A program made the translations under genes and the position numbers. From assembly GCF_008831285.2 (NCBI RefSeq), contig NC_045139.1:12808704-12872703 (forward strand): DNA of 64,000 nucleotides, given 5' to 3'. Source of the stretch: Nymphaea colorata. Its lineage: Eukaryota > Streptophyta > Magnoliopsida > Nymphaeales > Nymphaeaceae. Below, piece by piece: positions 1 to 64,000 of the stretch (positions are counted from its first letter, which is position 1; each line of letters opens with the position of its first letter). The notes under the pieces were generated by a model that saw only the letters and a list, made by a program, of their open reading frames with translations, made no database searches and was not told the DNA's origin.

Positions 1-716
1 CCCAATTTTTTCTATAGCTGAAGATAAAAAGTCAATTATAAATTCTGCATTTTTAGGATCTTTTTATTCATGAGTCGCCTTTCAAAATATGACACCTGTT
101 GGGCAGCTCACTAGTAAGTTTATGTATGATACACTCTTAATCATGTCTTTTCAAATAGCACACATAATTGTACATCCACACTGTGCCCATGCTTTCTTCA
201 TTTCATCAACATATGATAGAACATCTTTCTTTGGTTCATCTAGTAGTTTTTTCCTTGTTATTTCACTACTTGAGAGAATATATCCTAAGCTAAAGTTTGT
301 AGTTTCTGCAATAAAATTTTTGAAATCCATTGATTGAAGCAAGTTGAAAGGTATGTTGTTCATTACAATGGCTTTAAGTAGGAGCTTATCAGCAAATAGC
401 CAGGTAATAGACCTATGCTCGCTGGTTTGGAGACAAGCACATAGTTTCATAGCAAAAAAGCTAAGGGCATCATAAACTGTTGTATTAAAACTGTCGTTAT
501 TTATCCTATGGAAACAATTTTTTAGCATCAAAATTTTAACTTTTAACTTGAGCTGCTTCCCACTCTCGGTAGGAGGAGCATAGATATCAAACCAATTGAC
601 CGATAGAAACTCACAAGGAAGAAGGAATTCATCAAGAGCAAAGGTGGGGAAAAGTGACATACCATGGTAGAAATCCAAAAGGCATGCATCAATCCAAGTA
701 TCCAAGTGTGACCTTC

Positions 717-718
<2 letters not shown>
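1..718 (-). pseudogene. hAT-family transposase fragment, N-terminal/middle part
   Basis: Read on the minus strand, one frame encodes a protein related to plant hAT transposases of the DUF659 type. The clearest part (about 410 down to 150) has NNIPFNLLQS, then SSSEITRKKLLDEPKKDV and CGCTIM; these match the family pattern of a 'GIPFN' segment, a long helix with 'LL' and a 'GCTIMSDGW' strand entering the RNase H-like catalytic fold. The expected tryptophan-aspartate region after CTIM is disrupted. Beyond about 150 the reading passes into other frames and the fragment runs off the window. The 5' part ends in a (TA)n tract at 719-762. A better preserved inverted copy lies at 53813-55390 but lacks the counterpart of about 410-718. 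hAT identity is well supported; no activity is expected. Confidence 0.75.
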
Positions 719-763
<45 letters not shown>

Positions 764-800
764 CCTCTGAAACATATACATTGGTGAATCATCTCTCTCT

Positions 801-858
<58 letters not shown>

Positions 859-900
859 AGAGAGAGAGATGACTCACCAATGTTATATATATATATATAT
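719..900. repeat. Compound (TA)n / (GA)n microsatellite
   Basis: Pure TA runs occupy about 720-762, 804-856 and 884-900, separated by short unique pieces containing CTCTCTCT or GAGAGAGAG and the phrase gattcaccaatg or its complement. The same phrases recur many times in the mirrored right-arm locus (52900-53810). Open frames encoding YIYIYI strings here come from the repeat and are not genes. Confidence 0.95.
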
Positions 901-3390
901 CAAGCCGAACAAGGTGACCATGCAAAAGCATCAAGAACCAAGGATAGTAGAAAGGGAAAAAATGTACTTGCCTATATATTTATGTACAAGTATGCATATA
1001 GTGAGTTTCCAAAAATACCAACTTGCAGCAAATCCCTTTTAACCAAAAGCAGTGGAGATATTTTTCGACATTATAATCATTCATTAAGTTGGTTAGAGTA
1101 GCGTACGTTTGAGGCCATAGTTATCTATAAACAGTGTTTTCGAGCTTTGGATTTGCCTACTTTTGCTTCACATAGATCACCCCCATTAATCCGTTAACTC
1201 TGTAGAGTGTTCTATTCCAACACTTTTCATACCAAGGAAATTATTTTAGGAAGCTCACGTGGCATTCCATTCTTTCTTGTCAAGCATTCAGTGTATATGA
1301 AACATTGAAACATTTCTCTTCTGGTTATTCTGCACATTTTCCCTCAACCTTTGTATGGAATACTGCAGTTTCTTTAAAATTCCAATAAAGCATATTTCAT
1401 GCACATGTATTGCACTTCTTGTTGGGTTGCAATTTATGAAATATAAAGTATTGTTAGTTTGTGGCCTTGGATTGTGAAAGAGGTGAAGAGTACGAAGGTC
1501 TCCATCCCATTTCTACTATTTGTCTTTTTGACAAAAGCCCACAAATCATAATATCTTTAATATCAACAACAAATTGGAGGGACAACGGAACAAGGCCCAA
1601 AGTTTCCTGCATCAGTGCAGCTCTGAGGTTTGTACTGTAATTGCATCAACTTAAGCATGTTACAGCAAAATTTGCTGGAATACTCTTTTTTGGAATTGCT
1701 CAAAACATCCTATAGAAAACCTTGTTTACTGAAAATTAGTTGATCCCATGCATGTATGAAAAATATGGGTTTGGAATTCCATGATTCGTGATCCAAAGAG
1801 AGATCAAGGGTTGGGACAAACCAAGCTTAGTAACTGTTCCAACTATTTTAGACCAGAAACTGCTAAAAGTAGAGCCATAATCGATTCAAAGAATAATTTA
1901 TGGTACGTATGACCAACTCAAACCTATTCACTCAAGAGAACAGACAGAACAAAAGTTTCAATATGCGAAAAGGAGAAAAACACAAAAAAATTGATATTTG
2001 GAATAGAACCTACTTGGCATCAGCAAAAAGACATAAAGGCAAAAAGAATACAACCAGGCAACTGAACATTTATTCCAGTTTGTGAATTCTCTTCAAGAAC
2101 ACAATCTGTTTCTGTATGAAGTCAAATGTTAACTTTGATTTTGCTGCTTGGCTAATGAAGGTTGTTGTTGGGGGTGTTTGATTGTAGGTTCGAGTTTCAG
2201 AAGTGCTCATAAATGCACCCTTCATGCTTAATCCTAAACCACAGAAGTGAAGCCATGTGCTTCTTACAGCTAATGACTAGTTGGCTGACTGAGACCAGAT
2301 GACTAGTTGTCAGTTTAGGAACTAAAATTAGATCTAGATCAAGTCATTTTTCCCTTTAATAAACTTATTTCCAGTGCTTTTCCATACATGCAATTACAGT
2401 ACTTTAACCCAATTTCATCTCTAAGTACTTTAACCCAATTTCATCTCTACTCGAACAAATGTATACAGACTCCAACATGCACCCAAAATTTGAACTTAAT
2501 GCTAAAAAACAAGTTAAATATCAAGATAAACCATGACTGTCACATATCAAATTTTTAAACAATTTTTCTTTTAGGAAAAAACCAACACAGTTGCTAGACT
2601 GAGAAAGGTAAAAGGAACTCAGGCTAAGGGTGCAATGAACTAAACACTTCACATTCTATCAGAACCTAATCTGAACAAAGAATACTAGGATCCTGCATCT
2701 GTATCCAAACATCCGATAAGTTAAGCTAGTAAACAAACCAAGTTGCTCCTATCCAAGCTCATTTGTTTATGCTGAAACCTCATAAGCGGCCACCATAAAA
2801 CAAATTAGATGCATCAGAGCTTGAAATTATAACATGCTCTTAACAAGTACATGGACTAATGATAAACCTAACGCTGATTAATTTGGCATTCAATTGATAA
2901 AACTAATGAAGTCCACTTGCTCTTTGGGTGGTACACCTACTTCTTGAACATTATATAATTGCTCAGATAAGTTTCAGGTCACTTTGCCTTTATGTTATGT
3001 AGGAACAGGATTTGTGTTCAAACCCTGTCTCAGATAAGCCTCCCGAGATGACATACGACTACTGCCTTCATGGTGTTGTAGCTGTTGTTGCTTCACCAAA
3101 TCAATAAGAAAGACCAAGGCCAAGGCCAAATGATTAGGAGGTCAGTTCGAAATATTTTTCTAGTCATCTCTCAACAGTCAATCGTCTTCTTGTTGCAGTG
3201 AAAAGAAGACTCAATGCACATAAAGAATATAGAACTAATGTCCTAAACTCAACTGCTGTCATCCCCCTCTCTATTGCATTGAGATATACATTGCAATGGA
3301 AGAGAGGGGAAATGTGAGAATGGGAGGAAGCAGAGAAGAAAGGAGAATGTGAGAGGAGGAGGAGGATAAGAAGAAGATGATGATGCTCAC
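901..3390. other. Non-coding part of the left duplication arm
   Basis: No gene is recognised. Nearly all of it pairs in reverse complement with 46565-47691 and 51444-52870. Within it, 2305-2330 holds the empty site for the 3.75-kb solo LTR of the right arm (here ...caactagtcatctgg... when read as reverse complement, one CTAGT only). A short direct repeat (tactttaacccaatttcatctct) occurs at 2400-2446. A possible tRNA-like B box (gtgttcaaaccctg) is at about 3015, too little to call a SINE. Confidence 0.6.
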
Positions 3391-3515
3391 CTGTGGTGAC
3401 TTTAGAAATAGATTGTCGATTTGGTCCGGTATGGGCATACCAATGTTGTCGCAAATGGAGCCTCTACAGAAGCGACACTGGAATGGGTTGGAACGCTTTT
3501 CTGCAAAAGCAATCT
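3391..3515 (-). other. Exon-like block, left copy
   Basis: On the minus strand a pyrimidine-rich tract ending in tttctag precedes this block and a consensus donor (cacag|gtgagc) follows it. The 125-bp block is open in one frame; it contains NPFQCRFCRGSICDNIGMP near its middle. Its inverted partner at 46441-46564 has the same acceptor and donor positions but is one base shorter, so the two copies cannot use the same frame throughout. I do not recognise the protein. It may be a captured exon or an exon of a dead gene carried in the duplication. Confidence 0.35.
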
Positions 3516-3976
3516 CTAGAAAAGGGAAAACACAAGTTAGAGGAAGAATATCAAATGCAAAGGTAGAAAATCATTGGAGGAAGAAGAAAAAGGATGAAGA
3601 GGAACTTGAACTTATCGTCTACAGCGATATCGTCAAGGCCATAAAAAAACGCCATTTCAATGGTGTCGGGTGTGCATTGTGTACTTCAACATTAACGGCG
3701 CGGTTCCACAAGTGCCACATAAAATCTACCTCTATGGCACTGTCTGGCTGACGCCATAAAGGCTCCTTCTACAATGGCGTTCTAACATTGCTGAGCCACT
3801 AAACGCAACTTATTTAGCTGTGGTGTTCTCCTTTCTTTGAGTCTTGTTTTCTTTAGATTATTTCACTTCTCTAGTTATCAAACAGGCTCTACAATATGAT
3901 TTGGGAGAGAGAGAGAGAGGAGAGGAGAGGGGGGACAAGAACCAGTCCACTTAATTTCATAATGTCACTTAAGATC
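3516..3976. other. Inner flank of copia-1, with GA-rich tract
   Basis: Bases 3516-3560 and about 3770-3890 match the right arm in reverse complement. The 200 bases between (about 3565-3765) have no counterpart there. A purine tract of GA repeats lies at about 3902-3932. No gene seen. AGATC at 3972-3976 is the 5' target-site copy of copia-1. Confidence 0.6.
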
Positions 3977-4169
3977 TGTTAAAGTTCTTTTTACAGTCAA
4001 TTTGAGGCTTTCTGTAATATTAGAAAGTGGACTAGGGACTACTTATTGTTTTCTAATATTTTAGTGGACTGGAATTGTAAATATGTAGTCTTTACCCTAA
4101 TCTCTTTTAACCTGAGATTAGGGTTACAGGATCAATAAGAAAAATGACTCACTGTCTCTGATTACCACA
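3977..4169 (+). repeat. copia-1 5' LTR
   Basis: It begins TGTTAAAGTTC and ends TTACCACA, directly followed by the primer binding site. The 193-bp length equals that of the 3' LTR at 8392-8584. Two inverted repeats lie inside: AATATTAGAAA near 4018 with its complement near 4050, and CCCTAATCTC (4095-4104) with GAGATTAGGG (4114-4123). Confidence 0.95.
4095..4123 (+). other. Stem-loop in copia-1 LTR
   Basis: Perfect 10-bp arms, CCCTAATCTC and GAGATTAGGG, separated by 9 bases. In the 3' LTR one arm has a single change (CCCTAATTTC), weakening the stem. It sits late in the LTR, where transcript ends and polyadenylation are expected. A structural role is inference. Confidence 0.6.
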
Positions 4170-4182
4170 TGGTATCAGAGCC
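4170..4182 (+). other. copia-1 primer binding site (tRNA-iMet)
   Basis: TGGTATCAGAGCC, complementary to the 3' end of plant initiator tRNA-Met, the usual minus-strand primer of plant copia elements. It abuts the end of the 5' LTR. Confidence 0.95.
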
Positions 4183-4995
4183 TCCACCGCCGGCGACAAC
4201 CAAGTAAGTTTTTCGACGACTCCTTCTCCTTCTCCGGCTACTTCTTCCTCTGGCGGCTTCTTTCTCTTTCCTCTTCTTGTCGCCCATCTTTATTTTTTCT
4301 TACCCACCAACAGGGAGGCGGTAAAGAAATAAAGTTTGGGTGTGCTGCGTCGAGAAGGACTGATCACGCCTATGTGGAAGGCGTGATCAGATCCTTAAGT
4401 GGATCTCGTGGCTACTGTTTGAGGAAAAACAGATCGTGTGGAGCAGATCTCTGTTTTATGATGTTTGAGGCATGATGAATGTGGATTTTTTTTTTGAAGT
4501 GGATGATGTTCTGCCGATGGTGTGTGAGGAGATTGAAAACAACAATAGTTTCAGTTTTCTGAAGGTGTAAACAATCGGCAGAAAGCAGAATTTGCATTGA
4601 CAGTGTGTGAGGAAACTGAAAACAACAGCTGTTTCAATTTCTGACGGTGTAAACAGTTGACAAATAGCAGCAGAAAAGGGAAATCAATAGCAGTCGACCA
4701 AGAATAACAAAAAAAATAGTCTATAATCTATCTTCTACTCTCTGTTATGTTGTTCAGACGTGGGCAGTTCCTATGATTACAGATTTGATTACAGATTTGT
4801 TTGCTATCCATCATACTACTCTCTGTTATGCTGTTTAGATGTGGGTAGTTCCTATGATTACAGATTTGTTTTGATATCTATCATGTGATGCCTGTATGAT
4901 CTTTGAGGATAGTAGAAATATATTTCTCTTCGGTATTTGACTGTTGCATACTTGCATCCTTACTATCGTGTGTCAGTTTTTTTTTGTTTCCTACT
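4183..4995 (+). other. copia-1 untranslated leader with two tandem duplications
   Basis: No coding signal. Two direct duplications stand out: a unit of about 82 bp starting with gtgtgagga (about 4522 and 4604) and a unit of about 81 bp starting with actctctgttatg (about 4737 and 4818). The copies differ at several positions, so the duplications predate much of the decay. Confidence 0.6.
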
Positions 4996-5330
4996 ATGGC
5001 TGATGGTAGTAGGTCAGAAAGTTCTATTGAATATAAGATGACTGCTAACTCCTTTTCATATGAAACCACAATCAAACTTGATGGTTTGAATTATGAAATT
5101 TGGTTCAGGGTATTCACTCAACTTAAGCAAGGAAGAATATGAGCTGGTTCTAGATCAAAGGTCTACCCCTGCTTCGACCAACACAACTGCAATAGACTCG
5201 GCTTTCTCTGTTGGTGCCCCTACCAGTGACCCAGGTATGATATGGATGATTGACTCAGGAGCATCCAGGCATTGTTGTAATAAGCCACAAATGTTTTTAT
5301 CGTTCACCAGGTGCACTATACCATAGCACG
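4996..5330 (+). pseudogene. copia-1 gag stub fused to protease motif
   Basis: Translation probably began at the ATG at 4996 (MADGSRSESS). The gag start is recognisable by LDGLNYEIWF, the conserved 'L.G.NY..W' opening of copia gag. After about 40 residues the reading changes frame near 5110-5140 and reaches the protease signature IDSGASRH at about 5247-5270. Only about 250 bases separate the start from the protease, whereas copia gag normally needs about 250-300 residues including a CCHC knuckle; most of gag, with the knuckle, has been deleted. Confidence 0.8.
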
Positions 5331-6752
5331 TCAGGTTGACTGATGGCAAGTTGTCCCCTATCTTGGGCAGCGGTGATATCTACCTCACACCTTTTGGCAC
5401 CATTATACATGTGCTATATGCTCCTCGATTTCTTATTAACCTGCTATCTGTTAAGCAATTGGCTAGAGACTTACAGTGTAGAGTCATTTTTTATCCTGGT
5501 TCATGTTCTTTTCAGGACTTACAAACTGGGAAGATGATTGATGGCGGCCATGAACGCGAGGGGCTCTATTTCCTTTCCGTCCATGTAGATGTTGCTGGAT
5601 CCTCTTTCACATCGAAGCCTTCTCCTTTGCAGTGGCATCTCAGACTGGGTCATCCATCTGTGTCCAAGCTTCGTCGCATCTTTCCAGATATTTCTGCATC
5701 AGAGTCTTTCTTATGTGATGCATGCTAGTTAGGCAAGCATACACGTAGTAGTTTCCCTTCGAGTCAGAGTCCATCGAGTCAAAGTTCATTTGATCTTCTT
5801 CATGTTGATGTTTGGGGTCCAAGTAAAGTTTCCTTTCGTTCACGTTTCTGATATTACCTTGTTCTGGTTGATGATTTCACTAGAGCCAGTTGGGTATTTT
5901 TGTTACGGGACAGGTCTGAGGTCATTTGTATCCTTCAGAAATTTGTCAATGAAATAAAAACTCAGTTTGGTGTTACTATAAAAAATATTCGCACTGATAA
6001 TGCTCTTGACTTTAAATCTTTAGTTCTACTTCAATTTTATGCCAATCATGAGATTCAACCACAATATACATGTTCCCACACATATCAACAAAATGGTGTT
6101 TCTGAAGCAAACATCGACAGCTTCTAAATGTGGCCCGCACCCTCATGTTGCATACTCATATATGCCTGCCTATTTTTGGGGTGATGCCATTCTTACCACT
6201 TGCTACCTCACCAATAGATTGCCCTCGTCTGCTATCCAAGAACGCATCCCCATTCAAATACTATATCCAGATCAACCATTATTTCATATACCTCCCAAAG
6301 TATTTGAATGCACTTGCTTTGCACATATCTTGGGCCCAAACAAAAATAAACTTGCTGCCCAAGTTGTCAAATGTGTGTTCATTAGATATTCTGCCAATCA
6401 AAAAGGCTATCGTTGCTTTGATCCCCATAACAAGAAAGAGATTGTCAGTGTGAATGTTACATTTTTTGAGTCTCGTCTTTATTTTTTCGCTCCAAGTACC
6501 ACTGCATCTAAGCCTCCCGTGTCTGTTCCTCTTCCTATTCCCCCAGTATCACTTGAGACTATCCCATCCTCTCAACCACTGTCGGGTGATTGTTTTCTTG
6601 ATCCTTCACTAGTCTATACCCGGGGTCAAGGTCCCTCTTCAAACCGCCCACCAGCATCTTCTCATGAGGTAAGTTCCTATGATAAGGCTGACTCAGGAAG
6701 GAATGATGACTATTCTGCAGATGATCTACCTATTGCTATTCACAAGGGCTAA
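5331..6752 (+). pseudogene. copia-1 integrase, frameshifted
   Basis: The zinc-binding segment is at about 5630-5740 (HLRLGHPS ... CDAC). The catalytic core follows with LLHVDVWGPS (first Asp), IRTDNALDF (second Asp) and QQNGVSEAN (glutamate position). The core up to about 6120 is in one frame, with stops after CDAC (5726-5728) and near 5849. A frameshift near 6110 moves the reading to the frame used by the rest of pol, including AYFWGDAILTTCYLTNRLP. The element's integrase would have inserted cDNA into the genome; this copy is dead. Confidence 0.85.
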
Positions 6753-6889
6753 CAACAGTGCACAAGGCATCCGATTTGTAACTTGGTTTCTATGGACAAT
6801 TTGAGAACAAGTTTGGTACAGTTTGATCGAGCTATTGTTAGTTACACTATTCCGACCTCTCACCACCAAGCCTTATTAGATTTACGATG

Positions 6890-8384
6890 GAAGCATGCTA
6901 AGCAGGAGGAAATAGATGCTCTTCTTTCTAGGTAGACTTGGGACTTGGTGGACCCACCGATGAATTGTGATGTTGTTGGCTCCAAATGGGTATTCACCAT
7001 CAAATATCATTATGATGGGTCCGTAGAGCGATTCAAGGCTCGTCTTGTTGCCAAAGATTATACACAGACTTATGGGGTAGACTTCTTCGAGACGTTTTCG
7101 CCTGTGGCACGACTAGGTACTATTCACCTAGTTATAACTCTCGCAGTCCAGCAAGATTGGCATCTTTTTCAGCTTGATGTGAAAAATGCATTTCTATATG
7201 GTGATCTCTCTGAAACAGTATATATGCAACAACCACCTAGTTTTGAACGATATGGGGAGTGTTCCAAGGTATGCAAACTCAAAAAGGCTATCTATAGACT
7301 TAAACAAAGTCCCCGTGCATGGTTCCATTAGCTTAGTGAGGTTGTCTCTAAATGTGGATTTCAAATATCTCAGCTTGATCACTCGTTATTTATCAAGAGA
7401 GGGACTTCTGGTATAGTGATATTGATTGTATATGTTGATGATATTGTCCTCACTGGAGAAAATGCTCAAGAGATAGCTCAGACAAAGGAGTTTCTACAGA
7501 AACACTTTGTTACAAAAGATCTTGGTCAACTTCGTTATTTCCTTGGTATTGAAGTGGCTCGTAGTAGTAAAGGGATTGTGATGTCTCAAAGGAAATATGT
7601 TATTGATCTTCTACAAGAAACAAGGTTATTGGGAGCCAAACCTGCTACACTTCCTATGAATCCTCGTATTCATATTCACGATGATGAATCAGAGGCTTTT
7701 GACTCTCGTTCTTACAGATGCCTGATAGGGAAACTTTTATATTTGACCATTACTCATCCAGACATCAGCTTTGTTGTAAATAAACTTAGTCAATTCATGG
7801 AGAAACCTCGAAAAGTTCATTGGGAGGCTGCTTTAATGGTGATAAAATACTTGAAATCGGGCCTTGGAAAGGGGTTATGGTTCAAAAAAGGAGAATCTGT
7901 GGACATAGAAGTATATAGTGATGCTGATTATGTAGGGTCAATAAATGACAGGAGATCTACTACAGGTTTTTGCATCTTTATTGACGGGAATCTTATTTCT
8001 TGGAGGAGCAACAAACAGAATGTGGTTGCTAGATCGAGTGCCGAGTCTGAATATAGGGCAATGGCTCAAACGGCTACTGAAATGTCATGGGTCAAAACAG
8101 TGCCTCCAGAATTGGCAATATCAGTGAAACTGTCTATGAAGATGTATTGTGGTAACAGAGCAGCTACCTACATTGCAAATAACCTTGTTTTTCATGAGAG
8201 GACGAAACACATTGAAGTGGATTGCCATTATGTTTGAGACTTGGTACAAGAAGGAGTCATTAGCACAATTCATGTTTCATCTAAAGATCAAGCAGCTGAT
8301 CTGTTTACTAAGACTCTTTCTAGTGGAGATTTCTTGAGAGGATGTAACAAGCTGAGCATGATTGATATCTATGCTCTAGCTTGA
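6890..8384 (+). pseudogene. copia-1 reverse transcriptase and RNase H
   Basis: The reading holds one frame from about 6890 to the stop at 8382-8384, interrupted by in-frame stops near 6933, at 7329-7331 and at 8235-8237. RT motifs in order: SKWVFTIKYHYDGSVERFKA, FSPVARL, LDVKNAFLYGDL, the catalytic LIVYVDDIVLTG (about 7425-7460) and LGQLRYFLGIEVA. RNase H follows with YSDADYVGS, STTGFCIF, ARSSAESEYRAM and HIEVDCHYV. All these are standard for plant copia elements. The last codons run up to the polypurine tract. Confidence 0.9.
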
Positions 8385-8584
8385 GGGGGAGTGTTAAAGT
8401 TCTTTTTAGAGTGAATTTGAGGTTTTCTGTAATATTAGAAAGTGGACTAGGGACTGCTTATTGTTTTCTAATATTTTAGTGGATTGGAATTGTAAATATG
8501 TAGTCTTTACCCTAATTTCTTTTAACTTGAGATTAGGGTTACGGGATCAATAAGAAAAACGACTCTCTCTCTCTTATTACAACA
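8381..8584 (+). repeat. copia-1 polypurine tract and 3' LTR
   Basis: The polypurine tract TTGAGGGGGAG (8381-8391) abuts the LTR, which begins TGTTAAAGTTC at 8392 and ends TTACAACA at 8584. The LTR is 193 bp, as at the 5' end. ACATC (8585-8589) is the altered 3' target-site copy. Confidence 0.95.
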
Positions 8585-9044
8585 ACATCAACATTATTTC
8601 TCAATACCACTAGGATAAACATTCTCCAAGAATCGAATTGAGAACATGGCTATAACACGCCAGGCAACCCGATTGGATTCACAAAGAGAGAGAATAAAAA
8701 AAAAGGAAAGAAGGGAGGGTGTTTGCAACCTCAAACCCAACCATCCTAAAAGACTGGAGGAACTCACCCTCAGCCCTTACCTCTCACACGGTAGTGTACC
8801 ACCCGTAGCAATTAAACCTAAGATGTGTTGGTCATATACGTCCAGTCCAATCAGCTGTATTATACATTGGTTGGTAAGAGAGAGTGAGATAGAGTAAAAA
8901 ATGAGAATATTATAACGGTGTCGTTGTGGCCAAAGAAATATTGGTCACAATAATGCAAAATAGGAAAAGTAACATAACACATTTAAATTTAAAAGCTAGC
9001 TACGCAACAAATGGGCAACCCTATGATCCCACCAAGGCCCCTCA
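8585..9044. other. Spacer between copia-1 and LINE tail
   Basis: The first 115 bases (acatcaacattatttctc ... caacccg) match the right arm at about 46130-46212 in reverse complement. The following stretch has no clear gene. The last 120 bases may be LINE 3' sequence, since a similar phrase (ttttaaatttaaa) recurs at 26265-26285. Confidence 0.5.
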
Positions 9045-9865
9045 ATGGGCAATGAGAATAGAATTGACATTGAAGAGAATGTGTTGCGCTATGATAATGC
9101 CAATTGAAAATGATCCCTCTTGATAGATGTTCCAAATGTGCTACTAGGTGGCAAAGAGCAAAGTTATCCATAGAAACTGCCATGTCTTACTCCTTCTAGT
9201 GATAATGGGACCAAGCAACAAATCAAGAATGATAGAGGAGTCTACTACGTCTATGGTGGGATCCCACCAATTTACATTAAAAAACTCTTGCATAATTGGA
9301 CATGTCCAAAACAAATGTGAAGATGTTTCCTCATGGAGGCAGCAAAGATAATATCTGCTAGCAGGTAGGAAGCCAGACTCTTTAAGGTTGTTTTGTACTT
9401 GAACTTCGTCATGAATAATGAAGCATGCAAGCAAAGAAGATCTTGTGGTTGGGCCTTGGACATGTATAGGGTCAAATGGAAGCAAGCCTACTCCCGATGG
9501 CTGAATAGAGTGATAGATCTTGGTTATTGATGGGTTATTCTTATACCGCAGAGCAATAGGAGGAGTATTACTACCCAAATAATGAACAAGTTGTGATCCA
9601 AAAGCACCAGAGGTGTGAATGTCTTCTTGATGAGTGTCAGGTTAGTAAGGAGGTCCCTTGCAAATATTTATGTCTAAGAGCTGTGATGCAAAGGAAATAT
9701 GAATGCTGGATGAATAACCACCACTTTGAAACTAGTGCCGCATTCCATAGCCGCAAATTAAGGACTCCAATACCAACTGCAGAAGTGGGTAGGGTGGCTC
9801 TGCTCCATGGCAGTAGATGTTTCTAGTTGGACGACTAAAAGTTAAGAATTTGTCAGTAAAAAACA
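9045..9865 (-). pseudogene. L1-like LINE, 3' end of ORF2 (copy 1)
   Basis: On the minus strand this encodes the C-terminal part of a plant L1-type ORF2: a block before the tail (IGVLNLRLWN, then SKWWLFIQHS) and the RT-associated zinc-binding domain (YYLCCLHEETSSHLFWTCP, then MQEFFNVNWWD), with the C-C-H-C spacing of that domain. The ORF2 protein nicks and reverse-transcribes at the target. Frame changes break the reading between 9500 and 9800. Two other copies lie at 25747-26300 and 45838-46085; the latter is the mirrored partner. The RT core is missing here, so this is a 5'-truncated or broken copy. Confidence 0.8.
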
Positions 9866-11009
9866 AACAAGATGATTCCAATCGAGATGAAATTTGTCAC
9901 TGTTGAATAGATTGCTAAGACACACACAAACTCAGAGAGAGAGAGAATATATATACCCATACACACAAACACACCAATCGAGATGAAGTTTCTTGGAGAA
10001 AATCATCATGATATATCCCCAGCGATAGTATTGATCATAACCGAAGCTAGGTGATATTGGCACGCTAAATCAGATCAACCAGAACCAATCTAAACTTTAG
10101 AATTTATGGCATGATTAAGCCACGCCTATAACACCTTGGAGCACCCATTAAACTGTAATCGCAGCATCCGATGTATAGGAAGAAGAACAAGAACAAGAAG
10201 TAAGGTTGATGGGCTCGATCATAAACTGGTGCAGAAATAAGGAAAGTCGGTAGGAAGATTGGTTGGTTCGGCCTAATCTTCCCTCCCGCAAAGGCAAAAA
10301 ACCAATAAAGTATATTTTTTTCTTCCAATTGGTAAGGAAAAAACAATTGAATATTAAAAAACAATATCCTATAATTTGAACCCATTGATTGGAAGAGATG
10401 GTTGAAAAGAAATTAATTTCTAACGGATTATTATTCTATAGGTGCAGATTCACTCTTTTTAGATTGTTTATAGGAGCTGTAGATTCCCTTCGTCGTAGCT
10501 CCACTAGGATTACGTCGCATCTTTTCGACATAGAAGTTGCCTTTGAAGAAAGGCAGCCAGCAGGATTCTTACATGTAAGTTTTGTCTTTGTTGGATTCTT
10601 CTGATTGGGACAAAAACTTGGGTAGCTCAATCTGAAATCTGGATTTGGATTCAGATTCAAATTCAATACAATAAACCCAAAATTGGACCCGGATATAACT
10701 AACGTCAAATATGTAATTAAATAACGAGTAAATTAAGCATGGACTTTCCTTAATTTGGTCCTGTGAAGATCCATCAAACTTTGGATTAGTTTGACGTAGA
10801 AAATCCACCAAGAAACTGATCCTGTTACTACCCATGGAGAACTGCTTTGTTAGTGAATCCCCTATGCAGATTCAGATTAATTGGTTTACCTGCTAACAGG
10901 ATCTGAATTACATAGAACGCTGGCCTGTGTGATGCTTCCTTCACTATCTTGATCGAACCAGACGGAACTATGCATCAGAAGATTTACATAGAGAGGTTGG
11001 ACCAAGAGA
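9866..11009. other. Intergenic stretch with one exon-like block
   Basis: No recognised gene. On the plus strand, 10442-10572 is preceded by tattctatag and followed by cat|gtaagt, and one frame stays open through DSLRRSSTRITSHLF; I do not recognise the product. Bases 10625-10700 are a degenerate AATCTGGATTTGGATTC-type run. At 10955-10997 the left arm again matches the right arm (about 45793-45850). AGAGA at 11005-11009 borders copia-2. Confidence 0.4.
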
Positions 11010-11359
11010 TGTTAAAACATGAAACAGAACAAGAAAACACACAATAATGCTCAAGATACGTGATTCGGCATTTTGATGCCTACGTCCACGGGAAAGGGAG
11101 CTCTCACTTTATTCATTCTCTGATATGATTTGAGAGAAGATGACCTCTCAATATATCGAATACAGGCCAGACCAATTTTAGATTAGAGAATCATGCAAGA
11201 TTCTCGTGATAAACAAAGCAACAAGATTAAACAAGATTTTGGATAAATAAGGGAACTATGAGAGAACATTGATTAGGCAGCTGTAGATAATCCTTCCCAA
11301 CAGACAAATGAGATAACAGAGGCAATCCCTATAAACTTGCTAACACTCTCCCCCTCAAG
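11010..11359 (-). repeat. copia-2 3' LTR and polypurine tract
   Basis: Read on the minus strand, CTTGAGGGGGAGAG (11346-11359) is the polypurine tract and the LTR begins TGTTAGCAAG at 11345, ending TTTTAACA at 11010. Confidence 0.92.
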
Positions 11360-11389
11360 TTAGTAGACAGATCTGTCTATCTGTCCCAA

Positions 11390-12760
11390 CTTGTTAATCA
11401 CGAATTTGTGCTTTTCATTTCCAAGCCTCTTGGTGAAGACGTCAGCCAACTGATTTTACTCCTAACATGTGAGGTTTGTATGGTGTGATCCTGAGTCTTT
11501 TCACGAACAAAGTGGCAGTCAACTTCAATGTGGTTGGTTCGCCCGTGGAATACAGGATTTGCTCCAATGTGAATAGCTGCCATATTATCGCACTTTAGTT
11601 CCATTGGTTCCCTAATATCCAAATTCATAACTTTGAAGAGAGCTTTGATCCATATTGGTTAACATGTGCACATGGCCATAACTCTATTTTTGGCTTCCAC
11701 ACTCAAGCGGGCAATAACAGTTTGTTTTTTTCCCTTCCAAGTCACAAGATTTCCCCCAATAATCTTACAATACCCTGATGTAGATCTTATATCGTTAGGA
11801 TCTCCAGCCCAATCAACATCACAATACCCAGATACAACAAGGGATTAACTCTGTTTCATTAAAGTGCCTTTGCCTAGATTGCCTTTCAAGTACGTTAATA
11901 TTCTAGGGGTTGCCTCGACATGGCTAAACCTCGGATTGTGCATAAATTGGCTGATAAGACTGACTGCATATGTTATAACTGGTCGAGTAACTATCAGATA
12001 TATAAGTTTGCCAACAAGTTTCAGAAAACTTTCTATGTTTCTACAATGTTGCCTTCTCCTTTCTGTTCCCAGTAAGTATAATATCATCAACATATATGAG
12101 TAATATAGCTACCTTGTCACCTAAAGTGGCTGTTTGAGACCATACAAGGCTTTCTTAATTTTGCACATGTGGCCCAATTTACTCTTGACACATTGAGGAA
12201 TTTCCATAAATACCTCTTCACTTAATTTGCCATGAAGGAAGGTGTTTTTAACGTCAAGTTGTAAAAGACTCCATCATTTTATGGAAGTAATTGCAAGAAG
12301 AGTCCTTACTGTATTCATTTTTGCAACTGGGCAAAGGTCTCATTGTAGTCAATTTCCTCAGTCTGAGTGGATCCCTTTGCAACAAATCGGGCTTTGTACC
12401 ACTCTACTTCTCCATTACTTTTAAATTTGATTTTATAAATCCATTTGCATCTGACAAGTTTATTTCTCTCAGGACGAGGAACAAAATCCCAAGTATGGTT
12501 TTTTTTCAAGAGCTCTAAGTTCTTCTTTCATGGCATCTCTCCATTTGACATCTTTACTTGTCTCTCCAAATTTTTTTTGGTTCTTGTAGCTTGTAAGTCG
12601 CATGAACATAAGATTTGTATGACTCAGATATTCCATCAAATGACAAATATTTTTCAATAAAATGAACATTGTCAGTGAACAGGTATGTATAGTAATCTCT
12701 TAATCTTATTAGTGGCTTGCATTGGGGAGATGAATGTCTTACTTGAGGAAGAGGACTGGT
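11390..12760 (-). pseudogene. copia-2 reverse transcriptase and RNase H, with deletions
   Basis: Minus strand. RT is traced from WDFVPRPERNKLVRCKW (about 12490) through [27 protein letters not shown] (about 12240) and ALYGLKQPL. The residues that should link this to the catalytic YVDD (12083-12094) are missing, and about 70 residues after YVDD are missing too, so the reading jumps to LVGKLIYLIVTRP. RNase H follows, with a damaged WAGD-type start and the end KCDNMAAIHIG, NHIEVDCHFVREK at 11500-11590. Frameshifts and stops are scattered throughout. The two deletions around YVDD alone would inactivate the polymerase. Confidence 0.85.
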
Positions 12761-12829
12761 GACGTCTGTAGCTGAAGTTTGAATACTGTCTTCATTATTT
12801 TGCTCATTCTCATCAACAACTTCTTGATT

Positions 12830-14215
12830 AAAAAGAAGCTAGTTAACTTCATCATCAGATCGGTGAGGAAGCTGATTGAAGGTGTCGATCAAAGGAAGAG
12901 GGATGTTGCTATTTTGCTCGATGGGCTGAAAAAACCACTCCTCTTGTTGGGAATTATCAAAATAATTTTCAGTCTCATAAAGTTTTACATCTCTTGAAAC
13001 CACCATCTTCTTTGTAATGGGATCAAGACATCGGTAGCCATGTTTTTTACTCGAATATCCCATGAAAATGCTCTTGACTACATGTTTCTGAAACTTATTT
13101 CTGAATTTTTCCTGCACATGGACGTAACATTTGCACCCAAACACCTTGAGATGTTTAATGGATATTGGCCAATTGAAGAGGAGTTCAAGGGGAATCTTTC
13201 CATCAATGCTAGAATTAGGAATCCGGTTAGATATATAGCAAGCAGTCCCAATAGCTTCATTTCAATATTTTTGTGGCACATTCATGTGCATCATAGAGCA
13301 CGGGTGATGTTCAAGAGTTGACGATTTTTTCTTTCTACGACGTCGTTTTGTTGAGTATTTTCAACACAAGAATATTGAGGTTGTTATGCCTTTTTTTTGC
13401 ATAAACTCTTTAAGATCGTCATTAACATACTCCCCTCCATTATCAGAATGAAGTCTTTTATTCTTTGACTTATACTGAGTATGGATGAGATTGTAGAATT
13501 CTTTAAATATATTTGGTACCTCACCTTTATTATTGAGAAAATAAATCCAACTTACACGAGTCATATCATCAACAAAAGAAACATAGTATCTATATTCGGT
13601 ATGAGATATTTCAAGAGTAGGCCCCCATACATCTGAATGTATAAGATCAAAAGCTTCTAAAGACTTTTTTATGGATGATTGAAATGGAAGTCTTGTGAAC
13701 TTGGAAAACTCACAAGCGTCGCATGCCCCATGTTTAGTAATGAGGTGAGGAACAAATTGTTCGAGGCTCCGATCTGAAATGTGACCGAATCTGGCATTCC
13801 ATTTGTGGTATTTAGAATCTCTTCGGCTGTCTTGGTTGGTGAGGAGACTAACACAATCTTCGTCTAAAACATATAATCCTTCTTGTAGATGATTTTTACC
13901 AATCACTCTCTTCGAGTTCAGTTCTTGAGACCTCACTTCCTTGGAAGAGAAAATCACCAAACAATTGTAAGCTTGAGTAATCTTACTAATAGAAATCAAA
14001 TTTGCTGCAAGTTTGGGAACATGAAGAACTTTAGACTTATGGTTTCCAAAAAACGTGATTGTATCAGCACCCTCGACATTTATGGAAGAACCATCGACAG
14101 TGAACACAGGCTATTTATAATATTTGATAAGTTCACTAAGTGTAAGCGATTCACTAGTCACGTGATCGGTTGCTCCGGAGTCAATAATCCAAGTACTGTT
14201 TTTTGCCATAGAGAA
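12830..14215 (-). pseudogene. copia-2 protease and integrase
   Basis: Minus strand. The protease signature WIIDSGATDH is at about 14160-14190, followed by a stop near 14107. One long frame (14107-13361) then holds the end of the protease region, the integrase zinc segment (KWNARFGHIS ... CDACEFSK), the first catalytic Asp (IHSDVWGPT), YYVSFVDDMTRVSWIYF and the second Asp (LHSDNGGEYVNDD). The glutamate region and the C-terminal part (FGCKCYVHVQEKFRNK, VKSIFMGYSSKKHGYRC) continue to about 12840 in shifted frames. Confidence 0.87.
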
Positions 14216-14220
14216 TAAGA

Positions 14221-14960
14221 CTAGAGGCTTACCTTCAAGGATTCACTAACTGGTTGAGAGGAGACGAGATTGGTCTTGGAGAATTTTTGAAAAAAATTCT
14301 TTAGATCATCCTTTGTAACAAAGTTTGCTAGGTTGATGTCCTTTGAAGAAGTTGTCGATTTTTCCTTCTCATGTATTCCTATAATCTCCCAACACCGTTC
14401 ATGAGTATGACCAGTTTTTTTGCAGTGGGTACACTTCAATTTGCTACGAGTTCTTGTATTGTTTGATCTGCTTCTTTGTCCTTCTTGAGTGCGAGAAATA
14501 TACACCATTTTTTCAGAATTCATAACTCTCTACCTGGACACCTCTCTTTGAATGATTTGACAAATAGTGTTCAAGGTTGGAAGAGGAGATGAGTTCAAGA
14601 TCTAGCTGTGCGAGGTCTCATAGTCCTCACTGAGACCAGCCAATATTTTGAAGATTTTGTCTTCCTTGAACCACTGTTTGAAGATCTCAGGGTCAAAAGT
14701 AGCTGGTCGTTATTGAAGTTCATCAAAAAGACTGTGGAGTCGGCCGATATAGAGATGAACATCGTTGTCTCCCACCGTGAGATTAGCGATCTCATATTGT
14801 ATTCGATATATGTGAGCAAGATTATGTTGCTCGCTAAATAGAGCTTTGAATGACTCCCAAATGCCTTGGGCCATGTCTTGATATATGAACATATTTGTCA
14901 TTGATGGCTCCATCGAATTTATCGACCACGACATAACCATGTCATTTCCAGATTCTCACT
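14221..14960 (-). pseudogene. copia-2 gag with CCHC knuckle
   Basis: Minus strand. A UBN2-type gag core is visible in MVMSWSINSMEPSM, WESFKALFSEQHN and LYIGRLHSLFDELQ (14940-14710), followed in another frame by the nucleocapsid knuckle CTHCKKTGHTHERC (about 14390-14450), which has perfect C-X2-C-X4-H-X4-C spacing. Gag would form the particle that packages element RNA. The start codon cannot be fixed because of frameshifts; the stretch 14960-15192 is leader with no clear coding. Confidence 0.8.
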
Positions 14961-15192
14961 CGTCATACCTGGGATCACTACTGGTAGGAGGTTTGATTTT
15001 TCCGTTGATGTATCCCACCTTAGATCTCCCACTAACAAATAGGCGTGCAACCTTGGCCCAACTCAGATAGTTTGTGCCATTGAGAAGGTGGACGTGATCT
15101 TCAATGTGTTGCCCTGTTGATCAAAGGATTTTGATCGTCTGAAATAACACGCCTAGGGATAAAATCAATACGCCAGAATCTGATTTGATAAT

Positions 15193-15538
15193 GGCTCTGA
15201 TACCATGTTAAAACATGAACCAGAACAAGAAAAAACACAATAATGCTCAAGGATATAAGTGGTTCGACATTTTGATGCATACATCCATGGGAAAGTGAGC
15301 TCTCACTTTATTCATTCTCTAATATGATTTGAGAGAAGATGACCTCCCAATATATAGAATACACGCCAACCGATTTTAGATAAGAGAATCATGCAAGATT
15401 CTCATGCAAAGCAACAAGATTAAACAAGATTTTGAATAAATAAGGAAACTATGAGAGAAAATCGATTAGGCAGCTGTAGATAATCCTTCCTAACAGATAA
15501 ATGAGATAATGGAGGCAATCCCTATAATTTTGCTAACA
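15193..15538 (-). repeat. copia-2 primer binding site and 5' LTR
   Basis: The minus-strand TGGTATCAGAGCC (15193-15205) directly follows the LTR end (…TTTTAACA at 15206). The LTR spans 15206-15538 and begins TGTTAGCAAAAT on the minus strand. Confidence 0.93.
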
Positions 15539-16815
15539 AGAAACTGACGAACAACGCACCTCCTCCTCTGGGTTTCCAGGGAGGGTTTAAATTCACACGT
15601 ATGACAAGGAGATCCCAGGGTAGAGCTCACAATGTGCATCTTTCCCAGTCTTTTCTCATTTTTTACCATCTTTTCTCTCCTTTCTCTCGAACCCTCTCTG
15701 CTAGGGTTTGCGTCACTGCCGGGAAGACGATGAGAGCTGCGGCCGATGAACTCCGACTTTCTATTCAGTGAGCGTTGGCGACCTGAAAGAACGGATACAG
15801 CACAGCGGAGGGAGCAGCGGTCGAGTAGTTATGGGTCTGCCTGAAAGGTAACAGTGACAGAGGGCTTCGCGGTGCAGAGAGCCGGCCAGAAGGTCTAACG
15901 AAACTGTCAGCAGCAACCGGAGGTTGTTGTGAGTCCATCCTGCATCAGAAGGTAAAAACAAGGACGGCTTCAGCAACCACATCCGGTAGAACAAACAACT
16001 GTGATGCTTAGTCGCTCAAGCAGCAGACAACTTGAAGGAGAGACGGTAGATTGTCCAGTCGAGATAGGAAAAAACTGGCAGCGGTGGTTTTCCAAGCCGT
16101 CGAGTAAATTACTTTACATTTTTTTCCTCTGTTTTTTTTGTCCTCTTTTGTTTGTTGTTGAGCAGAATAAGCTCTGCTATCTGTTGCCAGAAGCACGGAC
16201 TACTCCCTATCCCCTCTGATTTACTTTCTTCCTCTTTTACTATAGCAGCGGCAAGATCACCGGCTCAGGCGACCGGATGAATGGCACCGGACAGACAGTA
16301 GCATGAGTTCTTGCCTGTCCAGATGGTCGCTCTTTTTTTTTATTCTTTTTCTTTTTGGTTCGTCCTTCTGGCTCTTTCCCATAAATAGAGACTCAAAAAC
16401 CCACCGCACTTGTCGAAAAACATCTTACGGCATGGCATTAGATATCACAGCAGATATGTTAGAATAAAAAGGAGATTAAACAACTATCACAGCCAAAAAC
16501 AAACGTTTCACGTATTTTTTTATATGTATATTAATTTCTGCAAACAGCCGTCCATAGCTAAAGTGACTGCCTTAATATTGTGCTATGTCAAACCGAGTTA
16601 TACTCATTCAGACTTCATGTTTTCTTTTAATCCTCTTTTTATTTCTTCCCACCATCAGATGGAAATATGTTCAAATGTCCAAACAGTGCAGAGATTTTTC
16701 CTGGAGGTTCTCAGAAGCACATGTACATGTTCTGCTCTCCTTGCTATTCCATGGTTTATTTGGTGATCTTGCGTCCTCTTTTTCTTCATATATATAGTCT
16801 TTTATCGAATCCACT
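15539..16815 (+). repeat. GC-rich leader-like block, left copy
   Basis: This block pairs in reverse complement with 41395-42785. It contains a typical plant leader signature (ctctctgctagggtttgcgtc at about 15695), GC-rich sequence at 15720-16000 and then T-rich sequence. No long open frame is shared by the two copies: that of the right copy (42524-42258, minus) is broken here. It could be the 5' part of a dead gene or the leader of an uncharacterised element. The left copy has the empty site (near 16592) of the MITE present in the right copy. Confidence 0.7.
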
Positions 16816-16955
16816 AAGCATGTTGCATTTTTTCTGTCATAATAAGTTACAAACTAACCTAAACAATTTCTATAGTTAATCATGCAACATGCAAACAACG
16901 AATAAAAACATGCTAATACTTAGTTGAACGAATTTTTTTTGTTTTTAGATTTCAC
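16815..16955 (+). repeat. A-B repeat pair, permuted relative to 39722-39850
   Basis: Segment A (agcatgttgcattttttctg, 16815-16880) is followed by segment B (aaaacatgctaatacttagt, about 16903-16950). At 39722-39850 the same two segments occur in the same orientation but in the order B-A. The inverted arm homology ends just where A begins. Confidence 0.65.
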
Positions 16956-17035
16956 ATGCACAGTCCTCAGATGGAAGCATAGAGATTTTGCTATCAAACA
17001 TATGCACACAAAAAATCTTTTGGGCTATCAAGCAG

Positions 17036-17226
17036 AAAGGTCCTCATAAATAAGAGGCACAACCTTGTTCTACCTTTTTGTTTTACTATACGAACACGAA
17101 AGGTCCTCATAAATAAGAGGCACAACCTTGTTCTACCTTTCTGTTTTACTATACGAACACGAAAGGTCCTCATAAATAAGAGGCACAACCTTGTTCTACC
17201 TTTCTGTTTTACTATAATTACGAACA
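17036..17226. repeat. 63-bp tandem repeat, three copies
   Basis: A unit starting aggtcctcataaataagagg repeats with a 63-bp period (tcctcat at 17041, 17104 and 17167). Copies differ at one or two bases. The period is a multiple of three, so the minus strand shows a 21-residue repeat, but nothing else suggests coding. Confidence 0.95.
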
Positions 17227-17570
17227 CGACAGAAAATTTATGTGCAGTGCCAGAATAGAAGCATATGGATTTTGCATATAATAGCATGCCATCTTAAAAC
17301 AAATTTCTCGGTTCTCCTTTTTTTTTTCATTATTAACCTGAAACTGTGATGTACACGCAGAGAGATTATACATAAATGTATAATTGATGTTCTGAGATTT
17401 TTAGCATGCTAGAATATTGAGAAATATAGTGTAATATGTTTATACACTTTGTCATGATCTAGACAATCTTTTATTGTGAATAATGCCTAGACTGCATGTA
17501 CATGTGTTGATCAAGGGCAATAACTAATAAGAATCAAGTATATATGCCTCTTGCGCAATCAGACTCTATC

Positions 17571-18191
17571 TGAAGCACCAAGTCTCTATGATATTTATTA
17601 AGATAGCGTACTAAAGAAGCCTGATGATGTACATAAGCACACAGAAAGAGCTTACTACAAGCATCACAAAAGCCAGATTGATCTTACAGGTTTGCTGCTT
17701 TTGATTTCTTTTTTGTGCGTTTAGATTAACAACCTGGCTCTTGGAGTTTTTCAGCGGAAGACGCCTACAACCTTGTTTGTTTCCTCACTAAAGTCACCAA
17801 CAGAGCTCCAAGTCGTGCACACGAATGGCAACTAGCAGCAGCAACTAAAGAGAGGAAGAAGAAGAAGAAGAAGAGAAATTGAAACTGAAATTGAAGCAAA
17901 GAGATTAGTTGGGTTTGCTTCTATGACGCTCAAGCAAGGGTAATTTGAAAATTCATCACTAAATCGTGTAGTGCTGGGTTTATATGACCAGCCACATAGG
18001 TTTTCCCTTATGTCAGCCTGTGGTTAGGGCCAGTGAGATATTTCAAGAAAAAAGACAATGTAACACCAAAGTTTGTTTTTAATGAAAAATCTTTAGTTTG
18101 AAAAATAGTTAGCACAGTCTATCTCGTAACTGAGAGTGGGCCTCTCACAGTTACGAGAGGAAGGGATAGGGCCCATGGCCACTATCCAACA
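17571..18191 (-). mobile_element. Solo LTR of a copia-3 relative
   Basis: On the minus strand this starts TGTTGGATAGTGGCCATGGG at 18191, nearly the start of the copia-3 LTR, and shares with it the phrase GGGAAAACCTA...GGCTGG just before a TATA box (CATATAAA, 17979-17986). It ends GGTGCTTCA at 17571, with AATAAA (17594-17599) 23 bases before the end. It is flanked on both sides by CTATC (17566-17570 and 18192-18196), a 5-bp target duplication. No internal region or second LTR is present, so it is a recombined solo LTR of 621 bp. It sits just upstream of LINE coding sequence. Confidence 0.8.
18123..18157. promoter_or_regulatory. Palindromic TAACTG pair in solo-LTR U3
   Basis: CTCGTAACTGAGAG (18123-18136) and CTCTCACAGTTACGAG (18142-18157) form an inverted repeat upstream of the TATA box. 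Each arm contains TAACTG, the core bound by several plant R2R3-MYB factors. The copia-3 LTR has a shorter palindrome with the same core at the same place (34265-34285). A regulatory role is inferred. Confidence 0.55.
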
Positions 18192-18196
18192 CTATC

Positions 18197-19192
18197 ATCC
18201 ATTCGTAATGCCATGACAAGTGATCTTTCTCAATAGGATGCACTTCTACTTCGTCACTTGGCTGCAGAACTCTTTCAAATGTTGAACGAATGGCAACATC
18301 GAAATGAAATCCATGGTAGACAATGATCTCAAATCAATTGGCTTAGAAGCGGTGATAAAAATAAAGCCTTATTTATGCATTCCACCACAAAAAATACAAA
18401 GCCTCAAGAATCCCCACTATTGATATTTAGAGTTCTCGTAAGTGTGGTGCTATTCCAGTTGTTACTAGTTGCTTTAGAAATTTTTTTTTGCCCAACCCCA
18501 TACATATTCAGTTACTTTTAATGGATCGGATTTTCCTAAACTAACTTGGGCTCAAGCTTTTGCTCTTCAACTTCCATTTCAAGAGCCTGAAATATTAATT
18601 GTCATTCGATCCTTTTTCATAATGGAGACACCCGAGGAGGATGGCTACCCAAAGGCTTTTTTTTTATATGAAACTAGCATTCTGTTAGGGAACATATTTG
18701 CAATATGCTTAAGTAATTTCGTAGGACTTCATGGCTTCCTCCTGATTTTCATCGATTTATGATCGTTTTAGCCCCCAAAAGAGGCGATGGAAATTGTATA
18801 TCCAAGTTTATACTAATCTCCATCATTGGTGCACTTTGTTGTATCATTGCCAAAGTGTTAAGGGGTCAGGTTGCAAAAAACCAACTGTAACATTATTTCT
18901 CCCAATCAACTTGTTTTCATGCCAAAGAGAGATTTTAAACATGGTATCACCTTTGCCACCCAAATTGCTCACTCCATGCAAGCTTCTGGTAATCAATACT
19001 TCATGCTTAAAGTCAAATTGTAGAAAGCATTTGACTTAGTATCTTGGAGTAATTTATTCTCAGTCATGTGCACCATGAATTTTGGAGATTGGTGGATGAA
19101 TTGGATTCAGGAGCTGATCACTAAAGCTAAAGCAGTCATAACTATTAGTCGTGCTTGTGTAGGCCCTTTTTCAATCCCTTGGGGTCTTCAGC
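18197..19192 (+). pseudogene. L1-like LINE ORF2, linker and first half of RT
   Basis: Motifs of plant L1 ORF2 appear in order. At about 18245-18430: LRHLAAELFQMLNEW, a damaged EIHWRQ-like stretch, NWLRSGDK. At about 18770-18800 is the 'IPKKRGDGN'-like opening of the RT domain, followed by the 'PNQ.F..KR' region at about 18900 (PNQLVFMPKRDF) and the 'KAFDSVSW'-like region at about 19025 (KHLT-YLGV in a broken frame). The end is GPFSIPWGLQQ, the conserved 'GLRQGDPLSP' site, where the coding sequence is cut by the 4.9-kb insertion. Stops and frameshifts are numerous. It resumes at 24105. Confidence 0.8.
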
Positions 19193-20199
19193 AGTGATGC
19201 CCAAATCAACATGTGAACTAGTGGAAGAAGAAGAAGGGGACCAAGAGAGAGGGAGAGAGAGAGAGGGACACTCACCGATTTTTGATGATTCATTGGCTAC
19301 AAACACCGGCACCAGTGAATGAGGTCACACGATTGGCAGAAAGATCCTTGATCGGGCAGACGATAGAGAGAGAACACACGAATGGCAAGGACAGGTCACG
19401 TGAAAGCAATTCGATGGTTCTTTTATTTGCCGTGAGAAGACAGGGTTTCTGATGCTACCTACCGGCCTAAAATAGTTGTCTCTGTTCTTTTCTTTAGCAG
19501 TACAAAACTAAGGGACACAACAGCTTCTACGCCAACACTAGCACACCTTCAGCGAATGTAGTGACATTGTTTAAATATAAAATTTTCCAATAAAATCTTA
19601 TGCATACCGTACTAAATGAGATATCATTACCTATACTCGCATATGTTTCCCTTGTTTGGGATTCCGAGCGATGGGAAGGTTTAACCATTTTTAGCGCCTT
19701 TACTAAGGGTAATTAACCAAGGGTTAGACCAAATGTTCCAATTTCTAAGTTTAAATGTCATCCAAAGCCTTAGAAAGAAAACGTCACCTAAATTTGAAAT
19801 CATGCATGTTTTAAAAATCTAAATAGATCTCAAAAAATGGGCTTATGAACAAGAAAAAATTAATCTTGATTTCTATTCGTGTCTAGATCATCATAGATCA
19901 ATGCATATCGATGTCCTAGACCTAAAGTGATGCATGCAAAAATAAGTCATGTAGACATGTAGTCCAGACTCTTGTTCTAAATTTGAAATAGAGATGTTAA
20001 AAAAGCCAAAATATCATTTCATGTGATTATACTCGTTATCCAATATTCAAGTTAAAAGTTCCAGTAAATTTGATCTTGTATTCATGATTGCATCTTTTAA
20101 AGATCCAAGTTCTAAGAAGATAGATGCAAATATAATCAATACCAGGTTTAAGAATCTTGTATTAGGGTGTGATTATGTGAATACTATTCTAAGATTTAT

Positions 20200-20470
20200 A
20201 TCCAAAGTTCATAGTGTAAAATCTGATCCAAAATCCAAAACCTGAGATCCCATGTCCAAAATTTAGGGTTTGAAATCCTAAGTCCGATATCCAAAATCCA
20301 TAATATAATATCCATAATCTGAGATTTAGGATTCAAGGCTCATTATATGAAATGTAATCCAAAATCCAAAATCTAGGATTTAAGATCCAAAATTTGAGGT
20401 CCAAGATCCATAATCCAAATATTTGAGATCTAAAATTTAATACTTGAAATTTAAAGTCCGTTTAATATCA
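20200..20470. repeat. Degenerate 'ATCCAAAATC' low-complexity run
   Basis: Short phrases such as atccaaaatcc, gatccaaaat and aatctgagat recur irregularly over about 270 bases, without a fixed period. Similar runs are at 10625-10700 and 43190-43450. Confidence 0.6.
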
Positions 20471-21243
20471 AGGTTTAGATAATTAATGACTTGTGGTTTG
20501 AATATAATAACTTTATTTGAGATCCAAGATCCAAATAGGTTGGGGATGGATCATTCTAGAGAACTAGGTTGAATCTTGCCTGCACTGGGTTCAGACCTAC
20601 CTAGGGCTAAGTTTGACTATGGTAAGTGTGTTTGGTCTTAGTCCATGTGATATATAAATTTCATTCATTCCATGTGAATGGGTATTTAAAGAAGTTTGAC
20701 TAGACCTACAGTATAAACTGGTTTCATACATAGTACGCTTTAAGGCTGGTCAGGTTTAGGTCTTAGAGAGTTGAACTAGTATTGGACACCATGTCTACAT
20801 GGCCTAGGTTTTTTGAAATTATTTTAAAGGTATTGATTTCAAAATATTTTAGAAAAAACTATGTTCTGAAATTATTTTTATATAAGGATCAAACTAGATT
20901 CTGGTTTTCACATACAGGAGCTAATGCACACATAGTATGCTACTAAGCTGACTCAATCTGGTTTCAAATATGAAGCAAAACTAAACTAAACATGCATAAA
21001 GAACTCAACTGTAAAGGAAAAAAAAAAAAGAAATTGGTTGAAGCTGGTGCCCTAGTTGAGCTCACTCCGACGACCCACACACCAAGTCTGGTTAGGTCAT
21101 TTGGCTGAGTGCTAATGCAGCCTGATCCAAGACTTTAAAAAAATTAACTTGTTTTGATCTGGACCCCTTTTTTGAGCACCCCATTGAAATTTTACCAATT
21201 TTTTGGGGTTCGTAAGGAATAGTTCAAAGTGTGTGGTGAGAGG

Positions 21244-21603
21244 TAGACCAGGGCAACCGGCCAGTACCCATCGGGTGCCCGGAACCCGGCCAGGTCGGGT
21301 CTAGGTTCGGGCCGAGAAAACAGCTCGGCGGGCCGGGCTTGGGCCTGATGTGCGGCCCGGGTCGGCCCGGCCTGGCCCATTTATAATTTAATTTTTTTTT
21401 AATTTTTTAAAATTTAATAATATGTATTTGTTAGTAAAAATATATTTTATATTATTAAAATTTATTTTATAATTAAAAAAATATTTTTTTATTACCAAAC
21501 GGGCCGTGTCGGGTCGGGCCGTGGGCCGGGACCTGCGATATTGGGCCGGGCCCGGGCCGGGTTTCGGGCCCGACGGGCCGGCCCGGCCCGTTGCCCAGGT
21601 CTA
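21244..21603. mobile_element. Complete hAT-type MITE with 8-bp target duplication
   Basis: A 360-bp element with terminal inverted repeats (start TAGACCAGGGCAACCGGCC; the other end reads TAGACCTGGGCAACGGGCC in reverse complement), GC-rich subterminal regions full of GGCCCGG and an AT-rich core (21380-21500). It is flanked by a perfect 8-bp direct repeat, GTGAGAGG (21236-21243 and 21604-21611), the size made by hAT transposases. It has no coding capacity and must have been mobilised by another element. Confidence 0.9.
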
Positions 21604-22959
21604 GTGAGAGGGGGGTGTGAAGACCTATTTAGAGGAGAGAGAGAGAAGGGGTTACCCCCTTGAGATTTTCGATCTAGGACTAAACTTCGAGTCCCCCTCT
21701 CTCCTCTCAAAAGTACAAAACTTTAGGTTAAATATGTTTTCAAGCAGAACAATGTTTGCCACATTCTCATTCGAACTCAGAATTCCATTATGTAAAAAGC
21801 CAAGCATACATGGAGAAGCTTATTTGGATTGACATTGAATGTGAAGAATGAACGAAGCGACAATATGAAGGGGAGAAAACACACTTTTAAATTTTATTCT
21901 AAAACTTTATATAATTAGAAAAAATTTCGTTCCAGCCACATACGAGTACTGATTTCGATTTTTTCTGTGCCGAAGTACTCAGCTAAGAATTCTGCATAGT
22001 TCAAGTGCTTATGTGTGAATGGACATTAAGCATGGAGTGAGAAAACTACGATACATTTTTGAGATATAATGTAACATTAATCTCATATGTGGATCCTAGA
22101 TCTGGGTTTGATGTTGAGAGCCAAATTCAGGTATGGATCAAAGAAAAATTCTAGAAGATGGATGCATATATGGTATTAAAATTTGGACTATGATTCAATA
22201 TCTAGGATCTGAAAGAAGAATAATGGATTTGGATCTATAAGGATTGATCGGATTTGTTTCTTGGATATGAGATCCAGACAATGAAATAAGCCTTGGATAT
22301 ATGAACTGGATCAGAAGTATGAAATAGAGATCTGTAAATAGCAAGGACCGAGACTTGGCTTGAGCTAGGCTAGGTGTGTTCACGCTGTATGACATGGGTT
22401 GGACCTGGGTTAGGTTCAGTTTTTGTAAAAAATGGGTTCACTCCTAGGCTGAGCATAGGTTCAGTTCTAGGTTAAGCTTGGGTTTAAGCCTACCAAATCC
22501 ATGAAATATTTATGGAAAGGTAACTTCAGTTCATGTGGCTTCTAAGTTTGGTTTTATGAAAAATACGTGCATGATAAAATAACTAAAGTATCGTTGTGCG
22601 TGATTGTGGCTTGAAACAAGTTTAAATAAACAAATGGGCTTGAACTAAGGATTTGAAATTAAAGAAAATCTTAAACCAAGGTATATGTGACATATGTTAT
22701 ATGTTAATGTAGAAGAATATGGCTAAAAAATAACCATCTTGCCCATGTGTGTAGCAGGTTCCGAATGACTTTTCTCTGTCTGACTAAACCAACATGTGTT
22801 CAACTTCTTAAATATACTATAATTAAAATTTTAACAAAAATTTTCTTTTCGAATTGTTCTAAAAATAAAAAATAAACTTTTATCAAGCCGTATACACAAC
22901 TTGACAGCAATTTACACTGTACCAAGTACTAGGAATAAACTTCATGTCATTCAAAACTT

Positions 22960-23430
22960 AATCGAACTCAAACCAAAAAGAATAAACTCAAATCAAACTA
23001 TGAGAGTCTTGATTTACTCATAATAAACATAATTCACAACTCTGTTTTAGCTAACTCTATTAGCTAACTCTATCAAATTAAGTTCAAATTCAGCTCAAAA
23101 CCTTGAAAAGAAGAGAGAAAAAGCGCTCAAAACTGGATTGAACTCAAGCCGGGATGAATGAATTCAAACCAAACTAAGAGAGTATTGGTTTATCCATGAT
23201 AAATATAGTCCCATTCAGTTTTAGCTCACTCTATCAACTTGACCTCAAATTCAGCACAAACACCTGAAAACAGCAGGGTGAGAGCACTTGAAACTGAATT
23301 AAACTCAAACTGAGCTAAGAAAAGCTTGATTTATAAATGATAAACAGGTCCGATCTCGATTTTAGCTCAATCTTTAGAGTTGAGCTCAACCTCAGTTCAA
23401 ACCCCCAGAAAACAAGAGAGAAAGGCCTAG
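22960..23430. repeat. Satellite-like block, about three degenerate copies
   Basis: The phrase 'actcaaac...agagagtcttgatttactca' with following 'gttttagctaactctat' and 'cagctcaaaacc' recurs starting near 22980, 23160 and 23300, so the spacing varies between roughly 140 and 180 bases. Copies are diverged by many changes. No coding. Confidence 0.6.
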
Positions 23431-24453
23431 TAGAAATATGCAAGTTAGTATATGATTGAAACTTGAGTTGGGTGATTCAAAATCAATGAAATAAATCTTT
23501 CTTTCTATTAAAGTAAACTTGTTTTGGCTTGGTTGAGATAAAGATCACAACTTTAAGTTCTACAACCTGATCTAAGCTACAAGGGAGCTGGCTTTATATT
23601 GGAGTAACTCTTGTGAGCTAACTCTGACGACTCCTGGGTTTATGCACAATTGAAAAATGGCCTAATTGCTCAAATGCTAGGTAATTCTCAGAAACTTTGG
23701 TGAAAATGGCTTTATATTTTCTAGGTACAATGCGAGGAGGCAGGAGCAAAATGGTAATTTTTAGTTTGGGTGGCCTAGGTGATTTGGGTCTAGATATTCA
23801 ATGCTAGTAGGAAAACTGCTTATTTAGCTCAGAAATGACTCATTATTCTTAAAATTTGGTCATTGATAATCCATTTGAAGATATTAAGATGAAAGGTAAA
23901 ATAGTCATTTGAACTTGTAAAAATTTTGAGCACATGCAGCACATCAGTTTTGGCCTCCAATGTCGTAAGCTTTCATGTGGGTCACTTAAACCTTCTTCAT
24001 CTCAAGCGTTAGGTCAGGCAGTGATATTGTTTGGGGCATTTGAAATGGTATTTTCATCCTTGCCACTAAACTAGCATCACTAAAACAATAATTTGTTGGA
24101 GTGACTCATGTTTAATATTACTATGGATGGATTGTCAGTTTTGATTCGTAAGGCAGTTTATAGTGGTCTTCTAAATCCTATTAACTTGGCAGGCTTCTCC
24201 TCGCATATCCTTCAATATGAAAATGATCTAATTCTTTTTTTGAGGAGCCTTCTTTGCACCAAATGGCCATTATATTTATCATCTTTTTTCTCTTTCTCTT
24301 TAGCCTCTGAACTGCCTGTCAATGAGGAGAAGGGTGTTTTATTCCTCTTCAATGTTGATCGAGGCCTCCAGGATGTGGCATCCTCCATCTTTTGCTGTCA
24401 AGTGAAGACATACCCTTCACCTTAGCTTTGTTTACCACTTGGAGTTCAAAATC

Positions 24454-24695
24454 TATCATTGGTGTTTGATATAACGTATATGCCATAGTTGAATCTAGGC
24501 TAACCTCATGGAAGGCTTGATATTTGTTGATTGATAGCAGGATTACTTTGATAAGGCATGTTCTCTCTGCTCAGGAATGCTTTAGTTGCTATTTTTGGAA
24601 CGGCACCGAGAGCAACAACAAGAAACATCTATTGTCATGGAGCACAACCTGACACTCATCAACGGCCATTATCAGTAGGGCATGCAGCAGGGTGG
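24454..24695 (+). repeat. 242-bp direct repeat, first copy
   Basis: It begins tatcattggtgtttgat and ends gcagcagggtgg. It matches 25505-25746 with a single difference (tgaatctagg against tgaatccagg), so this duplication is much younger than the LINE that contains it. Confidence 0.97.
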
Positions 24696-25504
24696 CGAGT
24701 CGAGGTGGGCTGCTGCTTGTCCCTATGCGCCCTTTGACGCTGCCGACTTTGGCCAGTCACGTCGTTTTTTGCGTCAAGCGGCAACCTTATGTCCTTAGCT
24801 TTCTTAAGAAAAGGTCGCCGACTTTATTTATTCTTCTTCTTCTTCCTTTTTCTCGGTAGTTGGATTACAGATATTCTCTCTCTCTTTCTCTCTCTCTCGA
24901 AAGGATGACATTCGCTCCACGTAACCCCCCGTTGGCAAATACCAACGTACTTTTTTTCACTTTTCTAAGAACTAAACTTTCCCATTGGTCCCTTGTTTGA
25001 TCGTAATGGCTTGAATTTGTGCCAAGCGTCTGGTTGCCCACAATTTGCAGTTTTCCCCGTCTTCTCAGTGGCCTCCGGCAGCACCTTATCGCATGGACAG
25101 GAGTCGTACGCATCTGGAATCGAAGATCACAGGAAAGATTTCTTTCTGATCATCCGTTCCGCAGCAGTACTCAACGAACAAACTCGTATTGCATATCGAT
25201 CACGATGAACGACTAGAAAAAAGAGCCTCTGTGATGTGAGATTGCACACTTGGACATTGACTGAGAATCTCGCGCGTGGTCTCCTGCATGCATGATATGA
25301 TGTCTCAGACTTGGATATAGAGAATCTTAGGCTTCTCTTTAAAGTAGCTAGTGGAAGCTTCTATTTTTAACTATTTCGTGACTTTTGTACATGGGCAATT
25401 GGCACAACCATCTCCTCCTTATGATGGTCGACATACTTATATGCGCCATATTTACTCTCTCTTTTTTTTTCTGTTTTAACTTCAAGCATAGTTTCTATTT
25501 TCTA
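24696..25504. other. 809-bp foreign segment between 242-bp repeats
   Basis: This segment has no LINE similarity and interrupts the LINE reading exactly between the two 242-bp copies. It contains a TTC/TCTT tract (about 24830-24900) and GC-rich patches, but no recognised coding motif or terminal inverted repeat. It could be filler DNA captured in break repair with local duplication. Its source is not visible in this window. Confidence 0.75.
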
Positions 25505-25746
25505 TATCATTGGTGTTTGATATAACGTATATGCCATAGTTGAATCCAGGCTAACCTCATGGAAGGCTTGATATTTGTTGATTGATAGCAGGATTACTTT
25601 GATAAGGCATGTTCTCTCTGCTCAGGAATGCTTTAGTTGCTATTTTTGGAACGGCACCGAGAGCAACAACAAGAAACATCTATTGTCATGGAGCACAACC
25701 TGACACTCATCAACGGCCATTATCAGTAGGGCATGCAGCAGGGTGG
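25505..25746 (+). repeat. 242-bp direct repeat, second copy
   Basis: Near-identical to 24454-24695 at an offset of 1051 bases. LINE sequence continues directly after it (IGVLNLWLWN), so this copy, or the right part of it, is the original junction. Confidence 0.97.
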
Positions 25747-26300
25747 TATTGGAGTCCTTAATTTGTGGCTATGGAATGTAACACTTGTTTCAAAGTGGTG
25801 GTTCTTCATTCAGCATTCATATTTCCCTTGCACCACAGCCCTTAGACATAAATATTTGCAAGTGTCCTCCTTACTAACCTGACACTCATCAAGAAGACAT
25901 TCACACATTTGCCGCTCTTGGATCACAACTTGTTCATCTATTTGGGTAGTATTACTCCTCCTATTGCTCTGCAGTAAGAGAATAACCCATCCGTAACCAA
26001 AGATCTATCACTCTATTCTGCCACCGGAAGTAGGCTTGCTTTCATTTGACCGTATACATGTCCAAGGCCCAACCCCTCGATCTTCTTTGTTTGCATGCTT
26101 CATTCTTCATTACAAAGTTCAAGTTCAAAACAACCTTAAAAAAATGGTCTGGCTTCCAACTTGCTAGTAGATGCTGCCCTTGCCGCCTTAATGAGGCAAC
26201 ATCCTCACATTCGATTTGGACATGTCCAATTATGGAGGGTTGCGCATTTGTGGCGTGGCTAACTTTTAAATTTAAAGGCATCATGTTACTTTTCACTCCT

Positions 26301-26890
26301 TCTTGCTAACCGGTGAAAACAGTAAAAGAATAACTGAATGCCACTAAATTTTACAGTGCCGTAATCAAGCATTAGCGAGTCTATTGGAATCTTATGTAGT
26401 GTGGTTAACTTGGAAGGATTACAGGACATCCTACAAGAGCTGTTAAACAGACTCGATTGACCCAATGGTGGGGCGAGGCGAGGCAAGGCGAGGACCATGG
26501 GATGAGCTGCGTCATTATGCACCAAAGTTTTCAACGTGTGAAAATGCAGTTAACAAATCATGGTGGACAGAAAATTCATCCGCTTAACAGGGGATAAGTA
26601 GAAGACAATATGATGGATTGATTCTTTGTGAAGACAATGAATGTCTCTGAAAACAAACCATATATGCAGCTGGTAGCAGAGTTGCACAACGAAAAGCGTT
26701 ATTATGAAATATCTGAATCAAGAGTTTAACGCTCTCAATTTTTTTAGTGGTTATGACCCAGAGCTGAGTTCCACCTAAAGTTATCAAATGGAATTATAGA
26801 CGTGAAACCGTATGGAAAGTAAAATTAAGAAGCGAGGTGGCTTCAAAAATTTTAGGAAGCGTCCATGGGAGCGACGAAGTTGAGGAGTGA
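26301..26890. other. Non-coding stretch after the LINE
   Basis: No gene or transposon motif recognised. A short GGCGA-type run lies at 26469-26492. Confidence 0.5.
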
Positions 26891-26897
26891 GAAGGGA

Positions 26898-27090
26898 TTG
26901 GAGTTTGTCGCAAGAGGAGGGGGTAAATCGACTGAGGAAATTAAAGAGTAACAAGATGTCAGAATTTGTCGACGGAAAAAACAATAGGTCGCCGGAGAAG
27001 GGGATAAGTCCACTGAGGAAACTGAGGAGTAACAAGATGCCGGAAATTGTTGGCGGATAAAACGATAGGTCGCCGGAGAAGCACATGCAA
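26898..27090 (-). repeat. 81-bp tandem repeat, about 2.4 copies
   Basis: Units with gaggaaa...agtaacaagatg and ggtcgccggagaag repeat with an 81-bp period (gaggaa at 26934 and 27015), preceded by a partial copy. Read on the minus strand it lies downstream of a leader-like sequence (gaaaccctaaaaattgg near 27155-27175) and the period preserves frame, giving two 27-residue repeats. I do not recognise a protein; it may be a dead leader or a short gene fragment. Confidence 0.8.
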
Positions 27091-28112
27091 GATATGAGAG
27101 AAATGGAGAGAAAAGAGAGCCGGAAGAAAAAAGGCTCCACCCATTTCCAATTTTTAGGGTTTCAAAACCTATACTTTTCCTCAATTTCGAGAAACCAACA
27201 TTTTTTTTTAGTTTTTTTGCGTTTCAATTTTTTCAAAATAACGTTTTCCCTCTTTGATTTATACAAACATCAACGGCCATTATCAGATTCACGAATTTCG
27301 ATATTCAATATTTTTCTAAATTATAAGCTAACCAAACAAAAAACTTTTGTTGCGGCCATCACATTGGTAATTCGTGTAAAACTAATAAAATGAGCAATGG
27401 AGCTTAAGAATGATTCCACTAATAAATAAATGCCTCAGACCTTTTTAAAACATTTTTTTATTTAATTGCTTTTGACTTGTATATAAATATGAATTTGATT
27501 GGTTGAGACCTGAGAAGTAGGTAGTTGGAACATGAAGACTTTGCTGAAGTTTATCTGAATAACCTAAAGTATTAAGTACACATATGAATTTTACAATGAC
27601 CACAGCCAGCATTTGTATACAATTTAATACAAAGAGCTAGAGGGAACACACAGTGCAGTAATAAATACAACAAGTTTGAATATATTTCACGGACGCTTTG
27701 AAGAATACCACAAGCTAGAGAGGGACAAATAGTCCCTATTTACAGAGATGCAGCCATAAAACTGAAAGGAAAGAATGAAAACTACAATGAACCATAATCA
27801 TAAATATGGTCAAAAGGTTTTAATAGGTGAAGTTTTTCTTAGATAGTTTTTAGCAAAGCTGAAAATCTCAGAAAAAATTGGCAAAAAATTAGCAATTTTT
27901 TTAGGAAAAAAAACTTCAAAATTTGGAAAAACTAAAATAAACAAAAAATAACAATAAAACATAAAAGATAGTTGGATAAATTAATAAAATAACGTTTTAG
28001 TAGTGATAGAAATAAATAATTTAAGTTTTAAATTCTTAAAAATAAAAATAATGAGATCAACGGGCGAAAAAACTGTTGTGAGGGTACAATATATATATAT
28101 ATATGTTGTACC
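27091..28112. other. Non-coding flank left of copia-3
   Basis: AT-rich sequence without a recognised gene. Bases 27268-27286 repeat 19 bases of the 242-bp duplication (catcaacggccattatcag). A short (TA)n tract (28089-28104) followed by gttgtacc borders copia-3; the mirror image of this flank is found on the other side of the element. Confidence 0.6.
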
Positions 28113-28437
28113 TGTTGGATAGTGGCCATTGAGCCCTATCCGGATATTACTAGATTTTAATATAAAACTGTTCCTAAAAAATCTCCTAAAAAATCTTTCA
28201 AGGAACCGCAGCTAGGGTTTGGGGAAAACCTAAGGCTGGACAATATATACCTAGCAAGCTCTCCTGAATATGATTAGCTGTGAGCAGCCCCTTGGTTGAA
28301 AACCCCTAAAACTGGGTACTCCTTCCTTCTCTTCTTCTGGCTCTTGTTTTCCTATTCTTACACATGGGACGCTCGTTGGAGATCTTGCTGCATCCACAAA
28401 AGGCAGACTTCCGCTGCAAAGCACAACATATCCATCA
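28113..28437 (+). repeat. copia-3 5' LTR
   Basis: It starts TGTTGGATAGTGG, has a TATA-like tatata at about 28243-28249 and ends tccatca next to the primer site. Compared with the other two LTR copies it lacks about 18 bases (between ggatat and tactag, about 28147): half of the TAACTG palindrome. Confidence 0.93.
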
Positions 28438-28438
28438 A

Positions 28439-28450
28439 TGGTATCAGAGC
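28439..28450 (+). other. copia-3 primer binding site (tRNA-iMet)
   Basis: TGGTATCAGAGC, one base after the LTR end, complementary to plant initiator tRNA-Met. Confidence 0.95.
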
Positions 28451-29976
28451 ATTGGTTTATCGATCCCAAGTAAGCCCGTTCAGACTTCTGTGATGCCCTT
28501 GGTAAATGCCTAAGTATGTTTCATGCTGTGAATGCGTAAACATGCATCATGTTCCTCGAATCATGTTTCGTGAATGATGAAAGCATGCTAGATCAAAGGT
28601 TTAGAACTATGCTGCGTGGATGAAGCAAGTTAAGGCGTTCTGTTCGCAAATCAACATGCTTAGTGTTATTTCTGTGCATGTTATTCAAAAAGCATGACGA
28701 CTGCAAATCAATCCATAAAATTTCTGTGCCTGTTATTCTAGAATATGGTATTTCAGTTTATTTGTTCTCTGCTCCCTTTGAGATTTTCAGGTCTACGGCA
28801 CTATAGACTAGAAACTCTCCTTTATCAGACAACGCTGCCAATTTCAGACAGCATTGTCGGCTTCACAGAGCAGAGAACCTAAAAAGAACGGAAGGGAAAA
28901 CATATACCTTGTTTGAGTTTCCTTTTTTTGAAAACCCTCTGTTAACAGATGAGAAATCCTCCGTGATCAGTGTGATTTGCTTCGTCCCTGTTGCCTTGGT
29001 GCCGCTCAAGCTTTAAAACTGAGCGACGAAAATTTTTTCAAAAGGGGCAGAACGGGTTAGGGCTTGTGGTTCTTGACATTCTCACATCTTTCATCTCTAG
29101 AAACCCATTTTTTTTGTGTAAAAACTCGTCTCCTCTGCTTCTGCCCTCTCTGCCGACGAGCAGCAATCGCACGATTGTCTGCAACCGCTCTCTCCTTGTG
29201 CTGGTGGCAGAGAGGTGATTTTGGATGGAAGTACTGGCAGACTTTCCTCTCTGCCAGTTCACCCTTATCTCAACGAAAGCTAGAGGCAGAGAGAGAGGAA
29301 GACGTTATTGTAGCCTCTGGGTCTGCTGGAGGTAGGAGGTAGTCTTCCTCACGGAGGCAGCACAGAAAAAGCGAGCGAAAAAGGGGCGTCTGAAGACGTG
29401 GTCCGTCGAGGGCGTGAAGGCGTGAGAAACCCAAACGGAGAAGCAGCTCTCTCTTCTTTGTTTTTGATCATGAAAGAACGGTGGAAGCTCCACCGTTGGT
29501 CGCACGAGAAGAAAAGAGGCGCTCTCGTGAGGAGAGAGACGACGAAAGAGAAAATGAGAGAAAACGGGTGAAAAAGGGGTTTTTATAGTCAAAAGTTGAA
29601 AATTACAAAAACAGTCCATGATCTATGATCTATTTCCAAAAAGGGTGTTACATTTCTCAGAAATTAAAGCCGCAACATTTTTGCTAAAAAGTTTTTCAAA
29701 AAGAGGCTCGCGAAAGTGTTTTTCGTAAGAAACCGAGAACTTCATGATAAATTACTTCTGGGTACCTGCAGAGTTATTATAAATTCCTAAAAAGTGAGTT
29801 CCGAAATTTTTTTTCTCATTGGAAGACTGCGTCTTTATGCAAAATACATACAGCACCCTCTAGCCGGTCTTACATATTATGTTAGAATATTGTGAAATCT
29901 CTTGATGTGATATTCATTATAATATGATTCGCCTTTCTTAATTGTTCCTTTCTTGTCATGGGAAATTAATTTAGAA
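28451..29976 (+). other. copia-3 long untranslated leader
   Basis: About 1.5 kb without a gag-like reading. The middle part (28980-29560) is purine-rich and GC-richer than its neighbourhood. A perfect 10-bp inverted repeat, GGCAGAGAGG (29206-29215) and CCTCTCTGCC (29246-29255), could form a stem with a 30-base loop in the RNA; leaders of LTR elements carry dimerisation and packaging structures, but that role here is inference. Frames on either strand in this stretch are short. Confidence 0.6.
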
Positions 29977-30894
29977 ATGACTTCAAGAGTGGGAGCTTCT
30001 GAATTAGCTAAGACTGAAAAACTGAATGGGACAAATTTCCATACATGGAAGCGTAGGATAATGTTGGCCTTGACTTTGGAAAGACTCATTTATGTGATCA
30101 ACGAGCCTTTTCCTACTTTAGGAGAAAAACCCACAGATGAAGAGAAAAAGGCATATGAGTCATTTACTTCTGACGATCTAATGGCTAAAACTATCATGTT
30201 AGCCATCATGAAAGATGATCAAATTAGAGTCTTTAAGGATTATCCAACTGCCAAGGATATGTTTGGTATTATTGCTTCAAAATACAACACCATGACTGCT
30301 ATGCACATTCAGTTACTGCAAGAACAGTACAATTCCTATAGAATGAAAGAGTCAGACAATGTAATAGACCATGTTAATAAGATGTTGGTCATGGCTAAAG
30401 ATTTAGCCATTGTGGGGAATGTCATATCTGACAATATGCAGATAAGCACAATTCTGAACAGCCTACCTCCTTCTTGGGATATGACAGTTACTGCTTTGAG
30501 TGTTCAATTTGATACTCTTACTTTAGAAAAGCTTCCTATATAGTTAGTTCTACAGCAACAACGTCTGACCAAGAGAAATAGAGCAGAGTTGATGACAGTC
30601 CAGGAAAAACCTGCTAGTAGTCATGTGCCTATAAAACTAAAACAATTTAAAAATCGAAACGATGGCAAGTTCAAGGGCAATTATGTAGGTACTAAGAAAT
30701 CTCAAGGAACTGTAGTGAAATGCGACAGATGCGGGAAGCCTGGACATATAAAGAAGAATTGCAGGACAAAATTCTCGAGTAAGAAAGACAACAATGGTCA
30801 GGGCAACTACAACAGAAGGAAGCCTCAATGGGACTCTGACAGAGAAGTCATCTTTGTCGTGTCAGAATGTCTGTTTGCAGATGTAGATTTAACT
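29977..30894 (+). pseudogene. copia-3 gag with CCHC knuckle, one stop
   Basis: The first ATG of the frame is at 29977 (MTSRVGASELAKTEKLNG). The gag core is clear: KLNGTNFHTWKRRIMLAL, then the UBN2-type region (LLQEQYNSYRMKESDN, NSLPPSWD). A TAG at 30541-30543 interrupts it. The frame continues to the nucleocapsid knuckle CDRCGKPGHIKKNC (about 30721-30762), with perfect C-X2-C-X4-H-X4-C spacing, flanked by basic residues. Gag would assemble the virus-like particle and bind RNA. Everything is in frame with pol, so the element encodes one polyprotein as is usual for copia. Confidence 0.93.
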
Positions 30895-32358
30895 GGATGG
30901 TGGGTCGATTCGGGAGCTACTCGTCACATTGCAAAGACGAAAGAATGAGTGATCTACATGGAAAATCTGAGTCCGGGAACCCACAAGGTCTATATGGGAA
31001 ACAACTCTTATTGTGATGTCATGGGTGATGTCATGGGAATTGGGGCATATCGTCTAAATGTTGAGGGTACAAGTGTTGTACTTAACGAGGTTTTGTATGT
31101 CCCCTCCATGAGGAGGAATCTAGTGTCTGTTCCCGCACTAACTGGGAAAGGTTTTGAAGTACGTTTTATTCCAGGAAAAGTAACAGTGGGAAAACATGGA
31201 AGGTTCATGTTTGGTAGAAAATTTGTAAAAGAACATGGTATGTTCAAACTGAATGACATAAATGAAGCTTCAAGTTCTGCTTATTTCGATTGTGCAATGA
31301 GTGTGAATGTAAACTTATGGCATGAAAGATTAAGCCATATAAGCATAAAAAAGATGCAGACTCTAGCACAACAAGGTTTAATACCTGACATAAATATAAA
31401 TGATTTTGCGAAATGCGAGTCATGTGTATACGGAAAAATGACAAGAAAACCATTTCCGTCTGAAGTAATTCGAGCCACTGAATTATTAGAGACAATTCAT
31501 ACTAATATCTGTGGACCTTTCAGGATCCAAACTCATAATGGCAAATTATATTTCATAACATTTATTGACGACTTCTCAATATTTGGTTACATATACTTAA
31601 TCAGATATAAATCTGAAGCACTTGAGAAATTCAAGGAATACAAATCTGAAGTCGAGAGACAACTTGGAAGGAATATCAAAATCATAAGGTCTGATCGAGG
31701 AGGAGAATACACTTCTAGTGAATCCCTCGAATACTGTAAAAACCTTGGAATTAATAGGCAAAAGACAATGCCTAGGACACCACAACAAAATGGTGTGGCT
31801 GAGAGGTGTAACAGAACCCTCTTGAACATGGTGAGATCCATGTTGGCAGGAGCACAATTAGCAAAAGTTTTTTGGGGAGAAGCTGTGTTAACGGCTATGT
31901 ATACAATAAACCGAGTGCCCTGCAAAGCAGTTCCAACCACTCCTTATGAAAGATGGACTGGTGTAAAACCAGATCTGAGATATTTAAGGAGATGGGGATC
32001 TGTAGCACACGTGAAAATTTTAGATCCAAAACTGGATAAACTAGATAATATATCAGTGAGATGTATATTTATTGGATACCCAAAAGGATCCAAGGGCTAC
32101 AGATTATATCCTTCATCTATGAGACTTATAGAAAGCAGAGATGTAGAGTTCATAGAAGAACTCAATAATAAAGATTATGATCCAGTGGAATATCAAAATG
32201 ATACACTGGATGATCTGATTTATTCAGATGAACAGTCTGGTAATGAACCGACTGGAGGTCAGTCTGGTAATGAACCGACTGGAGGTCAGTTTGGCAATGA
32301 ACCAACTGAGCAAGAATCGCCTGAGGAACAGTCAGGAAATGATCCGACTGAAGATTAG
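30895..32358 (+). pseudogene. copia-3 protease and integrase
   Basis: Protease: WWVDSGATRHI at about 30897-30930, with a TGA at 30946-30948 shortly after. Integrase: zinc segment LWHERLSHIS ... CESCVYGK (about 31316-31435); catalytic core with HTNICGPF at the first acidic position, IIRSDRGGEYTS with the second Asp and QQNGVAERCNRTL with the glutamate. The first position is normally HTD, so one of the three catalytic acids is changed to Asn. The C-terminal part includes FIGYPKGSKGYR, then a run of repeated SGNEPTGGQ-type units (about 32230-32350) that form a variable linker. A TAG at 32356-32358 ends this open stretch. Confidence 0.93.
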
Positions 32359-34062
32359 TTAGGCAATGAACCGATTGATATGAATATTTCATCATCTCAG
32401 ACGTTATCAGGTCAAAAAAGACCTAGAGCTCCTCCTTCATATTTAAATGATTATTATGTATATCTGGCAGATGAGCTATGCTATTTAGCAGATATTGATG
32501 AAATGTCTGACAACCTGACATATGATGAAGCAGTTAGCTCGCATGAATCGTCAGATTGGGTGAATGCTATGGATGAAGAAATTGAATCCATAGAAAAGAA
32601 TAAAGTTTGGGAATTAGTAGATCTTCCTAATGACAGAAAACCCATTGGATGTAAATGGGTACTAAAGAAGAAGTATAAAGCTGACGGATCAGTTGAAAAA
32701 TTCAAAGCCAAACTAGTGGCGAAAGGTTTTTCCCAAAAGAAAGGAATTGATTATTCAGAGACCTATTCGCCGGTTGCAAAGTTTGCATCAATCAGAATAA
32801 TTTTGGCTATCGCGGCATTCTATGACTTGGATATTTGTTAGATGGATGTGAAGACTGCTTTTCTTATTGGTGAGTTGAAAGAAACTATATATATGACTCA
32901 ACCGCAAGGATATGTCATCAAGAAAAAAGAAGACAAAGTGTACAAGTTGAATAAATTGTTGTATAGACTGAAACAGTCTCCAAGACAGTGGTATTTTGCT
33001 TTTCACAAAGCAATTACAAAACTTGGGTTTGTAGCAAACCAACTAGACCACTATGTGTACGTTTGGAAAAGTGGGAGTCTTTTCTATATTCTATCATTAT
33101 ATGTTGATGACATATTACTAACAGGAAATGATAACGACATGATATACAAAACGAAGACTTGGCTAAACAAAAACTTTGAAATGAAGGACTTGGGTGAAGC
33201 ATCCTATATATTAGGAATAAAAATCACTCGAGATAGAAACTCAAGAATCCTGAGTTTAAGCCAGGAATGGTATATTGATTATATCTTGAAGAAATTTCGT
33301 ATGTTAGACTGCAAACCAATTGAGACTCCTATAGCTAAATGAGCAAACTTAAGCAAGAGTGATTGTCCCAGTGAAGGACAACAAAAATTAAATGTTTCAT
33401 ATGCACAAGCAGTTGGCAGTCTGATGTATTTAATGCTTTGTACCAGACCAGACATAAGCTTTCCCATCGGTCTGGTAAGTCGTTATCAAAGTAATCCTGA
33501 ATGGCCTCATTTGCAAACAGTCAAAAGAATTTTTCGGTATATTAAAGGAACAAAAAGACTGAAATTGTTTAATCAAGCAGATGAGCTAACTTTAGTTGGC
33601 TATTCCGATGCAGATTTTGCAGGCTGCAAAGATGATAGTAAATCCACTTCAGGGTATGTTTTTCTCTTTGGAGGTGGGGCGATAGCTTGGTCCTGTAAAA
33701 AACAGGGATGTGTTGCTCAGCACACACAGGAAGCAAAGTATATTGCTTGTAATGTTGCAACTACCTTTGCTGTCTGGATAAACCGGTTCTTGAAAGAATT
33801 GAAATTAAACCTTGATTGTGAACTTGTTCAACTGTACTGTGATAATCAGGCAGCTATATCTCTTATGAAGAATGGAACTCTTAGTTCAAAAAGTAAACAT
33901 ATAATGGTGAAATACCATTATGTTCATTAAATGATCGAGAAAAATGAAATCTCGGTTGATTACTTGCCTACCAATGATATGGTAGTTGATCCTTTAACCA
34001 ATGGAATATATGAAGACTTGTTTTCAAAACATGTAGCCTATATGGGGCTAAGATATATTTGA
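32359..34062 (+). pseudogene. copia-3 reverse transcriptase and RNase H
   Basis: Same frame as gag. RT: KVWELVDLPNDRKPIGCKW, SPVAKFASIRIILA, MDVKTAFLIGEL (a TAG at 32839-32841 stands just before it), LYRLKQSPRQWY and the catalytic LYVDDILLTGND at about 33097-33130. A TGA at 33340-33342 follows PIETPIAK. RNase H: YSDADFAGCKDDSKSTSGY, CVAQHTQEAKYIA and YCDNQAAISL. A TAA at 33928-33930 cuts the last 44 residues, after which the frame runs to its natural stop at 34060-34062 (AYMGLRYI). No frameshift anywhere. At 32839 and 32356 the family usually has Gln (CAG), which a single C-to-T change turns into TAG. Confidence 0.93.
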
Positions 34063-34218
34063 AAGGTTGTGAAGGAAAAACCATTGAATGGAAAACCTCG
34101 CTGTAAACCTTGGAAAAGGTTTAGGTTACGTTGGATAAGCCAATTATAGAAAACCACGTAACAAATTGAATATAAAAAACCCACATATAGTGGAAGTAAA
34201 CTGGTGGTCTCATGGCCA

Positions 34219-34520
34219 AGTGGGAGATGTTGGATAGTGGCCATTGAGCCCTATCCGGATATTTAGTAACTGCAAAGCAGTTACTAGATTTTAATATAAA
34301 ACTGTTCCTAAAAAATCTACTAGAAAATCTCCCAAGGAACCGCAGATAGGGTTTGGGAAAAACCTAAGGGGCTGGACAATATATACCTAGCAAGCTCTCT
34401 TGAATATGATTAGCCGTGAGCAGCCCCTTGGAAGAAAACCCCTAAAACTGAGTACTCCTTCCTTCTCTTCTTCTGGCTCTTGTTTTCCTGTTCTTACATA
34501 GGGGACGCTCGCTCGAGATC
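34219..34520 (+). repeat. copia-3 polypurine tract and truncated 3' LTR
   Basis: AAGTGGGAGA precedes the LTR start at 34228. This LTR copy runs 293 bases and stops at ctcgagatc, about 45 bases before the position where the 5' LTR ends. It keeps the complete palindrome AGTAACTGC-AAA-GCAGTTACT (34265-34285). Confidence 0.93.
34265..34285. promoter_or_regulatory. Palindromic TAACTG pair in copia-3 U3
   Basis: Perfect 9-bp arms AGTAACTGC and GCAGTTACT around AAA. Each arm contains the TAACTG core of plant MYB sites. The inverted LTR copy keeps it with one change (34777-34797); the diverged solo LTR has a longer version (18123-18157); the 5' LTR has lost it. MYB binding is inferred from the core motif only. 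Confidence 0.55.
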
Positions 34521-34834
34521 TGCCTTTTGTGGATGCAGCAAGATCTCCAGCGAGCGTCCCCTGTGTAAGAACAGGAAAACAAGAGCCAAAAGAAGAAAAG
34601 GAAGGAGTACTCAGTTTTAGGGGTTTTCTTCCAAGAGGCTGCTCACGGCTAATCATATTCAAGAGAGCTTGCTAGGTATATATTGTCCAGCTCCTTAGGT
34701 TTTCCCCAAACCCTAGCTGCGGTTCCTTGGGAGATTTTCTAGGAGATTTTTTAGGAACAGTTTTAGATTAAAATCTAGTAACTGCTTTGCAGTTAATAGA
34801 TATCCGGATATGGCTCAATGACCACTATCCAACA
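34521..34834 (-). repeat. Inverted LTR copy fused to the copia-3 3' LTR
   Basis: Read on the minus strand it starts TGTTGGATAGTGG at 34834 and runs to CCACAAAAGGCA at 34521, 314 bases of the 325-bp LTR. It abuts the direct 3' LTR without spacer, giving a near-perfect palindrome of about 600 bases. It differs from both direct LTRs at several positions and resembles the 3' LTR more (it retains the TAACTG palindrome). Confidence 0.95.
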
Positions 34835-34837
34835 GGT

Positions 34838-34841
<4 letters not shown>

Positions 34842-34902
<61 letters not shown>
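34842..34902. repeat. (AT)n microsatellite right of copia-3
   Basis: An uninterrupted AT run following GGTACAAC, the mirror of the (TA)n-GTTGTACC left flank. Confidence 0.97.
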
Positions 34903-34904
<2 letters not shown>

Positions 34905-36126
34905 AGAGATGTTTATTTTTTATTATTAAAGAATATTGTTTAAGTAAAAAGACACCAACTTAATGTATGTTTCACACCGAATCGGTCTTGAAGATCATAT
35001 CTATATGGTTGGATTGCAAACAAATTATTTTAATAATTAACTTTAATGGGTCTGGTTTCTGTCTTTTGCCCAAGGAGTCTAGACACACACACAAGCAACT
35101 GCATAACTAGCTTTGACCGCCACGGTTTCTTGAAATATCAGCTTGTTGTATAAGCCTTGAGAAACAGTGTCTAGATTTGGAATAACTGGATATGTTCCAC
35201 CAAAACAGAACAGAACAGCAAGACAGAAAGCTGCCAAGATTTGGAATAACAACTGGATATGTTCAGGAGAACACAACATCAACTGTCACAAGTCTGGACT
35301 TGGCAAGCATTCAGCTAGCCACTCAACATTTTATGGCCATCCAACCACTAGCGGGTTGTTGTGGTTCTTACCAACAGTTTTAACTGTCGCTAAAAACATG
35401 CTTTGCTGTGAAATCAGATATTGACTTAACCTCACTGTGAAATCAGATATTGACTTAACCTCACTAGACCCTATCCAACTGAACTTAGGTTTAGCATCAA
35501 CGAATTTCCCTTTTTTTTTTCTAAATTTTATATGCATTAGAACACATTAGAGAAATATGGCTTTGATGGGAGCTTAGGGTAATCAGATCCTAATCTTGCA
35601 GATTTGAACAACTAATCTAGGATCTACTAAAACCAATTCTAAATATAACTGAAACTCAACTTAAATGAACAGAAAAGACTAAGGTGCATATAGGTCGTTT
35701 GGCTTTCCTCTTCCTCCTCACCCACCCACAAGAAATAAAGGCTCTGATTTTCTTTTTCCAATAAGGTAGGAGCTTATTCCTCATATGTGAAGACCATAAA
35801 ATTTTTTATCCCGCCCCCCATTCTTCCCTGCAAAACTTTTTTCGTTTGGGTTGGGCCTGTCATAACTGAACCCAAATCCAAACCTCAACATCTACCTTTC
35901 TATAATGTGACCACATTTCTTTGAACATAATTTTAGTTTAGTCAAATGATCGCTAAGGTATATCTAATGTGAACGACAATATATTATTTTTCATGTACAA
36001 TATTCACTGTTTTCACAACTCATAAGAGGCATTCACTGGGATGTCATTTCACAGCATTCAATCACTTCCTTCTCATCTAAAGTATGAAGAACTCAGTAGT
36101 CAACAACACTCATTCACAGTGATGGT
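34903..36126. other. Non-coding stretch with two small tandem duplications
   Basis: No gene recognised. About 35170-35200 and 35229-35260 share agatttggaataac-tggatatgttc. A 30-base unit (tgtgaaatcagatattgact...) is duplicated at about 35404-35463. Confidence 0.55.
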
Positions 36127-37651
36127 ACTCATTGAAAATGTTTCATCCAAAGGAGAAGAGGAAATGAAAAACCTTTTGCGTGATTTCCCTTTTGGTGACA
36201 TTGTCGGCTCCTTTTTCCATTTCACGGCCTTTTCGTGAGGGTGAAGAAGTTGAAAGTTGAGGCCGGTGGTAAGTCTTGTCATCCCTTTTTGCTTTCATCT
36301 CAGCAAATGACTGTCCTGTCCTTCAATTACATACTGACCGTTTTACCCTTACTTTTCCTACAGGGTGTTTCTTTCCGACCTCTAGTCTGGGAAAATGAGG
36401 TTTTAACTTTCATCGGTGTGAAACCCAACAGTTTCGAACTTTCAGCTCGCAGCTCGATGCGATTCCTTTTTTTCTTCTACAAATAAAATCCGTGACTGAA
36501 CAATTAAATGTCAATGCTTTAGATTTAATACAATCCAAACGGGTTAAAGATTCAGCTAGCAATCATTAGTCAGTAGTCAATAGATTAGAAAACTAAACCG
36601 GCCAGATCTTGTTTAGCATTTGACCTTGATCTGATTCTCATCGATCGGATCTGATACACGAGAACTCGATTGATTTAAGAATTGGATCTGATATTCGGAC
36701 AATGACGAAATCAAAGTAGTTTTCGCAGTTGGTTTGGAGTTTGTGTTTGTGTCCTTCAGCCACTTGGGCATTGAATGGAAATGCTAATGAAAGGATTAAG
36801 ACAGACTGTTTGAATTGAAAATTGAAATGATTGTTGATTTTTTTTTCCCACCTGTCGATTTTATTTATCCACGCACATTTCAAGAGTCCTTTCGTTTCTG
36901 TAAACGTACATTTAATTACATATCTAGACGTCAGATCTTACTTCGGTTGAAAATTACTACATGGAGATGAATGACCACGGGCTTTATTTGTACCTCAGAG
37001 CTTCAACACAACAGATGAACTGTTCTCGCCGAAGAGAGCCAAACCAGAAAAGAGAAGAAGCGTTTATAGTTTCTACCACAGCAGTAAAGATCAATAAGAG
37101 TGTGAAATTGGATCAATATCAGATCCAATTCTTAAATCAATCGACTTCTCCTGTATCAGATCCGATCGATGAGAATCAGATCAAGGTCAAATGCTAAACA
37201 AGATCTGGCCCGTTTAGTTTTCTAATCTATTGACTACTGACTAGTGATTGCTAGCTGTATCTTTAACCCGTTTGGATTGTATTAAATCTAAAGCATTGAG
37301 ATTTAATTGTTCAGTCAGTGATTTTATTTGTAGAAAAAAAAAGGAATCGCATGGAGCTGCGAGCTGAAAGTTCGAAACTGTTGAGTTTCACACCGATGAA
37401 AGTTGAAACCTCATTTTCCCAGGAAACACTCGCGGAAACGGTCAGTATGTAATTGAAGGACAAGACAGTCATGTGCTGAGATGAAAGCGAAAAGGGATGA
37501 CAAGACTTTAACCACCGGCCTCAACTGCCAACTTCTTCTCCCTCACGGAAAGGCCGTGAAATGGAAAAAGGAGCCGACCATGTGCCCCAAAAGGGAAATC
37601 GCGCAAAAGGTTTTCCATTTCGTCTTCTCCATTGGATGAAACATTTTCAAT
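36127..37651. repeat. Long inverted repeat with 420-bp spacer
   Basis: Bases 36127-36697 pair in reverse complement with 37118-37651 (tgaaaatgtttcatcc at one outer end, ggatgaaacattttca at the other; tttaagaattggatctgata at the inner ends). The arms differ by several indels and substitutions. No flanking direct repeat could be found. The spacer (36698-37117) matches 60196-60312 in reverse complement over its last 120 bases. It may be a foldback element or a local inverted duplication; no transposase is present. Confidence 0.85.
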
Positions 37652-37758
37652 CAGTGTCTGTCTCTTTCACGAAATACATAGTCCCGCTTTGGTAGTGCCC
37701 ACGGTGCCTAGTGAAAATTTAGGATCCTAATTCCTGGCCATGACGAATTGGGAATGCT

Positions 37759-38455
37759 AATTTGATATTGTTGAACTGAAAATACTAATATGATATATGT
37801 GAGAATTTAGGATCCTAGCCTTTGCTGAAATTCTCTTTGGATGCTCTTATAAAATTAAAAAAAAAAAAACAAAAGTAGTAGATCTAACTTGGTTTTTCAC
37901 CACGAAGGCCACCATTGATCTCAAGGATTAATAGTGTGAGACTTGATATTTATAGTCTTTGTTTGTAATAATTTTCAGATGTTTCTCCTTATTTATTTTG
38001 CGACCGCCAATCAATGACCCTCCTTATTGATAGCAATGCTATTATTATTTTAATTTTTATTTACCACTACAGATATAATTTCTTCACAGGTTGCAGCATT
38101 ATCTTTATAAAAAATAATAACCTTCATTTGTTGGGAAGATTTTGTTTAATAATGTTAAATGTTATGCATAATGCTTTCCATTTCCATCCTCCCTCAAACT
38201 TAAGAGACAAAATTGGAAAGACCAACAGAAAGTTTAAATGATTTTTTTTGCAACACCAGGCCATTGACCCTTCTTGCTGATAATAATTCCATTATTATTT
38301 TTGTTCCATTATTATTTTTGCTTGTGTCTTTACTCCCACAGATATCGTTACCATGTAGGTCACAACATTATTTTCACAATAATAACATTCCTTTTGTTGT
38401 GAAAATCTTGTTTGATAATGTTAAATACTTTGCATAGTGTCTTCACACTACAACA
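37759..38455 (+). repeat. Two-module repeat, copy D1
   Basis: It starts tgatattgttgaactg and ends about cactacaaca. Two related modules follow a 5' part containing gagaatttaggatcctagcc: module 1 (about 38012-38264, attattattttaattt ... gttgggaagattttg) and module 2 (about 38264-38448, ttattattttt ... gttgtgaaaatcttg). A direct copy is at 40427-41117, and inverted, re-duplicated copies are at 57040-57870. No coding. Confidence 0.85.
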
Positions 38456-39721
38456 ATGTTGGCCTATTGCTACGGTCCATGGCCATAAGTAAGAGCATGG
38501 TAACCAGGATTTATGTAATTTATAAAAGTGGAGATTTTTTTATTGGATTTAAATTTATTTTTTGGGAGGTTTCTCATTTTTGGCTGTACATTTTACATTT
38601 TATACTAGGAGAAGTTTTCAATAATGGATTGCTGGGAGGTAGGGTCCCCACCTTTATTGCCAAAAAATGTTATTTACAAAGAGTGACCTCTAAAAGCAAA
38701 AAAGAGACAGTATGAGCAAAAAAAAAAAAAACATAGAATTAAGCCAACAGAAACCTTTCTGCCCATCTGCTAGTAGGCTAATAAACATGCGATATTTACC
38801 CGCCATTGTCGCGTCGGTCTTACTGACCATAAAGCAAGAGCTGCTGACCTACATCCACTGAAGGGAGGTGATCGCCCACATTAGTTATTTCAAAACACTT
38901 CCTGAATCAGACCCATTTAGCAAGAATAGTTCTGTGCCTTTAATCATGGTCTGTAATCTACGTTTCCAGTGTTGTTATAGGATATGATCGTGAGTCTTCT
39001 TGAACTGTTCGTCATCGTGAGAAGGAGGGTTTACAGAGTGGATCTTAAAGCAGCTTCAATGCGGGAAGAGTGGCTGCTAGGCAAGCAGTATCGGTGCGGG
39101 GAAGAGGTAAGTAATTCCTCTCTAGGTGTTCCTCATCTTCCAACTTGTCTCATTGCTTTTCTTGTACGACTGGTCTAGGATTTCCTTTTCTTCTCAGATA
39201 GTTTCTTATCCATTGTCTTCTTTCCTCTCTTTTACCTGCATCTGTGTTGTCCCGTCATTAGTATCTATAGTTCCATCCCTCTCTCCCTCCCTCTTTTTAA
39301 GAAAGTGAAAGAGGAAAAACAATTGAAAGCAATAGGCAGCATTTCCAGCATATCTTCATTCCTCTTTTCCCTCACTATGTTAATATTGTCTCGCACTACC
39401 ATTTGCTCCTTTCCCTTTTCCTAGACAAAGACTTGCTACTCAATCTCATCATGACTTGATGTATGCAGCTTCCTCTTCTTGTCCACAAAGACGTGCTGCT
39501 TTATCGTTGTTAATGTTCCTCCTCCATTAAAATTGTGCATGCTTTTGCATAATTATCCGACCAATCCTTCTTTTTCTATTTTGTTATTGATGTTGAATAA
39601 TGAATAGTTCTTATTTATTTTTTCCCTGAAGTTAATATAAAATATCCTTTCCACAAGTGATTATTGCCTTTCCAATTGTTGATTCCGGTTGTTTTCCAAA
39701 TTTCTTTCAGATATGTGGACT
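38456..39721. other. Non-coding stretch with an exon-like block
   Basis: Only 38981-39106 on the plus strand looks exon-like: acceptor ttgttatag, 126 bases open in one frame (42 codons, including VRRRVYRVDLKAASMREEW), donor gaagag|gtaagt with perfect consensus. I do not recognise the product, and no neighbouring exon is evident. The rest is T-rich. Confidence 0.4.
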
Positions 39722-40060
39722 AAAAACATGCTAATACTTAGTTGAATGAACTTTTTTTTTTGTTTTTAGAAAGCATGTTGCATTTTTTTTGTCATAATAA
39801 GTTACAAAACTAACAATGTAGGATTCATCGAAACAATTTCTATAATTAACCTTGTTGCTGCTTTCATTGTTGATTTCTTCATGATTTTTTTTTTGTTCTC
39901 CTGATATATGACTGCTTAGCCAAGGTAAGGGAAAGAGTTTTATGAGTAGAATTTACACCATTATGATTTTTGTTAGTGTTAAGGAGAATGCTTCCTTCTA
40001 TTCTTTTCCTGCTTTTTGCTGGTCTTTAAAATTTTTTTAGCATCCTTTTATTTATGTACA
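39722..40060 (+). repeat. B-A repeat pair and duplicated block
   Basis: 39722-39850 contains segments B and A found in the order A-B at 16815-16955. 39860-40060 (gctgctttcattgttgattt ... ctgctttttgctggtc) pairs in reverse complement with about 56740-57005. Confidence 0.7.
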
Positions 40061-40426
40061 TGCATTGTTGGGTTATTAAGACTCATCTGGGACATTCTTT
40101 GTTCGCTTTTCCCAAGGTTGGGTGATGTTGTCCTGTTGGAATTCATATGTTTCTATTTGTCTCTCTCTCTTTATATATTTACATGTCTATTTCTTTCCTT
40201 AGTTATTTCACTTAGAAGAATGAGATTCCTTGATTTGAGTATGTTATACCATTGCCTTTCACGAACTTTATATGCAAAGCTATTTCAATTGGTAGCCCTT
40301 TGGAAAACATTTTCCAGTTGGACATATGTTCGACTAAAACCAAATTGAGACATTTTTTTTCCCAATCCACAACCTGTTTGGTGTATGATTGTGTGGCATT
40401 TCTTTTTTCTGTTTTTCGTATAATAT
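40061..40426. other. Non-coding spacer before D2
   Basis: T-rich sequence without recognised motifs. Confidence 0.5.
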
Positions 40427-41117
40427 GATATTGTTGAACTGGGAATACTAATATGATATACGTGAGAATTTAGGATCCTAGCCTTTGCTGAAATTCTCTT
40501 TGGATGCTCTTATAAAATAAGAAATTAACAAAAGTAAAGATCTAACCTAGTTTTTCACCCACCATTGGTCTCAAGGATCAATAGTGTGAGACCTGATATT
40601 TATAGTCTCTTTTTATAATAATTTTCAGATGTTTCTCCTCATTTAGTTTGCGACCCCATATCAATGACCCTCCTTCTTGATAGCAATGCTATTATTATTT
40701 TAATTATTTTTTTACCACTACAAATATAATTTCTACATAGGTTGCAACATTATCTTTATAAACAATAATACCTTCATTTGTTGGGAAGATTTTGTTTTAT
40801 AAACAATAATAACCTTCATTTGTTGGGAAGATTTTGTTTGATAATGTTAGATTTTATACATAAGGCTTTCCATTTCCATCCTCCCTCAAACTTAAGAGAT
40901 AAAATTGGAAAGACCAACAGAAATTTCAAACGTTTTTTTTGTAATACCAGGCCGATGATCCTCCTTGTTGACAATAATGTCATTATTATTTTTGTTTATG
41001 TCGTTACCTCCGTAGATATCGTTACCACGTAGGTCATGACATTATTTTCAACAATAATGACATTCCTTTTGTTGTGAAAATTTTGTTTGATAATGTCAAA
41101 TACTTTGAATAGTGTCT
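40427..41117 (+). repeat. Two-module repeat, copy D2
   Basis: A direct copy of 37759-38455 (tgatattgttgaactgggaa ... tcattataaca). It has an extra 43-bp internal tandem duplication: the unit ttataaacaataata...gttgggaagattttgt occurs at about 40755 and 40798. D1 and D2 are about 2.67 kb apart in the same orientation. Confidence 0.85.
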
Positions 41118-41394
41118 TATCATTATAACAATGTTGCCTATCACCACAGTCACATATAAGCATCGGGCCAGCTTGATCGGTCCAATGAACCCGTTTCGAT
41201 CTGATTAATTTTTTATATTAATTTTATTTAATAATAATATATTTTATTATTAAAACTATATTTCTTATTTATTTTATAATTTAAAAATATTTTTTATTTT
41301 AATGGAGCCGAGTCAAGTTAAACCCAAACTGAGTTTCCCATGTCTAATTGAGCAACTCGAGTATTGGGCTGGGCAGCCTAACCATGATTTATGA
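41118..41394. other. AT-rich segment with GGCC-type ends
   Basis: A core made of A and T only (about 41205-41300) is bounded by catcgggccagcttgatcgg and by gtattgggctgggcagcc. The arrangement recalls the hAT MITE at 21244-21603, but I could not find matching terminal repeats or a target duplication. Confidence 0.4.
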
Positions 41395-41581
41395 AAGTGG
41401 TGGATTCGATAAATGACTATATATATGAAGAGGAAAGGGGACGCAAGATCACGAAATAAACCATGGAATAGAATAGCAATGAGAGCGGACATTGGACATT
41501 GGAACATATTTTCATCTGATGGTGGGAAGAAATAACAAGGGGATAAAAAGAAAACATGAAAGTCAATGAGTATAACTCTGT

Positions 41582-41756
41582 AAAGGGGCGGAGGGAGGGG
41601 GGGCCGCCTAGGCCATGGCCCCACCCTGGCAAAATGAAAAAAAAAAATTATATTGAAAAAAAAAATTATTTTTTAATCACTCTATGTATTTTTAGATTTA
41701 AATTTAGTTTGGCCCTACCCATATCCAGAGGTTGGATTGCCCTGGCTCCGCCATTA
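41582..41756. mobile_element. hAT-like MITE, about 175 bp
   Basis: It begins AAAGGGGCGGAGGGAGG; the other end reads TAATGGCGGAGCCAGGG in reverse complement, the GGCGGAG-type terminus seen in plant hAT MITEs. Flanks AACTCTGT (41574-41581) and GTCTCTGT (41757-41764) agree in 6 of 8 positions. The left duplication arm near 16592 has AACTCGGT once (reverse complement) without the element, which gives an independent empty site. Confidence 0.7.
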
Positions 41757-42249
41757 GTCTCTGTTGGACATAGAACAATATTGAGGCAGTCACTGTTATG
41801 GACGGCTATTTGCAGAAATTCATATACATATAAAGAATTACGTGAAACGTTTGTTTTCTGCTGTGATAGTTGTTTAATCTCCTTTTTATTCTAGCATATC
41901 TGCTGTGATAACTAATGCGATGCCGTAAGATGTTTTTCGACAAGTGCGGTGGGTTTTTGAGTCTCTATTTATGGGAAAGAGCCAGAAGCAAAGACGAGCC
42001 AAAAAAAAAAAAAGAATAAAAAAAAGAGCGACCATCTGGACAGGCTCATGCTACTGTCTGTGCGGTGCCATTCAGCCGGTCGCCTGAGCCGGTGATCTTA
42101 GTAAAAGAGGAAGAAAGTAAATCAAAGGGGATAGGGAGTAGTCCGTGCTTCCGGCGACAGATAGCAGAGCTTATTCTGCCCGACAACAAAAAAAAAAAGA
42201 AGAAAAAAATGTAAAAGAATTACTCGACGGCTTGGAAAACCACCGCTGC

Positions 42250-42785
42250 CAGTTTTCCTAGCTCGACCGGAGAATCCACCGTCGCTCCTTCAAGTTGTCT
42301 GCTGCTTGAGCGACTAAACACCACTGTTGTTTGTTCCACCGGGTGTGGTTGGTGAACCCGTCCATGTTTTTCCCTTCTAATGCAACCGAAGAATCCGCCG
42401 CTGCCTTTTCTCTCATGGACTCACAACAACCTTTGGTTGCTTCTGACAGTTTCGCTGGACCTTCTGGCCGGCTCTCTGCGCCGCGAAGCCCTCTGTAACT
42501 GTTACCTTTCAGGTGGACCCACAACTACTCGACTGCTGCTCCCTCCGCTACTCTGTATCCGTTCGCGGGCCGCAGCTCCGATCGTCTTCCCGCAGCAACC
42601 CAAATCCTAGCAGAGAGGGTTCGAGAGAAGGGAGAGAGAAAAGACCGTCAAAGATGAGAAAAGAGTGGAAGATGCACATTGTGAGCCCTCCCCTGGGATC
42701 TCCTTGCCATCTCTGTGAATTTAACCCCTCCCTGGAAAACCAGAGAAGAGGAGGGGTGTTGTTCGTTAGTTTGTTACCAATCTCT
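42250..42785 (-). other. GC-rich leader-like block, right copy
   Basis: Reverse complement partner of 15544-16130. On the minus strand an open frame of 88 codons (42524-42258, with NTRWNKQQWCLVAQAADNLK near its end) exists here but is broken in the left copy, so it is probably not a conserved protein. No known domain seen. Confidence 0.5.
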
Positions 42786-43789
42786 TGCTGCTTTTGGGAA
42801 CTAGGACATTAGATTTTCTTATGGTAATTTGTCGACGCCCACCGGAAACCGGTTGCCGAGAACAACCACTGCAGAAAGGAAACCATAGCAGAGAAAAGAC
42901 ATGAGAGGAGAGAGAAAACGATGAATAAGAAAAATAAGAAAAGAATCGAGAAAAGAGGTACTTATCGCAGAACTTTAAAACTTATATTAACATGAACATG
43001 GTTAAAGTTTTATAAGTTTTAACTCATGACACTTAAAGAAAATTGCTAAAAGTGGTTGGAAAATGGCAGACCTTACGCGAAAATATCCCAATTGGATGTA
43101 CTTTTAATCATATTGACTTTTTCATATGTCCATACATTTATTGTTTGATACAAATTAAAAGAAAAAAGTCTGACATATCTGAACCCGACTTCATGAACCA
43201 GATTTAATTTTTAAATTAACATCTGGATCTGAAACTGGCTTTTGAACCAAATCCAAACCACATTAAGACACGTAAAGAACTGTGTTTAAAATGTATTAAC
43301 ATTTCATGTCGAATATTTATTTAAAACTAATCCAATCCAACTCCAAACCTGCATCTGATTTAGACATTTCTTTGGATCAAAATCTGAATCCTGTTGATGT
43401 CTTTTTTAAATTTGAATCCAATCTGATTTTTTAATCAGGTGTTAAAATTTTCTCCATATCTGATTTTTTTTTTTTTGGAAGTAGTTTGCTCATCCAAATC
43501 ATATTTATTGATAGGGAGGAGAGGAGGAGGGTTCACCGGTTGAGAGGGGAACATGGAGAGAGAGAGAGGGGGTTCTCACTATGTATATTTAGTCACACAA
43601 AATACATTTTTTTTCGAAAAAAGCTAAAAAAATTGTGATAAAATTAATGGCCATTTAAAACTTTTAGAAAAGCATTTTCTTGAAAAAAATATTAAAAACG
43701 AAAAAAACACGTTTTTCATTTTCTTCAATTTTTTTATTGTCAAACAGTTTTTTTTTTCGTTTTCTATTTTTTATTTGTTGGAAATCTAC

Positions 43790-43940
43790 TTATCTTTTCA
43801 TGTTTGATCTTTTTACTTATTTTATTTTTCTTCCATTTTTAGTTTTTAAAAATTTTAAAAAATTTACCATATTTTCCCCATTTTTTCAGGCTCACTGTAT
43901 TACACTCATTTTTAAAACTCTAAAACATTATTTGTGACTA

Positions 43941-43945
<5 letters not shown>
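43790..43945 (+). repeat. Dispersed AT-rich repeat, copy 1
   Basis: Similar in the same orientation to 55550-55715: tttattttatttttct ... ttttcaggct/tttcaagttt ... taaaacattatttgtgact. It ends at the start of a (TA)n tract here, but not at 55715. Confidence 0.65.

Positions 43946-44017
<72 letters not shown>
43943..44017. repeat. (AT)n microsatellite
   Basis: An uninterrupted run of about 75 bases. Confidence 0.98.
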
Positions 44018-44019
<2 letters not shown>

Positions 44020-45060
44020 CACAGCCAGTTTGTAGGCATGCTAGGTATTGTCAAGAACTGCAACCATAAATTAACAGTTTGAAATGGGACTATGGAATTT
44101 AGTTGCACAAATACAATCCAACCTGTATGAAGAAATCCCCAAAAATAGAAAAAAAAAAAAATTCTCCTCAGAAGTCATAAAATGTGTTCCTCATAAGATC
44201 TGAAGATGACCTTAAAGACAAGAAATGCCCGTAATATGGAAGCATCCTGCATTTAGAATTTTATAATCTCTGAAAGTACATCAACAAATTAGTTGCGTGA
44301 CAAGGTGAAACACATTTGTTAATGAATCCAACTAACTAATTTGAAACTTTTTAATCTTCAGAACTGAACCCTTCCCATGGAGAACGAGCATGCTTGTCCA
44401 CATGCATTCAAAAAGATTCTCTGGCAACCAACATGCGTTGTAGTTTATGTAACAATGGACTAACAATAATCGGTACCATTTTTTTAAATTTATGATAGTG
44501 ATGGCACTCATGGTTCTCCTAAAGAATTTGAATATAGATTTTATTTTGCAAGGAGTCTAGTGCTTTCAACGATGATAACGAGTAATATATGAAAAATTAT
44601 GTGATGAATTTACTTCAAAGAGAATTGGACGGGAGGGGAAGAGATGGAAAAAATTTACGCATTATGCTTAATTTCCACCGTATATTTGCACCTTCGAATT
44701 AAGCGAGGGGCATTCTTTTTAGACCTACGCAGATTTGTTAATATAAGCATGGCTTAATTGAACCCTGCAAGGAATTTAGGATCTAAATGGGTCGGACTTG
44801 GTACTCTATTCATAAATTGGATGTCATTTTTACTGCCCCTATAAATATCAGATTCAATGAGAACGTAATCAATGCAGACATCTTTTATATGTACATCTAT
44901 CTATCCCATACTACTCTTCTTTCTTACGAATTCAAAGAGGTTCCGATAAACCTACAATTAATATTTGTTTGATTTGACGAATGAGACCCAGAACCATTAT
45001 TATTACAATGCAGAAAATTCCTTTTCTTTCTTGTAGAAAGAAGATTTGGGACAGAGTAAT

Positions 45061-45075
45061 ATGTGTGTGTATATA

Positions 45076-45162
<87 letters not shown>
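45061..45162. repeat. (TG)n-(TA)n-(AC)n compound microsatellite
   Basis: TGTGTGTG, then about 75 bases of TA, then ACACACACAC: as a whole a palindromic, self-complementary tract. Confidence 0.97.
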
Positions 45163-45837
45163 TTTTGTAAGTAATTGGTAGATTCCAGGCCACTAGTTCA
45201 GGGATAAAATCGGACCCCTCAAATATATCGATTGAAAAAACCCTTTCTGTTACAACCTAACAGTATAAATTAATATGATTTTTACAATGTTTCAATGAGA
45301 AACGTATAATAAGTTCATCAATTTTTTTTAGTTTAATAATGTTTTCTAGTAAACACAAAATGAACGTCTCTTATAATGTCAAAATTTTAATAGAACAAGC
45401 ACCAATATTCTTCATAAAGAAAACGTAAGGCATGTTTCATGTTAAATTAATTAGTTTGTTCTAATAAGAATTTAAGAGTATGTTCTACTAAGAAATTAAG
45501 GGTTCTGCTTTTTACCCGTAAACTATGTGGTACATATGTCACAGATCCTGATTTTGTCTTGTTTTGGGCAGTAGTGTTCCTGCTTTGCAGGTGCTCTTGA
45601 TAAGATTGTTCCAACGGTTGATGCTCTGCACCATGGTCAGAGACTCGCGAGGAATTGATTCAAAATCCAAGCTCCTATTTTTCATGTCGTATTAATAATA
45701 TTGGCCAATGTTTTTTATTAAAGCAAGAGTTCAAAGTCTTAAGCTAAAGAGGACCGTGGTTAGCTAACAGATCCACGGACGTGAGCAAGGTTCAGTATGA
45801 CTTGTGATTTCCTCTCTATGTGAATCTTCCGCTGCAC

Positions 45838-46085
45838 AGTTCCATCTGGTTCGAGGAGTAGGCTTGCTTCCATTTGACCCTATACATGTCCAAGGCCCAA
45901 CCACCCCATCTTCTTTGCTTGCATGCTTTAATCTTCATGACAAAGTTCAAGTTCAAAACAACCTTAAAGGGTCTGGCTTCCAACCTGCTAGCAGATATTA
46001 TCTTTGCTGCCTTCATGAGGAAACATCTTCACATTTGTTTTGGACATGTCCAATTATGCAAGAGTTTTTTAATGTAAATTGGCGG
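45838..46085 (+). pseudogene. L1-like LINE zinc-binding tail (copy 3)
   Basis: It encodes LLPFDPIHVQGPT, then RYYLCCLHEETSSHLFWTCP and MQEFFNVNW, the RT-associated zinc-binding domain of L1 ORF2. It mirrors 9262-9497 of the left arm, so it is a duplicated piece, not an independent insertion. It is cut off on both sides: a CT-rich stretch follows at 46085-46125 where the left arm keeps more LINE sequence. No RT core. Confidence 0.8.
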
Positions 46086-46212
46086 GCTCTCTCTTTTTTC
46101 TTCTCTCTTTAACTCTCTCTCTCTATGCAACCGGGTTGCATGGCATGTTATAGCCACATACTCAATTCGATTCCTGGAGGGTGTTATCTTGATGGTATTG
46201 AAGAATAATGTT

Positions 46213-46217
46213 GATCT
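46213..46217 (-). other. Empty insertion site of copia-1
   Basis: A single AGATC on the minus strand, flanked by sequence that in the left arm lies immediately before (…cataatg/ctcttaattt) and after (aacattatt-tctcaatacca) copia-1. Confidence 0.85.
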
Positions 46218-46440
46218 TCAAATTAAGAGTACCATTATGAGACTAAGTAGACCAGTTTTTGTAATTAGAAAAGTGAAATCATCTATAAAAAACAAGACTC
46301 AAAGAACGGAGCACAACACACAATCAAGCAACACTACTAAATTAATTGCGCTTAGTGGCGCAGCAATGTTGGAGCACCATTGCGAAAGGACCCTTTCGCA
46401 TGTGATATTCTTCCTCTAATTTGTGTTTTCCCTTTCCTAG

Positions 46441-46564
46441 AGATTGCTTTTGCAGAAAAGGCTCCACCCGATTCCAGCATCGCTTCTGTAGAGGCTCCAT
46501 TTGCTACAACATTGGTATGCCCATACCCAACCAAATCGACAATCTATTTCTAAAGTCACCACAG
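46441..46564 (+). other. Exon-like block, right copy
   Basis: Acceptor ccctttcctag, 124 bases, donor cacag|gtaatc. It is the partner of 3391-3515 with the same splice-like borders but one base less near gctccacccgattcc, so the reading shifts. One frame contains IASVEAPFATTLVCPYPTK before a stop, another NIGMPIPNQIDNLFLKSPQ. Product unknown. Confidence 0.35.
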
Positions 46565-46910
46565 GTAATCATCATCATCATCTTCTTCTTCTTATCCTCC
46601 TCCTCTCAGATTCTCCTTTCTTCTCTGCTTCCTCTTTTTCCCACATTTCCCCTCTCTTCCATTGCAATGTATATCTCAATGCAACAGAGAGGGGGATGAC
46701 AGTGACACAGTTGAGTTAAGTACATTAGTTTTATATTCTTTCTGTGCATTGAGTCTTCTTTCACTGCAACAAGAAGACAATTGACTGTTGAGAGATTACT
46801 GGAAAAAATATTCTGAACTGACCTCCTAATCTTTTGGACTTGACCTTAGACTTGGTCTTTCTTATTGATTTGGTGAAGCAACAACAACCACAGCACCATG
46901 GAGAGTTGTA

Positions 46911-47110
46911 TGTCATCTGGGGGTTTCAGAGCTCTATAGTGGTTGGTGATTGAACAGAAACCCTGTTCCTACATAAACATATAGACAATGTGACCTGCAC
47001 CATGAAGGCCAGCAGTCGTATGTCATCTGGGGGTTTCAGAGCTCTATAGTGCTTGGTGATTGAACAGAAACCCTGTTCCTACATAAACATATAGCCAATG
47101 TGACCTGAAG
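46911..47110. repeat. 110-bp tandem duplication
   Basis: The unit tgtcatctgggggtttcaga...aatgtgacctg occurs at 46911 and again at 47021, nearly identical. The left arm has no second copy, so it arose after the arms separated. Confidence 0.9.
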
Positions 47111-47691
47111 CTTATCTGAGCAATTATACAAAGTTCAAAAAGTAGGTGTACCACTGAAAGAGCAGGTGGACTTCATCAATTTTATCGATTCAATGCCGAA
47201 TTAATCACCCATAGGTCTATCATTCGTCCATGTAATTGTTAAGAGCATGTTATAATTTCAAGCTCTGAAGCATCTAATTTGTTTACTAGCTTAACTTTTC
47301 AGATGTTTGGATGCAGATTCAAGATCCTAGTATTCTTTGTTCAGATTAGGTTATGATAGAATGTGGAGTGTTTAATGCATTCCACCCTTAGCCTGAGTTC
47401 CTTTTACCTTTCTCAGTCTAGCAACTTTGTTTCTTTTTTCCTAAAAGAAAAGTTGTTTAAAAATTTGATATGTGAGCCATGGTTTATATTGATATTTAAC
47501 TTGTTTTCTAGAATTAAGTTCAAATTTTGGGTGCTTGTTGGAGTCCATATACATATGTTTGAGTAGAGATGAAATTGGGTTAAAGTACTGGTGTACAAAT
47601 TGCTTGTCTGGGAGAGCACTAGACATAAGTTTATTCAAGGGAAAAATGACCTGATCTAGATCTAATTTTGGTTCCTAAACTGGCGACTAGT

Positions 47692-50600
47692 TGTTCGCAC
47701 CCCTCTCCTTTTTTAAGGAGGTCGAAATGCGAGTCAGTAAAATTCTTTTAAAATTGAGATTTTGAGAAAATTTTCAAGAGAAAGGGATCCGCTCGTCGGT
47801 ACGAGGTCCAATCATTCCTGCCGCCTTTAACAGAGATAATTAGACCAATGACTAAGGATCATTTGGATCATATACGAGTTATTGATGCAAATCCTATGTG
47901 CTTGTGCATTGAGGTTTTGGATTCAAGAACCGAAATTCATTTTTGAATAAATGAATTTGAATATTGGGGGGGTCTTCAAATTGGTTTAAAACCTTTGTTT
48001 TCGATTTGAAATACATAATTCTTGAGGATTTTGAAGATTTGGAATTGAGTTCTTCGTTGTGAACTCTAGGTGATGATGATCATCTTATGATCAAAATTGA
48101 TTTTGAACTCTTCTTTTGTCAAATCATGTGATTTGTAGAATTCATTCTTTTGAAAGAACATAAGTTCCAAATCGCTAGAAAGCATGTTGTTTTTCAAACG
48201 CACTTTGGCCAAAAGATTATAAATGCATTGCTTGTGTTTTCTTTTAAAGTTAAGTGATGTTTACAAATTCTCATTGCAATATGACTTGGTCACTTTTTGC
48301 AACTCAAATTTGAATCACTTAACGTCTTGAGAATGTGCATGTGGTGCTATTGATTTTGAGTGAAGGTGAATGCATGAAACGGGAAGGGAAACTATATGGA
48401 ACATTCATTCTTCTCTCTCTCATAATCCCTCAAGATTCATTCATATGAAACATACATTTTTCACTCTCTCGTAATCTCTCAAAGTCCATATTGCACGTCA
48501 TACAATCTATGCATGAAGATTGATTAAAATGTAGGACTTTCTGTATATGTGCTTATTATATGATTAAGCACATGAATTAGAGATGTAGTCCATAAGCTTG
48601 AGGCTTGACATAAAATTATCAAAATGATGAAAATATGTAAATGATGTCAAGTTCAATCTTTGAAATGGATGGGAGACGTGGATGACATCCACTTTTGTCT
48701 CAAAATAGCTAAAAATCAGACCTTGTGTTGATTTAGATAGCTGAAAATTGTAGACATTGATTCCAATGAAGGACTTGTTTCTTAGATAGAAATAAGAAGT
48801 CTTTCAAATATATTCAAATTCCAGATTTGATAGTAATGAGATCGTCAACTCTTTTGGATGATTCTAAGATAGTTAGTATTTCAAATATGTAAACTTTGAC
48901 ATTCTTAAACCAATTCCTATGAAACATGGTCTGATTTCAACAACATACATACATCTTACGTATGAATTTGCTGAAATTAAGTAAAAATGAAATGAAAATG
49001 ATTCATAACCTTGCACTAGGAAAATCAATAAAAATGACCCATTTCCTTAAAAACCGGTTTGGAAACATGTTCCAACCTGATTTTAAGAGAGGAATGTAAT
49101 TTTTTACAAGAAATCAGATACATATATGTACATATATAACAATGTATACATATACGTACCTTACTTTTCAAAATGAAATTTTATCAAGGAACCGCATAAT
49201 TCATGAATCATGAGGATTCTTGGTGGGGTTCTTTCATGTAGGAAGATTGAAAACTTGTTTCACATCTCCCCTACTACCCTTGATCAATTAAATTGAAAGA
49301 CATAAACCAAAATGACTGTAAATAAGAAAGAAAATAAAACAATGCTCAAGCTTATTCATCCATCATTTCGCCATGCAAGGGTGGATCACATTCATAAGAA
49401 CGTATCTATCCCTTATAGGCATTTTCATCATACATGATGCAGCAAAATCACTCTCTCACCGTGGGATTCTCTCATGGTAGGGAGTTCAAAATGGTATTAT
49501 GTTGATTCCTTTGAAAGGGACGTGACCTTGGGGCCCATTTTAAAATTTGATATGTGGGTTCATATTTAAGAAAAACCGACATATGCTTGCATTATGCATT
49601 AGCATGTACATTGAAGCGTAGGTTTCCCTTAGCTGTACATCATTCCCAGCCATAAGCAAATGAAAATAAACCCTCCCACCAATTGCTGAAATTAAAATAA
49701 ATCAACAATAAGCTAAAGTAGAAGAGAAGTAAGTTAAAATCACCTACCTTGCGGTCGGTCTTGATGTTTGTCCTTCGTCTTCACTTGTTTTCTAAATCGA
49801 GCAATCCTAAACAAGAACTCAACCGTGGATTCAATCTTAGCAAAGCTAGAATAAGAAATAGCTTGCTTGCTGGAATTTGGAATGAAAAATGAGAGAGCTT
49901 CTCTCCACGAAAATCCTAAGTAAGGGTTCACTTAAGCACCCTAACTTAGCAAACTCGATAGAAAGAATGAAGAAGAAAATGAGAGAAAGGGGAGAAGAAA
50001 GCTTGGGCGAATCTTCTTGCTCCTCCTCGGCTTCTCTCTCCAAGCTCCTTGGCTGCAACACTTGATAGAATACTCCAAAAATTCTTCCTCCTCCTTGGTG
50101 GCCAATGGGAGGTTTATATAGAGGAGGAGGTGGGTTCAACCACCTTCTTAACTCACCTTGAGAACTTGCTTAAGACCTTGAGGTCTTGTGAAATGAGTTA
50201 AATAGGCTTTAAAGGCTCTAATTGATCATTTCTCAGCCCATTTCCACGAGCAAGGTGGGCTGGGCTAGGTTTGGTCAACATGGGTTCAGACCTAGGTGAC
50301 CAACTTGACCAAAATTTTAGACGAAAATGCCCTTGCATAGGGTTTTGCCCTTATTTTGTACTATTTATTTATTTTTTGTTTGAAATCAAGCTTGTAAGGT
50401 TAAAACCTAGTTACTAAGCTCCAAATGCCATTGAATTATGATAATTTAATTTAAATTTTAATAAAATTTGAAAATTTTATCAAATTTGGTTCGAAAAGGG
50501 TATTTTCGTTCAAAACTTGATTGAAAATGGATTTCAACTGAATCAAACTTTTACTTGAGAAATTCAATTTAAATTTGGTATTTGATTCATGAATTTGACA

Positions 50601-51443
50601 AATTCAAATGTTTATTTGCCTTTCATAAACCAATTTAGGCTTTTTAATCTCAATTTGACTGTAGAAGGGCAAAATTGTTCAAATTGATCAATTTCGACCA
50701 ATTAACCAAAGTCAAAGCTCATTTGTGAGTAGTTTGACTTTGTTTGAGGTAATTTGATAAACTTGGGTCAAGAAAGCTCTTAATTGAGCTAAATTGTACT
50801 TTGACTGAATTTAGTCAAAGTGGGTTTGGTTCGGTCAAAGTCTATTTTCGTCCATTAATTGGATCATGAGACAGACTTACGTTTTGACTGTGTTGAGTCC
50901 GTGCTGACCGAACCTAGCTGGAATTGGCACCACTTTTGGGTGCACCCGGGTCAAACCTACTTGGATTAAGTAGGTTAGGTGAATTTGACCAGTCTAGTAA
51001 TTGCTACCTTGAAAATGATTTTTTTTTTTAAGGAGGACCTGGTTAAAGAAGAGAGAGAGGCATAAATGTCTCTCTTTTCCTAGGTTTCTCCTTTATGTCT
51101 TCTTGAAAATGACTTTTCTTCAATATTTATTTATTTATTATTTTTTTAAATGGAGGGGGGCGTGGCCCCTGGGGGGCTCTTGACCACACGGGCTTGGTGG
51201 GGCCCACACGTGGGTCCCGTATTCTAGACTCAATTCTTGGGTCTAAGTCAAAATTTAAAATTTGCAATTGTATTTTGAACTCGTAATCCTGCATGGGGAT
51301 TCGTGTCCCGGGTTAAATTCACGATTTGAATCTAATTGTTCTTTAGATTCGAAATTGGCTTTGAAATTGCAAATTTTCACAATTCTTTTGTGAAATTTTC
51401 ATATTGCTTCAATTTTGATGTGGAAAAATTTAGGGTGTTAACA
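47692..51443 (-). mobile_element. 3.75-kb solo LTR, probably Ty3/gypsy type
   Basis: Flanked by CTAGT on both sides (47687-47691 and 51444-51448), with the unoccupied site (one CTAGT) preserved in the left arm near 2305-2330. On the minus strand it starts TGTTAACACCCTAAATTTTT and ends GGGGTGCGAACA, ends I associate with the large LTRs of plant Ty3-type elements. A TATA box (TATATAAA, minus, 50113-50120) precedes a leader-like stretch. No polyprotein motif and no second LTR are present, so it is read as a solo LTR in minus orientation. The exact borders are firm; the family assignment is less so. Confidence 0.85.
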
Positions 51444-52550
51444 CTAGTCATCTAGTCTCAGTCAGCCAACTAGTCCTTGGCTGTAAGTAGCACATGGCTT
51501 CACTGCTATTGTTTATGTAGTGATCACATGGAAGATTGAGCATGAAGGGTGCATTTATGAGCACTTCTGACACTCGAACTTACCATCAACACTCCAACAA
51601 CAACCTTCATTAGCCAAGCAGCAAAATAACCAGCAAAACCAAAGTTAACATTTGGCTTCATACAGAAGCAGGCTGTGTTCTTGAAGAGAGTTCACAAACT
51701 TGATAAATATTCAGTTGCTTGGTTGTATTATTTTGGCCTTTATAAGACTTTTTGGTGATGCCAAGTAGGTTCGATTCCATCTATTAAATTTTTTGGTCTT
51801 TTCCTCCTTTTCACATATGGCAACTTTTGTTCCATTTGTTTTCTTGAGTGAATAGGTTTGAGTTGGTCATATGCACTGTAAATTATACTGTTTAGCACCA
51901 TGTGCTTATGTATCTCATCTTTGGATTGACTATGGCTCTACTTTTAGCAGTTTCTGGTCTAAAATAGATCAACATTTGCTAAGCTTGGTTTGTCCCAGCT
52001 CTTGATCTCTCTTTGGATCATGAAACATGGAACCCATATTTCTCATACATGCACGGGATCAACTAATTTTCAGCAATCAAGGCTTTCTGTAGGATGTTTG
52101 AGAAATTCCAAAAAAGAGTATTCCAGGAAATTTTGCTGTAACATGCTTAAGTTGATGCAACTACAGTACAAACCTGATTGCTGCACTGATGCAGAAACTT
52201 TGGGCCTTGTTGATCTTAAAGATATTATGATTTGTCGGCTTTTGCCAAGAAGAAAAATAATAGAAATGGGATGGAGACCTCTGTACTCTTCACAACCTCT
52301 TTTACAATCCAAGGCCACAAACTAGCAATACTTTATATTCAAAAGATGCAACCCAACAAGAAGTGCGATACATGTGTACGAAAAACGCTTTATTGAAATT
52401 TTAACGATACTACAGTATTTCGAGGGAAAATGTGCAAAATAACCAGAAAGAGAAATGTTTCATATACATTGAATTCTTGAGAAGAAAGAACAGAACACCA
52501 CATGTGAGCTTCCTAAAATAGTTTGCCTGGTTTGGAAACTGTTGGAATGG

Positions 52551-53690
<1,140 letters not shown>

Positions 53691-53812
53691 AAGAGAGAGA
53701 GATGATTCACCAATGTATATGTTTCATAGGCTATATACATATATATATATATACAAGGAGGGAGAGATGATTCACCAATGTATATGTTTCATAGGCTATA
53801 TATGTATATATA

Positions 53813-55390
53813 TGAGGTAGAATGGCTATTTGCTGATAAGCTCCTACTTAAGGATATTGTAATGAACAACTTACCTTCCAACTTGCTTCAACCAATGAAT
53901 TTCAAGAATTTGCTGGAGCTACAAACTTTGGCTTAGGATATATTCTATCAAGCAGTGAAACAACAAGGAAAAAAATACTAGATGGACCAAAAAAAGATGT
54001 TCTATCAAATGTTGATGAAATGAAGAAAGCATGGACCTTTGTGGATGCACAATTTGTCTCATGTTTGGAAAGATATGATTAAGAGTGGATCCTACATAAA
54101 TTTATTGGTGAGCTGCCCAACAGGTGTCATATTCTGGAAAACCAATCATGCAAAAAAAGGTCCTAAAAATGCAGAATTTGTAATTAACTTTTTGTCTTTA
54201 GCTATAGAAGAAACTGAGGCAAAAAATGTCATACAAGTTGTTACACACAATGGAAGCAATTATAGAAAAGTGAAACATATTCTTGAAGGAAAAAGTCCAA
54301 AAGTTTTTGCTACATATTGTGTTGCGATTGAATTGACTTAATGCATGAAGACATTGATAGTTTAGAAGACGTGGCAACTATCATGCGCAAAGCAAGCAGA
54401 TTGTCAAGTTCATATATAATAAGAAACTAGCTTTAGTATAATGAGAACTTGTACAAAGGTAGAGGAGTTGAGGAGGTCTGGTGTGACTAGATTTGCCTTT
54501 CAATTTATTTGTTTGGATTCTTTCTTAAAACAAAAAAAGAGCCTTTGTTTTATGGTTGTCTCCAGTGAATGGAGACGTGTAGAAAACACTGTAAAGAATG
54601 ACGCAAAAGAACTTACAAGTCTCATTCAAAATGAAGATTTTTTGAAAAATGAAAAAGAAATAATCAGTCTTGTTGAACCATTAGTAAGAGTACTGAAGAT
54701 TATCTAAATCTTCTAAAATTAAAGATGGATGAAGAAGTTTAGGAAGGCTTGAACTTGGTAAAAAAAAAAAAAGAAACTTCTTGCTCATGAGGATTATGCA
54801 AAAATGGATCTTGAATTGATCAAACATCACAACAAAGATCCTACATTATCATATGTAAGTGTCTCACTTTTACCATCTACTTCAAATTTCTCATCCATGT
54901 AAGTGTCTCACTTTTGATAAATGTTTGATGATTAGTTAAATATTTCAATTACAAATTTACAATTGTATAATTTTGAATTTTTTTGGTTGTTAACTTTATC
55001 ATATGTAAGGCATTTGGTGGGAGATATTTGGATCTTTTGTTCCTATGGTTCAAATTGTAGCAATCAAAATTTTAAGTCAGCGATGTAGTAAACTAGCTTT
55101 TGAAAGAAATTGGAATGCATTTGAAGTTGCTAATAAGAAGAAGAGAAATAATCTTTTACAGTCTAGATTAACTGATGTGGCATTCATTAGAATGAATATG
55201 CCTTGCAAAGCATGACTGCAGAAATAAAAAAGATAAATGCAAATCCATCTATATTGACCATGTGAATTAATTTCCAGGAGAAGAAAATGCAGACGCTGGG
55301 TTGTCTTCTAATTTAGAAGAAGAATAAGATACTGAAGAGTATAGACGCAATAGAACAAATGAAAAATATGACTATTACTTCATGAGATGA
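53813..55390 (+). pseudogene. hAT-family transposase, middle to C-terminal part
   Basis: Segments in order: WLFADKLLLKDIVMNN-like start (about 53825); SSSETTRKK; SYINLLVSCPTGVIFWK and NVIQVVTHNGSNYRK (about 54085-54260), matching the DUF659-type core of plant hAT transposases ('N..VNCP.G..F', 'VVTDNGSN'); GVTRFAFQFICLDS and SEWRR (54480-54590), the following helical insertion; EPLVRVLKI (about 54680); and at 55010-55215 the dimerisation segment WEIFGSFVPMVQIVAIKIL, SQRCSKLAFERNWNAFE, KKKRNNLL. hAT transposases cut and paste elements with 8-bp target duplications. The catalytic Asp of 'VVTDNGS' is His here (VVTHNGS). Stops and frameshifts separate the segments; dead copy. Inverted partner of 1-410. 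Confidence 0.88.
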
Positions 55391-55549
55391 AGATTAAAGA
55401 TTTATATGTTCTTTTTTTTGTAGTAAATAATGACTTGAATTGTGTTGTAAAGCCAGGAGGGCTATAAACTTGATGTTACTTATGTATTTCTTTGAGTACT
55501 TGTGTTCATTTTTAATTTTTTTTTGTTAAGTACTTTCTTTATGTTTGTT

Positions 55550-55715
55550 ATTAGTTTCTCATTTATTTTATTTTTCTCTAATTTTTATGATTTTTGAAGA
55601 CTTTTTTAAAAATTTGCTATATTTTTTCCATTTTTTCATTTTTTTCAAGTTTGCGGTATTATACCCATGAAAAAGCCCACCAATTAAAACTCCAAAACAT
55701 TATTTATGACTGTGA
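55550..55715 (+). repeat. Dispersed AT-rich repeat, copy 2
   Basis: Similar in the same orientation to 43790-43945. It lies just beyond the end of the hAT remnant. Confidence 0.6.
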
Positions 55716-56639
55716 ATCAAACTCCATATGAAATGATAATGTCAGTATGAAATGAAAATGTCCTAAAGATTGAGAAACAAAATTAGGGAAATAGCATGTA
55801 TGCAAGCAAATGACGAACCAACCCTTACATGTTAAATAAATCCAACAAACAGAATTTCAAGGTAAATTCAAACCATGAAACAGAGAAAAAGCAAATACAA
55901 AATGGCCTTCATGTTAAAATCCATATTTTGTTAATTCCTATGCGGACAAAATTCGTATTATTTGCTACTGTCAAAACAGTCATATAGAATCAGCTTGTGC
56001 ATCAGAATTTCCTAGCCTTACCAGCCAAAAACCAAAAATTTTAATTGTCTTATTATAATATAATATATGGATGCCAACTAGACTGATTATGCTTAGTATT
56101 TGCAAAGTTATTGAAATACTCAGAATCAACCACATCAAATCAAAAGAAAAAATAGAGGCATCTCAAAAGTAAAAAAAGAAAAAGGCACTTTAAAGCCGTT
56201 GTAAGCATTCATTTATGAAGACCTTTTTAGAACAACATTGCCTCTTGACTCAAATAATTGACAACATTACCGTAGAGAAGTTAATGACAACAATAATTAT
56301 AATAAAACTAGTAAAATGTGAGAAACAAATGAACGCCACCACTATGAAATAAGGATCATTGGCATAAAATGAGTTACCTATGCTTCAACTTTTGAGAGTT
56401 ACTAACATGAGCACTAAATTAAAAGGATTTGATCATTTTAATTTGGACAATCTAATAATGTTAAAGAAGCCGACTCATCTGACAATGCGTATAATAGCAT
56501 TTATTAAAACATCCATACAAGGGAGCTCCCTTTGTTACGATAGAAAAATGCCACAAAAACGTATGTCACCAAGGATTTTACCATTGTTCTTATGAGGGTT
56601 AGGACTAGATTACCATGAACTTTGTTCAAGAATCATAGG
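55716..56639. other. Non-coding stretch
   Basis: AT-rich sequence; nothing recognised on either strand. Confidence 0.5.
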
Positions 56640-57870
56640 TTGCACGAGGCTCCACTTTCATGCTTCCCTCACATCCAATTCCAGGGTCAAAAAATCCATG
56701 GAATTTAAACAAGCAGGCAAAGATGCTAAAAAGATTTTGAACACCAGTAAAAAGCAGGAAAGAATAGAAGGAAACATTCTCCTTGCTATTTTTTTTTTAC
56801 TTTTGCAATAAAAGTGACAAATCTTGTTAGACTTCTGCTTAAGAATATAAAGCAAAGATTAGAGAAGCTTGACAAACACTAACAAAAATCATAATGGTGT
56901 AAATTCTACTTCCAAAACTCTTTCCCTTACCTTGGATAAGCAGTCATATAACAGGAGATTAAAAAAAAAATCACGAAGAAATGAACAATGAAAGCAGCAA
57001 CTGTTATTGACAATTTTCATAGGCATCTTGTACTTGATCAGTGTTTTATCTACCCCTTATCTGAAGCCAAAACATTGTCCACATATCTGGATGAAATTTG
57101 GAAAACAATGGGAATCAGCAATTGAAAAGGCAATAGTCACTTGTGGAAGACACTATGCAAAGTATTTAACATTATCAAACAAGTTTTTTGCAACCAAAGG
57201 AATGCCATTATTGTTGAAAATAATGTTCTGGCCTACATGGTAACAACATCTGTGGAGGTAAAGACACAAACAAAAAATAATAATGGCATTATTATCCCTT
57301 TGGCCTGGTATTACAAAAAAAGTCGTTTGAAATTTCTGTTGGTCTTCCCAATTTTGTCTGTTAAGTTTGAGGGAGGATTTGGAAAGGCAATAGTCACTTG
57401 CGGAAGACACTATGCAAAGTATTTAACATTATAAAACAAGATTTTCACAACCAAAGGAATGTCATTATTGTTGAAAATAATGTTGTGACCTACATGGTAA
57501 TGACACCTGTGGAGGTAAAGACACACACAAAAAATTGATATTGGCATTATTATCCTCAAGGAGGGTGATCGGCCAAGTATTACCAAAAAAATCATTTGAA
57601 ATTTCTATTGGTCTTCCCAATTTTGTCTGTTAAGTTTGAGGGAGGATGGAAATGGAAAGCTTTATGCATAATATCTGACATTGTCAAACAAAATCTTCCC
57701 AATATATGAAGGTTATTATTTTTTATAAAGATGATGTTGCAATCTATGAAGGATCCTAAATTCTCACGTATATCATATATATCATATTAGTATTCCCAGT
57801 TCAACAATATCATATTAGCATTGCCAATTCCACAAGGCTAGGAATTAGGATCCTAAATTTTCACTAGTTG
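56640..57870 (-). repeat. Inverted copy of the two-module repeat, re-amplified
   Basis: 56740-57005 pairs in reverse complement with 39860-40060, and 57040-57870 with D1 (37759-38455). Here module 2 occurs twice (aaggcaatagtcacttg at about 57127 and 57384), alternating with module-1 pieces (aatttctgttggtcttccc at about 57331, 57600). The end (57740-57870) again has ggatcctaaattctcac and a second ggatcctaaattttcac, as around 37715-37810. Confidence 0.8.
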
Positions 57871-60195
57871 CTATCCAGTGGTTGGCTTTTCTTCCATACA
57901 ATAGTTGCTTTAAGCTGCTGTTTGACAAGAGAAGAAACAAAACTCTAACAACAAGATCTTCAGCTGGAACCTGAAATAAAAAGCAAAAGTAATAAAATAA
58001 TTACAACAGCACAAATATAGCATAGTTAATGTGACCAAAATTAGCAGTTGACAAAAGCAAGATTTGGGGTTGGCAAAAGCGCACTAGTTTCCTCATCATT
58101 TGAATAGTATTTCACATTATACTTGAGAAGCATGTTTGGGTGAAACCCTTAGATGTTGTTTAATTTGGTGGCAAATATGTTTGTTTTGTCTTCAAAACGG
58201 CATTTAAGAATTTTCAAGATCTTAATACAAAATATCGTATTGGTCTTGCTACTTAAACTAATAAACCAAATTTTTTACAGAATCAGGTTTCCAAAAAACT
58301 AACATGTTTCAGGGTTCATCCAAACAAAACCGGCTGAAGTCTCTCTACATTACATCTAAGGGATTCATTCTTCTAAAACTAGAGATATTGCATCTCAGCA
58401 ATTCCTTCTTTAAAAGTATATATTACTTCTAGGTATTTCCAGAATGTTCTTTTATCCTTCTTGTTGTGACTTTCCCTTGAGACTTTTCCAGGGTTTGTAA
58501 ATTACTTCAACATTTTATTGTGATTCAAAATTCAGTATTCTTCCTTTCTTGCCAATGGTACAAGTACGCTTGCTCGAGTGCATCTCTATAGTCCTCTCAA
58601 AGCCCCTTCAGCAGCCAAGACCAGGTCGCACTGCTGTTTAGACTAGTGTGGTCAACAATGTGCCACATGTTTTGGATATCAGTGGCTTGGTTCTTGTTCA
58701 ACTTGCTTTAAGGACATTGGCACAATTTGATTTCAAGGTTATTCAGTTGTCTCCTAGGACCTAGGTTACTATTTATTTATTTATTTAGTTCAGGGTCATG
58801 ACCATCTTGAGTTCGCAAAACAATGAGTGCTTGTATATTTGGAAGATGAGGATGGCGCCACAGGCAAGGATGTAGCTATTTGCTGCTGCCAATTGGTGGA
58901 GAACTCTTTGTATTCTATGATGGTTGGATCACAATTTTCTTCAGGTCGTGCCACTCGGGCAGGCAGTGCGAAGTGATGTTGTCTTATTGAAGAGGTTTGT
59001 CCTATCTATGTTGTATCTTTTTGGTTGTAGTATTTATGGGTGAGACAAACCTCTTCAATAAATATAATATTATGCATTCAATATTTAATTGGGCTGGTTT
59101 TAATATTATGTATCCAATATTTAATTCATGCATCTCGTTGGCGAGGTGGGGCTGGTAGGCGTGAGTTGATAGATGGCTTAATAATCTAATCTAATAAGAA
59201 ATTGGATTATTAGTGGCTTCAAGAAGGTTTTGCACATCTTCCAAGTCAGTGGCTGGTACACAGCAAGTGACTAGTTCGAACCCCAAGATGGCACCATTGT
59301 GTTAGTTGACATGAATTGGAAGCTCACACCCAATTTAACACTATTAGGGTAGTGGGAAATAATCAAGACATAAGGTGCTCATCCTGCTCACTAGAATTAG
59401 ATTAGCCAAAATCAGAATTGTAGAATGAAGACATGGCAGCACATTTGGGCAGAATGCAAGCCATTTCCAATCCATACTTGAACAAGGATGTTCACCTTCT
59501 GTTTGGGTGGCAACCCTACCCACCATGAAAGCTGGTCTGCAATAAAACAAAATTCATTAAGGGGTTACTATTTCTTGAAGTAAGATTAGAAATGGAAACT
59601 TGTGTATCGATTCAGACATTCAAGAAAGGAGTAGAAAAAGCATTTCTTCGACTTGAAGGGCGATGAATGAAACTTGAGGGTACCAAAACTCAGTCAAATA
59701 TCCTTGACAGTGCCAAAACTCAGTCACTATCCTTGACTTAGCAAACACAACTGAAGATATCTTGTATGGTGTCAACCGAGGTTAGTATAGCCAAATGAAG
59801 GAATGAAACCTAACTTGAAGATATATATCTCTTAGTTCTTGGGCCTGTTGGCTTACATCTGGTTTACAACACAATAAGAAATATGCTTTTGAAAAAAAAC
59901 TTGCGTGTGTTTTCCTTGACATTGAAGCTTTTACTTTTTTAAGTGTTCTTTGTTTTGTTTCATTATTATTGTTATTATTAGAAAAAACCTCCCCTGTAAA
60001 TGCATAACAAGAGTCCCCCAGTGGGTAGAAGAAGCAAAGGAATCGTGGACAACGGCACCACGGAGAGAACCACTAGGCGGATTACCGATGCAAGGTAACA
60101 ACACCAATGCTCCTGGTTTTGTTCTTCTCATCTTCTTCCTTCTCTCTCTGTAGATCTCTCTGTTTCTCCATTGTTGCTTCTTGTTTTCTTCCATC
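57871..60195. other. Non-coding stretch
   Basis: No gene recognised. Bases 60010-60095 on the plus strand are open in one frame (VPQWVEEAKESWTTAPRREP) and followed by a donor-like caag|gtaaca, but the product is unknown and the acceptor is unclear. A tRNA-like B box (agttcgaacccc) is at about 59273. Confidence 0.45.
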
Positions 60196-60312
60196 TACAC
60201 ACTCGCATTGATCTTTACTACTGTGGTAGAAACTTGAAACTCTTCTTGTCTTTTCTGATTTTGCACTCTTCGGCGAGAACAGTTGATCTGTGGTGTTGAA
60301 ATACTACTGGCA
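60196..60312 (-). repeat. Inverted partner of the 36990-37110 spacer
   Basis: Reverse complement similarity with 36990-37110: gatctttactactgtggtag against ctaccacagcagtaaagatc, and cggcgagaacagtt against aactgttctcgccg. It is collinear with the other inverted pairs of the second duplication. Confidence 0.75.
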
Positions 60313-63300
60313 GCAATTCCTACTATTTGTTTCAGTACAAAATATTTTGGGAGGAAACCTTGCTTGCAACTTTGATGGAAAAAAAAAAACTTGACTTGCA
60401 TTTGTTCCAACAAAAAGTGACGAGAGTCGTCTTATTGGTATGAGGATTGACTGTTCCTAGTGCATTTACTAGGGGCAACCAATCCAATATCAAAAAACAA
60501 CTATGTTTAATGCATAAATGACATAAATATTATGTTTCAACCCTAATAATAACACAAAATGCAAATGCATATGAATTTAAAGCTTGAAATAGAATTGGTT
60601 TTATAAAGCTAGATGGACATTCAGAATGTCGGCTGTTACATACCCAACATGCCCTTATAATCATCGAGTTGTGACATACAACCTACATCAACATGATAAT
60701 GGCAATGGGAAGATGGTTGGAAACATGACATGTAGTGGTGATCTTTTTCACTAGTATAGGTCTTACACCTTTTCTTTTTTTCCCCTAAATATGATGATTT
60801 CACATAAATATCCAAAAGTTGCATGGATTCAACAATCAATGATAAAATTTTGAAGATAAATACAAACAAAATAATAGTGGAAAAAATAGACTTTGATTAT
60901 TAATTTTAAGAATGTTTACCAATATGATAAATTTTAATAGGGAACAGTGATTTCCTCATAACACTTTTTTGTTGTGCAATAATCTAAGTGAGCACAATAT
61001 TCCATGCTTAATTGGGATATCTAGTTAGTGTTGTTTGGAACAAGTAGCTATGATTGCTTCTCCAATATCATATTCATAACACCAAGGCCCTAAGCATAAG
61101 GGGACTATAAGACCTTTAGGGTATAACATCTACACATCGCATCTTACAAACAGAAAAAAAAAAGGGATAATCAAATAACTAAAACTCTAAAGACTGTACC
61201 ATATGAGACCTTGAATTTAATTATATGATGCTGTGCCCATAAACACAAAGAAATGCACATTTAAAAGCTAAACAGCAACTAGGACAAACCCAAGTTCACA
61301 ATTTTTTTAGTAGCACTAGTACTTACCAAAGAAGTCATGTTTGCAATAAGTTATGGTATGCCCTACTATGCCCACCAAGTAATGGCAGTTGCATTTGAAA
61401 AATAGAGGAATTGTAATTTCTGCTAATCACTGATGAGAAAAATCAACTACATTGTCATGCATGTTAAAAATAAATTGCAAGCAACACAAGAATCAGAAGA
61501 CAGGTTCAATAGTTGAGAACTAAAAGCTATCATAGTAATAATGCTAAGATACTGAAAAACCATTCTTACTGATGATTACTTTTGAGAAGTGTGATTTAAC
61601 AGTATGGTAATTGAAAGTGTTAACTCATTTTCAAAGATGGAAGTGGAAGACTGAAAGCAATATATAAGAAAGAAGAACCAACCTCCGTCCAATCTTGAAT
61701 ACTAGCCAGGAGAACAGTGAGCTACTCATATGAGAAGGATATTTAAGAAAGATAGAGGCTACAAAAGATGCATGGCCAGGTTCATATGAAAGCAAGAGAA
61801 CAAACAAAAATACATCAACAAATGCAAATGGATCTCTTACATTGTGGTACAAGTGATGCACTAGTGAGTCAAATTTTGTGGGTTATAAATAGGCTTTCTC
61901 ACTTAGCAATGTCGAAGAACATGCAAATTTACAAATCTACCATACTGAATCCATAAAGACTTTGATGAATCAAATCTGAACTTACTTTTGAAGGCCCACT
62001 AGCTTCATGGCCAAGCTTAATATAGCTCGAGTTTCGCTCAGCAACCTTGAAAGTTATATTTGCTATTACAACTCATGCAGGTGCCTTAGGATAGCTTTTT
62101 GCAATCTATTGAAAAGCCAATACACATTTAATATATGCTCTTTTAATGAAATTAAACAAGTTTCCAAGTGTGATTTCATCCTAACCTGAGCTTAATACAT
62201 TTAAGTAAACAAATGGAGAGCCTAAATTTGTTTCAAACACATTCTAGAAATATCAAAGAGTTAATGAATCAAAGATTAACATCAATTTAAGACATCCATC
62301 TTTAATATACAAACGAAAGGATACAAAAAGAAGAGATTTCATATCATTAGACCAAGAGAATAAGATTTGCATTATCTAGCATATGAAAAGATTTAAACTT
62401 TGTGGTGGAGGTCATGTACGGATTAGTGTCTCATCCATATAAAGCTGCTTTATATATATTGTACTTACCCTCTTGTAGACACTAAAATTAGGGGAGTTCC
62501 ATCCCATACAATTAAATGTGTAACAACACCATCTTATAAATGTTTTGCTTAAGTGCAAAAAGACAATCTTAAATCAGGAATGTTTTTCTGGAGAACAAAC
62601 AAATTTATTTGAACAAAAAAGATAGTGATGGTCAGGCATATTAATTAATAATTTAATAAATATAATGATGTCCATTGATATTGGATCATCAATGTTTCCA
62701 CAGATGCCTCTATTGTAAAAAAGATTTATTGAAAAAAAATAGAAAATTCAATATATCATGTGCAAATGGAATTTCACTTCTTTGATTAATGTCAGTTGCT
62801 AGCTTTGATGCCACAAATTTAAATGATTTATCAAACCAATTATTTTGATAGGCTCTAATCGACCATTTGGAATGACATGATTTTGTAACTTTTCATATCC
62901 AACTCATTTTTTGAAAATTACTCTGAAAAGAGCAACTTTAATAAAATCCTACAAAGAAAACTTAATTATGTAGATGGCGAAACGAATGTGTGCCCCAACA
63001 TGTGCACATATTTAACAATTTTTTAACACAAAATAGTGGAGGAGCAATAGGAAATTACACTTTTAAATGGAGATGTCACCTGAAGTTGTCCGTGACTAGC
63101 ATATGCATCTATACTAGCAGCAGAAACAGTCAATTTTGACCTTTTGGTTGTTGACAACAACTTAATGGCTAAAGAAATGACCTACACAACCAGCCAATTT
63201 ACCAGAAGCATCAAAACCAAAACCGTAATTATTAACCTAATTTCACTATCTAAAATGAAAACGAAAATGGATGCAAGTGAAACTTAGATTTGAGTGAGAG

Positions 63301-63467
63301 ACAATATCATAAGATGGGTTGGAGCAAGCATGTAGTAGGTAACAAGAACACATCACCTGCACATGAACCAAGATAGAATAATGGGCATCTTGTTGTACCA
63401 TGCTATGCACAAGGAACTACTAAGCTTCATATGAATTGACGATAGAATTTATGGATGGCGTTGTCAC
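60313..63467. other. Non-coding stretch
   Basis: Nothing firm. Bases 60430-60500 resemble the end region of the large solo LTR (ttggtatgagg ... tgcatttactaggggcaacc). On the minus strand 63170-63075 is open before a donor-like cag|gtgac (VSAASIDAYASHGQLQ); the product is unknown. No further calreticulin exon was seen here by eye. Confidence 0.45.
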
Positions 63468-63641
63468 CAAGAAGGTATCTCGCAGCCAAATTTATGCTGA
63501 TCAACCAGACTGCTGAGCGGCTTCATGTATCCACCACCACAATTAATTCTTTGCTCATGCTTAATAGAGAAAGGGAATACTAAAGTTTTTCCCTTGTTGC
63601 TTAACTTAGTCATAATCTCAGCAGAAATAGCAAAGTATCTA
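63468..63641 (-). pseudogene. Calreticulin, one exon (N/lectin-domain part), probably a dead copy
   Basis: On the minus strand, acceptor cttgtttctag leads into 174 bases open throughout (after one leading base), ending at a donor ttcttg|gtgaca. The product contains YFAISAEI, LSNKGKTLVFPFSIKHEQ, CGGGYMKPLSS and VDQHKFG, which match the globular lectin domain of plant calreticulin, the ER calcium-binding chaperone of glycoproteins. Several near-invariant positions differ: the usual PEFSNK, KLDCGGGY and FGGDTPYS are changed to TKLSNK, RINCGGGY and FGCEIPS. Upstream exons would lie beyond 64000; the next downstream exon should be inside the window but I did not find it. So it is likely a gene fragment or pseudogene. 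Confidence 0.75.
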
Positions 63642-63835
63642 CTAGAAACAAGGTGAAAACATTTCATAAAGACATTTGTTGGAAGGAATATTGATGAATT
63701 AAAACTAACCCACTTCCGGATTTAAGAATAAATCCAAATCCAACATCAAAATATGCATATCCAGGCATGCACTATAAAAGACTCCTCTACCTCTAAGTAC
63801 TCCCATATTGCACACTCACACATATACACATATAT

Positions 63836-63837
<2 letters not shown>

Positions 63838-63872
<35 letters not shown>
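63838..63872. repeat. (GA)n microsatellite
   Basis: Seventeen or so GA units; it lies in the presumed intron upstream of the calreticulin exon. Confidence 0.97.
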
Positions 63873-63874
<2 letters not shown>

Positions 63875-64000
63875 AACAGCTTAATATCCAACACTGAGTT
63901 TTTGCTCATTGGTTAGTAGAAGCCTCCAACTAAGACAAATAGACAGATAGAAAAGTAAGTTGAAGTTATACACTTAAAATATGTGTGCTACTTAGACTCA

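Follow-up and report, generated by a model that had tools for sequence, protein, structure and literature searches.

An inverted third LTR and a mirrored flank at a Ty1/copia insertion in Nymphaea colorata

On contig NC_045139.1 of Nymphaea colorata (GCF_008831285.2), a Ty1/copia element ends in an extra LTR of opposite orientation, and the sequences on its two sides mirror one another. How did such an insertion arise, in which direction was the mirrored sequence copied, and when? The window, to which all coordinates refer, is the 64,000-nt stretch from 12,808,704 to 12,872,703 of the forward strand.

Results

The element and its three LTRs

The internal region encodes a gag fragment (Retrotran_gag_2, 29953..30543, + strand, Pfam E 4.3e-24), an integrase region with Pfam matches to gag_pre-integrs, rve and SH3_retrovirus (30949..32358, + strand), and a reverse transcriptase matching Pfam RVT_2 (32380..33342, + strand) that lies in two open pieces with a stop between them. 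The element looks dead. No Pfam match was found in 33424-33927, the expected place of RNase H. The left LTR (L5, 28113..28437, + strand) is 325 nt long, starts TGTTGGATA, ends TATCCATCA and carries 19-nt and 2-nt deletions of its own. It is followed by a primer binding site, TGGTATCAGAGC (28439..28450, + strand), which we take to be that of initiator-Met tRNA; this 12-mer recurs directly after the LTR in 13 of 38 family regions. Directly before the 3' LTR (L3, 34228..34521, + strand), the sequence reads as a polypurine tract, AAGTGGGAGA (34218..34227, + strand), and this 10-mer is identical in 12 of 15 family pairs and one base off in the other three. The copia-type gag and reverse transcriptase, the integrase upstream of the reverse transcriptase (Retrotran_gag_2, rve, RVT_2), the direct TG..CA LTRs, the primer binding site and the polypurine tract are all as in Ty1/copia. 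So is the 5-bp length of the target duplication, except that its left copy lies 25 nt from the LTR. What sets the locus apart from that type is an additional, inverted LTR joined by its tail to that of the 3' LTR, and 25 nt of inverted flank at the left.

The third LTR (Linv, 34519..34834, - strand) ends exactly at the U3 terminus CCAACA, and its U5 is cut at ..aaaaggcAGA. L3 is cut in U5 at ..gagaTCT, so that truncation struck the two at unequal positions, 273 and 295 counted along the 325-nt L5, and they have in common a TCT microhomology at their junction (34519..34521). An earlier note on this DNA had described a palindrome of about 600 bases made with an LTR of opposite orientation. This was confirmed, with correct coordinates, as an inverted repeat whose 294-nt arms (34228-34521 and 34541-34834) are 95% complementary around a 19-nt spacer, 607 nt in total; 14 of the 294 sites differ between the arms, eight by transitions. 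The tail-to-tail joining proposed there also stood; its exact starting point did not, as Linv begins at the shared TCT and the arms are cut unequally. Folded as single-stranded DNA, 34222-34842 gave -329 kcal/mol, compared to -68 +/- 4.6 kcal/mol for 20 shuffles.

GGTAC occurs on both sides of the insertion. The right copy (34835..34839, + strand) adjoins the U3 terminus of Linv, but the left copy (28083..28087, + strand) lies 25 nt away from the LTR. The intervening piece, AATATATATATATATATGTTGTACC (28088..28112, - strand), repeats the beginning of the right flank in inverted orientation. Outside the LTRs the flanks form a gapless mirror of 24 nt (GGTACAAC plus (AT)8), as had been noticed before. 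When the left flank was fixed at the LTR edge, no second mirror of 8 nt or more was found anywhere in the window, and mirrors of at least 24 nt were obtained for 6 of 400,000 random position pairs. These results upheld the earlier view that an inverted LTR was gained and that the structure is unusual.

The uninserted site

The host genome was searched for paralogues of the flanks, and four were fetched (L055, L056, L057 and L058), a set from which paralogues matching the right side alone may be missing. Three of the four (L055, L056 and L058) span the site with neither the insert nor a flank palindrome, and L057 has lost that stretch; the empty-site check suggested in the earlier note, run on paralogues, thus gave no pre-existing palindrome at any of the three spanning sites. 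The clearest empty site reads gtaagGGTACAACATAC(AT)n..AGAGATG, and the sequence of the empty L058 is gtaagGGTACAACATACATATAT..TTTTAAGAGATG. GGTAC is found at the same place in L058 and L056 and with one base different in L055; the paralogues put the ancestral place of the left copy after ...gtgag. The 25-nt left piece is absent from all three. The TA stretch varies in the other two empty paralogues (L055, GGTATAATATATAT; L056, GGTACACACACA), so the exact letters before insertion rest mainly on L058.

By the order in L058, GGTACAACAT is a right-hand sequence, and nothing ancestral on the left could have supplied TGTTGTACC. It is the right flank, AACAT(AT)n..TGAGAG (34840..34908, + strand), that keeps the ancestral order seen in L058 (GGTACAACAT..AGAGATG); the left flank departs from it. 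We read the right flank as the template of the mirror. The empty paralogues therefore indicated that the right side is the original site and that the 5 bp GGTAC form an ordinary target duplication, in place of the GTAC with one extra base at each end that had been proposed. Since the left 25 nt are an inverted copy of the right flank, copying went from right to left. After GGTACAA, the left insert also has no counterpart of the C in AACAT, which fits the far end of a copied flank. Copying in this direction would imply an empty site of the form ..gtgagGGTACAACAT(AT)n..AGAGATG and not TGTTGTACC..GGTACAACA.

Identity to the empty paralogues was 81-82% for the left flank (long matches to L055 and L056) and 86-90% for the right flank (127 columns beside the site). 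The flanks are thus more diverged from their paralogues than the LTRs are from one another (94-95% identical), so that the insertion is younger than the duplications.

The family

At least 23 further family loci are present in the host genome, from which 15 LTR pairs and 8 single LTRs were fetched. The earlier note had called for a genome search for other copies with inverted terminal LTRs; an inverted LTR neighbour was found in none of the 38 family LTR regions of about 1 kb each. Target duplications of 5 bp, counted as exact 5-mers only, flank 12 of the 15 other element pairs, a habit that the GGTAC duplication fits. Among these 12 sites a full left half of the Tos17-like target (ANGTT) occurs in L020/19 and a full right half (AACNT) in L011/12, and no site has both; a Tos17-like target preference was rejected for this family. 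One 23-letter stretch of the LTR start had no exact match in viral contigs.

Relative age of the three LTRs

The three LTRs were rooted on the six closest of the 38 family LTRs, which come from three other elements; part of U5 aligns poorly. In this rooted comparison the three LTRs had 10, 5 and 6 private derived changes, with one tied column, and no derived change shared by Linv with either L5 or L3 was resolved. Linv retains the 19 nt missing from L5 and is about as close to L5 and to L3 as these are to each other. A model in which Linv was copied from L5 halfway through the life of the insertion was 5.7 log units less likely than a star. The change counts disfavour both a late origin of Linv by copying from the left LTR and its derivation from an unrelated element. 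The three LTRs are thus about equally old, and the palindrome about as old as the insertion. The best reading of flanks and LTRs together is that the mirror copy was made from right to left, at or near the time of insertion. Of the earlier note's proposal of template switching, switching or copying stays the likely route; the left-to-right direction was not supported.

One column speaks differently. At column 68, L5 and L3 have a derived base and Linv has the family base (c in all 20 readable of 38 copies). Under the star, simulation gave a probability of 0.21 for one or more parallel changes, which makes this a weak objection.

Discussion

A Ty1/copia cDNA would have inserted here at ...gtgag^GGTAC^AACAT(AT)n. 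The right end resembles an ordinary integrase product, with the U3 terminus CCAACA beside GGTAC and the flank in ancestral order. At the left, GGTAC is followed by 25 nt of reverse-complemented right flank that run unbroken into the left LTR. We favor, at about an even chance, an explanation in which integrase joined the right end and inverted copying primed by microhomology made the left, with its junctions at CAA and TCT. Integrase would have joined a single cDNA end, the U3 end on the right side (half-site integration). The free 3' end of the left chromosome would have been extended through GGTACAA and then have switched onto the displaced right-hand strand, either by pairing of CAA with TTG or through the self-complementary TA array. 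Copied backwards, flank first and then LTR, that strand would yield both inverted pieces, flank and LTR, in a single run, which TCT microhomology may have closed, the partner being either an LTR stub or the frayed U5 terminus of the cDNA. For the internal region to lie as it does today, either the copy would have to span about 6 kb or the stretch between the inverted LTRs would have to have flipped once afterwards. This additional requirement counts against a single run; column 68 does so weakly, as all three LTRs copied from one shared template would carry the same base.

The inverted adjacent copy, with microhomology at the left (CAA or the TA array) and TCT at the LTR junction, resembles the foldback insertions described at yeast double-strand breaks (PMC11724301), which likewise are short inverted copies of nearby sequence with junction microhomology. 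As reported there, these are mostly 5-34 bp and reach about 150 bp, with 0-5 bp of microhomology. The class is further marked by its dependence on Pol delta and end joining. The copy described here differs in that it lies at a retrotransposon end and continues into about 300 nt of LTR, beyond that maximum, which also tells against the favored explanation.

A two-step history is possible but rather unlikely. The inverted LTR would have been made in the virus-like particle, where synthesis of the plus strand halted in U5 of the 3' LTR and moved at TCT to a plus-strand LTR. This new template could have been displaced plus-strand strong-stop DNA or a sister cDNA, for instance, and the strand would have run off at its U3 end. 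A cDNA bearing a U3 terminus on both sides would have integrated with a 5-bp GGTAC duplication, and the left end would have been repaired by backward copying of the right flank into Linv, with annealing to the matching left LTR. This accounts for the exact ending of Linv at the U3 terminus, its family base at column 68 and the near-equal LTR ages, and no private change shared by Linv and L5 and missing from L3 was seen. It also requires two independent rare failures, the first during reverse transcription and the second where the left end was integrated, and the absence of inverted neighbours from the 38 family regions weighs against it. Plant LTR elements of proposed template-switch origin have been described, namely the complex Triticeae insertions of Sabot and Schulman 2007 (PMC1950507). 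As presented there, these have three LTRs and a flanking 5-bp duplication that point to one insertion episode, and the Nymphaea locus likewise has, inside a single target-site duplication, an additional LTR as old as the others. The Triticeae third LTR is internal, shared by two elements and of the same orientation, whereas Linv is truncated, inverted and terminal instead of direct and between two internal regions.

The earlier note's own first route, in which a cDNA with an inverted terminal LTR entered a palindrome already present at the target, GTTGTACAAC, duplicating 4 bp (GTAC) and leaving an extra base at each end, is improbable. In one survey, 11.6% of plant LTR elements have 4-bp duplications, and the flanks resemble the Tos17 target ANGTT-TSD-AACNT quoted in that source (PMC6911290). 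That palindrome, also written ATATGTTGTACAACATAT, is missing from all three empty paralogues, and the family has exact 5-bp duplications in 12 of 15 pairs and both Tos17-like halves at none of 12 sites. The additional C/G would also go unexplained, because the base before the 3' LTR is A.

Long palindromes are a trouble spot for assembly, and a snap-back read or misjoin could have produced the structure; we consider this very improbable given the 14 differences between the arms, the coherent history formed by the duplication, the microhomologies and the empty sites, and the lack of a better-matching copy among the 40 of 195 genome candidates that were scored. The note's second route, an inverted copy of left flank and left LTR made to the right side after normal insertion, predicts the mirrored flank and LTR as observed and is nevertheless less probable still, as the right and not the left flank is ancestral, and Linv has no derived change in common with L5 and keeps the 19 nt lost from it. 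Least credible are two independent family insertions of opposite orientation joined by deletion between their LTRs: this fits tail-to-tail LTRs with short microhomology, but Linv is about as close to L5 and L3 as these are to each other, and matching mirrored flanks at both ends would be a coincidence.

DIRS-type elements also have LTRs in inverted orientation at their outer ends; as described in PMC5633606 they use a tyrosine recombinase, whereas the element here combines a DDE (rve) integrase with a pair of direct LTRs in addition to the inverted LTR. Tail-to-tail LTRs able to give hairpin RNA link the locus to LTR hairpins as silencing triggers, discussed for EVD in PMC11624286 with Mu killer cited there; a silencing locus of this kind would be marked by a hairpin transcript and small RNAs, and the likeness here is one of DNA sequence and its foldback. 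That report describes a close-range search for an LTR hairpin as silencing trigger in Arabidopsis EVD lines, which detected no such hairpin; a single antisense nested insertion, its LTRs separated by about 2 kb, is also described.

Among the best-ranked titles of the literature searches, none concerned an insertion with such a mirrored flank, which does not establish its absence in print. On the best reading, the insertion would be a new form of aberrant insertion or foldback repair, and the locus is possibly a natural LTR-hairpin locus. To our knowledge, the products of failed second-end joining in retrotransposon integration are rarely seen in genomes. More speculatively, and with little confidence, the locus may be a fossil of half-site integration, with integrase acting at one end and a polymerase turning back onto the displaced flank at the other, so that a single event gave a palindrome of two LTRs joined tail to tail; hairpin RNA from it could then silence the element's own family, which would make the locus a natural copia counterpart of Mu killer. 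The uninserted paralogues allow the end made by integrase, the copied strand and the turning point of the copy to be read base by base. A duplication set apart from its LTR by sequence of the opposite flank in inverted orientation, together with an inverted terminal LTR, provides a signature for genome scans.

The element and its inverted LTR

An apparently dead Ty1/copia retrotransposon occupies 28113-34834; its gag, integrase and RT domains lie in copia order, and stops separate its open pieces. The left LTR (28113-28437) is followed by a primer binding site that starts at 28439, and a polypurine tract precedes the 3' LTR (34228-34521). A third, inverted LTR (34519-34834) is joined tail to tail to the 3' LTR, and its outer end, at 34834, is the U3 terminus CCAACA. 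These two LTRs form palindrome arms of 294 nt that are 95% complementary and have a spacer of 19 nt. The arms stop at unequal points in U5 (positions 273 and 295 in the numbering of the left LTR, which is 325 nt long), and at their junction they have an overlap of TCT. Outside the LTRs, the flanks mirror each other over 24 nt. When the left flank was anchored at the edge of the LTR, no second mirror of it of at least 8 nt was found anywhere in the window. The LTR palindrome and mirrored flanks described in the earlier note were borne out. DNA foldback of the palindrome gave a z-score of -57. For the copia element EVD, one study reports that a close-range LTR hairpin search found none, and discusses LTR hairpins as silencing triggers (PMC11624286).

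Empty sites and the target duplication

A search of the 407.8-Mb host genome with the left flank as query identified four long paralogues, at C2:12786384 (81% over query 5-491), C5:12145900, C5:12158174 and C2:12735922, and all four regions were fetched. Three of them spanned the insertion site without an insert, reading tgttgtaagGGTACAACATACATATAT..TTTTAAGAGATG (L058), gtaagGGTACACACACACATACATATATATTAAGGGATG (L056) and gtaagGGTATAATATATATCTGTTC (L055); the stretch was missing from the fourth, L057. In the window, the left side reads gtgagGGTAC and the right side GGTACAACAT(AT)n..TTGAGAGATG. Comparison of the three empty paralogues with these flanks indicated that, starting at GGTAC, the right side of the insertion is still in ancestral order, and that GGTAC reads as a 5-bp target-site duplication (TSD).

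The left GGTAC is separated from the left LTR by 25 nt (28088-28112), whose sequence is that of the first part of the right flank in reverse complement. The end of this piece, TGTTGTACC, was absent from all three empty sites, arguing against a flank palindrome that existed before the insertion. Past GGTACAA, the junction is compatible with two readings, a 3-nt CAA/TTG switch and a switch within the TA array, and the sequence itself does not discriminate between them; the absence of the C of AACAT from the left insert slightly favors the CAA/TTG switch.

The flanks at 27023-28096 and 34910-35681 are part of a segment that has further copies approximately 50 kb and 100 kb upstream and two more on C5. 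At 69-79% identity, 35 further places also match part of the left flank.

Family copies and other repeats

The family search scored 40 of 195 candidates, and the family may be larger. The 38 LTR regions fetched comprised 15 pairs and 8 singles. When 5-mers only were tested, 12 of the 15 pairs had an exact 5-bp duplication and three had none. A survey of plant LTR elements gives 87.2% 5-bp and 11.6% 4-bp duplications (PMC6911290). Given this family habit and the survey, the earlier reading of a GTAC duplication with one extra base at each end is not needed. LTR matches in both orientations occurred in none of the 38 regions, each of about 1 kb. Both halves of a Tos17-like pattern were present together at no family target site examined.

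One family member, C5:10321567-10328170 (L020 (rc) and L019), is inserted at ATGTTGTACC / ..atatcATGTTGTACC with the TSD GTACC. Its target has 11 nt in register in common with the site in the window when the latter is read from its inverted end, and a run of that length was obtained in 15 of 2000 random 13-site sets. The flanks of the two sites showed no other clear relation, and the match is an unexplained coincidence.

Near the start of the LTR, a small hairpin (AGTAACTGCAAAGCAGTTACT, alignment columns 35-53) is a recurrent deletion spot, with deletions of differing extent in the left LTR and the family LTRs L010, L012 and L014. On the minus strand, the start of 18110-18191 resembles the LTR of the element (TGTTGGATAGTGGCCAT..GCCCTATCC) and then diverges; the stretch probably represents the beginning of an LTR from a related family. 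Multiple left-edge stretches of 1-3900 match 46200-54200 in inverted order at 75-87%, and one of them matches DUF659 weakly, below the cutoff, at 151-789; the two regions are perhaps copies of a DNA transposon. A 242-nt direct repeat (24454-24695 and 25505-25746, 99.6% identity, starts about 1.05 kb apart) is a short, young element that may be a TRIM.

Age of the three LTRs

Over 273 common columns, single differences numbered 11 in the left, 5 in the 3' and 6 in the inverted LTR. A longer alignment, which has 23 informative columns, was rooted by majority rule on six LTRs from three other elements, leaving 10, 5 and 6 private derived changes, respectively; one column was tied and one was common to the left and 3' LTRs. 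No derived change common to the inverted LTR and either of the others was resolved among these columns. Pairwise K80 distances were 0.061, 0.066 and 0.049, which correspond to approximately 2 to 5 million years if 1.3e-8 and 7e-9 substitutions per site per year are assumed. The star-like changes, with no such shared change resolved, indicate that the palindrome formed at insertion or near it. One of the routes in the earlier note, copying of the left LTR to the right side, is disfavored as a later event: copying halfway through the time since insertion was 5.7 log units less likely than the star. Grouping of the 3' and inverted LTRs beat the star slightly (1.3 log units). Gene conversion between the palindrome arms could have caused this, but the rooted alignment resolved no derived change common to these two.

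At column 68, where the left and 3' LTRs have a derived base in common, all 20 readable family copies of the 38 agree with the inverted LTR. This hints at another template for the inverted LTR, but weakly so, because the chance of at least one parallel change under the star was 0.21 by simulation.

Proposed mechanism of insertion

The right end of the insertion looks normal, and at the left end an inverted copy of the right flank runs unbroken into the LTR. The two junction microhomologies are both short, and all LTRs are of about one age. A cDNA that carried the inverted LTR before integration would account for the exact U3 end and for column 68, but the flank would then have to be copied independently, in a second event. 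In the mechanism we propose instead, integrase would have joined the right end alone, and the free left 3' end would have been extended across GGTACAA. The extended end would then have switched to the displaced strand of the right side and copied this strand backwards via the flank into the LTR, after which the copied flank and LTR would have been joined to a U5 end through TCT.

At breaks in yeast, foldback insertions have similar junction microhomology (PMC11724301), and the 25-nt flank piece is within their usual size range. The inverted LTR part, at about 300 nt, is longer than the roughly 150 bp described for them there. In cereals, complex insertions formed by template switching have been described with third LTRs that are direct (PMC1950507), in contrast to the inverted third LTR of the window element.
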